In this document: positions 1 through 64,000 of the stretch, piece by piece
Numbering within the stretch: position 1 is the first letter of the stretch
How the letters are laid out: every line of letters begins with the position of its first letter
NCBI RefSeq assembly: GCF_019670005.1
Contig: NZ_AP019783.1
Span: 1,694,501-1,758,500 of the forward strand
DNA length: 64,000 nt
Reading direction: 5' to 3'
Source of the DNA: Methylomagnum ishizawai
Lineage (GTDB): Bacteria > Pseudomonadota > Gammaproteobacteria > Methylococcales > Methylococcaceae
Position numbers and translations under genes: made by a program
Notes under the pieces: model-generated
Databases searched by the model: none
The model's input: only the letters and a program-made list of their open reading frames with translations
What the model was told of the DNA's origin: nothing

Positions 1-126
1 CCGGGGGAAGGCGGGATTCCGCAGCACATAGAGCCGGTCGGCCAGGGCTTCGGACAGCATTTCCCAACCCAGCGATTTGGCGAAGTCGCGGAGGTCGAGG
101 GGTGTTACCAAGGTGTCCGGGGTCAT
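1..126 (-). CDS. Partial hypothetical protein, 3' end outside window
   Basis: Only the first 42 codons are present; the reading frame is open to the window edge. It begins MTPDTLVTPLDLRDFAKSLG. The ATG (126-124) overlaps the stop of the DUF4365 gene in an ATGA arrangement, so the two are probably translationally coupled and the gene is the fourth member of the mod-res-DUF4365 operon. No domain can be recognised in the visible part. Membership in a restriction-modification operon suggests an accessory role, but this is inference only. Confidence 0.6.
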   Translation of the reverse strand, partial: MTPDTLVTPLDLRDFAKSLGWEMLSEALADRLYVLRNPAFPR

Positions 127-671
127 TCGGCGAACTCCTGATAGCGGGGGATGTCGTTGCGGGAAAGCCGCGTCATGAGGGCGAGCAATCCGTCCGGGTC
201 GAAGCGTTGGCCCTTGGGTAGATAGACCGTTTGGGCCGTGGCGTTGGTGGAAGGTTTCGCGCCCCGCAGGCTGGCCCAGTAGGCGCATTTCCGCAGAATC
301 AGGGCGTCGTCGTCCAGGGCGAGCCAGTCCGCCGGGTCGGCGGGCAGGAACAGCACCACCAGGAGCCGGGGTGTCGAGACGGCTTCCGTGCGTAGGTCGT
401 TGTAGCGGTTGATGCCTTTCAGGCTGTAGGACCAGAAATCCCCGTGGTCGGTGGGCGGTTGGACGGTGGCTTTGAGTTGCACCTTGATGTCGATTTCCTC
501 CCGGTAGCCGCCGCCGGGGAATGGTCCCCAGCCGGTCAGTTCGGCGTCGATTCCGGCGTTATCATCGTGCCTGGAACCTACTTTGCAGCCAACTCCGGCC
601 TTGGCCGCGACGGCGTGCAGGTAGGCATAGCTGAGTTCGGATTCGATGTCGTTGGCGGAAAGCGGTTTCAC
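123..671 (-). CDS. DUF4365 domain protein (nuclease-fold-like accessory of R-M operon)
   Basis: The 182-residue product resembles DUF4365 proteins, which have a PD-(D/E)XK-like core. Visible marks are GIDAEL (about residues 40-45) followed by the IDIKVQLKAT strand (about 61-70), which would supply the acidic residues and the lysine of such a fold. The start is GTG at 671-669; the preceding Shine-Dalgarno is weak. It lies 27 bp downstream of res and overlaps the next small gene by 4 bp, so it is read as part of the type III R-M operon. DUF4365 proteins often sit in defence loci. A nuclease or a structural role is possible; activity is not shown by sequence alone. Confidence 0.65.
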   Translation of the reverse strand: MKPLSANDIESELSYAYLHAVAAKAGVGCKVGSRHDDNAGIDAELTGWGPFPGGGYREEIDIKVQLKATVQPPTDHGDFWSYSLKGINRYNDLRTEAVSTPRLLVVLFLPADPADWLALDDDALILRKCAYWASLRGAKPSTNATAQTVYLPKGQRFDPDGLLALMTRLSRNDIPRYQEFAE

Positions 672-698
672 GGTGATGGCCTGTTATTGGTTCGGCTT

Positions 699-3197
699 TC
701 AATACTGCCCCATGTGTTCCACCCGGAAGGCTTGATCCGGCTCCACCCGGTTTTCCTTGGGGATATACCGGGCAATCCAGAATTTCCCATCATCCCGCTG
801 GGTCAGCAATACCGGCGGGCCATAGGTTTTATGCTCCGCCCGCGCCTTTTCCCGCGTCTCGGGATTATCAAGGAGATGACCGCCCTTGGTTTCCACCAGC
901 AGAATCCCACCGCCCCGTGTCCGGTCCTTCACGCCAATGACGAAATCCGGGTAATACCCGTCACCTTCGGGAATGATGAGACGCACCGACCACGGCTTGC
1001 GTGGTGGGTTACGGTGCCACCACAGTACGTTTCCCGATGCGTTGGCGTCGAGGAGTTCGGCGAACTTCCGTTCGGGTTCGTTCAGGTCCGGTGGCATGAT
1101 GCCGTAGATATTAAGGCGGGAACGGGCCGCGCCCGGCAAGGCTTCGACCTGGGCGGGCAAGGGCGCGGTGTCCAAGATTTCCTTATCGCGGGCCATACAG
1201 GCCCGCACGGCATCGCGCACCAAATTCGGATAGGTCGCTAGGATCAGGTTCAAAGCCCGCCGCAATTCCCCTTCGTCCAGCCCGATACCTTGCTCATCGT
1301 TGTATTCGAGGCGCAGCGCGGCCAGCAAGGCGTCTTCGAGGTCGCGGGGGTTGTAGTATTCGGCTTGGAATAACACCCTTTGCGCCCGGCGGGCCAATTC
1401 GGCATGGGATAGCTTGGCCTGCACGGTGTCCACCGATTCGGTGTCTTTCCCGAAAATATCGGCCACGGTCTTGCGGGTGATCCTGACGGTTTTCCGCAAG
1501 CCCGCCGCCAGCACATCCCCACTGAGTTTGAGATACGCCCCGGCGCATTTCACCACATCGGTTTCGAGGGGTAGCTGTTCTTTTTTAAAGCGGGTCGGCA
1601 TTCCTTCCCGCAATGGAAACAACGCAGCGCCGGGCAAGGGCGCGGTCAAGGTGGCGCTATTGCTTTTGCCTTGATAGATCGCGGCGGTTTCGGCCTGGGG
1701 CACCCAGGAGAAACCGGGCAAGGTTCCCGGCACGCCATAAACCACCGCCTCGGGATTGGGCGCGGTTGCGGCGGGTGCGCCGCCCGCCGGTTTCCAGGCC
1801 GGAGGCGGGTAGGGATTCGGCAATAGGCTGGTTTGCCCGTCTTGGGAATACTGCACTTGGGTTTCCCCGCCCACCCGCACCGTGAGCGCATAGGGGCTGA
1901 TCTCCGACAGTTCGGTTTGCAGGACGTTGATTTTCTCGCCCGCGCTAATCAGCCCGCTTTGGCTCTCCGGCTCGGCCAGGAACACATAGCCGAACCGCAG
2001 CAATTCCGGCAAGGTCTTGTCCGCCGCCTTGGCTTGCAATTGCCGATGCACGCGCAGGATGCGCCCGACCACTTGCACACCGAAATCGGTATCTTTGGCC
2101 CCGCGCATGGAAACCACGGTGAACGCCCGTGGCGCATCGAAACCCAAGGCCACGGCCATTTTGAACAGCAGGATTTCCTTGCTGTCGTCGAAAGCCACGG
2201 TCGCCAAATCGTCGTTGGGTTCGTCGGCGGTATAGGACGCGATGGCCGCTTCCGGCACGCCCAGGTTCAGCAGTTTGGCCTTGGCGTCCTCGATCACGGA
2301 AACGCCCGCCGGGCCTTTGTTGCCCACCTGTACCAACAGCAACGGGGTGAAGGTCGCGCCGATGGCGGCCAATCCGGCTTTGATGGCGCAGTGGGCTTGC
2401 CACGCCTCCGCCAAAGCCGTGGCCGGAATGTCGGTGAACGGTTTTTGGTCGTCCGCCGCCAAGTAGGCGATGGCTTTGACGGAACCCTTGATCAGCCCGG
2501 CGTCCACGGCGTGCTGGCGGGATACGGCGATGCGGTGCAATTCGCCGATCCCCGCCGCCTGCTTGAATTTCCTCACGTCGGCATCGTCGGGCGTGGCGGT
2601 AATCAGCAAGGTGAATTCGGGGGCGAGGACTTCCCGGTAGAACTTCACGGCTTCGGTCGCGCCGGTAAAGCCGTGATGGGCTTCGTCCACCACCACGCCG
2701 ATACGGAAACCCGCTTCCCGCAAGGCCGGGATGAAATCATCCAGCGCCAGGGCGGTGTCGCCGTTCTTGCGGAGTTTGCGGGTATCGGCCCGTTTCGCGG
2801 CCACGGATTGCCAGGTCGTCACGAAGACATCGCCGCTGCGGCTGGAATAGGCCACGCGCTCATTGGCGAGGTCGCGCACCCGTAGCCCGGTGAAATGTTC
2901 CTTCATCGCGGCCTTGGATTGCTCCACCAAGTTGGCGAACGGGGTGAACCAGAACCAGACGATTTTGGCGTTGTGGTGATGGTCCGGGGCGGCGAAGGCT
3001 TCGGCAATCATGCCCGCCATCAGGGTTTTACCGGCCCCGGTCGGCGCTTCCAGCAGCACGCAGCCGTTGAAGGCGCTGGCGGTGCGGCGGCTGTCCGCGT
3101 CGGTGGCTTGCTGGATTTGGCTTTCGGCGTAGCGGAAGATTTCCAGGGCGTTGTTGACGGCGTCCTGTTGGTAGCCTTTGGGTGTGGGTACGCTCAT
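699..3197 (-). CDS. res: Type III restriction enzyme Res subunit (DEAD/DEAH translocase + nuclease)
   Basis: This 832-residue protein is the restriction and translocation subunit of a type III system. The SF2 helicase motifs are intact: Walker A APTGAGKT (51-58), DEAH (171-174), TATP (200-203) and motif VI QVVGRILRVHR (375-385). A C-terminal PD-(D/E)XK nuclease is seen as PDFV (about 750-753) and ETKG (about 769-772). The ATG at 3197 overlaps the mod stop codon (ATGA), so translation is coupled to mod, as expected for Mod2Res complexes. An in-frame extension upstream of 3197 is only mod antisense-free read-through and is not used. The system should cut unmethylated foreign DNA after ATP-driven motion between head-to-head sites. 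Confidence 0.9.
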   Translation of the reverse strand: MSVPTPKGYQQDAVNNALEIFRYAESQIQQATDADSRRTASAFNGCVLLEAPTGAGKTLMAGMIAEAFAAPDHHHNAKIVWFWFTPFANLVEQSKAAMKEHFTGLRVRDLANERVAYSSRSGDVFVTTWQSVAAKRADTRKLRKNGDTALALDDFIPALREAGFRIGVVVDEAHHGFTGATEAVKFYREVLAPEFTLLITATPDDADVRKFKQAAGIGELHRIAVSRQHAVDAGLIKGSVKAIAYLAADDQKPFTDIPATALAEAWQAHCAIKAGLAAIGATFTPLLLVQVGNKGPAGVSVIEDAKAKLLNLGVPEAAIASYTADEPNDDLATVAFDDSKEILLFKMAVALGFDAPRAFTVVSMRGAKDTDFGVQVVGRILRVHRQLQAKAADKTLPELLRFGYVFLAEPESQSGLISAGEKINVLQTELSEISPYALTVRVGGETQVQYSQDGQTSLLPNPYPPPAWKPAGGAPAATAPNPEAVVYGVPGTLPGFSWVPQAETAAIYQGKSNSATLTAPLPGAALFPLREGMPTRFKKEQLPLETDVVKCAGAYLKLSGDVLAAGLRKTVRITRKTVADIFGKDTESVDTVQAKLSHAELARRAQRVLFQAEYYNPRDLEDALLAALRLEYNDEQGIGLDEGELRRALNLILATYPNLVRDAVRACMARDKEILDTAPLPAQVEALPGAARSRLNIYGIMPPDLNEPERKFAELLDANASGNVLWWHRNPPRKPWSVRLIIPEGDGYYPDFVIGVKDRTRGGGILLVETKGGHLLDNPETREKARAEHKTYGPPVLLTQRDDGKFWIARYIPKENRVEPDQAFRVEHMGQY

Positions 3198-5044
3198 GGT
3201 TTGGCCCCCAAGCCAAAGCGGTTGACCAGGAATTGCGGAATCGGTTGGAGGCTGGCCCGTTCGTCTTCGAGGTATTGGGCCAGCATACCGGGTTGCCAGG
3301 AATACACCACGGCGCTGCCGTGGGTGACGATGGCTTGTTTGACAAGTTCGACCACCGCCGCCGAGAGCTTCGGCACGTAGAGCATGGCCCCTGGGTCGAG
3401 GTCCGCCTGTTGGATGGGTTGGGCGGATTGGTAGGGCGTGAGCGTCCCGGTGTGGATCAATTGCAGGGCGGTCCACACTTGTTCGTGTTCGATGGCGCTC
3501 AGGATGGCTTCGGGGGATATTCGGCGGGTGCGGAAATAGGCAAAATCGCCGCCCGTACCTGATGTACTTCGATATCCTTGAATTACATTTTTTACCCGAG
3601 CGGCACACACATCGCGGCAAATATTTTTATCTGGCTCATCCTCTGAATTTTCACGATTAGATACCAAAACAAAATGGCGTCCAAAATCATCCTCTGTGTT
3701 TAATTCTAAAACCGCTTGCGCCGTAGTCCCGGACCCGGCAAAGAAATCCAATACTACATCACCGGGCTGGGTTGCCTGCCGAATTAAGCTCCTTATAAGA
3801 GATGGAGGTTTTGGATGGTGGAATGCCTTAACTCCGAGAATTGCGGTTATTGCATCCGTTCCCTCTCCGCCTCGCTGTGAGCGCAATAATTCAATCTCTT
3901 CATCCATGTCATGATAAATATACTCGACTTCTTCATTAACTCCCGCAATCCAACTGCTTACAGGTGCCACCATCTTCTCTTTATTTTTTAAATATGATTT
4001 TTTTGATGGTCTTCCGGGCGCAATTGGCTTGCCTATCCAAAAATCCAAGTCTGGTAAATCCTCACGCAATAGCGGTGTTTTCTTTTTTGGCAAAATTGGC
4101 CCCCTCCCTTCCTGGATTGCTTTTATTAACTCTTCTTTGCTATCCCACCACATTATTTCTTCCGGTTTGCAGCGAGGAAACGCGATTAATTTCTTTTTAA
4201 TTAAAGACTCCATACTTTCTGTGCGAATCTTGCTATTTGGTTTTATCTTTCTTTCCGTTACATACCGCCAAACAGCATTTGGATCACAGGGATACCAATA
4301 TTTTGTCTCAGGGTCATAAATGGGGTAGTAAAGGTTTTCACGCTCTTTGAATGTCTTGTTGCAAGTAATCGGGTCGAGACTGTAGGGACCGTTTGGGTCG
4401 TTGTCTGGGTTACGATATTTGCCAAGCTCAAGAGTTTTACCATTGAACTGAAAACCTGAACCTGCAAAAGCTAATACATGTTCATGTACTTGGCTAAAAT
4501 TGCCACCCGCGTCATTTCCGGTATCTTTTGTTCGCCATACGAATGAACCGATCCGCATTCCAGAAAAAACCCTATCTAACAGCAATTCTAGTTTTGCGCG
4601 ATTTTCATCATTGATAGAAACCAAAATTACTCCATCTTCGCTAAGTAATTCCCTAGCCAGTTCTAACCGCCGGAATAGAAATTCCAGCCACTTGGAATGC
4701 CGGTAGGTATCTTCCTTGTCGATGAACCTGTCGTTGTAGATGAAATCCCGGTTGCCGGTGTTATACGGCGGGTCGATATAAATGCACTTCACCCGACCGG
4801 CATGGGTCATTCTCAGGAAGCGCAGGGCGTCGAAGTTGTCGCCCTCGATGATGAGGTTCTGGAACGGCGCTTCCCCCACCGAAAGCCCGGCATCGAAATC
4901 CAGCGCCACGAAATCCTCGTTGATGGCGCTCTCATGCTCGATCTCGTCGCGCTCCCACACCAGCCCGAACGTCGGCTTGCGGTCGCGGGTGCGTAACAGG
5001 TGGATGAGTTGTTCGCGGGTGTAGCTGTCGTAATTATCGGCCAT
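3194..5044 (-). CDS. mod: Type III DNA methyltransferase Mod (N6-adenine, beta class)
   Basis: The 616-residue product carries DPPY (91-94) before the AdoMet-binding FAGSGTT (435-441), the motif order of beta-class amino-methyltransferases such as type III Mod. The long segment between them is the expected target recognition domain. The ATG at 5044 is preceded by GGAGGA about six bases upstream, which fixes the start. Codons for residues about 130-495 (roughly 3560-4660) are strikingly AT-rich compared with both ends of the gene, a sign that the recognition domain was exchanged or acquired from another source. Mod methylates and provides specificity for Res. It is the first gene of the leftward R-M operon. 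Confidence 0.92.
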   Translation of the reverse strand: MADNYDSYTREQLIHLLRTRDRKPTFGLVWERDEIEHESAINEDFVALDFDAGLSVGEAPFQNLIIEGDNFDALRFLRMTHAGRVKCIYIDPPYNTGNRDFIYNDRFIDKEDTYRHSKWLEFLFRRLELARELLSEDGVILVSINDENRAKLELLLDRVFSGMRIGSFVWRTKDTGNDAGGNFSQVHEHVLAFAGSGFQFNGKTLELGKYRNPDNDPNGPYSLDPITCNKTFKERENLYYPIYDPETKYWYPCDPNAVWRYVTERKIKPNSKIRTESMESLIKKKLIAFPRCKPEEIMWWDSKEELIKAIQEGRGPILPKKKTPLLREDLPDLDFWIGKPIAPGRPSKKSYLKNKEKMVAPVSSWIAGVNEEVEYIYHDMDEEIELLRSQRGGEGTDAITAILGVKAFHHPKPPSLIRSLIRQATQPGDVVLDFFAGSGTTAQAVLELNTEDDFGRHFVLVSNRENSEDEPDKNICRDVCAARVKNVIQGYRSTSGTGGDFAYFRTRRISPEAILSAIEHEQVWTALQLIHTGTLTPYQSAQPIQQADLDPGAMLYVPKLSAAVVELVKQAIVTHGSAVVYSWQPGMLAQYLEDERASLQPIPQFLVNRFGLGAKP

Positions 5045-5115
5045 GGGTTCCTCCGGGGTGCGATTGTCCCACGCCACGGCGTTGCGGTCATTGCGGCGTG
5101 GATTTTCCGGGCAAT

Positions 5116-5149
5116 AAAAAACCCGCGAGGCGCGAACCTTGCGGGTTTT
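5116..5149 (-). terminator. Rho-independent terminator
   Basis: On the minus strand a 9-bp stem (5141-5149 pairing with 5118-5126) is followed by a T-run ending near 5116. It follows the 5275-5664 gene and isolates it from the R-M operon. Confidence 0.7.
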
Positions 5150-5274
5150 CCGTGGGCAATTGGCGGAGATGGCCGGGATTCCACCCGAACGGCCAGGGCC
5201 GCGCCCTGGGTGGTCGATGCCACACGGTCGGGGGGTAACGGGTCCGCGCCCTGGTGCAGGACGCGAAGTCCATT

Positions 5275-5664
5275 TCAAGGCAAGCGCTTTGACACCCTGG
5301 ACCGCTCGGCAAGAAGCGCCCGGTTCAACAGTTGCCCCGCCACGGCCAGCGCCCGCCGCCGTTCCGCCGCGTATTTGCGGGCGGACCATCGGGTTCTAAC
5401 GTCCTGCCGCGCCGCCTCGACGCTCAACCCGTCAACGAAAGTTTGGGCCAGGACGAGGCGTAGCGACGGCTCCATCAACGGCAACACGCGCTCCACGCGC
5501 ATCGCCCAGCGCCGCGCCGCCCCCGCTCTCGCGCTCAGCAAGACATCCCGCCGCCCGCAACCGCTCGCCCGCCATTCGCCCCAAACCTTGAGCGCCGCCC
5601 GTGTCCCGGCTTCGCTCAGTGCGCCATCAAGCCCCGATTCGATCATTTCGCCCAGGTGTTCCAC
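5275..5664 (-). CDS. Hypothetical island protein, possibly regulatory
   Basis: A 129-residue Arg/Ala-rich product with no family I can name. Its C-terminal half (WSARKYAAERRRALAVAG) has the look of a basic helix-turn-helix such as those in phage antiterminator or sigma-like small proteins, but this is a weak resemblance. The start is GTG at 5664; no clear Shine-Dalgarno precedes it, and an internal ATG six codons later is an alternative. It is flanked by a terminator on each side, so it seems to be a single-gene transcript in the island. Composition matches the GC-rich surroundings. Confidence 0.5.
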   Translation of the reverse strand: MEHLGEMIESGLDGALSEAGTRAALKVWGEWRASGCGRRDVLLSARAGAARRWAMRVERVLPLMEPSLRLVLAQTFVDGLSVEAARQDVRTRWSARKYAAERRRALAVAGQLLNRALLAERSRVSKRLP

Positions 5665-5691
5665 ATGGTTTTGATAATGCGGACGCGCAAA

Positions 5692-5718
5692 TAAAAAAAG
5701 GCGGTTTATAGTCCGCCT
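5692..5718 (-). terminator. Rho-independent terminator
   Basis: On the minus strand AGGCGG (5718-5713) pairs with CCGCCT (5704-5699), with an 8-base loop, and is followed by seven Ts (5698-5692). It lies downstream of the DUF3987 gene and the repeat array and would end the replication-module transcript. Confidence 0.75.
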
Positions 5719-5754
5719 ACATTAACACTATTTTACCACTAAACCTTTAAATAT

Positions 5755-5774
5755 CAAACATTTACGCATGTTTG
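5755..5774. promoter_or_regulatory. Small palindrome, possible operator
   Basis: CAAACAT, six bases, ATGTTTG forms a perfect 7-bp inverted repeat in a short AT-rich stretch (5700-5800) without genes. It may be a binding site; nothing else identifies it. Confidence 0.25.
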
Positions 5775-6020
5775 AACCTTGGTTTTGGCCGGATTTTACC
5801 CGCCGTTTAAACCCGCCAAGCATCATCGCCAAACCCGAAACAAACCCCCCGGCCATTCTAAAACCTCCACTTATTCCCGATTTTCTGGAATCGCCGCGCC
5901 CCTGGTGTGCCCCGCCACCCTCAAGCGGTGTGTCCGGCCTTTCGGTAGGGACAGCCCGGAGCGGCCATGGGGGCCGGAAACCCGTCAGAGCATGTGTAGC
6001 GCCCTCCTACCCCATCGACA

Positions 6021-6281
6021 ATCGACAAAACCGACAAAACCCCGGAAGGGGCTTGGGAGGTTTTGTCGGTTTTGTCGATAGAAGTTCAGGGCGTAGGTCC
6101 ACAACCGCCTGGAAAACAAAAAAATAATAATAAAATTAAGGTCTTAAAGACCTTTAGAGACAAATGCGACAAATCGACAAAACCCACCCTTTCGGAGCGC
6201 CGGGAAGGGTGGGGCCGGGGGTTTTGTCGAGTTTTGTCGATGGCGCTTATCGACAAAACCCCCCTCAGGTGGCTTTTGTCG
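6021..6281. repeat. TTTTGTCG repeat array forming three stem-loops; candidate replication origin
   Basis: Nine exact copies of the octamer TTTTGTCG or its complement occur here. Forward CGACAAAA copies start at 6023, 6032, 6175 and 6251. Reverse copies start at 6061, 6070, 6222, 6232 and 6274. They build three successive inverted repeats: 6021-6041 with 6059-6079 (21 bp, perfect), 6174-6185 with 6219-6230, and 6231-6241 with 6249-6259. The last copy lies within the 3' end of the DUF3987 gene. P4-type elements keep iterons next to their primase-helicase gene, so an origin or a replication-protein binding site is the leading reading. Confidence 0.6.
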
Positions 6282-7860
6282 AGAGGAGCCGGGGGTTCAC
6301 CAGATAGACGACCGAAGGCCGCCCCCCCTTACCGCCCGTTTCCGATGGATGGCGGTCGAGTCCGTCCGAGAGGCAACCCCATTCCTGTAGCAGCTTGATC
6401 GCCGCCAGGAGCCGTTCCGTGGTGCGGAACCTGGATTCCAGCGCCTTTTGGAGTTCGCGCCGGGTGAAGCCGTCTAGCCGGTGGGCCTTGATCCAGGCCA
6501 ACACCGCCCCGGCGTCGTCCTCCGCCTTGCCCGCGCCCATCAGCGCGAACGCCGCCAGGGCGTGTTCGACCAGCAGGTCTCCGAGCGCCAGCGCCCGCGC
6601 CATGCTGTCCGCACCGACCGATTCGACCCCGGTGCCGTTCGCCGCCAGTTCCAGCAGCCCGGCGATACGCGCCACCGCGCCCGGAAGCTTGCCGGTCCAG
6701 TCGTTGATGTCGGCCCATTTACAGCCCGCGCCCTGGTTGGCCTCGACGTACTCCGAGAACTCCAGCCAGTATTCCAACGCCTCGGGTGTAAATGGAATCA
6801 CCCGAGGCTTGTCGGTCGGTTCCACCAAGCCGTCCAGCATGGCGTGGATATTGGCGTTCCACGTTGCCTGCACCTCGGGTGGAACGGCCCGCCGGTCGCG
6901 CACGTTGCGCCTGCCCACCGTGCTGACCGGCATGGCGTAGAGGAACCGCGCCAGCAGCCCGCTACCCCTAAAATTCCGGGACTTCGCCACGTCCGCCAGG
7001 ATGTCCGGTTGCAGCAGCAGCCCGAACGACAAGGTTGGTCGGTCGATATGGGCCAAGCGACCGGCCCGGTCCACCCGGATCGGGCTTCCACAGTGGGATT
7101 GGAGGAAGACATCCAGCGAAGCCCGCCCGCCGCTGTACTGGCCCGACATGATCTGAAAAACGCCACCCTCGTCGGCGAGGATGCTCATGCGCCCACTATG
7201 CTCGGCCAACATGGCTTGCAGGCGTTCGGGGGTCACATCGCCCGAGAACAGCCGGGGCGGGATCAGTTCGGCCGGAGTCCCCTCGATCTCTTTTTGGATG
7301 TCGGCCCGAAGGCGTTCCCGGTCCTCGTCGGTTTTGGCCTTCGCCGCGACACGCTTCAACTCCTCGATGCGTTTCTTGGCGACCTCCCGCGCCGACTCCA
7401 CCCGAGCGATGTCCGGGCGTATCCGGTCGCGCCGGCACTTCTCCCAGGCCAGCAAGGGTTCCGTCAGCGCGGCAAGCACCGCGGATTTCCGGGAACCGGA
7501 CGGCGCGGCGCTCAGGGTCCACAGGGCCAGTACCTCGCGGTAATCGTCGCCCCAGGGCGCGACCTCGAAGCGGCCTTGCAGGACCGTTGCGAGGACGGAT
7601 AGCGCGGTCATCACCGCCAGGGCTTCGGGCGTTTGGGTGCTTGCGGCCACCGCCGCCGCCATGTCGCCCGCCCAGCCGGGCAAGGCCGAAGCCGGGATTT
7701 GCGGGACGCTGTGCGCGGGCAGGATGGGTTCCGGCCACGCCTCCGGCCCATTCGAGGGCGGGGTTTTGCGTGGGGCGGGCTTGGGGGTCGATACGCCCGC
7801 CCCTGGTGGCGGGGCGGCACCATCGATCAAAGCCTTGACAGGGGTTTGGGTTCCGCTCAT
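6265..7860 (-). CDS. DUF3987 (YfjI-like) helicase/ATPase of mobile element
   Basis: The 531-residue product belongs to the DUF3987 family, RecA/helicase-like proteins typical of satellites and integrative elements. It shows a P-loop APSGSRKS (119-126) and a Walker-B-like ADEGG (229-233). A Lys/Arg/Glu-rich, probably coiled segment lies at about 145-195. The ATG at 7860 overlaps the primase stop codon (ATGA) and is preceded by AGGGGG, which supports this start. Together with the upstream TOPRIM protein it would replace the single primase-helicase alpha protein of phage P4, here split in two. The repeat array at its 3' end is the likely site of action. Confidence 0.8.
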   Translation of the reverse strand: MSGTQTPVKALIDGAAPPPGAGVSTPKPAPRKTPPSNGPEAWPEPILPAHSVPQIPASALPGWAGDMAAAVAASTQTPEALAVMTALSVLATVLQGRFEVAPWGDDYREVLALWTLSAAPSGSRKSAVLAALTEPLLAWEKCRRDRIRPDIARVESAREVAKKRIEELKRVAAKAKTDEDRERLRADIQKEIEGTPAELIPPRLFSGDVTPERLQAMLAEHSGRMSILADEGGVFQIMSGQYSGGRASLDVFLQSHCGSPIRVDRAGRLAHIDRPTLSFGLLLQPDILADVAKSRNFRGSGLLARFLYAMPVSTVGRRNVRDRRAVPPEVQATWNANIHAMLDGLVEPTDKPRVIPFTPEALEYWLEFSEYVEANQGAGCKWADINDWTGKLPGAVARIAGLLELAANGTGVESVGADSMARALALGDLLVEHALAAFALMGAGKAEDDAGAVLAWIKAHRLDGFTRRELQKALESRFRTTERLLAAIKLLQEWGCLSDGLDRHPSETGGKGGRPSVVYLVNPRLLSTKAT

Positions 7861-8867
7861 ATAACCCCCTGCGTGGATTTCAGGCAAGAATTTCTATAGT
7901 CATTAAAATCCCCGATAACCGGAGGAATCGCCACCATCCCAGAAACCAGTCGCGCCGCCTCTATCGCCGCCGCCTGTCCGGTCCCGGATTCGTCATTATC
8001 CCCGGCGAATACCAGCCGGGCCGCTGGATAGAACTCCCTCGCGACCTTCCCCGCAGCGGCCATGTTTCCAGCGCTGAAGCTGATGAATACCCGGTATCCG
8101 GTTTCCTCGAACAGGCTCGCCCCGGTCGCGAACCCTTCGCAGACAATAACGGTTTCAGTAGCCGGACCAATCACGAAGAATAGCCCCGTGGTCCGCCCGC
8201 CGGAAATGAAGTCTTTGGAACGCTCCAAGGGTTCCGGGGCTGTAGCCCAAATCGCTTGGAGATTCCAAATTTTGCGGTCCTTATCGACCATCGGAACCAA
8301 CAGCGCACCGGGTATCACGATGCGCCGCCAGCCTTCCGGGGTCTCGATCCACTTGGGCCAATCTCCCACCCGCGCCCCATGGGCTGATACCCTTTTCAAG
8401 GCAAGGTATTCATGTGGACCAGGACTCGCCGCCCGCCAAATCGCCAGGGCTTCATCGGCACGCTTCACATGGCGGGCCAGGGTGTCCCGGTCCCGCCGCT
8501 GTTTCCGGGCCTCGAACTCCCGGCGCAAGATTTCCCGTTCGGCGGGTGATAGGGGTTTCCGGTCCTCTGGAAACCATGTCCCGCCGAACCCCCGCCGTTT
8601 ATCCTCGAAATACACGCATTGCGGATAATCCAAGTAGAAACAATACCGAAACCCGGTATATCCGCGCTTATCGTCGGCGCTCCGCAAGCCATGAAAAGCC
8701 CCATCCGCCCGAATCGTCCCGACCAATTCAAGGCCATAGCGGCTTTGAATAAAACCCCTGAATTCTTCGGTTAAAAGGTGAATCGATGTATAATTGGCTT
8801 GTGTTGAATTTTGACTTTTACCGGCCCCTGCCATAGCGGCAGGGGCTTTTTTTTGGCTACCTAACAT
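7857..8867 (-). CDS. TOPRIM-domain primase-like protein
   Basis: The 336-residue protein resembles plasmid/phage TraC-like TOPRIM primases. An N-terminal region with LRSADDKRGY and RGFGGTW motifs precedes the TOPRIM core, seen as VCEG (242-245) and the acidic GDND (289-292). The start chosen is ATG 8867, which overlaps the preceding gene by 11 bp and has GGGGTGG upstream; a second ATG (8834) lies inside a strong hairpin and gives a protein 11 residues shorter. It probably makes primers for element replication with the DUF3987 helicase, to which it is coupled by a 4-bp overlap. Confidence 0.78.
   Translation of the reverse strand: MLGSQKKAPAAMAGAGKSQNSTQANYTSIHLLTEEFRGFIQSRYGLELVGTIRADGAFHGLRSADDKRGYTGFRYCFYLDYPQCVYFEDKRRGFGGTWFPEDRKPLSPAEREILRREFEARKQRRDRDTLARHVKRADEALAIWRAASPGPHEYLALKRVSAHGARVGDWPKWIETPEGWRRIVIPGALLVPMVDKDRKIWNLQAIWATAPEPLERSKDFISGGRTTGLFFVIGPATETVIVCEGFATGASLFEETGYRVFISFSAGNMAAAGKVAREFYPAARLVFAGDNDESGTGQAAAIEAARLVSGMVAIPPVIGDFNDYRNSCLKSTQGVI
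8824..8854 (+). terminator. Strong terminator on the strand opposite to the surrounding genes
   Basis: GCCCCTGCC (8824-8832), five-base loop, GGCAGGGGC (8838-8846), then eight Ts (8847-8854). It reads rightwards, inside the 5' end of the leftward primase gene, so it would stop antisense transcription entering from the replication genes. On the sense strand the stem lies over the start region of the primase message. Confidence 0.7.
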
Positions 8868-9261
8868 CGCCACCCCCCGCGCTCTCTTCCACCCTCTGCG
8901 CCTCAAGCATCGCATCCAGCATCCGGCGGGCTTCCTCGACTTGGGCCGGGATCCAGCTCTGAACGATGTACGCGAAATGCGCCGTATCGACGCTGATGTC
9001 GAGGCTCGCATCGTGCAGCCAATCCACATGAATCCGCAGCCGGTGCGCCAAATCGAACAGGCCGAGCGAGCTACCGACCCGGCCCAAGGATTGACCGGAT
9101 AACCAACGTTTCGCGGTGGCCTTGGTGATATGGCAGAAGACTGCCACGGTGGCCGTGTGGTCGCGCTCCGGTATACCTGCATAGTCCAGCGCCATGCCCA
9201 GGCGCTTACCCAGGAGCGCGGCGGTTTCGCGGGCTTGCGAGGTGTTGTGTGGGTTATTCAT
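8857..9261 (-). CDS. XRE-like helix-turn-helix protein
   Basis: A 134-residue protein whose N-terminal two thirds look like a lambda-repressor type HTH domain: a KRLGMALDYAGI helix, ITKATAKRWLSGQ as the recognition segment, then LAHRLRIHVDWLHD. The C-terminal part is acidic and helical. The start at ATG 9261 overlaps the stop of the preceding gene by 8 bp; the stop TAG lies at 8859-8857, inside the first codons of the primase gene. It is probably a regulator of the element's replication operon. The helix assignment is by eye, so the class is moderately sure and the target unknown. Confidence 0.65.
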   Translation of the reverse strand: MNNPHNTSQARETAALLGKRLGMALDYAGIPERDHTATVAVFCHITKATAKRWLSGQSLGRVGSSLGLFDLAHRLRIHVDWLHDASLDISVDTAHFAYIVQSWIPAQVEEARRMLDAMLEAQRVEESAGGGDVR

Positions 9262-9604
9262 GGCCCACCCCCACAGTGTCCTTGTTGCTGACTTGCCGGG
9301 GTTCCGGCCCGAAAGTGTCGATAGCCGACTCTACCCTATCCACCAAATCGACGATGACCCCGAGCCTTTCTAGCGCGATAGCATTTGCGCGGGCCAAGTC
9401 GTCGGCGTCTACTTCGATCCGGGCCGGATCGCGGGAGGCGATGGTTTCGAGGGTGAAATGGCTCAGCCGCAGCAAGGATTGAACACCGAACAATTCGGAA
9501 ACCAGCTTGCTAATGGTGGCCTGGATTTCGGGCGCGGTGGGGGTGGGTTTTTGGGTGGAGGGAATGATGGGCGCAACTGGGGCGCTGGGGGTCTTGGCAG
9601 ACAT
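9254..9604 (-). CDS. Hypothetical island protein
   Basis: A 116-residue product with a Pro/Thr/Ala-rich N-terminal 35 residues and a helical remainder containing LVSELFGVQSLLRLSHF. I do not recognise a family. The ATG at 9604 has GGAG about eight bases upstream. A much longer reading frame continues upstream through the leader RNA region, but that part has the features of a structured non-coding leader, so the short start is preferred. It is the first translated gene after the C4-like leader and is coupled to the HTH gene by an 8-bp overlap, so it may be the gene controlled by the leader RNA. Confidence 0.55.
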   Translation of the reverse strand: MSAKTPSAPVAPIIPSTQKPTPTAPEIQATISKLVSELFGVQSLLRLSHFTLETIASRDPARIEVDADDLARANAIALERLGVIVDLVDRVESAIDTFGPEPRQVSNKDTVGVGHE

Positions 9605-9771
9605 AGGGAAGGCTCCTGTAGTTGAGTTTGGAGCCGTCGCCGTTTGCGTTCCACGGCAAGATGGCGACGGATCGGCGGGGGTGGAACGCCAGGACGCAGC
9701 CCTACAGGCTAGCCGCGTCAGGCACCCCGCTCGACCCGTCATAGACATGGGCAGGTCGGACCGCAAGGCAC

Positions 9772-9833
9772 AAAAAAAGCGCCCCGGTCGGCAAGATGGC
9801 GCTGTGCGCCTGTAGGACTGGCGGGGGTTCCAC
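9772..9833 (-). ncRNA. Candidate C4-like / P4 CI-like antisense RNA leader
   Basis: The minus strand between the 70-residue gene and the 116-residue gene contains a terminator: AGCGCC (9803-9798) pairs with GGCGCT (9783-9778), followed by seven Ts (9778-9772). Just upstream, bases 9816-9808 are the complement of 9709-9701, and GTTCCAC (9827-9833 and 9648-9654 on the plus strand) is complementary to 9681-9687. A 13-base direct repeat (9789-9801 and 9654-9666) adds a second pair of sites. A short RNA ending in a terminator with complements downstream is the plan of P1 C4 and P4 CI immunity RNAs. Exact ends are not determined. Confidence 0.5.
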
Positions 9834-9839
9834 GCCCCG

Positions 9840-9864
9840 GCCCCGGCCAGCGCCGGGGCTTTTT
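9840..9864 (+). terminator. Rho-independent terminator, rightward
   Basis: GCCCCGGC (9840-9847), loop of four, GCCGGGGC (9852-9859), then five Ts. It reads opposite to the island genes and is the second such opposed terminator in this module. Confidence 0.6.
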
Positions 9865-9924
9865 CAGGATGGGCGAAGATGGGCGGGCATGTCAAGCCCG
9901 CCGCGTTGTTGGACGTGGGCGTGG

Positions 9925-10137
9925 TCATGCCGCCTCCGCCTTGTCTTCCCGGTTCGTGCCGAAGCAAACCCGGTCGAGGTCTTCTTTTTTGAATTGGCCT
10001 CCCAACTCCGCCAGGAGTTCGGCTTCATGTTCAGAACCAATGAGCGGAGGCGTGGTGACGCGGCTCAGCGCAAGAACGCAGAGAGACAAACGCCGCGCCG
10101 CAGCTTCGGAAATCGAAATGGAATCCTTAGGATTCAT
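9925..10137 (-). CDS. Small hypothetical island protein
   Basis: A 70-residue product beginning MNPKDSISISEAAARRL and ending KAEAA, mixed charged, with no recognisable domain. Its ATG (10137-10135) overlaps the stop of the alpA-like gene (ATGA), so it is co-translated with it. The leader RNA region follows it. Coupling to an AlpA regulator suggests a small regulatory or establishment protein, but nothing in the sequence proves it. Confidence 0.5.
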   Translation of the reverse strand: MNPKDSISISEAAARRLSLCVLALSRVTTPPLIGSEHEAELLAELGGQFKKEDLDRVCFGTNREDKAEAA

Positions 10138-10388
10138 GCGGCATCCCTCACATCACGATTGCGGAGGGAAACCAATTCGCGAACCAGGACTTTGATTTCG
10201 GCATCGGTTTTCCCAGCGATGCGGGCGTTGATAATAGAATCAACCTCCATATCCGGCCACGCGACACACCGCCCGCCAAGGTCCACAGGCGGGGTAAATA
10301 ATCCATCCTTGATGAGTTGATATAACTTCGTGCGCTGGCAGCCGTAATGGGCCAGGACTTTGGGTAGACGTAATAATGAACGCGCCAT
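10134..10388 (-). CDS. AlpA-family HTH regulator / excisionase-like protein
   Basis: The 84-residue protein fits the AlpA/MerR-like winged HTH family: an LLRLPKVLAHYGCQRTKLYQLIKDG helix pair followed by PPVDLGGRCVAW, the wing typical of AlpA. Members control integrase and excision genes of P4-like elements. The ATG at 10388 begins the leftward operon that runs through the replication genes. Upstream lies a 200-bp region with GTGAAAA repeats that probably holds its promoter and operators. The family call is confident; the specific target is inferred. Confidence 0.8.
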   Translation of the reverse strand: MARSLLRLPKVLAHYGCQRTKLYQLIKDGLFTPPVDLGGRCVAWPDMEVDSIINARIAGKTDAEIKVLVRELVSLRNRDVRDAA

Positions 10389-10475
10389 GACAAAAACCTC
10401 ACTGATTATGCTGATTGATTCGCCAAGGGTCGCCAGTGTTTAAGCGACCTTTGACGGAAAACAACATAAGCGCGG

Positions 10476-10557
10476 TTTTTTCACGACTAGCGGCAAAATG
10501 TGAAAACCACTCTAACCGTGAAAAAGTTCTTATTAGGTGTGAAGGTAGGTGTGAAAA
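10476..10557. promoter_or_regulatory. GTGAAAA repeats upstream of alpA-like gene
   Basis: The gene-free 10389-10588 stretch is AT-rich and carries GTGAAAA at 10500-10506, 10518-10524 and 10551-10557, with the inverse TTTTTCAC near 10477-10484 and a partial copy near 10538. The spacing suggests operators or iterons for the leftward operon promoter. No promoter hexamers were assigned with confidence. Confidence 0.4.
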
Positions 10558-10588
10558 CTATGGGCCGATTACCCGAAAGAAGAAGGTA

Positions 10589-12047
10589 TCAGGGCTTGAC
10601 AGCGGGTTCAGTGTTGTTGTCTTGAGCGCGAATTCTCGCCATTCGGTTCTCAAAAGTTCTTTTCTTGAGTTCCTTTGTATCCCCCTTTTTGGTTTGCCAT
10701 TCCAATTCGTTATTGCACCAAGATTCAATAGGGCTTCCGTGGGCTTTTTGGTAGTTTTTTAGTTTTCCCCAAAACACCTTAGTTTTTGGTTTACCTAGTG
10801 TATGCCATAAAGCAATAGCCCACCGCCAGAACTCTGTTCTAGCCGTTTCGTCCTCATATTCGCCGGGCTTGGTACTGGGTTCGTGTCGGGCCGGTTGCCC
10901 TTCCTGGTGGTCTTCACAAGCGGCTTGCGGGGTGGATTCGGGGGTGGGTATTGATCCTGGCAGCAGGGCAGATTCCCGCGCCCCTGGCCGCTCATAGTCC
11001 GGTAGGGCTTCCCTCAGTTCCCATTCCTCCACTAAGGTAAGCGGGTACATGAGGTCGGGGAGAAATCGCCGTATCAACCCCGAATCGGGATGGGTTATAG
11101 CCTCCAACAGCTTGCTGAATTCTTCCTCGCTCAGCGGAGCGGGGTGATAACCGGGGGTTAAATCCTGGCGGAACCATCCATCCCCAGAAAGAGCCGCGAT
11201 AATCGCCGATTCGCTCAAACCCCGTTTTCCCTCCCGCTCGGCCAACTGCGCGTAGGACAAATAGCGTTCCGGGTTATGGAGCCTTTCCAACTCATCCGCA
11301 TCGAAAAAGAGCGGCTGCAAGCAATCCTCCAGGTTGGGTATCTCCGGGGCCAATTCCCGCCGCTGTTCAGCCACCCAGTGCGAATAATCAACCTCCCAAG
11401 CGCAGCTATAGCGGCCCGTCCGCGCCCGGATAAACCCACGGCTCAACCATATCGCGATTTCCCCCGGCGTAACCTCGTGTCCCGGTTTATCGAACCGCCG
11501 CCGCAGAATATGCAAGGTGGCTTGGAACCCTATGAAGCGCTCTTGGACATGCTCCGCCGCTCGCAAGGAAACCAAGCCCCCGTTCTGCCGCCGCCAATTG
11601 AAATCGCCCGAGTTTCCGGGCGGAAGGGTGGACACATAGCCCGCGACATCCTCACACCGGACATGGAACCGCCCAAGCTCGGCGTTATCGGTGACACCCT
11701 CCTCATAAAGGGTGGGCCAAGACGCATCGACCAGCACGGGCTTACCGCCCGCCACCGATTTCATTTTGAAGCCGTGGTAAAGCGCTTTCCGCCCTTCCGC
11801 ATCGTGAATCCGCAACCCCCCTTCAAGCTGTCGATACAGCCTGATAAGCGGCGCTTCCCGATAGTAATGGGAACCCAGTTCAAGCAACCCCAAATATTCC
11901 ACAAGGCTGATTCGGTCCACGGGAAGACGGCCTTCCTCGCCGCCATCCAAATCCCAACGGAAATGTTCCCTTACCGCATCGGGTATCAGGGGGTTATCGC
12001 AGAACTCGACGGGTTCGCAGAACATGAATTGATTGGCCTTGCCCAGC
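10589..12047 (-). pseudogene. 3' part of island gene interrupted by IS4-type element
   Basis: This 3' fragment encodes 481 residues from NQFMFCEP to the stop, and still forms an open frame through the IS end that would give a false start (MKGLLGKANQF). Removing the IS and one 13-bp target copy joins it in frame to the fragment at 13463-13831: EWLGKA continues into NQFMFCEP. The intact protein would be about 604 residues. I see no known domain. The region has a Trp-rich middle, a Pro/Glu-rich low-complexity stretch (GSIPTPESTPQAACEDHQEG), and a basic C-terminus (TKELKKRTFENRMARIRAQ). Such proteins may be island cargo or replication accessories, but the function is unknown. Confidence 0.85.
12035..12047. 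repeat. Target site duplication, left copy
   Basis: GGCCTTGCCCAGC, identical to 13463-13475, flanks the IS4-family element. Confidence 0.92.
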
Positions 12048-13462
12048 AGCCCTTTCAAAGTGACTACTTCTTCTTCCTAAGTAATTGATATGTCGAGACA
12101 TGTGGCTGTTTCGGGTCGTAGGGCGGTTTGTCGATGGGCTTTTTCGGGCCGCGCGGATGCTTTTTGAGGGTACGCAACGGGATGTTCCGGGCGGTTTCGC
12201 GCAGCCACGCGGCGAATTCCGCCGGGGTTTGTTCGGAGACGAACAGCCAGTCGCCGACCCCGCTGAGTTGGATGAGCGCGAGGAAAGTGGCGGCGATCTC
12301 GTGGGAGAGATAATACCCGGAGATATCCTTGGACACGGGTTTTCCATGGGCGCAGTCCAGCGCCGAGATCATGACCGAGAAGAGGTTATAGGCGACCAGG
12401 GCCAGGGCGAATCCGAACAGGGCGGCCTTGGGATAGGCCAGGGTTTCGATCTCGGACTTGAAATGTTTTTCGACGTGTTGGAACGCGGTTTCCAGGGTCC
12501 AGCGCCTGCGGTAGAGGTCGGCGACGGTGGCGGCGGGTATGTCCGCCGGGAGGTCGGTCAGGATATCGACGAAGGCATCGCCGTCGCGGGTGGGTTGTTC
12601 GAGTTCGACGCGGACGAGGCGATAGGGCCGCCCGGCCACGCCGACCCGCTTTTCCAAAAGCCGCCCGCCGCCCTGTTCCCCGGCCTGGGAAAACAGGGTT
12701 TCCTCGGTCAGCGGCAGGTTCAGGTGCAAGCGCATCAAGGCGTGGGCGTTCCGGCCCTGGAGCCGGTCGAGGAATCCCACGGTGCAGAAGTTGCGGTCGG
12801 CGATCCACAGTTCGCCGGCCTTGGGGATACCGGCCACGGCGTCGAGCAGGCGGCGCTCCTGGGCATGTCCGTCCTCGCAAGGGAACACGTCCCGCATCAG
12901 GCGGCGCTCCGGGTCGAACACCACCAGCGACTTGCCCGGCAACGCGGCACCGCCGACCTCGCGGTGGACGGCGAGGCGTTTCTCGCTCGCCGCCAGACAG
13001 TTGCCGTCGAGGAGGCGGACCGGATAACCCGGCAACCAGGGTTCGGGGGTGAAACCCAGGGCATCGAGAATATCCGACAGGTCTTCCGAGGTATCGCGCA
13101 GCAGGGCTTGGGACACGGATAATTCAACGCCCTTGAGTTTCTCGTAGAGCGCGGATACCGTTACCCCCAGGGGTTCCGGGTGTTTCTGGTAGGCCGCGTT
13201 GATCGAGGGATGGACCTTGAGGACCACGCTCAGCATGAGGTCGCACACCGTCGAAAATAGGATTTCCCGCGTGTATTGCTCCTTCGCGTTCTCCAGGAAA
13301 ATCCTGTCCAGCCTCTCCGCCGCAAAGCAGCGTTCCAGTAGGCCGTGCAGCAGGCAGGACAGGGGCATTTTCTGGCGGAATAGCTCTAGCATTGATCTCG
13401 ACTATTGGTGTTGGTATGTTGAGCGCCGATAATACTATCGGTTATTTCAGTTTGAAAGGGCT
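12048..13462 (-). mobile_element. IS4-family insertion sequence, 1415 bp, complete
   Basis: The element is bounded by terminal inverted repeats AGCCCTTTCAAAGTGA (left) and, read inward from the right end, AGCCCTTTCAAACTGA: 15 of 16 positions match. A 13-bp direct duplication flanks it, within the range known for IS4 relatives. One transposase fills it. Both ends, the transposase and the duplication are intact, so the insertion looks recent. Confidence 0.93.
12064..13392 (-). CDS. IS4-family DDE transposase
   Basis: The 442-residue transposase has the catalytic triad in the IS4 arrangement: D129 in LLDGN, D199 in IADRNF, and E301 within the Y-(2)-R-(3)-E-(6)-K signature (YRRRWTLETAFQHVEKH, Y294 to K309 region). 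The spacing between D199 and E301 includes the beta-strand insertion usual for the family. The ATG at 13392 lies about 70 bp inside the right end of the IS and the stop is 16 bp from the left end. No frameshift or stop interrupts it, so it should be active. It catalyses cut-and-paste movement of the surrounding element. Confidence 0.93.
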   Translation of the reverse strand: MLELFRQKMPLSCLLHGLLERCFAAERLDRIFLENAKEQYTREILFSTVCDLMLSVVLKVHPSINAAYQKHPEPLGVTVSALYEKLKGVELSVSQALLRDTSEDLSDILDALGFTPEPWLPGYPVRLLDGNCLAASEKRLAVHREVGGAALPGKSLVVFDPERRLMRDVFPCEDGHAQERRLLDAVAGIPKAGELWIADRNFCTVGFLDRLQGRNAHALMRLHLNLPLTEETLFSQAGEQGGGRLLEKRVGVAGRPYRLVRVELEQPTRDGDAFVDILTDLPADIPAATVADLYRRRWTLETAFQHVEKHFKSEIETLAYPKAALFGFALALVAYNLFSVMISALDCAHGKPVSKDISGYYLSHEIAATFLALIQLSGVGDWLFVSEQTPAEFAAWLRETARNIPLRTLKKHPRGPKKPIDKPPYDPKQPHVSTYQLLRKKK

Positions 13463-13475
13463 GGCCTTGCCCAGC
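13463..13475. repeat. Target site duplication, right copy
   Basis: GGCCTTGCCCAGC, identical to 12035-12047. Confidence 0.92.
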
Positions 13476-13831
13476 CATTCATTGAACTCGTCCAGCCACA
13501 CATAAACCCGCGCCGGGAACAGTTTGGCCGAAGCGATAACCCATTCTTGACGGTCTTCGACCTCGGGGAGGCTTCTCGAACCCAAGTCCCGCCGCAACCG
13601 CTCAAGATTCCCGCAAAGTTCCTCCCACTGTGAAGGATACAACTCCCCCCGGATGCGGTTATGCCACTGGAAAGCGGAAGGGAAATCGGATTGCGGCGGT
13701 AAGACCCCGGTATCTCCACGATCCCGCAGATACCCGGCCAATGAATCGGGCGGAATTTCCCGACCGCTGGCAAATGGAATAGCCCACACCAAGAGCGCGT
13801 CCCGCCCCTGTATCTGATGGATGATCGGCAT
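13463..13831 (-). pseudogene. 5' part of the IS-interrupted island gene
   Basis: The 5' fragment starts at ATG 13831, chosen because AAGGGGG precedes it closely, and encodes 123 residues (MPIIHQIQGRDALLVW to NEWLGKA) before the insertion. Read-through into the IS adds SPFKLK and stops at 13442. The right copy of the target duplication is 13463-13475. With the 3' fragment at 10589-12047 it restores one open frame. The fragment is rich in Trp and acidic residues and shows no recognisable domain. Confidence 0.82.
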
Positions 13832-13865
13832 AGCGCCCCCTTGACGCCAATCCCCTTGAGGATGG

Positions 13866-13930
13866 AAACCACGCCAGCCGGACAAGGGGTATCCGGTTTT
13901 CGCCCGGCCAAAGGCTAGGCGTGGTTTTTT
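13866..13930 (+). terminator. Long hairpin with T-run, rightward
   Basis: AAACCACGCC (13866-13875) pairs with GGCGTGGTTT (13918-13927), followed by more Ts to 13930. It lies between integrase and the split gene and reads opposite to both. The rest of 13932-14030 shows nothing recognisable. Confidence 0.45.
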
Positions 13931-14030
13931 CGATTACCCGGTGTGTTCGCTGTTGCTGCCTTCCCCAATCGATGACCGCCAAGCCCGCGGGCTTCACGCG
14001 CCGCGCCGGATCGGAACTCCCCTGCCACCC

Positions 14031-15254
14031 TCAAGCCGACTTGCGGAAAGTCGCCCGGATCACCGTCGCCTCGTTCATCAGGCCGTCCAAGTATTCGGCC
14101 CAGGCGGCAAGCATCTTGGCCCGTTGCTCCCGGTACTCCGCATGGGAATACACCCCGCGTAGCCCCCGGATCGCGTGGGCCAGCGCGGCCTCGATCACAT
14201 CGGCGGGATAGTCCATCTCGTGCAAATGGGTGGATAAGGTATGGCGGTGGTCGTGGATGTGGTAATCCTCCATCTCGCAGCTTGCACAAATCACCCGGTG
14301 AATCCCGCCCAGGTTGTTCCCGTTCATCGCCCGCGCCGGGTCGGTACGCATCGGGAACACCCAGGGGCTTCCGCCCGCCAGCGCCTTCAGTTCCGCGAAC
14401 ATCTCCACCGCCTGCGGCGACAGGGGAACCCAATGTTCCCGCCCGGCCTTCATCCGCGCCGCCGGAATCACCCACTCGCCGCGTTCCAGGTCGATTTCCA
14501 CCCAGGCCGCGCCCGCCAGTTCGTTCAAGCGCAAGCCCAGCATCAGCAACAGGTGCAGCCCCAGCTTATAGCCCCGGTAGCAGGAAGATTGATAGAGCGC
14601 GGTCAGATAGCGGCGGATTTCCTGGGCCTTCAAGTACCGGGTGCGCTTTTTGCGGGTGCCGATGCGCTTGGGCGTGATGGCCGCAGCCACATTGCAGGCT
14701 ATCCACTCGCATTCCACCGCATAGGCCAGAACCCGGCGCATCGACCCATGGGCTTCCAGCGCCGCCGCCTCGCCCCGCCTTGCCCGCAGGTCGTAGAGCA
14801 TCAGCCGCAGCGCGTCCATGGTGATTTCCTCCAAGGGCATCGCACCAAACGCCGGGACCAAGTGCCGTTGAATCACGCCCCAAGGCTTCGACGGGTCTTT
14901 CCAATCCTTTTCCAGGCACTCGGCCCGGTAGCGTTCCGCCGCGCCCGCGAAGGTCATCCGGTTTTCCCGCGCCCGCGCCGCCACCTTGTCGGCCTCGGCC
15001 TGGGCCTTCGGGCAAATCCCCTGCCTGACCAGCTTGCGGGCGGCTTGGTGCCTCTCCCGCGCCTCCGCAAGCGACAGATCGGGATAGTAGCCCAGGCGGT
15101 ATTTCACCTTCCGGCCCTCGATGCGGTACTCATACATCCAAACCATCTCGCCGCCCGCCCGAACGATCAAGGCCAAGCCCTGCCCGTCCGCAAGCTGGAA
15201 ATCCTTGTCGGCGGGTTTGGCTTTTTTGCTTAGAAATAAATGGGTTAGCTTCAT
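14031..15254 (-). CDS. int: P4-family tyrosine integrase
   Basis: This 407-residue recombinase has the N-terminal DUF4102 arm-binding domain (ADGQGLALIVRAGG, LGYYPDLSLAEAR), a core-binding middle and a C-terminal catalytic domain. Catalytic residues are R242 (LGLRLNEL), K269, H334-x-x-R337 (in HIHDHRHT), H360 and the nucleophile Y369 (GVYSHAEY). The HDHRHT box differs from the common HDLRRT but keeps H and R. ATG 15254 starts the gene, and CGGGGACAA repeats lie just upstream. As the outermost island gene next to glnA it marks the right end of the element; no tRNA target is present here. Confidence 0.92.
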   Translation of the reverse strand: MKLTHLFLSKKAKPADKDFQLADGQGLALIVRAGGEMVWMYEYRIEGRKVKYRLGYYPDLSLAEARERHQAARKLVRQGICPKAQAEADKVAARARENRMTFAGAAERYRAECLEKDWKDPSKPWGVIQRHLVPAFGAMPLEEITMDALRLMLYDLRARRGEAAALEAHGSMRRVLAYAVECEWIACNVAAAITPKRIGTRKKRTRYLKAQEIRRYLTALYQSSCYRGYKLGLHLLLMLGLRLNELAGAAWVEIDLERGEWVIPAARMKAGREHWVPLSPQAVEMFAELKALAGGSPWVFPMRTDPARAMNGNNLGGIHRVICASCEMEDYHIHDHRHTLSTHLHEMDYPADVIEAALAHAIRGLRGVYSHAEYREQRAKMLAAWAEYLDGLMNEATVIRATFRKSA

Positions 15255-15255
15255 T

Positions 15256-15318
15256 TTGTCCCCGTGATTTCAGGAAAAGCGCCCCAGGATCATAGCGCGG
15301 GGACAATTCCGGGGACAA
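15256..15318. promoter_or_regulatory. CGGGGACAA repeats upstream of integrase
   Basis: CGGGGACAA occurs at 15298-15306 and 15310-15318, exactly 12 bases apart, and its inverse TTGTCCCCG at 15256-15264 directly before the int start. These may be Int or AlpA/Xis binding sites controlling int and recombination. Confidence 0.45.
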
Positions 15319-15363
15319 ACAAGGCCGGATTCGAGCGGACCATAGCGGAAGTAGGCGGACATT

Positions 15364-15406
15364 AAAAAGGCCGCAAGCCTTGATTTTTCAAAGCTTTGCG
15401 GCCTTT
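15364..15406 (-). terminator. glnA terminator
   Basis: On the minus strand an 11-bp stem (15406-15396 with 15376-15366) is followed by Ts into 15364. It lies 29 bp after the glnA stop. Confidence 0.8.
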
Positions 15407-15434
15407 CCCGGACGTTACCGGACTCAGCTAGCCA

Positions 15435-16844
15435 TTACAGGCTGTAGTACATATCGTACTCGACCGGATGGGTGCTCATGCGCAGACGGGTGACTTCCTG
15501 CATCTTCAGGTCGATGTAGGCGTCGATCATGTCGTTGGTGAACACGCCGCCCTGGGTCAGGAACTCGCGGTCGGCGTCCAGGGCTTCCAGCGCCATGTCG
15601 AAGGAATGGCAAACCTGCGGGATGGCCTTGGCTTCCTCGGCGGGCAGGTCGTACAAGTCCTTGTCCATGGCGTCGCCGGGATGGATCTTGTTCTGGATGC
15701 CGTCGAGGCCGGCCATCAGCATGGCCGCGAAAGCCAGGTACGGGTTGGCGGTGGAGTCCGGGAAGCGGACTTCGATGCGGCGGGCCTTGGGGTTCTGCAC
15801 ATAGGGCACGCGGATGGAAGCGGAACGGTTGCGGGCCGAGTAGGCCAGCATCACCGGAGCCTCGAAACCGGGCACCAGGCGCTTGTAGCTGTTGGTGGAG
15901 GCGTTGCAGAAGGCGTTCAGCGCCTTGGCGTGCTTGATGATGCCGCCGATGTAGTACAGCGCGGTCTCGGACAGGCCGCCGTACAGATCGCCGGTGAACA
16001 GGTTCACGCCGTCCTTCGCGATGGACTGGTGGACGTGCATGCCGCTGCCGTTGTCGCCGACCAAGGGCTTCGGCATGAAGGTCGCGGTCTTGCCGAAGGC
16101 GTGGGCCACGTTCTGCACCACATACTTCAGGGTCAGCACTTCGTCGGCCTTCTGCACCAGGGTGCCGAACTTCACGCCGATTTCGCACTGGCCGGCGGTG
16201 GCGACTTCGTGGTGGTGGACTTCCACGACCAGGCCCATGTCCTCCAGGGTGTTACACATGGCGGAACGCAGGTCCTGCATGGAATCGACCGGCGGCACCG
16301 GGAAATAACCGCCCTTGATGCCCGGACGATGGCCGATGTTGCCATCTTCGTAGACCTTCTCGGAGTTCCAGCCGGCTTCCTCGGAATCGACCTTGTAGAA
16401 GGAACCCTGCATGGAAGCGCCCCAACGCACGTCGTCGAACACGAAGTATTCGTTTTCCGGGCCGAAGAACGCGGTGTCGCCGATGCCGGTGGATTTCAGA
16501 TAGGCTTCGGCGCGTTTGGCGATGGAGCGGGGATCGCGCTCATAGCCCTGCATATCGGCGGGTTCGATGATGTCGCAGCGCAAGATCAGGGTCACATCGT
16601 CGAAGAAGGGATCGATGACGGCGGTGCTGGCATCCGGCATCAGGATCATGTCGGATTCGTTGATGTGCTTCCAACCGGCGATGGAGGAGCCGTCGAACAT
16701 CTTGCCGTCCTCGAACATGTCCTCGTCCACGGTGCTGGCCGGGATGGTGACGTGCTGTTCTTTGCCCTTGGTGTCGGCGAAGCGCAGGTCCACGTAGCGG
16801 ACTTCCTTTTCTTCGATCAGTTTCAGTACGTCTTGTGGCGTCAT
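15435..16844 (-). CDS. glnA: Glutamine synthetase type I
   Basis: The 469-residue enzyme condenses ammonia with glutamate using ATP, as a cytoplasmic dodecamer. It has the usual length of proteobacterial GSI-beta. FDGSSIAGW lies near the N-terminus, the [10 protein letters not shown] region and the [12 protein letters not shown] substrate segment are intact, and Y398 in DLYDLP is the adenylylation target of GlnE. The start is ATG 16844, preceded by GAGGAG; an in-frame upstream extension was rejected because of this. Its terminator follows closely. The upstream 16845-16992 shows no clear sigma-54 element, so NtrC control is not supported by what is visible. Confidence 0.97.
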
Positions 16845-16992
16845 TCTTATCTCCTCAGGGGTAAGAGCTAGGGTTGCAAAAACCGGAAGCGGGCTGCGAT
16901 ACAAAATTCACACCAATCCTTGTGGGGGTCGATTCTTCCGGCCTGGAAGTCGGCGCGGCATCGCTACGCACCGTGATCGACCCATCGACGCA

Positions 16993-17952
16993 CTACTGTG
17001 GCGCGAATCCTTCCAGGAATCCTCGGATACCGGCGACGCCCTGGGCACCCCGGTGTTTGGCTTCCCCCACATCGGCGGGCAGCAAGCCACCGAGGGCGTA
17101 GACCGGCAGCGCGACCCGGTCCACCAATCCGGCGAAAGCCTCCCAGCCCAAAGGCGCGGTACCGGGATGGGAGGCCGTGGGCCGCACCGGGGACAGCACG
17201 GCGAAATCGACGCCGATGCGCTCGGCGTGGCGCAATTCATCGGCGTTGTGGCAGGAAGCGGCGACCCAAAACGGTGCATCCAAGGGCCTGGCGTCCAGGG
17301 CCAGCAGCCGCGCCGCCGTCAGGTGGACGCCGTCGGCACCGCTGTTCCGGGCTAGTTCCGGCGCGGCGTTCAGCAACAGGCGGATTCCCAGGCGTTGGCA
17401 CAGGGGCACGGCATGATCGACCAGCGCGGCGAAATCCAGCGGATTCAAGCCCTTGGCCCGCAGTTGGACCATGGCGATACCGGAGGCCGCGAGCCGGTCC
17501 AGCCGGAGTTTCAAACCTTCCAGGCGGTCGCCGTCCAGGATGGCGTAATGGTCGGGCAAGCGGGCGGCGGTGACGATGGGCCGGTTGGCGGCGGGAAAAT
17601 CGAAGTGGGGCAGTTCGTCCGGGTGGACCCAGCGGATCGGTTGGCCCTGCAAGCCCTTGGGGGTGCCGGCGAAGCGCTCGACCCGCCAGACCGAGAGCCG
17701 GACCCGCCGGTCGGGATAATCGTGGCGGAGGTCGATGAGGGGGGAGGCTTGCTCGGTGTCGATGTCGAGTTCCTCGCGCAGTTCGCGGCGGAGGGCGGCG
17801 GCGGCGGTTTCGCCCGGCTCCAGCTTGCCGCCGGGGAATTCCCATAAGTCGCCCTGGTGCAGATGGGCCGGGCGCTTGGCGATGAGGATGCGGCCCTCGC
17901 GGTCGTGGATCACCCCGGCGGCGACTTCCAGGATGGGCGCGGCTGGGTTCAT
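16993..17952 (-). CDS. Nudix hydrolase fused to ThiE-like domain (MutT-type)
   Basis: About 319 residues. The N-terminal domain has a full Nudix box, [20 protein letters not shown] continuing to EEL, matching GX5EX7REUXEEXGU, so it probably hydrolyses 8-oxo-dGTP or similar nucleotides like MutT. The C-terminal half, from about residue 145, resembles thiamine-phosphate synthase ([36 protein letters not shown]), but key ThiE residues are not clearly kept, so it may be a sensor or binding domain. Such MutT-ThiE-like fusions are known in gammaproteobacteria. An alternative start 13 codons upstream (17991) lacks a Shine-Dalgarno; ATG 17952 has AGGA upstream. Confidence 0.82.
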
Positions 17953-18095
17953 CGCGGAAGTCCTGGCGGGGGCGCGGTCCTGGTTGGGCATGAAGTTAGG
18001 GAAATCGGGGGATTAGGGATCAAAACCATTCTAGGGCGCGGCATTTTAACAAACTGTTTCGCGGCTGGCTTGCCCGTGTGTGCTTTGGGGCGGCG

Positions 18096-18554
18096 CTATT
18101 CCAAGGCCAGGATGAAATCCCATTGTTCGGGGCTGACCGGCAGGATCGACAGCCGGTTGCCCCGGCGCAAGAGGGCGAATCCATCGAGTTCCGGGCGGTC
18201 TTTCAGTTCGGCCAGGGTGATCGTGCGCTTGAGCTTGCGCACGAAGCGCACATCGACCATCAGCCAAGCCGGTTGTTCGGGGCGGCTCTTGGGGTCGTAG
18301 TGCTTATGGCCGGGATCGAAGGCGGTGGGGTCGGGATAGGCCGCCCTGGCGATTTCGGCCAGCCCGACGATGCCGGGTTGTTCGCAGTTGGAATGGTAGA
18401 AGAATACCCGGTCGCCCGGCCGCATCTGGTCGCGCATCATATTGCGGGCTTGGTAGTTGCGGACCCCGTCCCAGGGTTCGGTCTGGCCGGGGCGGCGTTC
18501 CAGGTCGTCGATGCCGAATTCGCCGGGTTCGGATTTCATCAGCCAATGATTCAT
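18096..18554 (-). CDS. EVE domain protein
   Basis: The 152-residue protein is a stand-alone EVE (PUA-like) domain. It begins NHWLMKSEPGEF, contains the WDGVRNYQARNMMRD helix and GDRVFFYHSN, and ends with SILPVSPEQWDFIL, all typical marks. EVE domains are thought to bind modified bases in DNA or RNA; the family is widespread and its substrate often unknown. ATG 18554 was chosen because family members begin close to the WLMKSEP motif; an upstream ATG (18584) would add ten residues. Confidence 0.88.
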   Translation of the reverse strand: MNHWLMKSEPGEFGIDDLERRPGQTEPWDGVRNYQARNMMRDQMRPGDRVFFYHSNCEQPGIVGLAEIARAAYPDPTAFDPGHKHYDPKSRPEQPAWLMVDVRFVRKLKRTITLAELKDRPELDGFALLRRGNRLSILPVSPEQWDFILALE

Positions 18555-18620
18555 GGCGTGCCTATCGATAAATAGGATACGCATAGAAAAGCGGGGTTGG
18601 GTTGGTGCATTGTTTGGGAG

Positions 18621-18935
18621 TCACACTCTTTCCCATGTATCTTGGGCGGTGAGTGTATATGTGACCATGACTCGGCCATTCCTAGGCGCACGGATAAGCC
18701 TGTATCTTGTGAGCTGACCGCTAGATGGCCAATACGCATCGAAGCACAATCGTTGCTCCGCTGCACTCCAACTTACATTGCTAATCGAGGCGACTTCTCC
18801 ATCGCTGTTATCACGGCCGCTCACGAGCAATTCACCTTCGTCATAGGCAATGGAAAATTCGACATCGGACAGGCCATCACAGGATTGCCATGTGCCAAGC
18901 AATGGATTTGGTACCAACTCGACGATCACAGCCAT
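18621..18935 (-). CDS. Small hypothetical protein, lipocalin-like strand pattern
   Basis: A 104-residue product beginning MAVIVELVPNPLLGTWQSC, with a GTW motif and alternating strand-like segments that recall small lipocalin-type or ligand-binding barrels. No family can be named. ATG 18935 has AGGA nine bases upstream. The gene is visibly less GC-rich than its neighbours and sits just 2 bp after the 5-formyl-THF cyclo-ligase stop, with the same direction, so it may be a later arrival placed at the end of that transcript. It is not needed for folate metabolism as far as known. Confidence 0.6.
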   Translation of the reverse strand: MAVIVELVPNPLLGTWQSCDGLSDVEFSIAYDEGELLVSGRDNSDGEVASISNVSWSAAEQRLCFDAYWPSSGQLTRYRLIRAPRNGRVMVTYTLTAQDTWERV

Positions 18936-18937
18936 TC

Positions 18938-19534
18938 TCAGCGTCCTAACTTGAAGGAATAGAAAGCCCGCTCGGTCGCCACGCCGTCCAGCGGCACATC
19001 CCAAGGCTCGGCGGGCAGGCTCGCGTATTTCTGGCATTCGTGGGCCAGCCCGATCAGCAGCGGGGCACGGACCGCGCCGGGTGCCTTGAGATAGGCGAAA
19101 GTGCGGTCGTAGAAACCGCCGCCCATGCCGATGCGGTGGCCTTGGCCGTCGAAGGCCACCAACGGCACCAAGGCCAGATCGAGTTGGCCGGGATGATCCA
19201 GGACAGGGGTGCCGACGGGCTCGGGGATACCGTACTGGTTCGGCAGCAGCGCGGTATCTGGGCGGTATAGGCCGAAGGCGAGATGCTTATGCGGGGCGAA
19301 GCGGAGCAAAGGCAGGAACACGCGCTTGCCGCGTGCCCAGAGCAGGGCGATCAAGGGGCCGGTATCGGTTTCGCCGTCGTTGGGGAGATAGGCCGCGATG
19401 GTGCGGGCCGATTCGAGCAGGTGGAGCAAACCGGCCTGCCGGGCGAGGCTGGCGCCATGGCGGAGCGCGTCTTCGGGACTCAAGGCGCGGCGCTGGGCGC
19501 GGGCTTGGCTGCGGAGGGTTTGGGGAAGGGTCAT
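18938..19534 (-). CDS. fau: 5-formyltetrahydrofolate cyclo-ligase
   Basis: The 198-residue enzyme converts 5-formyl-THF to 5,10-methenyl-THF with ATP. The family core is visible: LRSQARAQRRALS near the start (basic ATP-binding lysine/arginine region), YLPNDGETDTGPLI, and GMGGGFYDRTFAYLK, the strongest signature. Its place directly downstream of the 6S RNA is the classical gammaproteobacterial order ssrS-ygfA and supports both calls. Confidence 0.93.
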   Translation of the reverse strand: MTLPQTLRSQARAQRRALSPEDALRHGASLARQAGLLHLLESARTIAAYLPNDGETDTGPLIALLWARGKRVFLPLLRFAPHKHLAFGLYRPDTALLPNQYGIPEPVGTPVLDHPGQLDLALVPLVAFDGQGHRIGMGGGFYDRTFAYLKAPGAVRAPLLIGLAHECQKYASLPAEPWDVPLDGVATERAFYSFKLGR

Positions 19535-19605
19535 GCGCGAGAATGCTGGGGGCTTGGGATGCGGAGACCAGCGCCGGTTCCTGACCGCCAGACGAGGGAA
19601 GGAAT

Positions 19606-19791
19606 GTATTCCCCGCCTGCGCCGTAACTCACTTTCGCCCTTGAACCGAATGGTTCAGGTGGGACCAAGAAGTACCGAATCAGGCTTTCCGCTCGGGGCG
19701 GACTTGCGCACATCGCGAACTCTAATGGACCCGGGGTTTTGGATTAGGCTCAAGAAGTAACCCAGTGGGCTTCGCACGCCGCAGGGAATAC
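19606..19791 (-). ncRNA. ssrS: 6S RNA
   Basis: The gap between zapA and the cyclo-ligase gene is where enterobacterial-type 6S RNA lies. The minus strand starts with GTATTCCC (19791-19784) and ends with GGGGAATAC (19614-19606), which pair as the closing stem; total length is about 186 nt, close to the 184 nt of E. coli. The 3' half has the conserved CCTGAACC/GGTTCAAGG hairpin and the 5' half a GCGAAGCCCACTGGG segment resembling the E. coli 5' strand. 6S RNA mimics an open promoter and sequesters sigma-70 RNA polymerase in stationary phase. Ends are estimated from the closing stem. Confidence 0.87.
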
Positions 19792-19835
19792 GCGGGTCCA
19801 ATTTAGCGGAGTTGGGCCGGGACCGCAACACCGGC

Positions 19836-20129
19836 TTATTCGGGGGGGCGGTTGCCGCGGTTCCGGGGTGGACGCTCGGGATATTCGCCCGGCACCTCTT
19901 GCGGAACGCTGCGGCGGTGGGCTTGCAGCAGCTCATGGGCGATGTTCAAAGCCGCCATCACCGCGATGCGCTCGGTGCCGATCACCCGACCGGTATTGCG
20001 GATTTGGCGCATCTTCTCGTCCAGGTAGCGGGCGGCGAGCAAGAGGTCGTGCTGCTCTTCTTCCGGGCAGGAAATCGGATATTCCTTGCCGAGGATTTGC
20101 ACTTTGATCAGGGGATTCGGTTCGCTCAT
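19836..20129 (-). CDS. zapA: Cell division protein ZapA
   Basis: The 97-residue protein begins MSEPNPLIKVQILGKEYPI, the ZapA beta-strand, followed by EEEQHDLLLAARYLDEKM and a long helix ERIAVMAALNIAHELL. The C-terminus is a Pro/Arg-rich tail. ZapA bundles FtsZ filaments at the Z-ring. The start ATG 20129 matches family length; upstream in-frame codons belong to the divergent promoter region. It is followed by the 6S RNA, in conserved order. Confidence 0.9.
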   Translation of the reverse strand: MSEPNPLIKVQILGKEYPISCPEEEQHDLLLAARYLDEKMRQIRNTGRVIGTERIAVMAALNIAHELLQAHRRSVPQEVPGEYPERPPRNRGNRPPE

Positions 20130-20270
20130 GATTTCGGGTTCCAGGGAGGCGGGGGCGGGCGGTGCGGCGTCTAGGATAAAGGAATTACCCGAATGTCCAC
20201 AAGGCAAGCCCGCAGCCGCCAAGCCGACCCGAAAACCCGCCCCGTCCATACATGACCGGGAGGGCGGGCG

Positions 20271-20276
20271 TATAAT
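20271..20276 (+). promoter_or_regulatory. Candidate -10 element for UPF0149/pepP/ubiH
   Basis: TATAAT is exact and lies 84 bp before the UPF0149 start in the divergent gap; no good -35 is visible (an ATGACC-like stretch is too near). Confidence 0.35.
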
Positions 20277-20359
20277 GCCCGGATGGAAGCCCGGCCAGTT
20301 TGGTGCCGGAAAACGCCTTCCGCCCACCCGTCCCTTTCAACCCAACCCCACGGTTTAAT

Positions 20360-20908
20360 ATGGCTAAGATCACTTGGTCCGATATCGAGGATACGCTCCC
20401 GGAGGACTCCGAGTGCGGCAGTGCCGCCGAGGCCCATGGGTTGTTGTCCGGCCTCCTGTGCATGGATGGCGGGGCCGATCCAGGCCGTTGGCTGGAATTG
20501 ACCCTCGGCCCCGACGCCGAACCCCTGGACCCCGTGGCCTCGTCCGTGTGGCAGCAATTGTTCAAGGAAACCCGGCGGCAATTGGAGGACTTCGATTTTT
20601 CGTTCATGCCGCTGTTGCCGGACGACGACGACGGCACCCTGGAAGAACGCGCCGACGCCCTGGGCGAATGGTGCCGGGGTTTCCTGCTGGGGCTGGGCTA
20701 TGGCTCCAACGTCTCGGATTGGCCCGGCGAATGCACCGAAATCCTGCGCGATTTCGCCGAAATCACCCAGCTCGATCCCGCCAGTTCCGGCGACAGCGAG
20801 AGCGATGAAACCGCCTACGCCGAACTGGCCGAGTATGTCCGTGTGGGCGTGCAAGTCGTCCAGCGCGAACTGAGGGCGCGGCCCTCCCAACCCATCCGCC
20901 TCCATTGA
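20360..20908 (+). CDS. UPF0149 family protein (YgfB-like)
   Basis: A 182-residue acidic protein of the UPF0149/YecA family with the characteristic AAEAHGLLSGLLC segment, DDDDGTLEERADALGEWCRGFLLGLG and a C-terminal VGVQVVQREL helix. It heads the rightward set with pepP (13 bp later) and ubiH, the order seen in many gammaproteobacteria (ygfB-pepP-ubiH). YgfB has been described as a regulator in Pseudomonas; its molecular role in general is unclear. The start ATG 20360 avoids a Pro-rich 20-residue extension that lacks family similarity. Confidence 0.9.
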   Translation: MAKITWSDIEDTLPEDSECGSAAEAHGLLSGLLCMDGGADPGRWLELTLGPDAEPLDPVASSVWQQLFKETRRQLEDFDFSFMPLLPDDDDGTLEERADALGEWCRGFLLGLGYGSNVSDWPGECTEILRDFAEITQLDPASSGDSESDETAYAELAEYVRVGVQVVQRELRARPSQPIRLH

Positions 20909-20921
20909 TTCCCGGAATTCC

Positions 20922-22238
20922 ATGCTCCAACCCAGCGATTTCAAGCACCGCCGCCAACAATTGATGCGGCGGCTCAAGAAGAACAGCGTGGCCCTTATCG
21001 CCAGCGCCCCCCACCACCACCGCAATCGCGACACCGAATATCCGTTCCGCCAGCACAGCGACTTCTTCTACCTGACCGGCTTCAACGAACCGGAAGCGGT
21101 GGCGGTGTTCGCGCCGGGCCGCAAGCAGGGCGAGTTCGTGCTGTTCTGCCGCGAGTTCGATCCCGAGAAGGCGATCTGGACCGGCCAGCACGCGGGACTG
21201 GAAGGGGCCCGCGAGCATTTCGGCGCGGACGAGGCTTTTCCCATCGCCGAACTCGCGACGCAACTGCCCGATCTCTTCGCCGACCGCGACCGGCTGTATT
21301 TCCATATCGGCCATGAAGCCGGATTCGACGCGCAGGTGATGGCGGCGGTCAACGTGGTGCGGGGCCGCGCCCGGACCGGGGTGCAAGCGCCCTATGAATT
21401 CGTCGCGCTCGAACAGGTCTTGCACGAACTGCGCTTGTTCAAAACCGCCGCCGAACTGGACCTGATGCGGAAAGCCGCCGCGGCTTCGGTCCAGGCCCAT
21501 CGGCGGGCGATGCGGGTGGCGCGTCCGGGCCGCCACGAATACGAGGTCGAGGCGGAATTGCTGCACGAATTCGGCCTACAGGGCTGTCGTTCGCCCGCCT
21601 ATCCTTGCATCGTCGCGGGTGGCAAGAACGCCTGTGTCCTGCATTACACCGCCAATAACGAAGCCCTGCGCGATGGCGATTTGCTGCTGATCGACGCCGG
21701 TGCCGAGTATGAAAACTACGCCGCCGATATCACCCGCACCTTCCCGGTGAACGGCAAGTTCGGCACGAGCCAGCGCCTCATCTACGAACTGGTGTTGCAA
21801 GCCCAGGCCGCCGCCATCGCCGAGGTCCGCCCCGGCAAGCGCTGGATCGAACCCCACGACGCGGCGGTGAAAACCCTGGTGCAGGGTTTGGTCGATCTGG
21901 GCTTGTTGGAAGGCAAGGTGCCCAAGCTCATCAAGGAAGGGACTTATAAGAAGTTCTACATGCACCGCACCGGCCATTGGCTGGGGATGGATGTCCACGA
22001 TGTCGGGGCGTACAAGGTCGGCGGCAAATGGCGCGAATTGCAACCCGGCATGGTGTTGACGGTGGAACCGGGACTGTATGTCGCGCCCGATTGCACCGAG
22101 GTCGATCCGCGTTGGCGCGGGATCGGCGTGCGGATCGAGGACGATGTGCTGGTGACGGAGGATGGCTGCGAAATCCTCACCGCCGCCGTGCCCAAGTCCG
22201 TGGCGGACATCGAAGCCCTGATGGCGGAGGCGGCATGA
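20922..22238 (+). CDS. pepP: Xaa-Pro aminopeptidase (PepP)
   Basis: The 438-residue M24B metallopeptidase removes N-terminal residues before proline. The N-terminal creatinase-like domain has YPFRQHSDFFYLTGF; the C-terminal pita-bread domain keeps the two-metal ligands in IDAGAEYENYAADITRTFP, the histidine of HRTGHWLGMDVHD, and glutamates in LTVEPGLYV and GVRIEDDVLV. The length fits E. coli PepP (441). It overlaps ubiH by an ATGA junction. Confidence 0.95.
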   Translation: MLQPSDFKHRRQQLMRRLKKNSVALIASAPHHHRNRDTEYPFRQHSDFFYLTGFNEPEAVAVFAPGRKQGEFVLFCREFDPEKAIWTGQHAGLEGAREHFGADEAFPIAELATQLPDLFADRDRLYFHIGHEAGFDAQVMAAVNVVRGRARTGVQAPYEFVALEQVLHELRLFKTAAELDLMRKAAAASVQAHRRAMRVARPGRHEYEVEAELLHEFGLQGCRSPAYPCIVAGGKNACVLHYTANNEALRDGDLLLIDAGAEYENYAADITRTFPVNGKFGTSQRLIYELVLQAQAAAIAEVRPGKRWIEPHDAAVKTLVQGLVDLGLLEGKVPKLIKEGTYKKFYMHRTGHWLGMDVHDVGAYKVGGKWRELQPGMVLTVEPGLYVAPDCTEVDPRWRGIGVRIEDDVLVTEDGCEILTAAVPKSVADIEALMAEAA

Positions 22239-23425
22239 ATTACGACTACGACCTGTTGATCGTCGGCGGCGGGCTGGTCGGCGGCAGTCTGGCCCTGGCC
22301 ATCAAGGACGCGCCCTTGCGGGTCGGCGTGGTGGAAGCCCTGAGCCCGGAGGAACGGCGGCGTTCCCCGGCGGGTAGCCGCGCCCTGGCCTTGTCGCGGG
22401 GCACGGCGCAAGTGCTGGACGGGCTGGGCGTGTGGCGGGAGGTCGCGCCGGAAGCCATGGCGATCCGCCATATCCATGTGTCCGACCAGGGCCATTTCGG
22501 CAAGACCCGGCTCCATGCCGCCAGCCAGGGCGTCGATGCCCTGGGCTATGTGGCGGTGGCCCGCGTGTTGGAGGACGCCATCGAGCGCGGCCTGGAACGG
22601 CTGCCCATCGACCGGCTGTGTCCGGCCCGCATCATCGGGCTGAAGGCGGGCGCGGAGGGCGTGTGCGTCACCCTCAAGCGCGATGGCGAATGCCTGGGAT
22701 TGAACGCCAAGCTGGTAGTGGCCGCCGACGGTGGCAATTCCAGCGTGCGGAATCTCCTGGGGATAGAGCAGGACGTGCGCGATTACGGCCAGACCGCCAT
22801 CGTCACCGAAGTCCGCACCGAGAAGGACACCCAATTCACCGCCTACGAGCGCTTCACCGCTTCCGGTCCCTTGGCTTTCCTGCCCTTGGGACGCAAGCAA
22901 TGCTCGGTGGTGTGGACCTTGAAGGACGCCGACGCCGAGGAGGTCCTGGCCCTGTCCGAGGCCGAGTTCACCGCCCGCTTGCAGGCGGTGTTCGGCTATT
23001 GGCTGGGGCGGATCGAACCGGCGGCGGCGCGGCAGGGCTTCCCGCTCAAGCTGGTCCGGGCGGAAAAGATGGCGGACGAGCGGGTGATCCTGATCGGCAA
23101 CGCCATGCACCAAATCCATCCCGTCGCGGGCCAGGGGTTCAACCTGGGGCTTAGGGACGCGGCTTTGCTGGCGGATCGGCTATGGGCGCAGACGGGTTTC
23201 GGCGAGGATATCGGCGAGGCCGGGTTCCTGGCCCGCTATGCCGAAGCGCGCCGCCGCGATCTTGCCAACGTGATCCGCTTCACCGACAGCTTGGTGCGGA
23301 TTTTCTCCAACAATTTCCCGCCCTTGGCCCTGGCCCGCAATCTGGCCTTGCTGGCCCTGGACCGGCTGCCCCCGGCCAAGCGCTTGTTGGCCCGCCACGC
23401 GATGGGTTATGGGGTGAGGCTTTAG
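22235..23425 (+). CDS. ubiH: 2-octaprenyl-6-methoxyphenol hydroxylase (UbiH)
   Basis: The 396-residue FAD-dependent monooxygenase acts in ubiquinone synthesis. Visible are the dinucleotide-binding LLIVGGGLVGGSLAL near the N-terminus, the DG motif VVAADGGNSSVRNL, and the second FAD motif ILIGNAMHQIHPVAGQGFNLGLRD. Position after pepP and start overlap support UbiH rather than the paralogues UbiF or UbiI, which share the fold. It ends 24 bp before the convergent glycan operon. Confidence 0.88.
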   Translation: MNYDYDLLIVGGGLVGGSLALAIKDAPLRVGVVEALSPEERRRSPAGSRALALSRGTAQVLDGLGVWREVAPEAMAIRHIHVSDQGHFGKTRLHAASQGVDALGYVAVARVLEDAIERGLERLPIDRLCPARIIGLKAGAEGVCVTLKRDGECLGLNAKLVVAADGGNSSVRNLLGIEQDVRDYGQTAIVTEVRTEKDTQFTAYERFTASGPLAFLPLGRKQCSVVWTLKDADAEEVLALSEAEFTARLQAVFGYWLGRIEPAAARQGFPLKLVRAEKMADERVILIGNAMHQIHPVAGQGFNLGLRDAALLADRLWAQTGFGEDIGEAGFLARYAEARRRDLANVIRFTDSLVRIFSNNFPPLALARNLALLALDRLPPAKRLLARHAMGYGVRL

Positions 23426-23449
23426 GCCGGAGGTCCAAGCCCCAGGTTT

Positions 23450-24181
23450 TCAAACCAAGCCGCCGATGCCCTGTTCCCCACAAATCTCCAGCCAATAGGC
23501 CTTGTCCCATTTCTCCCAGGCATGGACGCCCATGGGCAGGCGTCCGGCAATCCCCACGAACCGGCGGGGTTCGCATTCCACCGAGAACCGCGCCGCCACC
23601 GTGATATTCGGCACCAGGAAGCGTTCGGACACCAGCCCGGCCAGGGAATAGAAGGCATCCTCCACCACGGTGTCGTAGCGCCGTTTCAGCCAATCGAGTT
23701 CTTCCAACACCGCCAGGAACGCGGCCACCCGCCGCAAGGACAACCCGCCATTCCCGACCACCACCGGGTAGCCCATGCCATCGTAGGGGCTGCCCAGCGG
23801 CGGAAATTGATAGGTCCAGACATTGGCCCAGGGCGCGCCGATATAGTCGTAGGGGGTCGCGGCCCAGTCGGCGAGTTCGTCCCGGAACACGATGCAATCC
23901 TGTTGCAGGATGAGGATATGGCTGTAATGGGCGAAGGCGCGGTAGAAATCCTGGGACAGCAGCAGGTCGCTATAGGCCTGGGGCGAGGCGAAGCAGTGCG
24001 CCGGGAAGAAGGCGTATTTCGCCGCCGGGAACTGTTCCAGATAGAAATCCAGCGCCAGCCCGCCCGGTCCCACCAGGAAAGTGTCGTGCCCGCGCAGCAC
24101 GGCGTGGGAATGCTTGAGGCAGGCCAGTTCGTTGGCGCTGAGCCTGGGTTTGTAGATCGGCGTCAGCACGGCGATGTTCAC
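23450..24181 (-). CDS. DUF5672-type protein, glycosyltransferase-like
   Basis: A 243-residue protein that resembles DUF5672 members, small GT-A-like proteins found in glycan clusters: IAVLTPIYKPRLSANE, YSHILILQQDCIVF with acidic residue after a strand, DYIGAPW, VGNGGLSLR, and EDAFYSLAG. The GTG start at 24181 overlaps the stop of the trifunctional glycosyltransferase (GTGA) and has GGGGGAGC immediately before. It is the last gene of the leftward glycan operon. The acceptor and donor are unknown. Confidence 0.78.
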   Translation of the reverse strand: MNIAVLTPIYKPRLSANELACLKHSHAVLRGHDTFLVGPGGLALDFYLEQFPAAKYAFFPAHCFASPQAYSDLLLSQDFYRAFAHYSHILILQQDCIVFRDELADWAATPYDYIGAPWANVWTYQFPPLGSPYDGMGYPVVVGNGGLSLRRVAAFLAVLEELDWLKRRYDTVVEDAFYSLAGLVSERFLVPNITVAARFSVECEPRRFVGIAGRLPMGVHAWEKWDKAYWLEICGEQGIGGLV

Positions 24182-26139
24182 GGCGCTCCCCCGGCGGGGC
24201 CGAATTCCGCCGCCAACAATGCTTGCAGCTTTTGGACAGGCCGGGCATAGCGGCGGGCGATGGCGTGGTTGCGCAGCAGGGCGGGCATCCTGCGCCAATA
24301 ATCGGCGGGGTCGAGTCCGGCCAGCGCTTGGTTGACCTGCCCGATATCCCGCACCGGGATGATGCCGTCCATGTCGAAGATTTCCGCGATCTTGCCGGTG
24401 CCGTAGTAGAGCGGCACGCTGAAGTTGATGAAGCAGTCGATCAACTTCTCCGTGAAGTAATAATCGGCATCGGTGTTCTCGATGGCGAGGTTGTACATGC
24501 TGGCATAGACCGGGACTTTCGAGTCGCCCAGCCCTTGCACGAGGTATTGCCCGAGCCGTTCCCGTTCCTGGATTTGCGGGATGTCTTCCGGGGCCAGCCG
24601 TATGCCCTTGCGCGACAGCCAGAGTTTGAACGGCGGTCCGCCGGTTTCCGCCCCGGTCGCGATGGCGCGGCGCAGGGCGTAGCCTTCCAGGCCGTCGTCG
24701 CAGCCGGTGGAGAGGATGAAGCTGACGCTGAAATCCTTGACGGCGGGCGGGTCGTCGTAGCCGCACCAGCACGAACCGAATTCCAGCAGCCGCACATTCG
24801 GTAGATCGGCCAATTCCCGCTGATAGGTCACGATCAGGTCGAATTCATGGTGGTGTTGGCGGACCCAGGCGGCGCTGGCCATGCGGCTGGGCGGTTCGGT
24901 GAAGATCAACAACACCCGTTTGGCCCCGGTGGCGGGGGTTTCCGTGCGCGGGAAGAAGGCGTGCAATTCGCAGGGGAAGGGCAGGTCCATCGCCAGCCAA
25001 TCGACGCCGAAGGTCTGGGCCGGGACGGGGACGCCATCGCCCCGCGCCTGGGCCGAACGCGCCCGCATCAGGCCCAGGTTGGTCGCGGCGGCTGCGAAAT
25101 CGGGCTTGAGTTCCAGCGCCTTCAAATAGCTGCGCTCGGCTCCGGCGGCGTCCCCGGCTTGGGCCAAGGCCACCCCGAGATTGAAATGGATGGCGTAGGC
25201 GAGTTCCTGTTGCGGGTTGTGTTCCAGCCACAGGTGATAAAGCGCGGCGGCGTGGGCGAAATCCCCCTGTGTGCCCAGGCATTCGGCGTCGCCGATCAAG
25301 GCGACCAGGTCCAGCCGGGCCAGATAGTTCAGGTAGCGCCCGCCCCCGGCCAGCATCTCGGCCAAAGCCCTGGCCCAGATGCGACCGGCCCAGCCTTGGA
25401 TCTCGCCGGGATAGAGGTCGGGATGGTTCAGCACGATCCGCGCCCACAGTTCCTCGAAATGGGCGCGTTGCACCTGGATCATGCTGCCGGCCAGCTTGGC
25501 CCGGTAGTAGAACAGCGCCTCGGGAATCCTGTGGCCGAAATAGCCGAGCTTGCCGCAATGGATCCAGAACTCCCAATCCTCCATGCCCCAGACCATATTG
25601 GCCTTATAGCCCCCGGTCGCGGTCCAGGCCGCTTTGCGGTAGAGGGCGGTGGCCGTGTGCAGGCATTTCTGGGTGCTGAGTACGGTGAAGTCGTATTCGG
25701 GGGTGCGCTGGACGAAATCGACATCGCCGAAATGCTGGTAATCGGTGTAGGCGATGGCGATATCCGGACGCGATTCCAGTAGATCGACGCATTTGGCCAA
25801 CATCTCGGGATGGATTTTGTCGTCGGCGTCCAAGGGCAGGATATAGCGGCCCCTGGCCTGGGCGATCCCGGCGTTGCGGGCGCGCGATAGCCCGCCGTTG
25901 GCTTGCTCGACCAGGGAGATGGGCAGGTACGGGAATTCGGCGGTCAGGGCCTGGGCCACGGCCCGGGTGTCGTCCGGGCTGCCGTCGTTGACGATCACGA
26001 TCTCGCGCTGCGGATAGCTTTGCGCGGCCACGCTCTCGACCGCCTCGCGCAGGTATTGGGCTTGGTTGTAGCAAGGAATCACCACCGAGACCAAGGGCGG
26101 TGGGGAGGACGCGGGCTTCATCGGGTTGGGTGTGTCCAT
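24178..26139 (-). CDS. GT2 glycosyltransferase-TPR-GT10-like fusion
   Basis: The 653-residue protein has three parts. Residues about 15-240 form a GT-A family 2 transferase (VSVVIPCYN, NDGS 51-54, LPLDADD with D104 and D106, MEDWEFWIHC). Residues about 295-365 contain TPR-like repeats (FNLGVALAQAGDAAGAERSY, ALELKPDFAAAATNLG). The C-terminal part from about 400 resembles GT10 alpha-1,3-fucosyltransferases: YASMYNLAIENTDADYYFTE, KLIDCFINFSVPLYYG and GIIPVRD. GDP-fucose, the GT10 donor, could come from gmd/fcl in the same locus. The gene is overlapped by the next one and 9 bp after the double-GT2 gene. Confidence 0.8.
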   Translation of the reverse strand: MDTPNPMKPASSPPPLVSVVIPCYNQAQYLREAVESVAAQSYPQREIVIVNDGSPDDTRAVAQALTAEFPYLPISLVEQANGGLSRARNAGIAQARGRYILPLDADDKIHPEMLAKCVDLLESRPDIAIAYTDYQHFGDVDFVQRTPEYDFTVLSTQKCLHTATALYRKAAWTATGGYKANMVWGMEDWEFWIHCGKLGYFGHRIPEALFYYRAKLAGSMIQVQRAHFEELWARIVLNHPDLYPGEIQGWAGRIWARALAEMLAGGGRYLNYLARLDLVALIGDAECLGTQGDFAHAAALYHLWLEHNPQQELAYAIHFNLGVALAQAGDAAGAERSYLKALELKPDFAAAATNLGLMRARSAQARGDGVPVPAQTFGVDWLAMDLPFPCELHAFFPRTETPATGAKRVLLIFTEPPSRMASAAWVRQHHHEFDLIVTYQRELADLPNVRLLEFGSCWCGYDDPPAVKDFSVSFILSTGCDDGLEGYALRRAIATGAETGGPPFKLWLSRKGIRLAPEDIPQIQERERLGQYLVQGLGDSKVPVYASMYNLAIENTDADYYFTEKLIDCFINFSVPLYYGTGKIAEIFDMDGIIPVRDIGQVNQALAGLDPADYWRRMPALLRNHAIARRYARPVQKLQALLAAEFGPAGGAP

Positions 26140-26148
26140 GGCGGAAGT

Positions 26149-28311
26149 TCAAAGGGCCGACAGCAAGGCGAGGTTGTTGCGGGCGGGCTCGAAAGCGGGA
26201 TTTTTCTCCAGCGCTTCCCGGTAGGCCCAGGCCGCGCCCGCCGGATCGTCCAATTGCTGGAGCGCCACCCCGAGGTTGAACTGGACCGCGTAGGCCAAGG
26301 GCGAAGCCGCGGAACGGAACCACAGCCAGCGCCGGTAATGCGCCACCGCCGCGGCCAGGCCTTCGGTCGCGGCCAGCCGTTCGGCCTCGGCGATCACGGC
26401 CAGGACTTCCTCTTTGCCGCCCTGTCGGGCCGGGTCCGCCAGCAGGGCTTCGGCCTGGGCCAGCATGGACGGGTCGTACAGCGTTGGATGGTTCAGCACC
26501 AGCCGCGCCCTGGATTCGGTCTCGCGCGGTGGCGCGGGAACCCTGTCGGCCTCCCTGGTCCGGCGGAACAGCAAAGCTTCGGGGATGTGCCGGCCTATGT
26601 AGCCGTGCCCGGCGCAGGAGAGCCAAAAATCCCAATCCGCGTAGTCCTGGGCCATATCGAGGTTATAGCCACCCGCCGTTGCCCACATTTCCCGCCGGTA
26701 CAGGGCGCAATAGGGATAAGGATTCAAAGCCGGGTTTCCGGCGCGGGGATCCAAGGTTTGGACATAGCGGGAGGCGGTGCCGAATTCCTGAATATCGCTA
26801 TAGGCGATGGCGCGGGGATCGGCTTGCAATAACCCGGACAGTTTTTCGAGCGCCCTGGGGTGTAATTGATCTCCGCAATTCAAGGGAAGGATATATTTGC
26901 CCAGCGCGGCCCCTATGCCCGTATTACGGCTTTCCGCCAAGCCACGACCCGCCGTCGCGATGACCCGGATGGCGCGGCCTGGAAAATAGGCCAGCATTTC
27001 CCCGGCGAGACGGTCCACAGCTTCGGAACCATGGCTATCGACCAGGATGGTTTCCCAGTCCGGGCAGGTTTGGCCGGCCACGCTGTCGAGGGTTTCCGAT
27101 AGTTTATCGGCGTGCTGATCGAGGGAGACGATAATACTGACCAAGGGTTCCCGGCCTTGCGGTTTGGGTTCCGGGTTCAGGTAATTATCGCTCATACCCT
27201 CGATGGCCGATGGATCGGGCAGCCCGGTCTTATCCGGGCGGGGTGTTTGGATGGCGCGGATGAAGTTTTCGTATCTCAGCGCCTTGTCGGGGCACACCTC
27301 GCCGAGCAGTCGCAGGAATATCGCCCGGATTTCCGGGTATGACCATTCGCTTTGCAGGAATAAAGCCATGATTTCCCGTTTCAGGCTGGCGGAAACCGGC
27401 GCATTGTCGAAGCGCTCCCGTTTGCTTACGCACGATTCGTAGCGGAACAAGCCCATGTTTTGCGCGATCAAGGCTTTGATAATGGGTTCCCGCTCCTGGG
27501 GCGTACCGGGGAAATAGCCGCTGTACAGGAAACTGGATAACTCGACCGCCCAATGCAGTTTATGGAAGGCCACGAACCAGAATGGCAGGCCACCGTTCCG
27601 GTACTGCCTACCGTCCGCCTCGGTGGCCGAGTCTATATTCATCCAGCGCTGGGAATCATAAAGATAAAAGCCATGCTCGGCATAATGGCAGGGGCACCAG
27701 GCGCGGGCGAAATATTCGAAGCTCCAATCCAAGAAACTCCCGATCATGGGATGGTATCTTTGGTAATTCAGGAAGGCGGCGAGCAAGCGCTTCGGGACCA
27801 CCGAATAGGTCAGCACCGGCATGATCTTGGATTCGAAATGGCCAATGACCCGGCGGGTCCATTCCGGGGCCGCGGGTTCTGGAATCCTCTGGGTCGGATA
27901 GAGTTGGCCTTGGCCTATATATTGGTAGAGCGCGGGCACGACGCAAATCTCGTGGTCCGCGCCCAGGATGAGTTGGATCGCATCGTCGATGAAACCCGGA
28001 TCGAGGTAATCGTCGTCGGCGCAGGCGAGGATATAATCCCCGGCGGCGATATCGATAATGGTTTTATAGTTCTCATGCGGCGGCAGGTGGTCCGGGTTTT
28101 TGACGACTTTCAGCCGGGGCGCGATCCCGCGCAGAATATCCAGGGCTTTTTGCTTATGCGGATCGCCGCTGTTGTCCGCGACCAGCACCTCGACCCGCTC
28201 GTTACGCAGCGCCGCCAAGCGGCTGATGATGGGCATCGCTTCCAGGCAGCTCCGGTGCGAGGGGACCAACACGGACAAGAGGGGTTGGCGGGGTTCTTGG
28301 GCTTCGGCCAT
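26149..28311 (-). CDS. Double GT2 glycosyltransferase with TPR-like tail
   Basis: A 720-residue protein with two family 2 domains. The first (LLSVLVPSHRSCLE, VLVADNSGD, YILACADDDYLD) has a classical DDD motif. The second (LVSIIVSLDQHADKLSETLD, ILVDSHGS, YILPLNCGDQLHP, DYADWDFWLSC) has an NCGD in place of DxD, so it may be weak or inactive. The last about 60 residues are TPR-like (FNLGVALQQLDDPAGAAWAY). Start ATG 28311 was chosen; a GTG three codons upstream overlaps the preceding stop and is possible. Likely cytoplasmic, adding sugars to a glycan or protein. Confidence 0.8.
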   Translation of the reverse strand: MAEAQEPRQPLLSVLVPSHRSCLEAMPIISRLAALRNERVEVLVADNSGDPHKQKALDILRGIAPRLKVVKNPDHLPPHENYKTIIDIAAGDYILACADDDYLDPGFIDDAIQLILGADHEICVVPALYQYIGQGQLYPTQRIPEPAAPEWTRRVIGHFESKIMPVLTYSVVPKRLLAAFLNYQRYHPMIGSFLDWSFEYFARAWCPCHYAEHGFYLYDSQRWMNIDSATEADGRQYRNGGLPFWFVAFHKLHWAVELSSFLYSGYFPGTPQEREPIIKALIAQNMGLFRYESCVSKRERFDNAPVSASLKREIMALFLQSEWSYPEIRAIFLRLLGEVCPDKALRYENFIRAIQTPRPDKTGLPDPSAIEGMSDNYLNPEPKPQGREPLVSIIVSLDQHADKLSETLDSVAGQTCPDWETILVDSHGSEAVDRLAGEMLAYFPGRAIRVIATAGRGLAESRNTGIGAALGKYILPLNCGDQLHPRALEKLSGLLQADPRAIAYSDIQEFGTASRYVQTLDPRAGNPALNPYPYCALYRREMWATAGGYNLDMAQDYADWDFWLSCAGHGYIGRHIPEALLFRRTREADRVPAPPRETESRARLVLNHPTLYDPSMLAQAEALLADPARQGGKEEVLAVIAEAERLAATEGLAAAVAHYRRWLWFRSAASPLAYAVQFNLGVALQQLDDPAGAAWAYREALEKNPAFEPARNNLALLSAL

Positions 28312-28316
28312 GGGGT

Positions 28317-29468
28317 TCACTCGCGGGGGATCGCATAGGCCACGGCTCCGGTGCCGCACCAGCCATGCAAGCGCAGATAAAAACGATAATTTTCCAGCCC
28401 TTCCATCAGCAGGGCAGGGATGCGCCACAGCCCGTCGCGGCTGTGGTAGACCGTCACCGCAAGTTTAGGCCGGTTTCGGCGGAGGAAGTCCAGGCCGCCT
28501 GCCAGCGCCGCCAGTTCGCCGCCTTCGAGATGGAGTTTGGCGAAGGTGCAAGGGAGGTCCAGGCCATCCAGGGCGCGGACGCGGACCGTGCCCGGAGCGC
28601 CCGCCATCAGCCGGGAAGCCATGCCATGGCCTTGGGCGAAGGCGTGTTCGCCGTCCTCCGCGCCAAGCGCGTATTCCAGCACCCGGATCCGCGCCGCCAA
28701 CTCGGCGGGCAACCCGGACACCCATCCGCGCAAGCGCCGGGCGTTGTCCGGGTCGGGTTCGATGGCCGTGAGGGTTTGGCAAGCGCCGCCGGTCCTGTGT
28801 AGGAACTGCTGGCTGGCCGTCCCGTCCCAAGCGCCCGCGTCGAGGCAATGTTCCTGGGAACCCAAGGCGGCGAGCATGGGCGGGATGAAATAGCGGTCGT
28901 CCAGATGGATGGGCGCGCCATCGAACAGCCATTCCTCGCGCAAGCAGCGCCAAGCCAGGATTTGCAACTGGGCGGCGCGGGAAATGTCGTCCTCCCATTG
29001 CTCCAAGACCTGGGCGATGCGCTCCCGGTCCATCGCCGACAGCGGTCCCGCGAACCAGCCATTGCCCATCGGCAGGCGGTCGGCATAAGCCTCCAACACA
29101 TCGTAGACGGGACGGATGCGCCGCCAACCGGATTCCGCCAGGAAACCGTGGATAGGCCGATAGGGCGCGGTCACGACGCAGACCGCGATGAGATGGCTGG
29201 ATTTATGTGGAGGTGGAACCCGGTCCGGGGCCAGCACCGGAATCCGCCCGGCCAGTAAGCCGGAAGGCGGCGGCGCGCGGTCCACGGCATAGGCGATGTC
29301 GATGCCCAGCGCGGCGAACAAATCGGCGGCCAGTTCCCCCAGCTTGCCGGCACCGTACAACACCAAGGGCCGGTCCACCGGATCGGGGCCCAGTCCGGGC
29401 GGCGGCGCGGGCAGGCGTTCCAGCAGATCGAGGGCGGTCGCCGAGTTGGGGGGGCCGGGCGGGTTCAT
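28317..29468 (-). CDS. FkbM-type methyltransferase with N-terminal Rossmann-like domain
   Basis: The 383-residue protein has an N-terminal VLYGAGKLGELAADLF segment like a nucleotide-binding fold and a C-terminal FkbM-family methyltransferase (CLDAGAWDGTASQQFLH for AdoMet binding, AIEPDPDNARRL, FAKLHLEGGELAAL). FkbM enzymes O-methylate sugars. A second protein of the same architecture is encoded at 33513-34688, so the glycan may carry two methyl groups. The ATG (29468) overlaps the GT4 stop codon. An in-frame upstream extension is only antisense reading of the GT4 and radical SAM genes. Confidence 0.75.
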   Translation of the reverse strand: MNPPGPPNSATALDLLERLPAPPPGLGPDPVDRPLVLYGAGKLGELAADLFAALGIDIAYAVDRAPPPSGLLAGRIPVLAPDRVPPPHKSSHLIAVCVVTAPYRPIHGFLAESGWRRIRPVYDVLEAYADRLPMGNGWFAGPLSAMDRERIAQVLEQWEDDISRAAQLQILAWRCLREEWLFDGAPIHLDDRYFIPPMLAALGSQEHCLDAGAWDGTASQQFLHRTGGACQTLTAIEPDPDNARRLRGWVSGLPAELAARIRVLEYALGAEDGEHAFAQGHGMASRLMAGAPGTVRVRALDGLDLPCTFAKLHLEGGELAALAGGLDFLRRNRPKLAVTVYHSRDGLWRIPALLMEGLENYRFYLRLHGWCGTGAVAYAIPRE

Positions 29469-30760
29469 CGGCTGGCTTCCAGCCGTCCGGCCCAGCGGGC
29501 CAAGCGGGCGTCTTGGGGGAAACAATCGCGGTAATGGAAGACCGAGCTTTTGGTCCGCTCGTATAGGCAATGGGGTCCGGGAGGCAGGGGGTCGGCGGTG
29601 GCCCCGTCGGGGAAGCGCCAAGCCTCCCCGCCCTGGCAGGCGCGGAACCAGTCGGCGGGTTCTTCGCCGAACACGGCTTTGAAATCGAAGCCGCGCTTGG
29701 GTTCGGCCAACAGGGCTTGGTAATGGGCGTGGAGCCGGTCCGCCGTGCGGCCCACCGCGAAATCTTGGCGGATGGCGCGGGCGGCGTTGGCGGAGAGGCG
29801 CTGTCGTTCGTCGGGGTTCTCGGCCAAATACTGGATGGCGTCGGCGAAGGCGCGGGGCGAATCCACGATCAGGCCGGTTTCGCCCTGGCGGACCAGATGC
29901 CGCTCGGCGGGATTGTCGAGGACCACCGGGACCACGCCCATCGCCATCGCTTCCAGCAGGGCGTTCTCGGTCGTGCCGTAATGCCGGGGGTTGAGCGGAT
30001 AGGCCAGGAGGTCGAAGGCCGCCAGTTGTTCCACCACCTGGGTGGAATAGCCGAGCGGATGGAGCCGCCCGGCCAGTCCCCGCGCTTTGGCTTCGGCCAT
30101 GAGCCCATCCGCCGTGACGGGATCGCCCACCATGGATAGGCGGAAACCGGGCAGGCGCACCGCCGCGAGATAATCCAACAGGTCCGGGTGCAGTTTGGCG
30201 TAGTTCAGCGTGCCGATATAGCCGACCTTGACCGGAGCTTGGGGATCGCGCCGGGGCGGTGGCGGCAGGTCGTCGAAACCGCCGGAACTGAACACCGCGT
30301 CGATCCGTCGCCGGGTTTCCCCGTCCAGCGCGGCGAGGCGGGGATGTTCCCAGGAGCAGGGCGAGGTGAACAGGAAGCGGTGGGGTAGGGCCGCGAATTC
30401 GGGCGGAATCTCGGGCGGACTCAGCCCCGACACGTGGCTCCAGACCACGAGCCGCATGGCGGGCCAAGGATCGCCACCCATCCAGGCCGCGACTTTGGGA
30501 TGATGCCACCATTCCAGTTGCACGATATCGGCGGCGGCGATCCGCGCGGCCAGCGTGGCGGGGTCGGGGCAGACCAGTACTTCGGCGCCATGAGCCTGGG
30601 CGTGGTCCACGAACTGGGATTTTTCGGGCGCTTCCAAACAGGCGATGACATGGGTCCAGCCATCCCCGCGCCGGGCCGATTCCGCCGCCAGCCGCGACAA
30701 CACCTTGCCGACGCCGCCGCCGAGATGGGCGGTGATGTGCAGGAGGCGGCGGCGGTTCAT
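29465..30760 (-). CDS. GT4 glycosyltransferase
   Basis: The 431-residue GT-B protein begins with HITAHLGGGVGKVLSRLA, the glycine-rich N-terminal loop of family 4 enzymes, and has VKVGYIGTLNYAKLHPDLLD and the donor-binding EX7E region, seen as YGTTENALLEAMAMGVVPVV. It probably transfers a nucleotide-activated sugar to a growing glycan in the cytoplasm. The tail after residue about 350 (FGEEPADWFRACQGGEAW) is an unrecognised addition. It overlaps the FkbM gene downstream and lies 12 bp after the B12-radical SAM gene. Confidence 0.85.
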   Translation of the reverse strand: MNRRRLLHITAHLGGGVGKVLSRLAAESARRGDGWTHVIACLEAPEKSQFVDHAQAHGAEVLVCPDPATLAARIAAADIVQLEWWHHPKVAAWMGGDPWPAMRLVVWSHVSGLSPPEIPPEFAALPHRFLFTSPCSWEHPRLAALDGETRRRIDAVFSSGGFDDLPPPPRRDPQAPVKVGYIGTLNYAKLHPDLLDYLAAVRLPGFRLSMVGDPVTADGLMAEAKARGLAGRLHPLGYSTQVVEQLAAFDLLAYPLNPRHYGTTENALLEAMAMGVVPVVLDNPAERHLVRQGETGLIVDSPRAFADAIQYLAENPDERQRLSANAARAIRQDFAVGRTADRLHAHYQALLAEPKRGFDFKAVFGEEPADWFRACQGGEAWRFPDGATADPLPPGPHCLYERTKSSVFHYRDCFPQDARLARWAGRLEASR

Positions 30761-30772
30761 GGGCGGGCCGGA

Positions 30773-32410
30773 TTAATGGACGGGCAGGTCGAACGCCTGG
30801 GCGTAGCTTTTCCAGATGGGATCGGTCTCGACGATGCGGAAGTAGTGTTCGAGCGCGTCCCCGCCGTCGTCCGCCGCCATGGCGCGTTGCGCCTGGGCCA
30901 GGTAATAGTAGGCGAAGGCGTGGTTGCCATAGCGCTGGATCACGTCCTCGAAACAGCGGGCCGCCACCGCGTAATCGCCCGCCGACATCCGGTGGTTGTG
31001 GACGAAGTTCACTTCCAGGTTCATCAAATAGGTCTTGCGCATGATGTGGTCGGGATCGGTGCCGGGGACCCGGATGATGTACTGGTTCAGGTCGATATCG
31101 CCGATGCCGAGGTTCTTGTCGATCCAGCCGTTTTCGACGCACATGTGGTAAAGCTGGGTGCCGCGCAGCGGGGTCGCCAGACTGAAGCTGCCCCAGTCCA
31201 ACCCGACCTCCTTGATGAAGCGGACGGTTTCGTCGCGGTGTTCCTCTAGTTCGCCCGGCAGGCCGCTGACGAAGAAGCCCTGCACGAACAAGCCATGCTT
31301 CTTCAGCGTATCGACGATGCCCTTGAGTTTGTCCAGACGCAGGGGCTTGTGGATGATGTGCTTGAGGACGTGGTCCGAGCCCGATTCGATGGCCAGGGGC
31401 ACGGTGTCCAGGCCCGCCTGCTTCATCAGCATCGCCATTTCATCGTCGATGAAGGCGGCGGTGAGCCCGTTGGGCGTTTCCACCCGCAGCCCGAACGGTG
31501 CCAGGCGGCGGAACAGTTCCTTGGCCCGGTCCCGTTCCAGCAGGAGTTGGTCGTCGTAGAACGTCAGGACGTTCATGCCGTAGCGCTCGACCAACTGGCC
31601 GACATGGGCGATCACCGCGTCGACGCTGGCATAGCGCATGTTCTTGCCGTGGAAGGAAGGCTCGGCGCAGAAGACGCATTTGAACGGGCAGCCCCTGGAA
31701 GTCACGATGAAAAACTGCCGGTTCTCATGGTCGTCGCCGTAGGAGGAGAACGGCGAGAACGCCTCCTTCATCCCGTATTTCCAATACTCGATCAGGCCGT
31801 AATCGATGTCGATCAGTTCGTCCAGGTCGTTCAGATAATCGGCGACCGGCGGCATCCGTTGTTCGAGCTTGTGGCGGGTGACCCAGGCGGGATGGCGGGC
31901 CAGTTCGGCCCTGGGCTCGGGCGCGTTCACCAAGCGCAGCAGGGCCGCTTCGCCTTCGGCGTAGCAGACCGCGTCGATATCGGGCTGCTCGCGGGGGATG
32001 ACTTCCCAGGAGGTGGTGGCCGCCGCCCCGCCCAGCAGAATCAAGGTCTCGGGCGACAGCTTCCGGGCCGCGCCCGCGATCTCGGCCACGTAGCGGTAGG
32101 AAATATCGAACATCAGCGACAAGCCGACGACATCCGGGGTCCGTTGTTCCAGGGTCTGCGCCAGGGCGTTATGCCATTCGTCCCGCTCGTAGAGGTTCAT
32201 GTCGAAGATGCGGATGTCCAGCGGACGGCGGCTGTGCTTCTTGAGGTAGGAGGCGATGGACAGCACGCCGTAGGGCATCGCGGTGAAACTCCGCGTCTTG
32301 CTGGATTTCGCCTCGTTGGCATAGACGCGGTAGGGCAGGATCACGAACAGCAGGCTGAATTCGCGCTCCTGCCCGGTTGGATGGGGGATGTTCAGGGTTT
32401 CCGCAGTCAT
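30773..32410 (-). CDS. B12-binding radical SAM protein
   Basis: The 545-residue enzyme has an N-terminal cobalamin-binding-like region (LPYRVYANEAKSSKTRSFTA, VVGLSLMFDISYRY, LILLGGAAAT) and a radical SAM core with CPFKCVFC coordinating the 4Fe-4S cluster, FYDDQLLLERDRAKELF and IESGSDHVLKHI. The C-terminal 80 residues are TPR-like (YAVAARCFEDVIQRYGNHAF). Class B enzymes of this design methylate unactivated carbons, and relatives occur in polyketide, antibiotic and lipid pathways. Here a C-methylation or another modification of a sugar or lipid in the glycan locus is a reasonable inference. Confidence 0.8.
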   Translation of the reverse strand: MTAETLNIPHPTGQEREFSLLFVILPYRVYANEAKSSKTRSFTAMPYGVLSIASYLKKHSRRPLDIRIFDMNLYERDEWHNALAQTLEQRTPDVVGLSLMFDISYRYVAEIAGAARKLSPETLILLGGAAATTSWEVIPREQPDIDAVCYAEGEAALLRLVNAPEPRAELARHPAWVTRHKLEQRMPPVADYLNDLDELIDIDYGLIEYWKYGMKEAFSPFSSYGDDHENRQFFIVTSRGCPFKCVFCAEPSFHGKNMRYASVDAVIAHVGQLVERYGMNVLTFYDDQLLLERDRAKELFRRLAPFGLRVETPNGLTAAFIDDEMAMLMKQAGLDTVPLAIESGSDHVLKHIIHKPLRLDKLKGIVDTLKKHGLFVQGFFVSGLPGELEEHRDETVRFIKEVGLDWGSFSLATPLRGTQLYHMCVENGWIDKNLGIGDIDLNQYIIRVPGTDPDHIMRKTYLMNLEVNFVHNHRMSAGDYAVAARCFEDVIQRYGNHAFAYYYLAQAQRAMAADDGGDALEHYFRIVETDPIWKSYAQAFDLPVH

Positions 32411-32456
32411 GATGTTCGGCCTCCGGGTTGCGTCGATCCACAGTGATGGGCTAAGC

Positions 32457-33494
32457 CTAGGCCACTTTCCCCAACGGGGGGCGCGTGCCCGGATCGATCC
32501 GTTCCAGGAGTTGCCAGCGGTAGGGGTCGATGTTGTCGGGCAGGCAATGGCTCAACTGGCCGCAGGCGGCGCAGGTGGGGTCGTCCTTGCGGCAGCCGCT
32601 CAAATGGGCGATGCGGTGGCGGCGCATGGATTCGCCGTTCCAGATGGTTTTCAGGGACTCGGTGCGGACATCGCCGATGGGGAGTGTGCGCGCCCAGTCC
32701 AGGAAGCACAGGCTGACGCTGCCGTCGGTGTTGACCGCCATGGAATAGAAGATGTAGGGGCAAGTCTCGATATCGTGGATGCTGTTGCCGTAGATGCCTT
32801 CGGTGATTTCGATCCCGGTGCGCTCCTCCACGTCGAAGCTGGGCCAGCAGGGCGCGAAGTTCTCGATGAACACCCGGTCGGCGATCTCGCCGAAGATATC
32901 GTAGAAGCGCTGTTTGTCCGCCTCGTCGAGGATATCGCCCGGAATCTTGACGCAGATTTCGCAATCGCCCTTGCGCTGGTAAAGCTGGCGGATGTTATCG
33001 ACGAAGCGGTCGAAATCCACCCGCGTCTGGGTGAATTCCCAATATTGCGCGCTGGACATGCCATCGACGGAGATATTGATGCGGTCGATCCCGGCGTCCA
33101 GGATTGGTCCCACCCGGTCCGGCGTCAGCAGATAGCCGTTGGTGGTGGTGTCGATGTATTGCACATGGCCGCTCCGCTTGGCGTAGCCGACCATGTCGGC
33201 GAAGCGGGTATGCAGCAAGGGTTCGCCTTCCTTATAGAGGCGCAGCACCTTCAACGGCTGGTCGAATTCGCCCAGGTCGTCGATGAGCTTGCGGTAGATA
33301 TCGAAATCCAGCCGCCCTTGCCAGCGCCCGGTCGAGCGGATCAATTCACGGTCCCCGGTGGGGCAGAATTTGCACTGGAAATTGCAGGTGTTCACGGGGT
33401 CCACGAACAGCACGAAGGGCGTGGACAGGGGGATGACTTCCTGCAACGGGGTACGGTTATCCAGGTTGATCCTGGGTTTGACCTGGGCCTTCAT
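32457..33494 (-). CDS. Radical SAM/SPASM domain protein
   Basis: The 345-residue protein carries CNFQCKFCPTG as the radical SAM cysteine motif and a C-terminal cysteine-rich SPASM-like region (CFLDWARTLPIG, CRKDDPTCAACGQLSHC). Such proteins use auxiliary Fe-S clusters, often in dehydrogenation, epimerisation or peptide modification. It is separated by 46 bp from the B12-radical SAM gene and 18 bp from the FkbM gene, so it is part of the operon. Substrate could be a sugar intermediate or, less likely, the secreted repeat protein. Confidence 0.83.
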   Translation of the reverse strand: MKAQVKPRINLDNRTPLQEVIPLSTPFVLFVDPVNTCNFQCKFCPTGDRELIRSTGRWQGRLDFDIYRKLIDDLGEFDQPLKVLRLYKEGEPLLHTRFADMVGYAKRSGHVQYIDTTTNGYLLTPDRVGPILDAGIDRINISVDGMSSAQYWEFTQTRVDFDRFVDNIRQLYQRKGDCEICVKIPGDILDEADKQRFYDIFGEIADRVFIENFAPCWPSFDVEERTGIEITEGIYGNSIHDIETCPYIFYSMAVNTDGSVSLCFLDWARTLPIGDVRTESLKTIWNGESMRRHRIAHLSGCRKDDPTCAACGQLSHCLPDNIDPYRWQLLERIDPGTRPPLGKVA

Positions 33495-33512
33495 CGGAAC
33501 CTCCTTGGAGCG

Positions 33513-34688
33513 TCAGCCGGGAGCGGCGTAGCAAACGGTTTCCCACAGGGTGTGGGTGGAATGGTGCCTGAGGTATATCCGGTATCCCGAGTGAGGGTCG
33601 TGGAGCGACAACGGAATATCCAACAGGTGTCGGGTTTCATGGTAGATGCAGATCGCCAGCTTGGGATGCCACCGGCCTATGAGGTTCCGCGCCCCCGCGA
33701 GGGCTTCCGGCTCCGCGCCCTCGATGTCCATTTTCACGAAGTGCGCTTCCCGGCCTTCCAGCGCCGAATCCAGCGTCACCCGGCGCACCGGGGCGATGGT
33801 TCCGTCGGCGCGGCAATTGTTGAAATCGGGTTCGGCGCACCAGCCGTCCGCGCCGCCCACCAGCGCATGGTGTAGGTGGATATTCTCCAGGCCGTAGTCG
33901 CGCACCGTCCGCCGCAACCGGGCCAGGTTGTCCGCGTCGGCTTCGAAAGCATGGATGGCCGGAGCCGTCCGTCCCGCCGCGTGCATGAAGGCGTGTCCCC
34001 CCACCACGAAATCGCCGTCGAAAGCGCCACAATCCACCCAGGTTTCGCCGTCCGCGAAATCCAGGAGATCGGCCTGGAAATATTGCGGGGCGCTGGCGAC
34101 CTGATGCAGGAAGGGACTGCCGACCATCTCGAAATGGATGCTCTGGAATAGCCGCGCCTTGCAGGCTGCCAGCAGAACCCGGCGGGAGTGATCGTCGGCG
34201 AGCGCTGGCCAGAGCCGTTCCAGGTCCGCCCCGGCCCGCAGCAAATGCCAGCCCGGTAGATAGCCGACCTGGCCGTCGCGTTCGGCGAACAGGCAGGGGA
34301 GGCCGTGCCCGGCCAGTTCCGCCGCGATTCCGCCGCTAATCATCGCGGCCACCACCACCCGCGGCGCGGGGCGCTGTTCCCCGAGCGCGGCCACGGGCGC
34401 GATGGGGATGCCCAGTAGTTGCTTGCCCCAGAGCTTGGGATTGTTGTCCACGCAGAACGCGGGACGGACGCCCAAGGGCAGCCAGTGTTCCAGCACCGAT
34501 TTGGCGAACCGGCCCGCGCCGTACAGCGCCAGCGGTACATCCCCGACCAGGAGTTCCTCGGGGTCCATCGCGCCATCCGCCGACCAGGGATGCAGGGCCG
34601 CCGCAGCGCGGGCCACGGCCAGCAAGCGTCCGGGCGTGTCGGCCTTGCAAATCTCGGGAAACAGGCGGGCGCGGTAATCCTGGTTCAT
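33513..34688 (-). CDS. FkbM-type methyltransferase with N-terminal Rossmann-like domain
   Basis: A 391-residue paralogue in architecture of the 28317-29468 product: the N-terminus has PLALYGAGRFAKSVLEHWLP and the C-terminus the FkbM methyltransferase (WVDCGAFDGDFVVGGHAFMH, AFEADADNLARLRR, FVKMDIEGAEPEALAGA). The DIEGAE motif is the family hallmark. The start ATG 34688 overlaps the stop of the epimerase gene. It probably O-methylates a deoxy sugar of the surface glycan. Confidence 0.8.
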   Translation of the reverse strand: MNQDYRARLFPEICKADTPGRLLAVARAAAALHPWSADGAMDPEELLVGDVPLALYGAGRFAKSVLEHWLPLGVRPAFCVDNNPKLWGKQLLGIPIAPVAALGEQRPAPRVVVAAMISGGIAAELAGHGLPCLFAERDGQVGYLPGWHLLRAGADLERLWPALADDHSRRVLLAACKARLFQSIHFEMVGSPFLHQVASAPQYFQADLLDFADGETWVDCGAFDGDFVVGGHAFMHAAGRTAPAIHAFEADADNLARLRRTVRDYGLENIHLHHALVGGADGWCAEPDFNNCRADGTIAPVRRVTLDSALEGREAHFVKMDIEGAEPEALAGARNLIGRWHPKLAICIYHETRHLLDIPLSLHDPHSGYRIYLRHHSTHTLWETVCYAAPG

Positions 34689-35569
34689 GGCGGGCCGTCC
34701 TCGTTGCGGCGGAGCCGGGACAACCCGGACGCCAGATCGATCCCGGCCCGCCAGCCGGGCAAGGTTTCGGCGTTTTCCCAAGGGTCGAACACCTCGCGCT
34801 CCCGGCGGGGCCGCGCCCCCCAGTCCACGCGGACGGGATGCGCCGGGTCGGCGGCGTTGAAGGCGTCCACCAGTTCGCGCAGCGATACCGCGCTCTCGGA
34901 AGGCAAACGGTAGATCCGCCGCTCGCCCGCCCGGAATGCCAGCACCTGCCCGCAAGCCAGCGCGAACCCGTGGGCGAGGTCGTCGACATGGACCAGATGG
35001 AGGCGTTGATTTCCTTGGGACATGGCCAGTGTATCGGTCGATCCGGCGTAGAACTTTAGTAAATCGATCAACTTTTTCCGGCGGTCGCCTTCGCCATAGC
35101 TGTCGTAGAGGTGTAGTTCCAGGAGTTTCATCCCCATCGTGTCCAGGTAGTATTCGGCCAGGGTGGAGAAGGCTTGCTTGGTCGCGGCGTAGAGGTTGGC
35201 GGGCCGGTAGTCGGCGTTTTCGTAGTGTTGCCAGGCAGTCCCGGCATAGACCAGCGCGCCGCAACCGCTGTCCCGCATGGCGTCCAACAGATAGGCACCG
35301 TATTGGAGGTTCGCCGTCAGCAAGGGGCCGATGTCTTCGTAACGGTGTTCGGCGATATAGAGCGCCGCCAGATGGACCACCACATCGGGCCGGAACTCCG
35401 CCAAGGCGGCGCGGAACCCCAGGCCGTCCGGGCCGACGCTCCAGGTGCGGGCGTTCCTGGGCGGCGCGGCGCTCCTCGAAGCGCAGCCGACCTCGTGTCC
35501 CAGGCCGAGCAGGTGGGGCACCAGATGGGAACCGATAAAGCCGGTCGCGCCGGTCACGAAGATTTTCAT
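34685..35569 (-). CDS. NAD-dependent epimerase/dehydratase family protein (4-ketoreductase candidate)
   Basis: The 294-residue SDR begins [20 protein letters not shown], with the GxxGxxG motif, and has a YAATK catalytic pair (LYAATKQAFSTLAEYY). After RfbF, RfbG, RfbH and an epimerase, the missing step is NAD(P)H reduction of the 4-keto group giving a CDP-3,6-dideoxyhexose, so this is the obvious candidate (like AscF, RfbS or AbeJ). The C4 stereochemistry cannot be told. Overlaps with both neighbours are 4 bp. Confidence 0.82.
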   Translation of the reverse strand: MKIFVTGATGFIGSHLVPHLLGLGHEVGCASRSAAPPRNARTWSVGPDGLGFRAALAEFRPDVVVHLAALYIAEHRYEDIGPLLTANLQYGAYLLDAMRDSGCGALVYAGTAWQHYENADYRPANLYAATKQAFSTLAEYYLDTMGMKLLELHLYDSYGEGDRRKKLIDLLKFYAGSTDTLAMSQGNQRLHLVHVDDLAHGFALACGQVLAFRAGERRIYRLPSESAVSLRELVDAFNAADPAHPVRVDWGARPRREREVFDPWENAETLPGWRAGIDLASGLSRLRRNEDGPP

Positions 35570-36150
35570 GGCGGTATGAATACGAAGGGGCTGGCGTAGC
35601 CCGCGAGGGGCGGATGCCCTTGGTCGCGTTCCGACAGGATGGGTTCGGCGGTGTGCCAGGGGATGCCGGCGGAATCCCAGCGCAGCCCGCTATCGTGCGC
35701 CGGGGAATAGGGGCGGCTGGTCTTGTAGACCACCACGGCGGTTTCACCGAGGACACAGAAACCATGGGCCAGTCCGCTCGGTAGATAGAGCATATTGCCC
35801 AGTTCGGCGGAGAGTTCCAGGGTCAGGCTACGGCCATAGGTCGGCGAACCCCGGCGGATATCCAGCGCCGCGTCTTGGATCCTGCCCGCCACGCAATACA
35901 CCAGCTTGGCATGGTCCATGGGCGGAATCTGGAAATGCAGGCCACGGATGACCCCGGCCTTGGAAACCGAGTAGTACTCTTCCGGGTACACGGTTTCCAG
36001 CCCCAAGGCGGCGAAAGCTTCGGCATGGAACACCTTCACGAAGCGCCCGCGCCCATCGCCGACGATCCTCGGCCTGAGTTCGAGGCAGCCGGGTAGAACA
36101 GTCGCCCGCGCCTCGAACAAGCCCGCCGGGTCGGAGGGCGCGGCGTTCAT
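35566..36150 (-). CDS. RmlC/RfbC-family sugar epimerase
   Basis: The 194-residue cupin resembles dTDP-4-dehydrorhamnose 3,5-epimerase. Conserved: GVIRGLHFQ with the catalytic histidine, [41 protein letters not shown] (catalytic Tyr region). No rmlA, rmlB or rmlD lies nearby. Instead it follows rfbH, so it may be a CDP-4-keto-3,6-dideoxyglucose 5-epimerase like AscE, making an L-configured sugar such as ascarylose. It overlaps both neighbours by 4 bp. Confidence 0.85.
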
Positions 36151-37460
36151 GGTCCGGCTCCTTGCGTCCGCCTGAAGAAAGCGGCCAGGGTGTCGCAGGC
36201 GAAGTCCAGCCTATCCCGGTCGAGGCCGGGATAGACGCCGATCCAGAAGGTGTCGTGCATGATCCGGTCGGTGTTGGCGAGGTCGCCGCAAACTCGATAA
36301 GCGCGTCCCGCCATATAGGGCTGCCGGGTCAGGTTGCCGGCGAACAATAAGCGGGTGCCGATCCGGTGGCGGTCGAGGTGGCGCAGCAGTTCCAGGCGTC
36401 CGCCCTGGCGCAGGGTGATGGGGAAGCCGAACCAGGCCGGATCGCTGCCCGGCGTGGCTTCGGGCAGGATCAGGAATTCTTCCAGTTCGCGCAGCCGGGT
36501 TTTGAGATGGGCGAAATGATCCTTGCGGGCTTGGATGAAACCTTCCAGCCGGTCCATCTGGGCCAGGGCGCAGGCGGCCTGCATATCGCTGATCTTGAGG
36601 TTATAGCCCAGGTGGGAATAGGTGTATTTGTGGTCGTAGCCGGGGGGCAGGCCGCCCAGTTGCCAGCAGAAGCGTTTGCCGCAGGTGTTGTCCTGGCCGG
36701 GGGCGCAGAAGCAATCCCGGCCCCAGTCGCGGAAGGATTCCAGGATCGGTTTCAGCTTGCCGCTCTGGGTGAACACCGCCCCGCCTTCGCCCATGGTGAT
36801 GTGATGGGCGGGATAGAAGCTCAAGGTGCCGACCGCGCCGAAAGTCCCGACCGGATGGCCCCGGTAGGTCGAACCCAGGGCGTCGCAGCAATCCTCGATC
36901 AACCACAGGCCGTGCTTTTCGGCCAGTCCGGCGATGGCGTCCAGGTCGAACGGATTGCCCAGGGTATGGGCCAGCAGGATGGCCTTGGTTTTGGGGCCGA
37001 TGGCGGCTTCGACCAGGGCGGGATCGGCGTTGTAGGTCGGCAGTTCCACGTCCACGAACACCGGCACCGCGCCCGCTTGCAGGATGGGATTGACCGTGGT
37101 CGGGAAGGCGGCGGCGACGCCGATGACTTCGTCGCCGGGGCGGATGGCCCGTTCGCCCAGTTTGGGCGAGGTCAGGGCCGAGAACGCCAGCAGATTGGCG
37201 GAAGAGCCGGAATTGACGGTGAGGACGTGTTTCGCGCCGAGGAAACGGCCCAGGCGCTGCTCGAAAGCGGCGTTGAAGCGGCCCGTGGTCAGCCAGCCAT
37301 CCAGCGCGGCCTCGACCATGGCCTGCATCTCGGGGGCACCGATCACCTTGCCGGAAGGTGGCACCGGCGTCTGGCCCGGCACGAACGCCGCCGGGGTTTC
37401 GGCGGCGGCGTAGCGGGCCACCAGTTCAAGAATTTGCTGCCTGATCCCAGCTTTGTTCAC
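36147..37460 (-). CDS. rfbH: CDP-6-deoxy-4-keto-glucose 3-dehydrase (RfbH/DdhC/E1)
   Basis: The 437-residue PMP- and 2Fe-2S-dependent enzyme removes O-3 of CDP-4-keto-6-deoxyglucose. It matches Yersinia/Salmonella RfbH over its length: [20 protein letters not shown], the histidine replacing the usual PLP lysine in [18 protein letters not shown], and the iron-sulfur cysteines in [22 protein letters not shown]. The GTG start at 37460 lies 35 bp inside rfbG. It needs the E3 reductase DdhD/AscD, which is not encoded in the window. Confidence 0.93.
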
Positions 37461-38523
37461 GCTTGTCCTCTGCCATATAGGTGTCGATCTGGCGCAGGCT
37501 CAGGCCGCGGGGGTCGGCTCCCGACCAGTGGCTGGTGTGCCATTCGGTCACGGCGTCGAGCGCCCGCCCCAGGTGCCAGCGCGGTTGCCAGCCCAGGCGG
37601 TCCGCCGCTTTCTCGCAATCCAGCCGCAGATGGGTGGCTTCGTGGGGCTGGGGTTCGGTATCGAATTCCCAGCGCAGCCGGTCTTTCCACGCGGTCCGCA
37701 TCCGCTCCACGATCCAGCGCACCGGCTTGGCGTCGGATTTGGCCGGGCCGAAATTCCAGGCTTCGGCGAAGGCCGCGCCGTCCTGGTATAGCCGTTGCGC
37801 CAGGGTCAGATAGCCGCCCAAGGGTTCCAAGACATGCTGCCAAGGCCGGATGGCGGAGGGGTTGCGGATTTTGAGGGTTTTTCCGGCCTCGATATGGCGC
37901 AGGATGTCGGGAATCAGCCGGTCTTCGGCCCAGTCGCCGCCGCCGATGACATTGCCGGCCCTCGCGGTGGCGATGGCCGCCGGATGTCCGCCCGGCCCGA
38001 AATAGGATTGGCGGAAAGCTGCCGTTACCAGTTCGGCGCAGCCCTTGCTGCTGCTATAGGGATCGCGGCCGCCCATGGCTTCGTTCTCGCGGTAGCCCCA
38101 GGACCATTCCCGGTTCTCGTAGCATTTGTCGCTGGTGACATTGACCAGCGCCCGCACCGAGGCCACGCCGCGCACCGCTTGCAGCAGATGGACCGTGCCC
38201 ATGATGTTGGTGGAATAGGTCTCGATCGGATGGGCATAGGCATGGCGGACCAAGGGCTGCGCCGCCATGTGGATGACGATTTCGGGCCGGGCCAGGCGCA
38301 AGGCCCGCTCCAGGGCGTCGTCGTCGCGGATATCGCCCTCGATGGAATGCATGTCGCGGGCGACATCGGCCAGTTCGAACAAACTGGGCTCGGTCGGCGG
38401 CGGCAGGGCGTAGCCGACCACTTCCGCCCCCAGCCGCTGTAGCCACAGGCAGAGCCAAGCGCCCTTGAAGCCGGTGTGCCCGGTCACGAAGATTTTTTTG
38501 CCGCGCCAGAAATCGGGGGTCAT
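37426..38523 (-). CDS. rfbG: CDP-glucose 4,6-dehydratase
   Basis: The 365-residue SDR converts CDP-glucose to CDP-4-keto-6-deoxyglucose. It has [20 protein letters not shown] for NAD binding and the [15 protein letters not shown] catalytic Tyr-Lys, plus the [20 protein letters not shown] segment typical of DdhB/RfbG. It starts at ATG 38523, overlapping the rfbF stop (ATGA). Confidence 0.94.
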
Positions 38524-39290
38524 GACCACACCTTCCACGGGGCTTTGCCCGATTGCCAAAGTTCTTCCAGGAGGACTTTGTCGCGCAGGGTGTCCATCGG
38601 CTGCCAGAATCCCACATGGCGGTAGGCTTGCAACTGGCCTTCCCGCGCCAGTTGTTCCAGGGGTTGGCGCTCCCAGGAGGTGTCGTCGCCCTCGATGAAA
38701 TCGACCGCGCCGGGGGCCAGCACGAAGAAGCCGCCGTTGATCCAGCCGCCATCGCCGCGGGGCTTTTCCTCGAAACCCAGCACATCGCCGCCTTCCAGCC
38801 GCAACGCGCCATAGCGGCCCGGTGGCTGCACCGCCGTCACCGTCGCCAAGCGTCCATGGTGGCGGTGGAACGCCACCAAGCCGCCGATATCCACATCGGC
38901 CAGGCCATCGCCATAGGTGAAACAGAAATCATCGGCCCCCAGGTAGCGGCGGACCCGCTTCAAGCGGCCTCCGGTCTGGGTGTCGGGTCCGGTGTCGATC
39001 AGGGTGACGCGCCAGGGTTCGGCGTGGCGGTCGTGGATTTCCATGCGGTTCTCGGCCACATCGAAGGTCACGTCCGACATGTGCAGGAAATAATTGGCGA
39101 AATAGTCCTTGATGAGATAGCCCTTGTAGCCCAGGCAGATGATGAAGTCGTTGATCCCGTGGCTGGAATAGACCTTCATGATGTGCCACAGGATGGGCTT
39201 GCCGCCGATGGCGATCATCGGCTTGGGCTGTAGGTGGGATTCCTCGGAAATCCGGGTGCCCAGGCCACCCGCCAGGATCACGGCTTTCAT
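38520..39290 (-). CDS. rfbF: Glucose-1-phosphate cytidylyltransferase
   Basis: The 256-residue nucleotidyltransferase makes CDP-glucose from CTP and glucose-1-phosphate. [25 protein letters not shown] is the full N-terminal signature, and [17 protein letters not shown] holds the metal-binding aspartates. The length equals RfbF/DdhA. The start ATG 39290 is the family start; a longer in-frame upstream reading was rejected. It is the first enzyme of the CDP-dideoxyhexose branch, 114 bp downstream of the GT41 gene. Confidence 0.95.
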
Positions 39291-39404
39291 GTCACAACCT
39301 CCGGGACGCTTGCCTAGTCGCCATTCCCGCATAACGGCGGGGATGCCACGTTCCAGCGGCTGGTCTTGGATTCCCGGCCCGCCCGGTGGCGGGACGGCCA
39401 ATTA

Positions 39405-41249
39405 TTAATAGCCCTGGCTTAGCATGGAAGCATAGGCCAATTCCAGATTTCGGCAAAAAGCCGCGGTATCGAACAAGGGCCAATGGCTCCGTTCCGTGCG
39501 TAAGCGTTCCTTCAGGCCGGCGATGCGGGCGGGGGCATGGGCCAGTTCGATAATCAGATCGGCATAGCCGTCGAGGGAGGTGGCGATCAATTCGGGCATC
39601 CCGATGGCGTGCAACAGGCTCCCGGCCACCCGTGCCGGGAACGCCCCGCCCATATAGGTCACCACCGGCAAACCGGCCATGAGCGCGTCCGCCGCCGTGC
39701 TATGGGCGTTATAAGGCCAGGTGTCGAGGAACAAATCGGCGAGGCGGTAGCGGGCCAGATGGTCCTCGACCCTGGGCACCCGTCCGGCGAAGACCAGGCG
39801 TCCGGGGTCGATACCCTGGGCTTGGGCGGCGGCTTGCAGGTTGCGGCGGTTGGTGTCGCCGCGCGAAGCCAGCCATAGCACGCTGTCCGGCACCTGCGCC
39901 AAGACCCGCATCCACACCGCCCACAGCGGCGGCGAGATTTTGTAGTCCTGGCTGAACGAGCAGAACACCCGCCCCGTGTCCGGCAGGCCACAGTCGGCGC
40001 GGGTCGGGGTCGGGCCGATTGCGATGGAAGCATCGGTCGGCAGATAGCAATCCGGCAGATAGGTCACCCGCTCGCTGTAGAACGGCTGGTGTTCGGGCGG
40101 GATGACGTGGCGGTCGGCCAGGATGTAATCCATGAAGCCAACGCCCAAGGTGCCGGGATAGCCCAGGAAATTCACCTGCACCGGGGCCGGGCGCTGGGCG
40201 AAGATTTCGATGCGCGCATCCGAGGTGTAGCCGGCCAGATCGACCGCGATATCCACTTCCATGTCCCGCATCTTCTCGGCGATCTGGCGGGCGCCCAGGG
40301 CGCGGGCGTCGATGAAATGGTCGAAGGCTTGCACCATGCGTCCGCGCAAACGGCTGCCGTCGTCCGGTCCCAGCGAAATGGCGAGGGTCTCGAACCGGCT
40401 TTTGTCGTGATGCTCGAACACCCCGGCCATCAGGTGCCCGACCGGATGCTCGCGCAAATCCGGCGACACATAGGCCAGCCGGATGCGGTCGTGGGCATAG
40501 CGCTCGCCGCGCCAGAGGGGTGGACCGGGCGGCGGGCAATAGTAATGGGCGAACAAACGGGCGCAGAGGAATTGGTCGCTGGCGCTATCCGACAAGGCCA
40601 TGAAGGCCAGGGATTTGCACACCTTCCGCCCGGCCCGGATGCCCTCGACGATGGCGGCGCGGGCGGACTCGAAGCCGTTCCAATCGGCGCAGTGCATCTT
40701 TTCATACAGCAACAGTCCCGGCCCGTAGTCGTAGCCGGGATTGAGTTGCAACAGCCGCTCGAAACGGGCGATGGCTTGTTCCCCTTGCTTGAATTCGGTC
40801 AAGAGGATGGCGCTATTGGCGAGGGCCGGGAGATAGTCGGGTTGCAGCGCCAGCGCCCGGTCGAAGCGGGCCAGGGCGTCCTGGTGGCGGAGCAAATCCC
40901 GCAGTAGGGCACCGCTGTTGACCAGCGCCTCCACATAATCGGGCTGGATTGCCAGGGCTTGGTCGTAGCTCGCCAGGGCTTCCTGCCGCCGTCCCAGGGT
41001 TTGCAGCAACGAACCCTGCGCGAACCAGAGCGGGGCGAAATGCGGGGCCGCCCGCGTGCCCCGCTCGCAATAGGCCAAACCTTCCGCCGGATTCCCTTGG
41101 TTCAGCGCGATCACCGCCAGGGAATAGAGGGCGGCCCCGTTGCCGGGCTCGTCCGCCAGGATTTCCCGGAACAACCGGGCCGCCTCGGCCCAGTCGCCCC
41201 GGTTCTGTAGCGTTATGGCCTGTACCAGTTTCCCGTTTTGCGTTGCCAA
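39405..41249 (-). CDS. GT41 O-GlcNAc transferase-like protein with TPRs
   Basis: The 614-residue protein has about four to five N-terminal TPRs (residues 1-170: RGDWAEAARLFREILADEPG, RRQEALASYDQALAIQPDY, RHQDALARFDRALALQPDY) and a family 41 GT-B catalytic domain: RLAYVSPDLREHPVGHLM, DIAVDLAGYTSDARIEIFAQ, APVQVNFLGYPGTLG, MDYILADRHVIP, FLDTWPYNAHSTAADAL and GLPVVTYMGGAFPARVAGS. Bacterial homologues of SPINDLY/OGT modify Ser/Thr or sugars. The gene lies 61 bp downstream of the giant Thr-rich repeat gene on the same strand, which makes that protein a candidate substrate. Confidence 0.9.
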   Translation of the reverse strand: MATQNGKLVQAITLQNRGDWAEAARLFREILADEPGNGAALYSLAVIALNQGNPAEGLAYCERGTRAAPHFAPLWFAQGSLLQTLGRRQEALASYDQALAIQPDYVEALVNSGALLRDLLRHQDALARFDRALALQPDYLPALANSAILLTEFKQGEQAIARFERLLQLNPGYDYGPGLLLYEKMHCADWNGFESARAAIVEGIRAGRKVCKSLAFMALSDSASDQFLCARLFAHYYCPPPGPPLWRGERYAHDRIRLAYVSPDLREHPVGHLMAGVFEHHDKSRFETLAISLGPDDGSRLRGRMVQAFDHFIDARALGARQIAEKMRDMEVDIAVDLAGYTSDARIEIFAQRPAPVQVNFLGYPGTLGVGFMDYILADRHVIPPEHQPFYSERVTYLPDCYLPTDASIAIGPTPTRADCGLPDTGRVFCSFSQDYKISPPLWAVWMRVLAQVPDSVLWLASRGDTNRRNLQAAAQAQGIDPGRLVFAGRVPRVEDHLARYRLADLFLDTWPYNAHSTAADALMAGLPVVTYMGGAFPARVAGSLLHAIGMPELIATSLDGYADLIIELAHAPARIAGLKERLRTERSHWPLFDTAAFCRNLELAYASMLSQGY

Positions 41250-41310
41250 GTGATCCGCCTCCTGGATTGAGATCGGCGCAGCCTATCGGTTCCGGGTGGC
41301 GCTTGCCAAG

Positions 41311-44300
41311 CTATTTGCCTCCCTTGTCGCCGCCGATGGCGAGGAAGCCGGTCTTGGCCGGGTCCAGCGCGTCCGCGACGTTGAGCGGCGTGGCGGTCGA
41401 TTGCCCCAAGCCCGGCACGGCGGAGCGCGGGTTGCCGTTGGCGTCGAAGCGGTCCAACAAGCCGCTGATGCGGGAGACGTTCGCCGCCACGGTGCCGGTC
41501 TGGTTGCCGGACGGGGCGTCGAGTCCCGGCAGCGTGCCGCCGGCGGGCTGGGTCTGGGACTCGGCGAAGGCCGCGATGGCCTGGGCCATGCCGCTGACCT
41601 GGGTCCGCAAGCCTTGGCCGTCGCCGTTGGCTTGTTGCGACTTGTCGGCCACGAACCAGACATCCGCCGTTTGATGGGTGGCGCCGTCCTGGGTCTGGTA
41701 GGTGGAGATCAGGTTGATCCAGTTGCCTTGGTCCTTGATCGAAGTCTGCTCGGCATCCACCCCGATTTGCGTGATACCCAACGCGGCGAGGGTCCGCAGC
41801 TCCCCGGATTGGCTGACGCCATCCGAGTTGGCATCGACCCAGACCCGGAGGTCTTTGAAGGCCGCGTCCTGGGCGTCGAGCTGGCCGTCGTGGTCTTGAT
41901 CCAGGGCCGCCAGGGCCGCGTAGCCGTTGGCCGCCGTGCCGCCGGAAGGCAGCGGGGTGGCGTTGCCGAACAGCTCGGTGCCATCGCCGATGACGCCGTC
42001 GTGGTTGCGGTCCAGCGCCAACAGGCCGTCTTTCCGGTTGATCCAGCCGGTGGCGGTATCCTGCCCGGTGCCGAACAAATCGAAGCGCGTACCGGCGTCG
42101 ATCCCCAGCGATTTGACCCCATCCCCGTTGAGGTCCAGCGCCACCGGGCTCCCGATCTGCAAATGGCTGATCTGGACCGTGTTGAAGGAACTGATCTGGG
42201 TGGTGGTCAGCGCCATGACCTGGGCGGTGTTGAGCGCGGCCACCTCGAAGGTGGTCAGGGCCGCGATCTGGTTGGTGGTCAATACCACGATCTGGCTGGT
42301 GGTCAGGGCAGTAAGGTCGCCGGTTTCCATCGCGGCCACTTGCACCGTGGTCAGGTTCACCAACTGCTGGGTGGTGAGGGCCACGACCTGACGGGTGGTC
42401 AGGGCCACGATGGCGTTGGTGGTGAGCGCCGCGATACCCGCCGTGGTGAGCGCGGCGATCTGGGTGGTGCCCAGGGCGACCAGATCGGCGGTTTCAAGGG
42501 CCGCCACTTGGTTGGTGGTCAAGGCCGCCGCTTGCGCGGTGGTCAGGGACGCCGCCTGGAGGGTGGTCAGGGCGACCGCCTCGGTGGTGGTCAGGGCCGC
42601 GATCTGGGCGGTGGTCAAGGCCGCGATCTGGGCGGTCCTGAGGGCGGCGAGGTCGGCGGTTTCGAGGGCGGCGACCTGGGCCGTGGTGAGCGCCGTGGTT
42701 TGGGCGGTGGACAGGATCGCGGCTTGGACCGTGGTCAAGGCCACGGCCTGGGCGGTGGTCAAGGCCGCGACCTGGGCGGTGGTGAGCGCCGTCGCCTGGG
42801 TGGTGGCGAGCGCCGCGATGGTGGCGGTGGTGAGCGCCGCGACCTGGGCGGTGGTGAGGGCGGCGATCTGGACGGTCCTGAAGGCGACGAGATCGGCGGT
42901 TTCCATGGCGGCAACCTGGGCGGTCGTCAGCGCCGCCGTCTGGGCGGTGGACAGGATCGTGGCCTGGGCGGTGGTCAAGGCCACGGCCTGGGCGGTGGTC
43001 AAGGCCGCGACCTGGGCGGTGGTGAGCGCCGCCGCCTGGGCGGTTTTCAGGGCGGCGATGGCGGCGGTGGTGAGTGCCGCGACCTGGGCGGTGTTCATCG
43101 CGGCGACCTGGGCGGTCTTGAAGGCGGCGAGGTCGGCGGTTTCCATGGCCGCGACCTGGGCGGTGGTCAAGGCCGCCGTCTGGAGGGTGGTGAGCGCCGC
43201 CGCCTGGGTGGTGGTGAAGGCGACCGCCTGGGTGGTGGCGAGGGCGGCGACCTGGGCCGTGGTGAGCGCCGCGACCTGGACGGTCCTGAAGGCGGCGAGA
43301 TCGGCGGTTTCGAGGGCGGCGACCTGGTCGGTGGTCAGTGCCGCCGTCTGGGCGATGGACAGGATCGCGGCCTGGGCGGTGGTGAGGGCCACGGCCTGGG
43401 CGGTGGTCATCGCGGCGACCTGGGCGGTGGTGAGCGCCGCCGCCTGGGCGGTCTTCAGGGCGGCGATGGCGGTGGTGGCGAGCGCCGCGACCTGGGCGGT
43501 GTTCATCGCGGCGACCTGGGTGGTCTTGAAGGCGACGAGGTCGGCGGTCTCCATGGCCGCGACCTGGGCGGTGGTCAAGGCCGCCGTCTGGAGGGTGGTC
43601 AGCGCCGCGGCTTGCAGGGTGGTGAGGGCCACGGCCTGGGCGGTGGTGAGCGCCGCGACCTGGGCGGTCGTCAGCGCCGCGACCTGGAGGGTCTTGAAGG
43701 CGGCGAGGTCGGCGGTTTCGAGGGCGGCGATCTGCGAGGTCGTCAGTGCCGCCGTCTGGGCGATGGACAGGATCGCGGCCTGGGCGGTGGTGAGGGCCAC
43801 GGCCTGGGCGGTGGTCATTGCGGCGACCTGGGTGGTGGTGAGTGCCACAACTTGGGCGGTCTTCAGGGCGGCGATGGTGGCGGTGGCGAGCGCCGCGACC
43901 TGGGCCGTGTTCATCGCGGCGACCTGGGTGGTCTTGAAGGCGGCGAGGTCGGCGGTCTCCATGGCCGCGACCTGGGCGGTGGTCAAGGCCGCCGTCTGGA
44001 GGGTGGTGAGCGCCGCCGCCTGGGTGGTGGTGAGGGCGACCGCCTGGGTGGTGGTGAGGGCGGCGACCTGTGCCGTGGTGAGCGCCGCGACCTGGACGGT
44101 CCTGAAGGCGGCGAGGTCGGCGGTTTCGAGGGCCGCGACCTGGTCGGTGGTGAGCGCCGCCGTCTGGGCGATGGACAGGATCGCGGCCTGGGCGGTGGTG
44201 AGGGCCACGGCCTGGGCGGTGGTCATCGCGGCGACCTGGGCGGTGGTGAGCGCCGCCGCCTGGGCGGTCTTCAGGGCGGCGATGGCGGTGGTGGCGAGCG

Positions 44301-47300
44301 CCGCGACCTGGGCGGTGGTCATCGCGGCGACCTGGAGGGTCCTGAAGGCGGCGAGGTCGGCGGTTTCCATGGCGGCGACCTGGGCGGTCGTCAGCGCCGC
44401 CGTCTGGGCGGTGGACAGGATCGCGGCCTGGGCGGTGGTGAGGGCCACGGCCTGGGCGGTGGTCATCGCGGCGACCTGGGCGGTGGTGAGCGCCGCCGCC
44501 TGGGCGGTCTTCAGGGCGGCGATGGCGGCGGTGGCGAGCGCCGCCGTCTGCGCGGTGGTGAGGGCGGCGACCTGGGCGGTCTTGAAGGCGGCGAGGTCGG
44601 CGGTCTCCATGGCCGCGACCTGGGCGGTGGTCATCGCGGCGGTCTGGGCGGTGGTGAGCGCCGCCGCCTGGGTGGTGGTGAGGGCGACCGCCTGGGTGGT
44701 GGTGAGCGCCGCGACCTGGGCGGTGGTGAGCGCCGCGACCTGGAGGGTCTTGAAGGCGACGAGGTCGGCGGTTTCGAGGGCGGCGACCTGGTCGGTGGTG
44801 AGCGCCGCCGTCTGGGCGGTGGACAGGATCGCGGCCTGGGCGGTGGTGAGGGCCACGGCCTGGGCGGTGGTCAAGGCCGCGACCTGGGCGGTGGTGAGCG
44901 CCGCCGCCTGGGCGGTCTTCAGGGCGGCGATGGCGGCGGTGGTGAGCGCCGCCGTCTGCGCGGTGGTGAGGGCGGAAACCTGGGCGGTCCTGAAGGCGGC
45001 GAGGTCGGCGGTCTCCATGGCCGCGACCTGGGCGGTGGTGAGCGCCGCCGTCTGGGCGGTGGTGAGCGCCGCCGCCTGGGTGGTGGTGAGGGCGACCGCC
45101 TGGGTGGTGGCGAGGGCGGCGACCTGGGCCGTGGTGAGCGCCGCGACCTGGAGGGTCTTGAAGGCGGCGAGGTCGGCGGTTTCGAGGGCGGCGACCTGCG
45201 AGGTCGTCAGCGCCGCCGTCTGGGCGGTGGACAGGATCGCGGCCTGGGCGGTGGTCAAGGCCACGGCCTGGGCGGTGGTCAAGGCGGCGACCTGGGCGGT
45301 GGTCAAGGCCGCGACCTGGGCGGTTTTCAGGGCGATGATGGCGGCGGTGGTGAGCGCCGCCGCCTGGGCGGTGTTCATCGCGGCGATCTGGGCGGTCTTG
45401 AAGGCGGCGAGGTCGGCGGTTTCGAGGGCCGCGACCTGGGCGGTGGTCAAGGCCGCCGTCTGGAGGGTGGTGAGCGCCGCCGCCTGGGTGGTGGTGAGGG
45501 CGACCGCCTGGGTGGTGGCGAGGGCGGCGACCTGGGCCGTGGTGAGCGCCGCGACCTGGACGGTCCTGAAGGCGGCGAGGTCGGCGGTTTCGAAGGCGGC
45601 GACCTGGGCGGTCGTCAGCGCCGCCGTCTGGGCGGTGGACAGGATCGTGGCCTGGGCGGTGGTGAGGGCCACGGCCTGGGCGGTGGTCATCGCGGCGACC
45701 TGGGCGGTGGTGAGCGCCGCCGCCTGGGCGGTCTTCAGGGCGGCGATGGCGGCGGTGGCGAGCGCCGCGACCTGGGCCGTGTTCATCGCGGCGACCTGGG
45801 TGGTCTTGAAGGCGGCGAGGTCGGCGGTTTCCATGGCCGCGACCTGGGCGGTGGTCAAGGCCGCCGTCTGGAGGGTGGTGAGCGCCGCCGCCTGGGTGGT
45901 GGTGAAGGCGACCGCCTGGGTGGTGGTGAGGGCGGCGACCTGTGCCGTGGTGAGCGCCGCGACCTGGACGGTCCTGAAGGCGGCGAGGTCGGCGGTTTCG
46001 AGGGCCGCGACCTGGTCGGTGGTGAGCGCCGCCGTCTGGGCGATGGACAGGATCGCGGCCTGGGCGGTGGTGAGGGCCACGGCCTGGGCGGTGGTCATCG
46101 CGGCGACCTGGGCGGTGGTGAGCGCCGCCGCCTGGGCGGTCTTCAGGGCGGCGATGGCGGTGGTGGCGAGCGCCGCGACCTGGGCGGTGGTCATCGCGGC
46201 GACCTGGAGGGTCCTGAAGGCGGCGAGGTCGGCGGTTTCCATGGCGGCGACCTGGGCGGTCGTCAGCGCCGCCGTCTGGGCGGTGGACAGGATCGCGGCC
46301 TGGGCGGTGGTGAGGGCCACGGCCTGGGCGGTGGTCATCGCGGCGACCTGGGCGGTGGTGAGCGCCGCCGCCTGGGCGGTCTTCAGGGCGGCGATGGCGG
46401 CGGTGGCGAGCGCCGCCGTCTGCGCGGTGGTGAGGGCGGCGACCTGGGCGGTCTTGAAGGCGGCGAGGTCGGCGGTCTCCATGGCCGCGACCTGGGCGGT
46501 GGTCATCGCGGCGGTCTGGGCGGTGGTGAGCGCCGCCGCCTGGGTGGTGGTGAGGGCGACCGCCTGGGTGGTGGTGAGCGCCGCGACCTGGGCGGTGGTG
46601 AGCGCCGCGACCTGGAGGGTCTTGAAGGCGACGAGGTCGGCGGTTTCGAGGGCGGCGACCTGGTCGGTGGTGAGCGCCGCCGTCTGGGCGGTGGACAGGA
46701 TCGCGGCCTGGGCGGTGGTGAGGGCCACGGCCTGGGCGGTGGTCAAGGCCGCGACCTGGGCGGTGGTGAGCGCCGCCGCCTGGGCGGTCTTCAGGGCGGC
46801 GATGGCGGCGGTGGTGAGCGCCGCCGTCTGCGCGGTGGTGAGGGCGGAAACCTGGGCGGTCCTGAAGGCGGCGAGGTCGGCGGTCTCCATGGCCGCGACC
46901 TGGGCGGTGGTGAGCGCCGCCGTCTGGGCGGTGGTGAGCGCCGCCGCCTGGGTGGTGGTGAAGGCGACCGCCTGGGTGGTGGCGAGGGCGGCGACCTGGG
47001 CCGTGGTGAGCGCCGCGACCTGGAGGGTCTTGAAGGCGGCGAGGTCGGCGGTTTCGAGGGCGGCGACCTGCGAGGTCGTCAGCGCCGCCGTCTGGGCGGT
47101 GGACAGGATCGTGGCCTGGGCGGTGGTGAGGGCCACGGCCTGGGCGGTGGTCAAGGCGGCGACCTGGGCGGTGGTCAAGGCCGCGACCTGGGCGGTTTTC
47201 AGGGCGATGATGGCGGCGGTGGTGAGCGCCGCCGCCTGGGCGGTGTTCATCGCGGCGACCTGGGCGGTCTTGAAGGCGGCGAGGTCGGCGGTTTCCATGG

Positions 47301-48570
47301 CCGCGACCTGGGCGGTGGTCAAGGCCGCCGTCTGGAGGGTGGTGAGCGCCGCCGCCTGGGTGGTGGTGAGGGCGACCGCCTGGGTGGTGGCGAGGGCGGC
47401 GACCTGGGCGGTGGTGAGCGCCGCGACCTGGACGGTCCTGAAGGCGGCGAGGTCGGCGGTTTCGAGGGCGGCGACCTGGGCGGTGGTGAGCGCCGCCGTC
47501 TGGGCGGTGGACAGGATCGTGGCCTGGGCGGTGGTGAGGGCCACGGCCTGGGCGGTGGTCATCGCCGCGACCTGGGCGGTGGTGAGCGCCGCCGCCTGGG
47601 CGGTTTTCAGGGCGGCGATCGCGGCGGTGGCGAGCGCCGCGACCTGGGCGGTGTTCATCGCGGCGACCTGGGTGGTCTTGAAGGCGGCGAGGTCGGCGGT
47701 CTCCATGGCCGCGACCTGGGCGGTGGTCAAGGCCGCCGTCTGGAGGGTGGTGAGCGCCGCCGCCTGGGTGGTGGTGAAGGCGACCGCCTGGGTGGTGGTG
47801 AGGGCGGCGACCTGTGCCGTGGTGAGCGCCGCGACCTGGACGGTCCTGAAGGCGGCGAGGTCGGCGGTTTCGAGGGCGGCGACCTGGTCGGTGGTGAGCG
47901 CCGCCGTCTGGGCGGTGGACAGGATCGCGGCCTGGGCGGTGGTCAAAGCCGCCGCCTGGGCGGTGGTCATCGCCGCGACCTGGGCGGTGGTGAGCGCCGT
48001 TGCCTGGGCGGTCTTCAGGGCGGCGATGGTGGTGGTGGCGAGCGCCGCGACCTGGGCGGTGTTCATCGCGGCGATCTGGGTGGTCTTGAAGGCGACGAGG
48101 TCGGCGGTCTCCATGGCCGCGACCTGGGCGGTGGTCAAGGCCGCCGTTTGCGCGGTGGTCAGCGCCGCGGCTTGCAGGGTGGTGAGGGCCACGGCCTGGG
48201 CGGTGGTGAGGGCGGCGACCTGGGCCGTGGTCATGACGGCGATCTGGGCGGTCTTGAAGACGGCGAGATCGGCGGTTTCCAGCGCCGCCGCCTGGGCGGT
48301 GGTGAAGGCCGCGACCTGGGCGGTACCCATGTTGAGCGCTTGCGCGGTCGTCAGCGCGGCGATCTGGGTGGTGGTCAGGCCTTGGTTGATTTGGGTCGTC
48401 GAGAGCGCCGCCAAATCCCTGGTTTCGATGATTTGTATTTGGGCGGTGGTGAAGGCCGCGATTTGGGTGGTAGTGAGCGCGGCGAAATCCGCAGTGGAGA
48501 GCGATTGGACCTGGGCCGTCGTGAGCGCAGCGATCTGGGCGGTGGTCATGCCAATGACTATGGAGCTCAT
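41311..48570 (-). CDS. Giant octapeptide-repeat protein, candidate type I secreted surface protein
   Basis: The 2419-residue product is, from about residue 7 to 2130, a run of about 265 eight-residue units of the type LTTAQVAA, each usually with two Thr and one Gln. There is no signal peptide. The last 285 residues form a different domain with several Ca-binding-type loops: DLNGDGVKSLG, DRNHDGVIGDGTE, DQDHDGQLDAQD and DANSDGVSQSGE. This arrangement, with a C-terminal secretion region, is usual for type I cargo, and the ABC/HlyD pair is encoded divergently. ATG 48570 has GAGGAT upstream. Role (adhesin, S-layer or matrix protein) is inferred. Confidence 0.85.
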   Translation of the reverse strand: MSSIVIGMTTAQIAALTTAQVQSLSTADFAALTTTQIAAFTTAQIQIIETRDLAALSTTQINQGLTTTQIAALTTAQALNMGTAQVAAFTTAQAAALETADLAVFKTAQIAVMTTAQVAALTTAQAVALTTLQAAALTTAQTAALTTAQVAAMETADLVAFKTTQIAAMNTAQVAALATTTIAALKTAQATALTTAQVAAMTTAQAAALTTAQAAILSTAQTAALTTDQVAALETADLAAFRTVQVAALTTAQVAALTTTQAVAFTTTQAAALTTLQTAALTTAQVAAMETADLAAFKTTQVAAMNTAQVAALATAAIAALKTAQAAALTTAQVAAMTTAQAVALTTAQATILSTAQTAALTTAQVAALETADLAAFRTVQVAALTTAQVAALATTQAVALTTTQAAALTTLQTAALTTAQVAAMETADLAAFKTAQVAAMNTAQAAALTTAAIIALKTAQVAALTTAQVAALTTAQAVALTTAQATILSTAQTAALTTSQVAALETADLAAFKTLQVAALTTAQVAALATTQAVAFTTTQAAALTTAQTAALTTAQVAAMETADLAAFRTAQVSALTTAQTAALTTAAIAALKTAQAAALTTAQVAALTTAQAVALTTAQAAILSTAQTAALTTDQVAALETADLVAFKTLQVAALTTAQVAALTTTQAVALTTTQAAALTTAQTAAMTTAQVAAMETADLAAFKTAQVAALTTAQTAALATAAIAALKTAQAAALTTAQVAAMTTAQAVALTTAQAAILSTAQTAALTTAQVAAMETADLAAFRTLQVAAMTTAQVAALATTAIAALKTAQAAALTTAQVAAMTTAQAVALTTAQAAILSIAQTAALTTDQVAALETADLAAFRTVQVAALTTAQVAALTTTQAVAFTTTQAAALTTLQTAALTTAQVAAMETADLAAFKTTQVAAMNTAQVAALATAAIAALKTAQAAALTTAQVAAMTTAQAVALTTAQATILSTAQTAALTTAQVAAFETADLAAFRTVQVAALTTAQVAALATTQAVALTTTQAAALTTLQTAALTTAQVAALETADLAAFKTAQIAAMNTAQAAALTTAAIIALKTAQVAALTTAQVAALTTAQAVALTTAQAAILSTAQTAALTTSQVAALETADLAAFKTLQVAALTTAQVAALATTQAVALTTTQAAALTTAQTAALTTAQVAAMETADLAAFRTAQVSALTTAQTAALTTAAIAALKTAQAAALTTAQVAALTTAQAVALTTAQAAILSTAQTAALTTDQVAALETADLVAFKTLQVAALTTAQVAALTTTQAVALTTTQAAALTTAQTAAMTTAQVAAMETADLAAFKTAQVAALTTAQTAALATAAIAALKTAQAAALTTAQVAAMTTAQAVALTTAQAAILSTAQTAALTTAQVAAMETADLAAFRTLQVAAMTTAQVAALATTAIAALKTAQAAALTTAQVAAMTTAQAVALTTAQAAILSIAQTAALTTDQVAALETADLAAFRTVQVAALTTAQVAALTTTQAVALTTTQAAALTTLQTAALTTAQVAAMETADLAAFKTTQVAAMNTAQVAALATATIAALKTAQVVALTTTQVAAMTTAQAVALTTAQAAILSIAQTAALTTSQIAALETADLAAFKTLQVAALTTAQVAALTTAQAVALTTLQAAALTTLQTAALTTAQVAAMETADLVAFKTTQVAAMNTAQVAALATTAIAALKTAQAAALTTAQVAAMTTAQAVALTTAQAAILSIAQTAALTTDQVAALETADLAAFRTVQVAALTTAQVAALATTQAVAFTTTQAAALTTLQTAALTTAQVAAMETADLAAFKTAQVAAMNTAQVAALTTAAIAALKTAQAAALTTAQVAALTTAQAVALTTAQATILSTAQTAALTTAQVAAMETADLVAFRTVQIAALTTAQVAALTTATIAALATTQATALTTAQVAALTTAQAVALTTVQAAILSTAQTTALTTAQVAALETADLAALRTAQIAALTTAQIAALTTTEAVALTTLQAASLTTAQAAALTTNQVAALETADLVALGTTQIAALTTAGIAALTTNAIVALTTRQVVALTTQQLVNLTTVQVAAMETGDLTALTTSQIVVLTTNQIAALTTFEVAALNTAQVMALTTTQISSFNTVQISHLQIGSPVALDLNGDGVKSLGIDAGTRFDLFGTGQDTATGWINRKDGLLALDRNHDGVIGDGTELFGNATPLPSGGTAANGYAALAALDQDHDGQLDAQDAAFKDLRVWVDANSDGVSQSGELRTLAALGITQIGVDAEQTSIKDQGNWINLISTYQTQDGATHQTADVWFVADKSQQANGDGQGLRTQVSGMAQAIAAFAESQTQPAGGTLPGLDAPSGNQTGTVAANVSRISGLLDRFDANGNPRSAVPGLGQSTATPLNVADALDPAKTGFLAIGGDKGGK
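42170..48550 (-). repeat. Hierarchical tandem repeat: 24 bp, 408 bp and 1872 bp
   Basis: The basic unit is 24 bp (8 codons). ETADL-type variant octamers recur every 240 or 168 bp, mostly alternating, so the usual higher-order unit is 17 octamers, 408 bp. On top, a segment of 1872 bp (78 octamers) is duplicated in tandem: 43.9-45.8 kb matches 45.8-47.7 kb at that offset, including rare variants such as the GGCGGAAACC near 44972 and 46844. Confidence 0.9.
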
Positions 48571-49277
48571 ATTCGTATCCTCTTCAAGTTATTTGGAATG
48601 TCCACGATGACCCGGCATCGGCATTCATTCAGGTATAAAAATGAAATATCCGGCAGATAACAGCTTTCGATATATTTCGATTGATACGCTCGCCACCGGA
48701 TAGTTAAACCTTTAAATACTGTTTTCAGGCCCAGGGTTTGGGTGTCCCATGTGGATCGACGAAGTGGGGGTTGGGTCCCGAGGCCAAGGTCTACAGATAG
48801 ATTTTTCAGTATGTAGCGGTAGGGCTGGGTGAAACTTTAGTATTATTTTTGTGTAATTTTTATTTGATATATGTTTTTTTTGGAGACAGTGGTTTGGGCT
48901 GGGCATCTATAGGGATGACGCTTCCGAATATCGCCTGCTGGATGGGCTGGGAATTTTTTCACGTAAAATATTCATCGGTTTAAATCTGCCCTGTTTTGGT
49001 TTGGGATAAGCGGGATATGTTTATAAAAAATAACGGTATTTATGCTGTAGAGCTGGTGAACACTGTTGGAACTACTAAGAACCTGTAGAAGCCGCTGGCC
49101 TGGCCGGGAGACGCGCCGTGTATTGCGGGACGCATGCCCATCCACGGAGCCGGACCGGTGGGCCATGTGTCCGTCACCGCGCACGCGGAAGGATTGGGCA
49201 CTAGACTTCCCTCAAGACCGGCCTTGTCCCGGCCAATCCATGACACCCACCAGACCCGTCCATTTCCGAACACGCCC
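48571..49277. other. Divergent intergenic region between giant repeat gene and T1SS operon
   Basis: About 700 bp with no convincing gene. The middle (48650-49050) is AT-rich, unlike the flanks, and should contain the promoters of the repeat gene (leftward) and the ABC transporter (rightward). I could not assign promoter boxes or a riboswitch with confidence. Short open frames here show no coding character. Confidence 0.6.
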
Positions 49278-51419
49278 ATGCCCGCCGCTTTTCCGCATAC
49301 CGCCGTCCAGTGCCTCACCGCCATCGCCCAGCACCATGGACTCCGGGTCAACCCGGAGCGGCTGATCGACGAATACGCCCTGGGCGCGGAGGAGCCCCGG
49401 CCCGCTTTATTGCTCCGCATGGCCCAGGACATCGGACTCAAGGCCAAGCTGCAAAAACTCGCTTGGGACGGCTTGTTGGCGCAGGACGGGGTATTCCCGC
49501 TCATGGCCCGGTTGAACGGCGGCAATATGGTGATCGTGGTCGCGGTCCAGCCCCAGGAGGGCGGGCGGGTGGCCTTGATCGATCCCATGGCGGGCAAGGC
49601 CGAGGTCATCCTGGCTCCGGGCGGGCAGTTCCGCGAGCGCTGGAGCGGGGAGGTGGTGTTCCTCAAGCGCCATCACGCCCTGAACGACCCGGACCAGCCG
49701 TTCGGCCTGCGCTGGTTCGTGCCGGAAATCCTCCGCCAGAAGGACGCCTTCCGCGATATCGCCATCGCCGCCTTGGGCATGCATGTGCTGGGGCTGGCGA
49801 CCCCGATCTTTTTCCAGTTGGTGGTGGACAAGGTCTTGGTCCACAAGAGCGTTTCCACCCTGTGGGTGCTGGCGGTGGGGATCGCCCTGGCGCTGCTGTT
49901 CGATTCGGTGTTCGGCTATCTGCGCCAATTGCTGACCCTGGCCGCCACCAACAAGATCGATATGCGGATCACCCGGCGGGCGTTCGGCCATTTGCTGTCC
50001 TTGCCCATCGATTATTTCGAGACGGCGGCGGCGGGCGTGGTGGTCCGCCATATGCAGCAATTGGAAATCATCCGCCAGTTCCTCACCGGCCAGTTGTTCA
50101 CCACCACCCTCGACCTGGCCGCGCTGGGGATTTTCATGCCGATCCTGTTCGCCTATTCGGTCAAGCTGGCGATGATCGTGCTGGGTTTCACCGCGGTGAT
50201 CGTCGCCACCGTGGGCTTGTTGATGCCGACCTTCCGCCGTTTGCTGGACGCGCTGTACCGGGCCGAGGGCAGCCGCCAAGCCTTGTTGGTCGAGACCATC
50301 CATGGCATGCGGACGGTCAAGGCGCTGGCCATCGAGCCGGCCCAGCGCCGGGCCTGGGACCAGTTGTCCGCGCTGTCGATCGCCTCGCATTTCAAGGTGG
50401 GCAAGCTCGCCATCGCCGGCAACGCCCTGACCGATTTCCTGGGGAAGCTGTTGCCGGTCACGGTCATCGTCATCGGCGCCCAGGACGTGTTCGACCAGAC
50501 CCTCACGGTCGGCGCCTTGATCGCCTTCCAGATGATTTCCGGGCGGGTGGTCGCGCCCTTGGTGCAGATCGTGGCCCTGGTCAACCAATACCAGCAGACC
50601 GCCCTGTCGGTGCGGATGCTGGGCGAGGTGATGAACCGGCCCCCGGAAAGCCGTCCCGGCGCGGGCAACCTCAGGCCGCAGTTGGTCGGGGAAATCCGCT
50701 TCGAGGACGTGACGTTCCGCTACCCGGAATCGACCACCGCCGCCCTGGACCGTGCCGCGTTCGCCATCCCGGCGGGCAAGGTGGTGGGCATCGTCGGGCG
50801 CAGCGGTTCCGGGAAGACCACGTTGACCAAGCTGATCCAGGGTTTGTACGCGCCGCAGGAGGGCATCATCCGTTTCGACGGCGTGGACGCGCGCGAGATC
50901 GATCTGGCCCATCTGCGCCGCCAGATCGGGGTGGTCTTGCAGGAGAATTTCCTGTTCCGCGGCACCATCCGCGACAACATCGCCGTGGCCCGGCCCGACG
51001 CCAGTTTCGAGGAGATCGTCGCGGCCAGCCAGGCGGCGGGGGCGGAGGAATTCATCGAGCGCTTCCCGCAGGGCTACGACACCTTATTGGAGGAGAACGC
51101 CTCGAACCTGAGCGGCGGCCAGAAACAGCGCCTGTCCATCGCCCGCGCCCTGCTCACCAAGCCGCGCATCCTGATCCTCGACGAGGCCGCCAGCGCCCTC
51201 GACCCCGAAAGCGAGGCTATTTTTATCCGCAACCTGTCGCGCATCGCCGTGGGCCGCACCGTCGTCATGATTTCCCATCGCCTGTCCACCCTGGTCAACG
51301 CCCATGCCATCCTGGTGATGCAGCGGGGCTGCTTGGTCGATAGCGGCCGCCACGAAGAATTGCTGACCCGTTGCCCCACCTATCAACAGCTATGGCATCA
51401 ACAAACCAGCCACCTGTAG
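49278..51419 (+). CDS. Type I secretion ABC transporter (HlyB/LapB type) with inactive C39-like domain
   Basis: The 713-residue protein has an N-terminal C39-like domain (about 1-130), six predicted membrane helices (about 155-430) and an ATPase with GRSGSGKT (507-514), LSGGQ (611-615) and ILILDE (631-636). In the C39 domain the catalytic Cys position is T9 (HTAVQC) and the usual HFVV motif reads NMVIV (83-87), so it should bind, not cut, its cargo, as HlyB does. This fits a substrate without a leader peptide. ATG 49278 places the C39-like domain at the N-terminus; an earlier ATG adds 48 residues with no family features. Confidence 0.92.
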   Translation: MPAAFPHTAVQCLTAIAQHHGLRVNPERLIDEYALGAEEPRPALLLRMAQDIGLKAKLQKLAWDGLLAQDGVFPLMARLNGGNMVIVVAVQPQEGGRVALIDPMAGKAEVILAPGGQFRERWSGEVVFLKRHHALNDPDQPFGLRWFVPEILRQKDAFRDIAIAALGMHVLGLATPIFFQLVVDKVLVHKSVSTLWVLAVGIALALLFDSVFGYLRQLLTLAATNKIDMRITRRAFGHLLSLPIDYFETAAAGVVVRHMQQLEIIRQFLTGQLFTTTLDLAALGIFMPILFAYSVKLAMIVLGFTAVIVATVGLLMPTFRRLLDALYRAEGSRQALLVETIHGMRTVKALAIEPAQRRAWDQLSALSIASHFKVGKLAIAGNALTDFLGKLLPVTVIVIGAQDVFDQTLTVGALIAFQMISGRVVAPLVQIVALVNQYQQTALSVRMLGEVMNRPPESRPGAGNLRPQLVGEIRFEDVTFRYPESTTAALDRAAFAIPAGKVVGIVGRSGSGKTTLTKLIQGLYAPQEGIIRFDGVDAREIDLAHLRRQIGVVLQENFLFRGTIRDNIAVARPDASFEEIVAASQAAGAEEFIERFPQGYDTLLEENASNLSGGQKQRLSIARALLTKPRILILDEAASALDPESEAIFIRNLSRIAVGRTVVMISHRLSTLVNAHAILVMQRGCLVDSGRHEELLTRCPTYQQLWHQQTSHL

Positions 51420-52750
51420 AACCGGCCCATCCGGCCACGGCGGTCGATTTCCTGCCCGACGCCGACGAAATCGAACGCGCCCCCTTGCCGCGGGTGGCCC
51501 GGTTGACCTTGCACGTCCTGTTCGCCGTCTTGGTGGTCTTCCTGGCCTGGGCTTATTTTTCCGAGATCGAGCGGGTGGTGGTGGCGCATGGGCGCTTGGT
51601 CACGCCCTTGCCCAATATCGTGGTCCAGCCCTTGGAAACCGCCATCATCCAGAGCCTGGATGTGCGCCTGGGCCAGGTGGTGCGGAAGGGCGAGCGGCTG
51701 GCGACCCTGGACCCGACCTTCGCCAGCGCCGACGAGGCGCAGTTGCGGGTGCGCCTCAACAGCCTGGACACCGAGACCCGCCGCCTCCAAGCCGAACTGG
51801 CCGGTAAGCTGGGTCCGTCGCCCGCGGCCCCGGTCGATGCCGATACCCAACTGCAGGCCGAACTCCTGGACGAGCGGCGGGCCAATTACGCGGCCCAGAT
51901 CACCCATTTCGACGAAAGCCTCGCCCGCCTGCAAGCCGCCATCGAAACCGACCGCCGCGACCAAAAGGCCTTGGCCGAGCGCATCGAGCCGTTGCGGGAA
52001 ATGGAAACCATGCAGCAAAGCCTGGTCGAACGCCAACTCGGTCCCAAGACCGGCTTGCTGGAAGCCCGCGAGCGGCGTTTGGAAGTGGAGCGCGATATGC
52101 AATTGGCGATCAACCGCGAGCAGGAACTACGCAAGGAACTGGCTTCGACCCAGGCGGAAAAGGCGGCGTTCGAGAAGGGTTGGCGGCAAAAGACCATGGA
52201 GGAGCTATTGGCGGTCACGCGGGAGCGCGATTCGATCAAGGAGCAATTGCAGAAGGCGGACAAGCGCCAGAAGCTGGTGACGCTCACATCGCCCTCCGAC
52301 GCCGTGGTGCTGGAAATCGCCAAGCTCTCGCAAGGCTCGGTGGCGCGGGGGGCGGAAGCCTTGTTCACCCTGGTTCCGCTCGATGCCAAGCTGGAGGCCG
52401 AGGTCCAGATCGATTCCCTGGACGTGGGCTATGTCAAGCCCGGCGACCTCGCGCATCTCAAGCTCGACGCCTATCCTTTCCAGCGCCATGGCACGTTGGA
52501 GGCGAAGGTGCGGACCCTCAGCGAGGACGCCTTCCGCCGCGACGCCAATGCCCAGGCCGACGGCTTGGACGCCTATTACCTGAGCCGCATCGAACTGGGC
52601 GACACCCATTTGCGGCGCTTGCCCGCCCACGCCCGCCTGCTGCCCGGCATGACCCTCACGGCGGAAATCGTGGTGGGCAAGCGCTCGGTGATGTCCTATC
52701 TGCTGTGGCCCTTGACCCGCGCCCTGGATGAATCGATGCGCGAGCCGTGA
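51392..52750 (+). CDS. HlyD-family membrane fusion protein
   Basis: The 452-residue adaptor of a type I secretion system. A short cytoplasmic N-terminus, one membrane helix (about 37-56), a lipoyl/barrel part ([19 protein letters not shown]), a long coiled coil (about 105-285, many Glu/Arg/Gln), the second barrel half ([20 protein letters not shown]) and a C-terminal [26 protein letters not shown] typical of HlyD. It overlaps the ABC gene by 28 bp, so both are translated together. The outer-membrane TolC partner is not in the window. Confidence 0.92.
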
Positions 52751-52785
52751 CCGCCGCCAAAACCTTAAACGAAGGGAGAACAACC

Positions 52786-53877
52786 ATGACCAAAGTGGCG
52801 TTGATTACCGGCGTGACCGGCCAGGACGGGGCTTATCTCGCCGAATTCCTGCTCGGCAAGGGCTACGAGGTGCATGGGGTGAAGCGGCGGGCCTCGCTGT
52901 TCAACACCGAGCGCATCGACCACCTGTACCAGGACCCCCATGTCGATCACCGCCGTTTCATCCTGCATTACGGCGACCTGACCGATTCCACCAACCTGAT
53001 CCGCATCGTCCAGCAGGTCCGGCCCGACGAAATCTACAACCTCGCGGCGCAAAGCCATGTGCAGGTGTCGTTCGAAACCCCGGAATACACGGCGGACGCC
53101 GACGGCCTGGGCACGCTGCGGCTGTTGGAAGCCATCCGCATCCTGGGATTGACGGACAAAACCCGGTTCTACCAAGCCTCCACCTCCGAGTTGTTCGGCA
53201 AGGTGCTGGAAACCCCGCAACGGGAAACCACGCCGTTCTATCCCCGCTCGCCCTACGCCGTCGCCAAGCTCTACGCCTATTGGATCACGGTCAATTACCG
53301 GGAAGCCTATGGGATGTATGCCTGTAATGGCATACTGTTCAATCATGAGTCACCCCTCCGCGGCGAAACCTTCGTCACCCGCAAAATCACCCGCGGCCTC
53401 GCCCGCATCAAGGCCGGGATGCAGGAGCGGCTGCACCTCGGCAACCTCGACGCCCGCCGCGATTGGGGCCACGCCCGCGACTACATCGAAATGCAATGGC
53501 TGATGCTGCAACAACCCGCGCCCGACGATTACGTCATCGCCACCGGCGTGCAGCACACGGTGCGCGAATTCGTCGAGACGGCGGCGGAGTTCTTGGAGAT
53601 GCGGCTGGAATGGCGCGGCCACGGCGTCGAGGAAAAAGGCTACGACGCCGACACCGGGCGCTGCGTGGTCGAAATCGACCCGCGTTATTTCCGCCCCGCC
53701 GAAGTCGAAACCCTGTTGGGCGACCCGACCAAGGCGCGGGAAAAACTGGGCTGGACCCCACGCATCCCCTACCGCCAACTGGTCGAGGAAATGGTGCGGG
53801 AGGATAGGAAAGCCGCCGAGCGCGACGCCCTCTGCCGCCGCGAAGGCTATGCCATCCCCGAACGCAGCGAAGAATGA
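52786..53877 (+). CDS. gmd: GDP-mannose 4,6-dehydratase
   Basis: The 363-residue SDR makes GDP-4-keto-6-deoxymannose. It shows [19 protein letters not shown] (NADP site), the Y157-K161 pair in [10 protein letters not shown], and the conserved NILFNHESP-like [20 protein letters not shown]. Length is close to E. coli Gmd. ATG 52786 is preceded by AAGGGAG. It lies 35 bp after hlyD and 13 bp before fcl, so these are probably one operon. Confidence 0.96.
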
Positions 53878-53890
53878 GCGAGGCGCGAAC

Positions 53891-54835
53891 ATGGACAACC
53901 TGGATCGGAAGATTTTCGTGGCGGGCCACCGGGGCTTGGTGGGGTCGGCGGTGCTGCGCTGCTTGGAACGGCGGGGCTATCACAACCTGCTCACCCGCGC
54001 CCGCGGCGAAGTGGACCTGACCGATTACCGCGCCGTCGCGGCCTTGTTCCAGCAGGAAAAACCCGAGGTGGTGATCGACGCCGCCGCCAAGGTCGGGGGC
54101 ATCCTCGCCAACGACAGCTATCCCGCCGACTTCATCCGCGACAACCTCTTCATCCAGAACCACCTGATCGATTGCGCCTACCGGGCCGGGGTGCGCAAGT
54201 TCGTGTTCCTGGGTTCGTCCTGCATCTACCCCAAGGCCGCGCCCCAGCCCATGCGCGAGGAACACCTGCTCACGGGGGCGCTGGAACCCACCAACGAGTG
54301 GTACGCCGTCGCCAAGATCGCCGGTATAAAAATGTGCCAAGCCTACCGGCGGCAATATGGCTTCGACGCCATCAGCCTGATGCCCACCAACCTCTACGGG
54401 CCGGGCGATTATTTCGACCTGGAGAAATCCCACGTCCTGCCGGCCTTGCTGCGCAAGTTCCACGAGGCCAAGCAGCGCGGCGACGCCGCCGTCACGGTCT
54501 GGGGCAGCGGCACGCCCCGGCGGGAATTCCTCTACGTGGACGACCTGGCCGAGGCCGTGGTGTTCTTGATGGAAAATTACTCGGACCCAGGGATCGTCAA
54601 TATCGGGACCGGCGAGGATTTATCGATCCGCGAACTGGCCGGAATGATCCGGGCCGAGGTGGGGTTCGCGGGCGAACTGCGCTTCGACGCCAGCAAGCCC
54701 GATGGCACGCCCAGGAAATTGCTCGATGTGTCGCGCTTGTCGGCGCTGGGCTGGCGGGCGGCGACGCCGCTGGCCGAGGGCATCCGCAAAACCTACCGTT
54801 GGTATTTGGGTCACGCGGCGGACTTGCGGGTTTGA
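53891..54835 (+). CDS. fcl: GDP-L-fucose synthase
   Basis: The 314-residue epimerase-reductase finishes GDP-L-fucose synthesis. The NADP motif is VAGHRGLVGSAVLR (10-23), the catalytic Y138-K142 pair lies in EWYAVAKIAG, and SLMPTNLYGPGDYFD and REFLYVDDLAEA are family hallmarks. Together with gmd it supplies the donor for fucosylation, plausibly by the GT10-like domain at 24178-26139. Confidence 0.96.
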   Translation: MDNLDRKIFVAGHRGLVGSAVLRCLERRGYHNLLTRARGEVDLTDYRAVAALFQQEKPEVVIDAAAKVGGILANDSYPADFIRDNLFIQNHLIDCAYRAGVRKFVFLGSSCIYPKAAPQPMREEHLLTGALEPTNEWYAVAKIAGIKMCQAYRRQYGFDAISLMPTNLYGPGDYFDLEKSHVLPALLRKFHEAKQRGDAAVTVWGSGTPRREFLYVDDLAEAVVFLMENYSDPGIVNIGTGEDLSIRELAGMIRAEVGFAGELRFDASKPDGTPRKLLDVSRLSALGWRAATPLAEGIRKTYRWYLGHAADLRV

Positions 54836-54896
54836 GGTGGGCCGGGTTGAAAGAAATGCGATGCCCAAATTATGCTTCTGGAAATAGAAGACAACG

Positions 54897-56042
54897 ATGG
54901 AAAAGCCAATGGAAACACGTAAAAACCATATCAATAAACTTTTGTGGGCTTTGGTCGCCGGGATAGTGATCCCCGATTTTGGTGTTGGATTGTATGCCGG
55001 TACCTTGGGGTTCGCCGCCAAGGTGGATTATCCCACCGGCTTGGCTCCCAACCGGATCGCCGCCGGGGATTTCAACCGGGATGGGAAGCTCGATTTGGTG
55101 ACATCCAATTATAACGGCAATAGCGTGAGCGTATTGCTGGGCATGGGCAATGGTACTTTCAATCCCCATTTGGATTATCCGGTCGGGGCGTTTCCCAATA
55201 GCGTGGCGGTGGGGGATGTTAACCGTGACGGCAAACCCGACCTGGCGGTCACCAGCGGCAATGTCGTGAGCGTACTGCTGGGCAAGGGCAACGGTATCTT
55301 CAATCCCAAAGTCGATTACCCCATCGGTTCGGTGAACGCGGTGGCCACCGCCGTGGCGGTGGCGGATTTGGGCTACGATGGCAAACCCGACCTGATCGTG
55401 ACGAATTTTTATGGAAATGTTGTTTGTGTTTTATCCGGTCGGGGGGATGGCACTTTCGATACCCATGTGGATTATCCCACTGGTGCCTATCCCGATGCGA
55501 TTGCGGTGGGGGATTTGAATCGCGATGGCCGGCCCGATATAGCTATCGAGAACGAGGGCGACAACACGCTCGGCGTCTTGCTCAATGATGGCAAAGGAGT
55601 TTTTAAACCCAAGGCGACCTATCCGGCCGGCACGTTTTCGCAAGCGGCCGCGCTGGGGGATTTCAACCGGGATGGTAAGCTCGATGTGGTCACCCCGAGT
55701 TTCCGTGGCAATGCGCTGAGCGTTTTATTGGGAAATGGCGATGGAACTTTGGGCGCGGAAGTAAATTATCCTACCGGGCAATCGCCCACCGGGGTGGCGG
55801 TGGCGGATATGGATGGGGACACCAAGCTTGATCTGGTCGCCGCCAATTATTATGGGAATACCGTCAGCGTGTTGAAAGGTTTGGGGAATGGCGCTTTCCA
55901 AGTCAAACTGGATTATGCGACCGGGAGGGTTCCTTTCTCGGTGGTGTTGGGGGATTGGAATGGCGATGGCAAGCTGGATGTCGCTGTGCCGAGCCAACTG
56001 GATAATTCGGTCAGCGTGCTGATGAATAAAACAGCCTTTTAA
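54897..56042 (+). CDS. FG-GAP/VCBS repeat beta-propeller protein, exported
   Basis: The 381-residue protein starts with a basic segment and hydrophobic stretch (KLLWALVAGIVIPDFGVGLYAG) that looks like a signal peptide or anchor, then seven repeats of about 47 residues, each with a GDFNRDGKLDLVT-type calcium loop (DxNxDGxxD), as in FG-GAP integrin-like propellers. Seven blades predict a complete propeller. Such proteins bind glycans or proteins on the cell surface. It lies 61 bp after fcl in the same direction; a role with the secreted repeat protein or its glycan is possible but not shown. Confidence 0.85.
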   Translation: MEKPMETRKNHINKLLWALVAGIVIPDFGVGLYAGTLGFAAKVDYPTGLAPNRIAAGDFNRDGKLDLVTSNYNGNSVSVLLGMGNGTFNPHLDYPVGAFPNSVAVGDVNRDGKPDLAVTSGNVVSVLLGKGNGIFNPKVDYPIGSVNAVATAVAVADLGYDGKPDLIVTNFYGNVVCVLSGRGDGTFDTHVDYPTGAYPDAIAVGDLNRDGRPDIAIENEGDNTLGVLLNDGKGVFKPKATYPAGTFSQAAALGDFNRDGKLDVVTPSFRGNALSVLLGNGDGTLGAEVNYPTGQSPTGVAVADMDGDTKLDLVAANYYGNTVSVLKGLGNGAFQVKLDYATGRVPFSVVLGDWNGDGKLDVAVPSQLDNSVSVLMNKTAF

Positions 56043-57028
56043 TTCAGTACCCTCGGACCGGGGCTATAGCACCTATAGGTATTGCGGCCCTGTTTTTTGG
56101 CCTGATACATCGCGCTATCGGCGTGGCCGAGCAATTCCGCCGGACTGCGCCCATCTTGGGGGTAGGCGCTGATGCCGATACTGGTACCGATCCTGAGCGT
56201 CCGGCCCTCGATATCGTAGGGCGTGGCGATGGCGTCCACCAATTCTTCGGCCACGGCCAAGGCTTCGCGGACATGATGGATGCCGTTCAGGATGACCACG
56301 AATTCGTCGCCGCCCAGGCGGCCCACCAGGTCGTGGTCATGCCGCACGCCGCGCCGCAGCCGTTCCGCCACCGCCCGCAGCAACAGGTCGCCGACCCGGT
56401 GGCCGAAGCTGTCGTTGACGGCTTTGAAGCCGTCCAAATCGAGGAACAGGACTGCCAGGCCCAGATGGCGGCGTTCCGCCTCGGCCATGCCGCATCCCAG
56501 CCCTTCTTCCAGCAGCAGGCGGTTCGGCAGGCCGGTCAGGGCGTCGTGGCGGGCTTGGTGGAGTATCTTGCTTTCCATCGCCTTGCGTTCCGTGATATCG
56601 GAGAAGATGGCGACATAATGGCCGACCCTGCCGTGTTCGTCCTTCACCGCGCTGATGCTCAACCATTTGGGATAGGCTGCGCCGCTTTTGCGCCGCCCGA
56701 CGATCTCGCCTTCCCAGCGCCCGGTTTCCCGCAGCGAATGTTCGGTTTTCGGGCTGAACAGGTGCTGGCTCTTGCCCAGGACTTCGTGGGGGGCGTAGCC
56801 GGTGATTTCGGTGAAGGCGCGGTTGGCGAAGACCACGCGGTTTTCGGCATCGGTGATGACGATGGCCTTGCCGCTGTCCTCGATGGCCCGCGCCGCCAGC
56901 CGCAGCCGCGCCTCCATGCGCTTGCGCTCGCGCATGTCCAGCACGAAGCCGACGCCCTGGTCGGGGGGATGGCCGAACAGGGCCGCGCCGACACAGACCG
57001 GAATCCTATCGCCATCCCGCCCGATCAA
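56039..57028 (-). CDS. C-terminal part of diguanylate cyclase: PAS/PAC-GGDEF
   Basis: This 329-residue frame contains the end of one PAS domain, a full PAS/PAC (AIVITDAENRVVFANRAFTEITGY to FSDITERKAME) and a GGDEF domain (HDALTGLPNRLLLEEGLG, RLGGDEFVVILNG) with intact catalytic motif and RxxD-type inhibitory site not evident. It would begin only at a TTG, overlapping the stop of the upstream frame, in the middle of a PAS domain. It is therefore most likely the second half of one gene broken by a frameshift at 57041-57046. It would make c-di-GMP if expressed as a whole. Confidence 0.75.
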   Translation of the reverse strand: MIGRDGDRIPVCVGAALFGHPPDQGVGFVLDMRERKRMEARLRLAARAIEDSGKAIVITDAENRVVFANRAFTEITGYAPHEVLGKSQHLFSPKTEHSLRETGRWEGEIVGRRKSGAAYPKWLSISAVKDEHGRVGHYVAIFSDITERKAMESKILHQARHDALTGLPNRLLLEEGLGCGMAEAERRHLGLAVLFLDLDGFKAVNDSFGHRVGDLLLRAVAERLRRGVRHDHDLVGRLGGDEFVVILNGIHHVREALAVAEELVDAIATPYDIEGRTLRIGTSIGISAYPQDGRSPAELLGHADSAMYQAKKQGRNTYRCYSPGPRVLN

Positions 57029-58008
57029 TTCCTTTTCGTAGGGGGGAGGGCGTCCCGGTCCAGTCCGGCGTATTCCTCGGGGGTGATGGATTGCCAGGAC
57101 AGGCCGTCCAGGCCGTGGATATCCGCTTCGTCATAGCCCAGCATCCTGAGGAAGGCTTGGTTGGCCTCCAGGATTTTCCCATCCCGCCGCCAGAACACGA
57201 TCCCGATCATGTTGGAATCCACGACGTGCCGGAAGCGGGCCTCGCTGTCGTAGAGGGTCCGCTCGGCGCGGTGGACCTTGCGGATAATCAGCAGCGAGAG
57301 CGACAGGCCCAGGCCGAGGAACAGGGCCACGCTGGCGTAGGTCAGGATTTGGGTGAGGTGGTTGACCCAGCGGGAGGCTGCCCCCAGTGTGCTGGAAAAA
57401 GCGGCTTCCAGGGTCGAGAGCCGTTGGTTGAGGGTTTCCAGTTCGCGCAGGCTATCGGCGTCGGGCGGGATGCCGTCCAGGGCTTCGCGATGCAGGCGTT
57501 CGGCCAGGGCGAGCAGGGCCAGGAGGTGCCGGTCGCCTTCGGCCCAGGTGGCGACGGCTTGGCGCATGTAGCCGATGGCGTGGTAGCGCTGGTAAAACGA
57601 CACCAAAGCCTCGATATCGTCGGGATGGTTGCCCCCGCCGAGGAAACCGGCCCGGACCCGGCCGGGGTCCGGCTCGGGCCGGTCCAATTCGAGCCGCGCC
57701 TGGCGGTCGCCCAGGGGGATGGCGATGGCTTGTTGGAACGCTTGGTAATCGGCTTCGTCGTGCGAGGACAGGTAGCGCAGGAGGTGGATGAAGGCGGTTT
57801 TCTGGCCCTTGGACCACAAGCCTTCCCCGGCGATATAGGCCCGGACCGAATCGAGCGCCTGGGCGCAGAAATGGTTCACGCCCAGCGAACCCAGGACGAT
57901 GGCCGTGAACAAGGCCACCACCGCGTACATTTTCCGGGCCGGTGCCTGTTCCGCCCGTGGATAGGGCGGATACGTGGATGGATGGGCGAAGATTTTCGGA
58001 AATCGCAT
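57025..58008 (-). CDS. N-terminal part of diguanylate cyclase: membrane sensor-PAS
   Basis: From ATG 58008 this frame encodes 327 residues: a membrane helix (MYAVVALFTAIVLGSLG), a periplasmic helical sensor of about 190 residues, a second membrane helix (ILTYASVALFLGLGLSLSLLII) and the start of a PAS domain (ARFRHVVDSNMIGIVFW, ILEANQAFLRMLGYDEADI). It stops with ALPPTKRN just after a run of six C on the sense strand. One added C gives ALPPYEKELIGRDG and joins the downstream frame exactly, as other PAS proteins read. Either a true mutation, a phase-variable tract or a sequencing error. Confidence 0.75.
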   Translation of the reverse strand: MRFPKIFAHPSTYPPYPRAEQAPARKMYAVVALFTAIVLGSLGVNHFCAQALDSVRAYIAGEGLWSKGQKTAFIHLLRYLSSHDEADYQAFQQAIAIPLGDRQARLELDRPEPDPGRVRAGFLGGGNHPDDIEALVSFYQRYHAIGYMRQAVATWAEGDRHLLALLALAERLHREALDGIPPDADSLRELETLNQRLSTLEAAFSSTLGAASRWVNHLTQILTYASVALFLGLGLSLSLLIIRKVHRAERTLYDSEARFRHVVDSNMIGIVFWRRDGKILEANQAFLRMLGYDEADIHGLDGLSWQSITPEEYAGLDRDALPPTKRN

Positions 58009-58530
58009 GGCTGATGGGTCGGCGGGTGGCAGGGGTCGGTCTAAGCACCGTTGGTGGCTGTTGGGTATAAACCCTATATTCCAGAGGTGATTTTGGTTTG
58101 GGTTTGGGTTTAACACTGTCTCGGATGCCGTCATTCCGGCGGGAGGAGCGCGGAATCCGGGCCATGGGATGGTTTACCGCCGGGAGCCGCCGATACGCTC
58201 GAAGGTGCCGGCATCCGGGCGAGCCCGGCGGGCGGTTCTGCTTGGGTTTGCGCGATGGCTTAGGAGGGCCCTATGGGCGGGGTTGGGTCCATCCCCCCGC
58301 TTCCGCCAACATCTGAAAAATAGGCCGGAGCGGATGGATGTTTTGTCCTGATTGCCATGGGGGTGGACGCTGCCGGGCGGTTCGATATTACATCGGGCTT
58401 TAGCGCTCCGCTAATTTTCACGCCCATCGTCTGAATGCGGGATTGGGTCGCCGCCGATTGGGGGGATTGCGGTGGGGCTTACGGCGGTGCGGGTCGCGGG
58501 GGGGAATAGAGGTTGCACCGCTGAAAATGA
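58009..58530. other. Gene-free region
   Basis: About 520 bp between the sensor gene start and the tRNA terminator. I see no gene, RNA or repeat structure I can support; the leftward sensor promoter should be near 58010-58150. Confidence 0.5.
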
Positions 58531-58555
58531 CAAAGGGTTAGCTTTCGCTAACCCC
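58531..58555 (-). terminator. Hairpin after tRNA-Arg
   Basis: On the minus strand GGGTTAGC (58554-58547) pairs with GCTAACCC (58542-58535) around a GAAA tetraloop, followed by a T-rich stretch. It terminates the tRNA transcript. Confidence 0.7.
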
Positions 58556-58565
58556 TTGATTTATC

Positions 58566-58642
58566 TGGCGTGCCCGGCGGGACTTGAACCCACGACCTTT
58601 GGCTTCGGAGGCCAACACTCTATCCAACTGAGCTACGGGCAC
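58566..58642 (-). tRNA. tRNA-Arg (anticodon CCG)
   Basis: Cloverleaf on the minus strand: acceptor GTGCCCG pairs with CGGGCAC, the D-arm has AGCTCAGTTGGATAGAG, the anticodon stem TTGGC/GCCAA encloses loop CTCCGAA (anticodon CCG), and the T-arm has GGTTCAAGTCC. CCA is encoded at the 3' end (58568-58566). Confidence 0.96.
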
Positions 58643-58666
58643 TGAGGAGCGCCCATTCTAACGCAT

Positions 58667-60676
58667 TCAGGGCTTGTTTAACAGGCTGCGGATATGGGCC
58701 AGGGCCGCGATGCCGTATTCGCGCTGGAGTTCGGGGTCCGGCGGTTTGCGGTTCACCCATTCCAGGTCGTCCTGCGGCAACTCGTCCAGGAAGCGGCTGG
58801 GCTGGGTGCTTTGCAATTCGCCCTGGCGCTTGCGGTGGCTGCAATAGCTCAAGGTCAGGGTGCGCTGGGCGCGGGTGATGCCGACATAGGCCAAGCGGCG
58901 TTCTTCCTCGACCGTGTCGGCCTCGATGCTGGCTTGGTGGGGCAGGATGTTTTCCTCCAGGCCGACCAGATAGACATGGGGAAATTCCAAACCCTTGGCG
59001 GCGTGCAGGGTCATCAGGTTGACCCGGTCGCCGGCTTTTTCTTCCTGGCCGCGTTCCAGCACGTCCAGCAGCATGATGCGGGCCACCACTTCGGACAGGC
59101 TTTTCGGTTTGGCCGGGTCTTCGTGGGCGATGCGTTTCAGCCAGTCCAGCAGTTCGCGGACCTGGCCCATCTTGCGCTTGGCGGTGTCGTTATTGTCGAG
59201 GCTGTCCTTCAGCCATTGCTCGTAGCCGAGGGCCGCGACGAATTCATCGACCACCGCGAAGGCGTCGCCCTGCCGTGCCTGTTCGGCCACGGTGGAAATC
59301 TGCCCGCAGAAATGCCGCAATCGCCGCAAACCCGCCTCGGGCAGGCTGTGTTCCAGGCCGAATTCCGCACAGGCCGCGAACAGGCTGATGTGCCGCCGGT
59401 TGGCGTAGGCACCGAGTTTTTCCAGGGTGGCGGGGCCGATTTCCCGGCGCGGCACGTTGGCGATGCGGAGGAAGGCCGCGTCGTCGTCCGGGTTCACCAG
59501 CAACCGCAGGTAGGCCAGGATGTCTTTCACTTCCGTGTAGCCGAAGAACGACAGGCCGCCGCTGATGAAATAGGGGATGCTGTGTTCGCGCAGCGCCTGC
59601 TCGAAGGGCCGCGATTGATGGTTGCCCCGGTAGAGGATGGCGTAATCCTGGTATTGGGTGCCGTGGCGGAAGCGGTGATGGACCAGATCGGTGGCGATGT
59701 TGCGGGCTTCCTGGAGGTCGTCCTTGTGGCTCAGCACCCGCAGCGGATCGCCATAGCCCAGGGAACTCCACAGCCGTTTCTCGAACGGGTGGGGATTGTT
59801 GGCGATGAGCTGGTTGGCGACCTTGAGGATGCGCCCGGTCGAGCGGTAGTTCTGTTCCAGCTTGACCAGCTTGAGCCTCGGGTAATCGCGCTGCAACTGG
59901 GCGAGGTTTTCCGGCTGGGCACCGCGCCAGGAGTAGATCGACTGGTCGTCGTCGCCCACCACGGTGAAGCGGCCCAGCGCCCCGGCCAGCAACTTGACCA
60001 GTTGATATTGGGTCTGGTTGGTGTCCTGGTATTCGTCCACCAGCAGATAGCGGATCCGGTGCCGCCATTGCTCCAATACCTCCGGTTGATCCTGGAACAG
60101 CAGCACCGGCCACAGGATCAAGTCGTCGAAATCCACCGCGTTATAGGCCCGCAGATGGCGCACATATTCGCCATAGAGCCGGGCCATGCCGGGATTCAGC
60201 CCTTCCGGTTCCGCCTGGGCCTGTTCCGGGGTGATGAACAGGTTCTTCCAGCGGCTGATTTGCCAGGCGTAGGCTTCGGCCTTGTCGATATCCCATTCCG
60301 ACACCGAATGCTTGATGAGTTCCTTGAGCAGCACCAGGCGGTCGTGTTCGTCGAAGATCGAGATGTTCTGCTTGAACCCCAGCGCCTTGTGTTCGCGCCG
60401 CACGATATCGAGGCCCAGGGCGTGGAAGGTCGAGACCGTGAGTCCCCGGATATTGCGCTCGTCCACGATGCGGCCCACGCGGGATTTCATTTCCCGCGCC
60501 GCCTTGTTGGTGAAGGTGACGGCGGCGATGTGGCGGGCCGGGGTGCCTTGCCGGATGAGATGGGCGATTTTCTCGGTGATGACCTTGGTCTTGCCGCTGC
60601 CGGCCCCGGCCAGGACCAGGAGCGGGCAATCCAGCGTGACCACGGCGGCGTGTTGTTGGGGATTGAGTTGGGACAT
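58667..60676 (-). CDS. rep: ATP-dependent DNA helicase Rep
   Basis: The 669-residue UvrD-family helicase has GAGSGKT (24-30), VTFTNKAAREMKSR, LLVDEYQDTN, GDDDQSIYSWRGAQPEN, LEQNYRS and VNLMTLHAAKGLEF plus YVGITRAQ. Its length (E. coli Rep 673) and the FISGGLSFF segment point to Rep rather than UvrD. It unwinds 3'-5' and helps forks pass obstacles. ATG 60676 agrees with the MSQLNPQQHAAV start of the family. Confidence 0.93.
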   Translation of the reverse strand: MSQLNPQQHAAVVTLDCPLLVLAGAGSGKTKVITEKIAHLIRQGTPARHIAAVTFTNKAAREMKSRVGRIVDERNIRGLTVSTFHALGLDIVRREHKALGFKQNISIFDEHDRLVLLKELIKHSVSEWDIDKAEAYAWQISRWKNLFITPEQAQAEPEGLNPGMARLYGEYVRHLRAYNAVDFDDLILWPVLLFQDQPEVLEQWRHRIRYLLVDEYQDTNQTQYQLVKLLAGALGRFTVVGDDDQSIYSWRGAQPENLAQLQRDYPRLKLVKLEQNYRSTGRILKVANQLIANNPHPFEKRLWSSLGYGDPLRVLSHKDDLQEARNIATDLVHHRFRHGTQYQDYAILYRGNHQSRPFEQALREHSIPYFISGGLSFFGYTEVKDILAYLRLLVNPDDDAAFLRIANVPRREIGPATLEKLGAYANRRHISLFAACAEFGLEHSLPEAGLRRLRHFCGQISTVAEQARQGDAFAVVDEFVAALGYEQWLKDSLDNNDTAKRKMGQVRELLDWLKRIAHEDPAKPKSLSEVVARIMLLDVLERGQEEKAGDRVNLMTLHAAKGLEFPHVYLVGLEENILPHQASIEADTVEEERRLAYVGITRAQRTLTLSYCSHRKRQGELQSTQPSRFLDELPQDDLEWVNRKPPDPELQREYGIAALAHIRSLLNKP

Positions 60677-60734
60677 GGGAAAGTGATGCGAAGGGGGAAG
60701 CGGCGGATTGTACCGGCATCGGCGGCGGCTTGGC

Positions 60735-61583
60735 TCAGAACAGATAGCCCAGCGCGAGGTTGGCGGCGTTGCGGATTTCTGGGCTGCCCCAGGCGTCGAA
60801 TTCATAGCCCAGCGCCACGGAATAATGGTCCAGGAATACCCAGCCGGCTTCCACGGCGAACAGCCCCGCGTTGCGCCAGCCCGCCCGTTCGTCCAGGGTG
60901 AGGGTGAATTCGCCGCGCAGGTAGGCGGTATCGGACCAGAGGTAGACCAGGGCGAGATTGCCCAGCAGGTCGGCGATACGGGCGTCCCCCCGGTTCCGGG
61001 GGATCGAGCGTTGGTATTCCAGCTTGGAAACCAGCAGGAAGCCAAGCTCTTGGAAGGCGTAGCCCACCGCGCCCAGCCCCACATGCCAAAGCGCGACGTT
61101 CTGTCCGGCGTTGAACGGGAGGTTGCCGGTGGGGAGGTCGATGCGTAGGTCGGCCAGATAATTGGCGTTCCGGGTCGAGGCGAAGATATAGGCCAGCGAA
61201 CCATAGATATCCCCCGGTTCGATATCGTTGCGGTCGCCGGGGCCGTTCACCAGCACCGGAATCCCGCCCTCGAAGCGGAACCTTTGGCCGACGGGCAGGG
61301 CCAGGGTGGGGGTGAGTTCGAGGGTGGTGGGATCGGGTCCGGTGCCGTGTTCGATGCGGGTGTCGAGGCTGATTTCGCGGAGGAAGGAAGCCGGGTCGTT
61401 GACTTGTTCGGCGACCGATTCGTCGGCTTCGACGGCGAGGCTGTCGGTTTTTTTTCGGTCGCCGCTATCGGTTGCCACCGTGTCCTGGGTGGATTTCAGG
61501 CGCTTGCCGCGCAGGCTACGCGCTTCCGCCGCGCCGGAGGCCAGCGCCAGGGCCAGGAGCCAGCCGACGAGCCACGGTTTCAT
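60735..61583 (-). CDS. Outer-membrane-like beta-barrel protein, exported
   Basis: A 282-residue protein with a signal peptide (MKPWLVGWLLALALASGAAEA), a charged linker of about 50 residues, then repeated amphipathic strands (TLELTPTLALPVGQRFRFEG, LADLRIDLPTGN, YLRGEFTLTLDE, YSVALGYEFDAW) ending with LGYLF, a C-terminal Phe typical of barrel proteins recognised by BamA. It resembles transporter-like outer membrane proteins without a defined substrate. It lies between rep and the Rieske gene on the same strand. Confidence 0.7.
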   Translation of the reverse strand: MKPWLVGWLLALALASGAAEARSLRGKRLKSTQDTVATDSGDRKKTDSLAVEADESVAEQVNDPASFLREISLDTRIEHGTGPDPTTLELTPTLALPVGQRFRFEGGIPVLVNGPGDRNDIEPGDIYGSLAYIFASTRNANYLADLRIDLPTGNLPFNAGQNVALWHVGLGAVGYAFQELGFLLVSKLEYQRSIPRNRGDARIADLLGNLALVYLWSDTAYLRGEFTLTLDERAGWRNAGLFAVEAGWVFLDHYSVALGYEFDAWGSPEIRNAANLALGYLF

Positions 61584-61610
61584 CCTGACAGCGGGCGGGG
61601 TATGGGCCTT

Positions 61611-61931
61611 TCAATCCCAGCATGCGTCCCGGACCTGGATGCGCCCGTCCTCGACCCGCACCGGGAAGGTGGCGAGGTCTTCGTAGGCCGGGGGCGACAG
61701 CACTTTCCCGGTCTTGAGGGAAAAGCGGGCGCGGTGGCGCGGGCAGATGATTTCGCAGCCTTCCAACCGCCCGCTGGCGATTTCCGCGCCGTCGTGGGTG
61801 CAGGCGTCCTGGATGGCGTAATACGCGCCTTCGATCCTGAACACGGCGACCTCGGTGCCGTCCACGTCCACCACCAGATGTTCGCCTTCGGCCAGGCTAC
61901 CCTCGCGGGCCACGTCGATCCAGTCGGACAT
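61611..61931 (-). CDS. Rieske 2Fe-2S ferredoxin-like protein
   Basis: The 106-residue protein carries the Rieske motif: C-T-H (in QDACTHDG) and C-P-R-H (in EIICPRHRARF), with the spacing used by small non-haem Rieske ferredoxins. The start ATG 61931 sits 5 bp after the sufU stop. In suf operons such proteins occur as accessory partners, perhaps in electron supply. Confidence 0.92.
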   Translation of the reverse strand: MSDWIDVAREGSLAEGEHLVVDVDGTEVAVFRIEGAYYAIQDACTHDGAEIASGRLEGCEIICPRHRARFSLKTGKVLSPPAYEDLATFPVRVEDGRIQVRDACWD

Positions 61932-61936
61932 GGTTC

Positions 61937-62392
61937 TCACTCCGTGCTGATGGTCTCGCCTTCGTTCTTGAGCGCCGCCTGCAAGGAATGCCAAGCCAGG
62001 GTCGCGCACTTCACCCGCGCCGGATAGGCCCGGACGCCCGCCAATACCGCCAGCTTGCCGATTTCCTCCAGGTTCACGGCGTCGCCGTCCTGGCTGGTGG
62101 TGATGCGGTGGAAGGTCTCGAACAGCCGCTCGGCTTCGGCTTCGGTCTGGCCGCGCACGATCTCGGTCATCAAGGAGGCCGAGGCGGTGGAGATGGCGCA
62201 GCCCGAGCCTTGGAAACTCACGTCCTCGATCACGCCCGCGTTGACTTTGACATAAAGGGTGATGCGGTCGCCGCACAGGGGATTGAAGCCTTCGATCTTA
62301 CGGTTGGCGTCGTCCATCACCCGGAAATTGCGCGGGTTGCGGTTGTGGTCGAAGACGACTTCTTGGTACAGGTCTCTGATTGTATCCAGCAT
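61937..62392 (-). CDS. sufU: SUF scaffold / sulfur-transfer protein SufU (NifU-like)
   Basis: The 151-residue protein matches SufU: LYQEVVFDHNRNPRNFRVM, NPLCGDRITLYV, FQGSGCAISTASASLM, and the final cysteine in YPARVKCATLAWHSL. The three cysteines and Asp bind zinc or a nascent cluster. SufU takes sulfur from SufS. It is followed by the Rieske gene and preceded by the VOC gene and sufS. Confidence 0.93.
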   Translation of the reverse strand: MLDTIRDLYQEVVFDHNRNPRNFRVMDDANRKIEGFNPLCGDRITLYVKVNAGVIEDVSFQGSGCAISTASASLMTEIVRGQTEAEAERLFETFHRITTSQDGDAVNLEEIGKLAVLAGVRAYPARVKCATLAWHSLQAALKNEGETISTE

Positions 62393-62470
62393 TCTTTAGG
62401 TGTCCGAAAAGGGGGAAATAGGCCGCATCCGGCAGCGGAGCATCCGCCGCGCTGGGCGTTTGGCGATCAA

Positions 62471-62869
62471 CTACGGGTCTATCGCGTTGGCGACTTCGAT
62501 CAAATTCAGGTCGGGGTCGCGGAAATAGACCGATAAGATCGGGCCTTGCGCGCCGGTCCGCCGCACCGGCCCTTCGACGACCGCCACGCCACAGCCGGTC
62601 AAATGCCCGATGACTTCGGGGATGGGGGTGGAGGTAATAAAGCAGATATCCACCGCCCCCGGTGTGGGTTTCAGCGCTTTCGGCTCGAACTCATGATCAT
62701 AGGCGTGCAGATTGATCTTTTGACTGCCGAAGGACAAGGCTTTCCTATCCGCGCCGAAGGTCGTGACCTTCATGCCCAGCGCTTTTTCGTAGAAGGCGCA
62801 GGTCGTGGCGATATCCTTGACTGTCAAGACCAAATGGTCGATGCCAGCGATTTTTATCGGTGAGCCCAT
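62471..62869 (-). CDS. VOC family protein (glyoxalase/bleomycin-resistance fold)
   Basis: The 132-residue protein has the paired beta-alpha-beta-beta-beta modules of the VOC superfamily: [26 protein letters not shown] with the metal-binding His, [19 protein letters not shown] and the last strand [16 protein letters not shown] with the Glu ligand. It lies 32 bp after sufS and 78 bp before sufU. The substrate is unknown; being between two suf genes is unusual. Confidence 0.85.
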
Positions 62870-62901
62870 CGGGGTTTTCCTATTGGTCTGGAAAGCGGCA
62901 C

Positions 62902-64000
62902 CTAACCGAAAATCTCGATCACCTGGCGGAGGCCCGCCATCAGGGTATCGACTTCCTCGAAGCTATTGTAAAGCCCGAACGAGGCCCGCGCCGTGGCCGG
63001 CACCTGGAAGAAATCCATCACCGGCATGGCGCAATGGTGCCCGGCGCGGATAGCGATGCCCATATGGTCGAGCAAGGTGCCGATATCGTGCGGATGGATG
63101 CGCCCGAGGGTAAAGGACAGGATCGCACCCTTGGCGTGGGCGGTGCCGATCAGCTTCAGCCCGTCGATCTGGGCGGCGCGTTCGGTGGCGTAGGCCAACA
63201 GCCGGTGTTCGTGGGCGGCGATGGCTTCGATGCCGATGCCGCGCACATAGTCGATGGCCGCGCCCAGGGCGATGGTATCGACGATATTGGGCGTGCCGGC
63301 CTCGAATTTATAGGGCAGGCTGTTGTACTCGGTCTTCTCGAACGTGACTTGGCGGATCATGTCGCCGCCGCCTTGGTAGGGCGGCATGGCTTTCAGCAAG
63401 GTTTCCTTGCCGTACAACACGCCGATGCCGGACGGCCCATACAGCTTGTGCCCGGAAAAGGCGTAGAAATCGCAATCCAGCGCCCGCACGTCCACGGTGA
63501 GGTGGGGAATCGCCTGCGCCCCGTCCAGCAGCACGGGCACGCTGCGGGCATGGGCCAGGGCGATGATTTCCGCCACCGGGTTGATGGTGCCGAGCGCGTT
63601 CGACATATGGGTGACGGCCACCAGCTGGGTGCGTTCCGACAACAGCGCCGCGAATTCGTCCAGCAGCAATTCGCCGTCGAGGTTGATGGGCGCGACTTTC
63701 AGCACTGCGCCGGTTTGCCCGCACAACATCTGCCAGGGCACGATGTTGGAATGATGCTCCATGGCGGTGATAAGGATTTCGTCGCCCGCGCCCAGCTTGG
63801 AGCGGCCATAGCTCTGCGCCACCAGGTTGATGGCCTCGGTGGTGCCGCGGGTGAAGATGATTTCGCGCTCGCTTCCGGCGTTGATGAACGCCCGCACCTT
63901 CTCCCGCGCCCCCTCGAACAAATCCGTCGCCCGCTGGCTCAGGGTATGCACCCCGCGATGCACATTGGCATAGTCCTCCTCGTACACCTTGCGGATGCAA
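62902..64000 (-). CDS. sufS: Cysteine desulfurase SufS, 5' end outside window
   Basis: The visible 366 codons (start lies beyond 64000) encode a class V aminotransferase-fold PLP enzyme: [44 protein letters not shown], the PLP lysine in [13 protein letters not shown], and the catalytic cysteine in [14 protein letters not shown]. It frees sulfur from cysteine for cluster assembly with SufU. The frame is open to the window edge. Confidence 0.95.

Follow-up and report, generated by a model that had tools for sequence, protein, structure and literature searches.

Higher-order repeat lengths in a giant ALTTAQ gene of Methylomagnum ishizawai probably reflect the superhelical register of its protein

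Introduction

Why should a single bacterial gene be repetitive at several nested lengths, with a short unit, similar units returning at two alternating distances, and long segments copied almost without change? This question is raised by a giant gene in a stretch of 64,000 nucleotides of the Methylomagnum ishizawai genome (contig NZ_AP019783.1, positions 1,694,501 to 1,758,500 of the forward strand, assembly GCF_019670005.1), the whole of which is called here the window. A preliminary description of this DNA regarded the repeat levels as the outcome of stepwise expansion by unequal recombination.

The product of the gene can be assigned by its sequence to the ALTTAQ repeat family (Pfam PF20080, ALTTAQ_rpt), with a score of 1362.3 bits in the Pfam profile search against a curated cut-off of 26.4, and with 92 matching stretches. 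The Pfam entry models 38 residues, to which the present analysis adds a lattice of 17 octads in five turns and a glycosyltransferase partner of family GT41. No paper on the ALTTAQ/PF20080 family was found in the literature searched, preprints and most subscription journals lying outside its scope.

Results

Repeat levels in the giant gene

The giant gene is read on the minus strand from 48570 to 41311, and its single stop codon is the one at its end, the frame being intact throughout. The 24-bp unit of the preliminary description was borne out, since the array parses into octads of the type L-T-T-A-Q-V-A-A in one run (Table 1). This run comprises 268 parsed units, the last two of which are spurious, lie inside the C-terminal domain and were included in the lattice tests, while the true octads number 266; Ser or Thr occupies both column 2 and column 3 in 162 of the 268. 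Two long plus-strand open reading frames (41296-48660 and 42395-48610) overlap the gene, and are most simply explained as side effects of a 24-bp unit that contains no stop codon. A Pfam match of the protein to Fibrinogen_BP (1.4e-35) probably reflects its repetitive, biased sequence.

Table 1. Position and strand of the features in and around the giant gene, in window coordinates
Feature	Position	Strand	Basis
OGT-like protein with TPR and Glyco_transf_41 domains, listed at 614 aa, immediately downstream of the giant gene	39405..41249	-	PF13844, E 1.1e-83
Giant ALTTAQ-repeat gene, 2419 aa	41311..48570	-	open frame; PF20080 match
C-terminal region, with FrpC SPM-like, putatively calcium-binding domain at 41641-42147, immediately preceded by Ser at the position of the scissile Asp	41314..42162	-	6sjw sequence and fold match
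Array of 266 octads, interrupted once, close to the N-terminus, by a linker of one residue	42163..48549	-	octad parse
First of the two 1872-bp direct repeat copies by window position, overlapping the second	43853..46071	-	99.05% over 2219 bp
Second of the two 1872-bp direct repeat copies by window position	45725..47943	-	99.05% over 2219 bp
Type I secretion ABC transporter, C39-like N-terminal domain	49134..51419	+	PF00664, PF00005, PF03412; TIGR01846, E 7.1e-193, below curated cut-off
HlyD-type periplasmic adaptor	51371..52750	+	TIGR01843, 315.2 bits, above cut-off of 208.65
GDP-mannose 4,6-dehydratase (gmd), not conserved with the array elsewhere	52747..53877	+	TIGR01472, 601.5 bits, above cut-off of 415
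Probable GDP-L-fucose synthase (fcl), not conserved with the array elsewhere	53849..54835	+	NF047922, 495.9 bits, just below cut-off of 500

The larger repeat levels had also been correctly described. Marker octads of the ETxDL type, 31 in the giant array, are mostly set 168 and 240 bp apart in alternation: leaving aside the first, irregular interval, 14 of the remaining 29 measure seven octads (168 bp) and 15 measure ten octads (240 bp), and the alternation is broken by a pair of consecutive ten-octad intervals at three places and by a pair of seven-octad intervals at one. The resulting 408-bp unit gives a self-identity of 79.1% at this offset across the giant gene, and Tandem Repeats Finder reports it in 13.7 copies with an 89% match. 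The highest self-identity of all offsets from 6 to 4999 tested (80.1%) corresponds to 1872 bp, and combined offsets, such as 1464 and 2280 bp, give peaks as well. At the 1872-bp offset the two near-copies claimed are identical at 99.05% over 2219 bp, with 21 mismatches and a longest exact stretch of 1055 bp, and the direct repeat is thus slightly longer than two bare 1872-bp copies. When the order of the octads was shuffled, the window array departed from the shuffles with z values of 29.4, 12.1 and 10.6 at lags of 17, 10 and 7 octads, respectively.

A homogenised centre between conserved ends

A syntenic orthologue in a genome of the same genus (G001) encodes a protein of 2691 aa with 33 units, against 29 in the window, amid neighbouring genes that are 90-99% identical. 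The genes of these two species differ in length by 272 aa, or 816 bp, which is exactly two 408-bp units. When all units were counted, the nearest relative of a unit was found in its own species for 24 of 29 units in the window and 29 of 33 in the orthologue, the exceptions being the array ends and one internal unit of the window array, and none of 2000 label shuffles matched the observed own-species difference in either unit class. In averages that omit the two outermost units of each class (the nearest-unit count omits none), units within one species are 91.5-94.6% identical and central units of the two species 87-88%, whereas the N-terminus, the C-terminus and the terminal repeats keep about 95% identity between species. 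Synonymous differences between the species likewise rise from 0.10-0.12 in the flanks to 0.23-0.25 in the centre. The strongest large offset is also particular to each species, with 1872 bp in the window and 2280 bp in G001. A homogenised centre with conserved ends is the classic picture of unequal exchange, which is well supported here. Differences between copies have pN/pS values of 0.33-0.48; proportionally, most of them are silent, as selection on the protein would lead one to expect. Expansion by unequal recombination, as proposed in the preliminary description, therefore stands, together with homogenisation, given the nearest units, the 816-bp step and the species-specific offset, but what that reading misses is that the spacing of 168, 240 and 408 bp is not peculiar to the window gene, as the corresponding 7, 10 and 17 octads dominate the arrays of other genera.

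The octad lattice in other genera

Relatives of the array were collected by searching for a pattern with a marker octad in it, a choice that biases the presence of markers and not their spacing, and the best 80 of 277 confirmed loci, 72 of them distinct, were retained. In viral contigs, 44 stretches fitted the recruiting pattern and none was a relative. A total of 78 proteins were parsed into octads, with inserted residues placed outside the eight compared columns; 64 of them, having at least 80 octads in one run, were tested, and the other 14 were left out of the lag, duplicate-excluded and harmonic tests. In these 64 arrays (100 octad shuffles each), the median z reached 10.9 at lag 17, 7.0 at lag 34, 5.2 at lag 10, 4.5 at lags 7 and 24, and 4.0 at lag 27, and stayed below 1 at all remaining lags up to 40. 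The best lag within 30 was 17 for 36 arrays, 27 and 7 for seven each, 14 for five, 24 for four, 10 for three and 5 for two. With octad pairs from recently duplicated contexts left out (30 shuffles each), lags 7, 10 and 17 still gave z>2 in 80, 89 and 86% of the arrays, respectively. The presence of this spacing in many genera, even with duplicates excluded, points to a structural register.

A single twist would account for most of this spacing. The median spectrum of the 64 arrays peaks at 0.294 per octad (0.295 in the window array), with a second peak at 0.412, the value expected for the aliased second harmonic of 0.294. When each array is taken alone, its top peak above 0.2 falls within 0.290-0.299 for 39 arrays, within 0.396-0.415 for 21 and within 0.214-0.226 for four. 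A pooled harmonic fit yields 105.91 degrees per octad, or 3.399 octads per turn, and in a scan limited to 0.27-0.32, 61 of the 64 arrays peak within 0.288-0.300, those outside this band (L046, L062 and L099) having each a 14-octad unit. At 105.9 degrees per octad, 7, 10 and 17 octads make 2.06, 2.94 and 5.00 turns; the 1872-bp repeat, with 78 octads, makes 22.94 turns and the 2280-bp repeat, with 95 octads, makes 27.94. In a set with one array per organism label (n=39, with labels taken from record titles, which need not equal 39 genera), the best lag within 30 was 7, 14, 17, 24 or 27 for 38 arrays and 5 for the remaining one (L057). In all 39 arrays z correlated positively with a cosine of period 17/5 (median 0.57), most weakly in Leptothrix (0.06) and Sphaerotilus (0.08).

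Some observations qualify this lattice. Lags 3 and 20 (0.88 and 5.88 turns) carry a phase error like that of lag 14 and are not enriched: z>2 is reached in 2 and 6 of the 39 arrays, compared with 14 at lag 14. Markers are depleted at lag 3 (observed/expected 0.06); perhaps, and this is a guess, like octads avoid touching in adjacent turns. Octads bearing insertions offered a further test of register, for which G056 alone had sufficient units (15), with lag 17 enriched 7.3-fold and no pair at lags 7 or 10. At the DNA level, offsets of 168, 408 and 240 bp were among the top ones, at low identity, in the divergent ALTTAQ genes of G020 and G049, and in G056, whose units are lengthened by inserted residues, the top offsets included 426, 177 and 249 bp.

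The octads themselves fall into kinds. Across the 64 arrays, Glu at column 2 goes with Asp at column 5 at 6.4 times the expected frequency, and the pairs T-D and E-Q in these columns are nearly absent (0.09 and 0.03 of expected). Projected as angles, the acidic markers of the window array gather at one angle (R 0.89), and the F-K/R octads gather at another, some 107 degrees from it (R 0.94). An array made up of 17-octad units produces part of this clustering by itself; the stripes interpret the lattice and do not prove it independently.

Predicted fold of the array

An AlphaFold2 model of 51 window octads, built with 26 aligned relatives, predicts 51 helices, one per octad, with a pLDDT of 96.6 and a pTM of 0.83. 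In a second model, covering the C-terminal part, about ten leading octads with no aligned relatives were predicted, at low confidence, as two long helices (block pLDDT 52-72), which shows that the result of one helix per octad rests on the alignment; these two long helices deserve little weight. A scan of backbone torsions, which speaks for feasibility only, gave compact screws at several twists, including, without favouring, those with 3.3-3.5 octads per turn; the rise of the latter would give 266 octads a rough length of 55-70 nm.

A Foldseek search with the array found no solved structure at E<=0.001, the best being mesothelin (E 6.9e-3), and among armadillo-like alpha-solenoids the best VIA result had a Z of 7.6 (4rv1_F, rmsd 8.8, 275 aligned), a value common for repeat models. 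The only convincing solved relative of the array, judged by sequence, is HeliScrew4 (PDB 9zem), which shows the same kind of octad sequence over 100 residues (E 9.4e-13) and differs in having only 120 residues; no paper on it was found in the literature searched.

A probably non-cleaving SPM-like domain at the C-terminus

Beyond the array, amino acids 2142-2310 of the giant protein match the self-processing module of FrpC (PDB 6sjw) with an E value of 7.3e-33, and the model of this domain (block pLDDT 94-98) matches the same structure in Foldseek (E 6.0e-19, TM by target 0.82). The likeness to the FrpC module (6sjw, 6sjx) extends to the fold and, by alignment, to the EF-hand-like motifs. The module of FrpC is described as having a scissile Asp-Pro bond (PMC7078468), whereas the window protein differs by a Ser-Pro at the cleavage position. 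Asp is likewise lacking in the related domains found: with a pattern leaving the cleavage residue free, 38 SPM-like domains were found in 37 of the 78 ALTTAQ loci, with Thr at this position in 24, Ser in 14 and Asp in none. As the scissile Asp is replaced, the clip-and-link reaction is not expected, and the domain is expected to be a calcium-folding, non-cleaving cap. No RTX glycine-rich nonapeptide repeats were detected in the giant protein, either as Pfam or NCBIfam matches at E<=0.1 or by eye.

Neighbouring glycosyltransferase and secretion genes

The protein encoded directly downstream of the giant gene matches, in the PDB, the 110 kDa subunit of OGT (E 1.1e-100), XcOGT (3.4e-89) and SPINDLY (3.3e-71), with which it shares TPRs joined to a GT-B-type enzyme. 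Homologues of this GT41 neighbour accompany 30 of the 72 related loci; 35 of these loci have less than 2 kb beyond the array, and among the 37 that can be checked, with at least 2 kb, the enzyme is present in 27 and absent beside the array in 10. In 24 of the 27 the enzyme is encoded downstream in the same orientation, and its match begins 166 to 1060 nt away from the array frame; in two it lies upstream, and in one a partial match occurs 6.8 kb away on the opposite strand. The PF13844 domain is found in 25 of 61 relative genomes, and the source genome holds four such domains in 5.2 Mb, the neighbour included, a density from which chance proximity within 8 kb is estimated at about 1%. Among six genomes with PF20080 matches, the enzyme lies beside the array in G000, G001, G007 and G056, and only on other contigs in G020 and G049. 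Other sugar genes are rare across the 72 loci, with gmd in one, a CDP-glucose pair in one, a DegT aminotransferase in three and fcl in none. The gmd and fcl genes beside the secretion genes of the window raised the idea of O-fucose as the donated sugar, which was set aside, as the pair is not conserved and the enzyme resembles OGT more closely than SPINDLY, the latter described as a GT41 O-fucosyltransferase (PMC9715652).

The type I ABC transporter and HlyD adaptor genes of the window lie upstream of the giant gene. Homologues of both occur in 8 of the 72 loci, and 18 loci carry at least one of ABC, HlyD and TolC. A plasmid of Pseudomonas asturiensis carries three consecutive array genes and a TPR protein matching the GT41 neighbour, with TolC, HlyD and ABC genes in a row on the other strand. 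From these gene neighbourhoods we infer that the giant protein would be a glycosylated rod secreted by a type I system.

Discussion

Taken together, these data suggest that the hierarchy of DNA repeats in the giant gene is probably the combined product of a superhelical register in the protein and of unequal exchange taking place in that register. According to this explanation, each octad would form one short helix of a very long alpha-helical screw, the successive octads rotating by about 106 degrees around a common axis, with 3.40 octads per turn, if, as we infer, the physical twist equals the period of the sequence. Octads of the same kind, such as acidic (E-x-x-D) or basic (F-K/R) ones, would then align as stripes along the rod. 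Since same-kind octads would align at whole turns, markers would stand 168 or 240 bp apart and the sequence would repeat every 408 bp; protein geometry is thus most likely what underlies this pattern. Unequal exchange among almost identical copies, at distances of 408, 1872 or 2280 bp, all approximately whole numbers of turns, would lengthen, shorten and homogenise the centre of the array in each species separately while its ends remain fixed.

That the array is an artefact, collapsed or duplicated during assembly, is very improbable: the 1055-bp exact stretch common to both copies is indeed hard for short reads, but the copies differ at 21 sites, the frame of the gene is unbroken and the same-genus genome has the same kind of array with another large offset. 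It is also improbable that recombination alone accounts for the pattern, with 24, 408 and 1872 bp as successive units of amplification devoid of structural meaning. The near identity of the 1872- and 2280-bp copies, the species-specific homogenisation and the length difference of exactly 816 bp are what such a process would leave, yet the 7/10/17 lattice recurs in many genera and persists with recent duplicates excluded, the best lags, although they vary by array (7, 10, 14, 17, 24, 27), all fit one twist, and marker distances out of phase are depleted (observed/expected of 0.04, 0.23 and 0.35 at lags 1, 16 and 18). Against the structural reading it counts that homologous exchange alone tends to preserve an existing register. 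A related possibility is that the ALTTAQ arrays inherited by common descent a single cassette of 17 octads (7+10), maintained by exchange and free of any continuing structural constraint. The predominance of lag 17 as the best lag within 30 (36 of 64 arrays) and the similar marker octads of other genera agree with such a cassette, from which, however, best lags of 7, 14, 24 and 27 do not readily follow, nor do the lags at half turns (5 and 22) of arrays whose second harmonic is strong; octad pairs in dissimilar surroundings also retain the lattice, all of which leaves inheritance of this sort with a small probability.

A different kind of doubt concerns the GT41 neighbour, which might act elsewhere, on a surface glycan or on flagellin, its position reflecting only a glycan island. 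The other sugar genes of the window, the three further GT41 domains of the source genome and the 10 checkable loci that show no GT41 gene are in favour of this view, but the rarity of other sugar neighbours over the 72 loci, set against the frequency of GT41 in them (30 of 72, and 27 of the 37 checkable), makes it rather unlikely.

With the helical screw as the preferred reading of the array, and with a GT41 enzyme presumably acting on it, the rest of the locus can be arranged in a candidate pathway. The OGT-like enzyme would modify the Ser/Thr-rich octads before export, by analogy with flagellin and FlmG (PMC7591256), after which the adjacent type I system would export the protein, and the SPM-like domain, folding with calcium and not cleaving, would cap the C-terminus of the rod. 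The product could serve as a surface or released fibre, or as an adhesin.

Known systems resemble parts of this arrangement. HMW1C belongs to family GT41, and adhesins of the HMW1/HMW1C type resemble the window locus in coupling a large, here putatively secreted, protein with a glycosyltransferase gene, the window differing in its type I genes and in its Ser/Thr-rich octads. HMW1 is described as a large secreted protein with a glycosyltransferase of its own, two-partner secretion and Asn sites (PMC3012730). The FlmG protein of Caulobacter is described as O-glycosylating flagellins in the cytoplasm (PMC7591256). Unlike FlmG, OGT, XcOGT and SPINDLY, the enzyme of the window locus has as its conserved neighbour a giant repeat protein, accompanied by type I secretion genes.

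More broadly, and tentatively, since this larger proposal is plausible but somewhat short of probable, the ALTTAQ arrays could represent a widespread and undescribed class of bacterial fibres, consisting of a striped screw of 17 octads in five turns, a ratio inscribed in the sequence and hence in the 408-bp repeat of the gene, O-glycosylated by a dedicated OGT-like enzyme from the adjacent gene, exported by type I systems and with a length set by in-register exchange. The link of a giant repeat family to a conserved OGT-like enzyme makes it a candidate substrate for bacterial GT41 enzymes. What appeared as a curiosity of the DNA becomes a structural prediction with a number attached, 105.9 degrees per octad, and, if true, it would be a clear case of superhelix geometry dictating the lengths of higher-order DNA repeats.

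Genes surrounding the giant ALTTAQ-repeat gene

The giant minus-strand gene (Pfam PF20080) is accompanied by genes for nucleotide-sugar synthesis and by several other neighbours (see table). The gmd and fcl pair is likewise carried by the same-genus genome with a syntenic orthologue of the giant gene, and its conservation is lacking at the other ALTTAQ loci in a comparison of 72 related loci, the distinct ones among the best 80 of 277 confirmed. A homologue of the FG-GAP repeat protein was found in none of these 72 loci. On the plus strand, the two long ORFs lying opposite the real gene could misdirect automatic gene calling.

Features of the window discussed in the text
Feature	Position	Strand	Remarks
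Nucleotide-sugar gene run	35566-39401		glucose-1-phosphate cytidylyltransferase, CDP-glucose 4,6-dehydratase, DegT aminotransferase, sugar 3,5-epimerase
ORFs of 2454 and 2071 aa	41296-48660	+	antisense to the giant gene
SPM-like domain	41641-42147		C-terminal
gmd and fcl	52747-54835		GDP-fucose route; directly after type I secretion genes
FG-GAP repeat protein	54897-56042		adjoins sugar genes
PAS-GGDEF protein and second PAS-containing protein	56039-58134		adjacent

ALTTAQ genes and array spacing in other genomes

Two closely similar ALTTAQ genes occur in a single Methylobacter MAG (loci L043 and L044), and in a P. asturiensis plasmid (L115, 6597-13888) the annotation divides the array region among three genes in succession, all of them containing the 8-residue octads and the first of them labelled "heme utilization protein". 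As for the 14 control genomes, PF20080 was detected only in that of Caulobacter vibrioides, which also carries the GT41 domain PF13844.

Some arrays depart from the common spacing. In two Sphaerotilus arrays and one from Leptothrix (L046, L062 and L099), the unit is 14 octads long and the spectral peak shared by most arrays, at 0.294 per octad, is missed. In the case of five Pseudomonas arrays (L049, L051, L064, L065 and L075), there are lags of 5 and 22, which correspond to half-turns under the proposed twist of 3.40 octads per turn, and the top peak falls mostly near 0.41, as if features were repeated on two opposite faces.

The C-terminal SPM-like domain

All 38 ALTTAQ-linked domains found to resemble the self-processing module (SPM) of FrpC have Ser/Thr-Pro in place of the FrpC Asp-Pro; in the window it is Ser-Pro. 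This replacement suggests the possibility that the ALTTAQ-linked domains constitute a non-cleaving subfamily.
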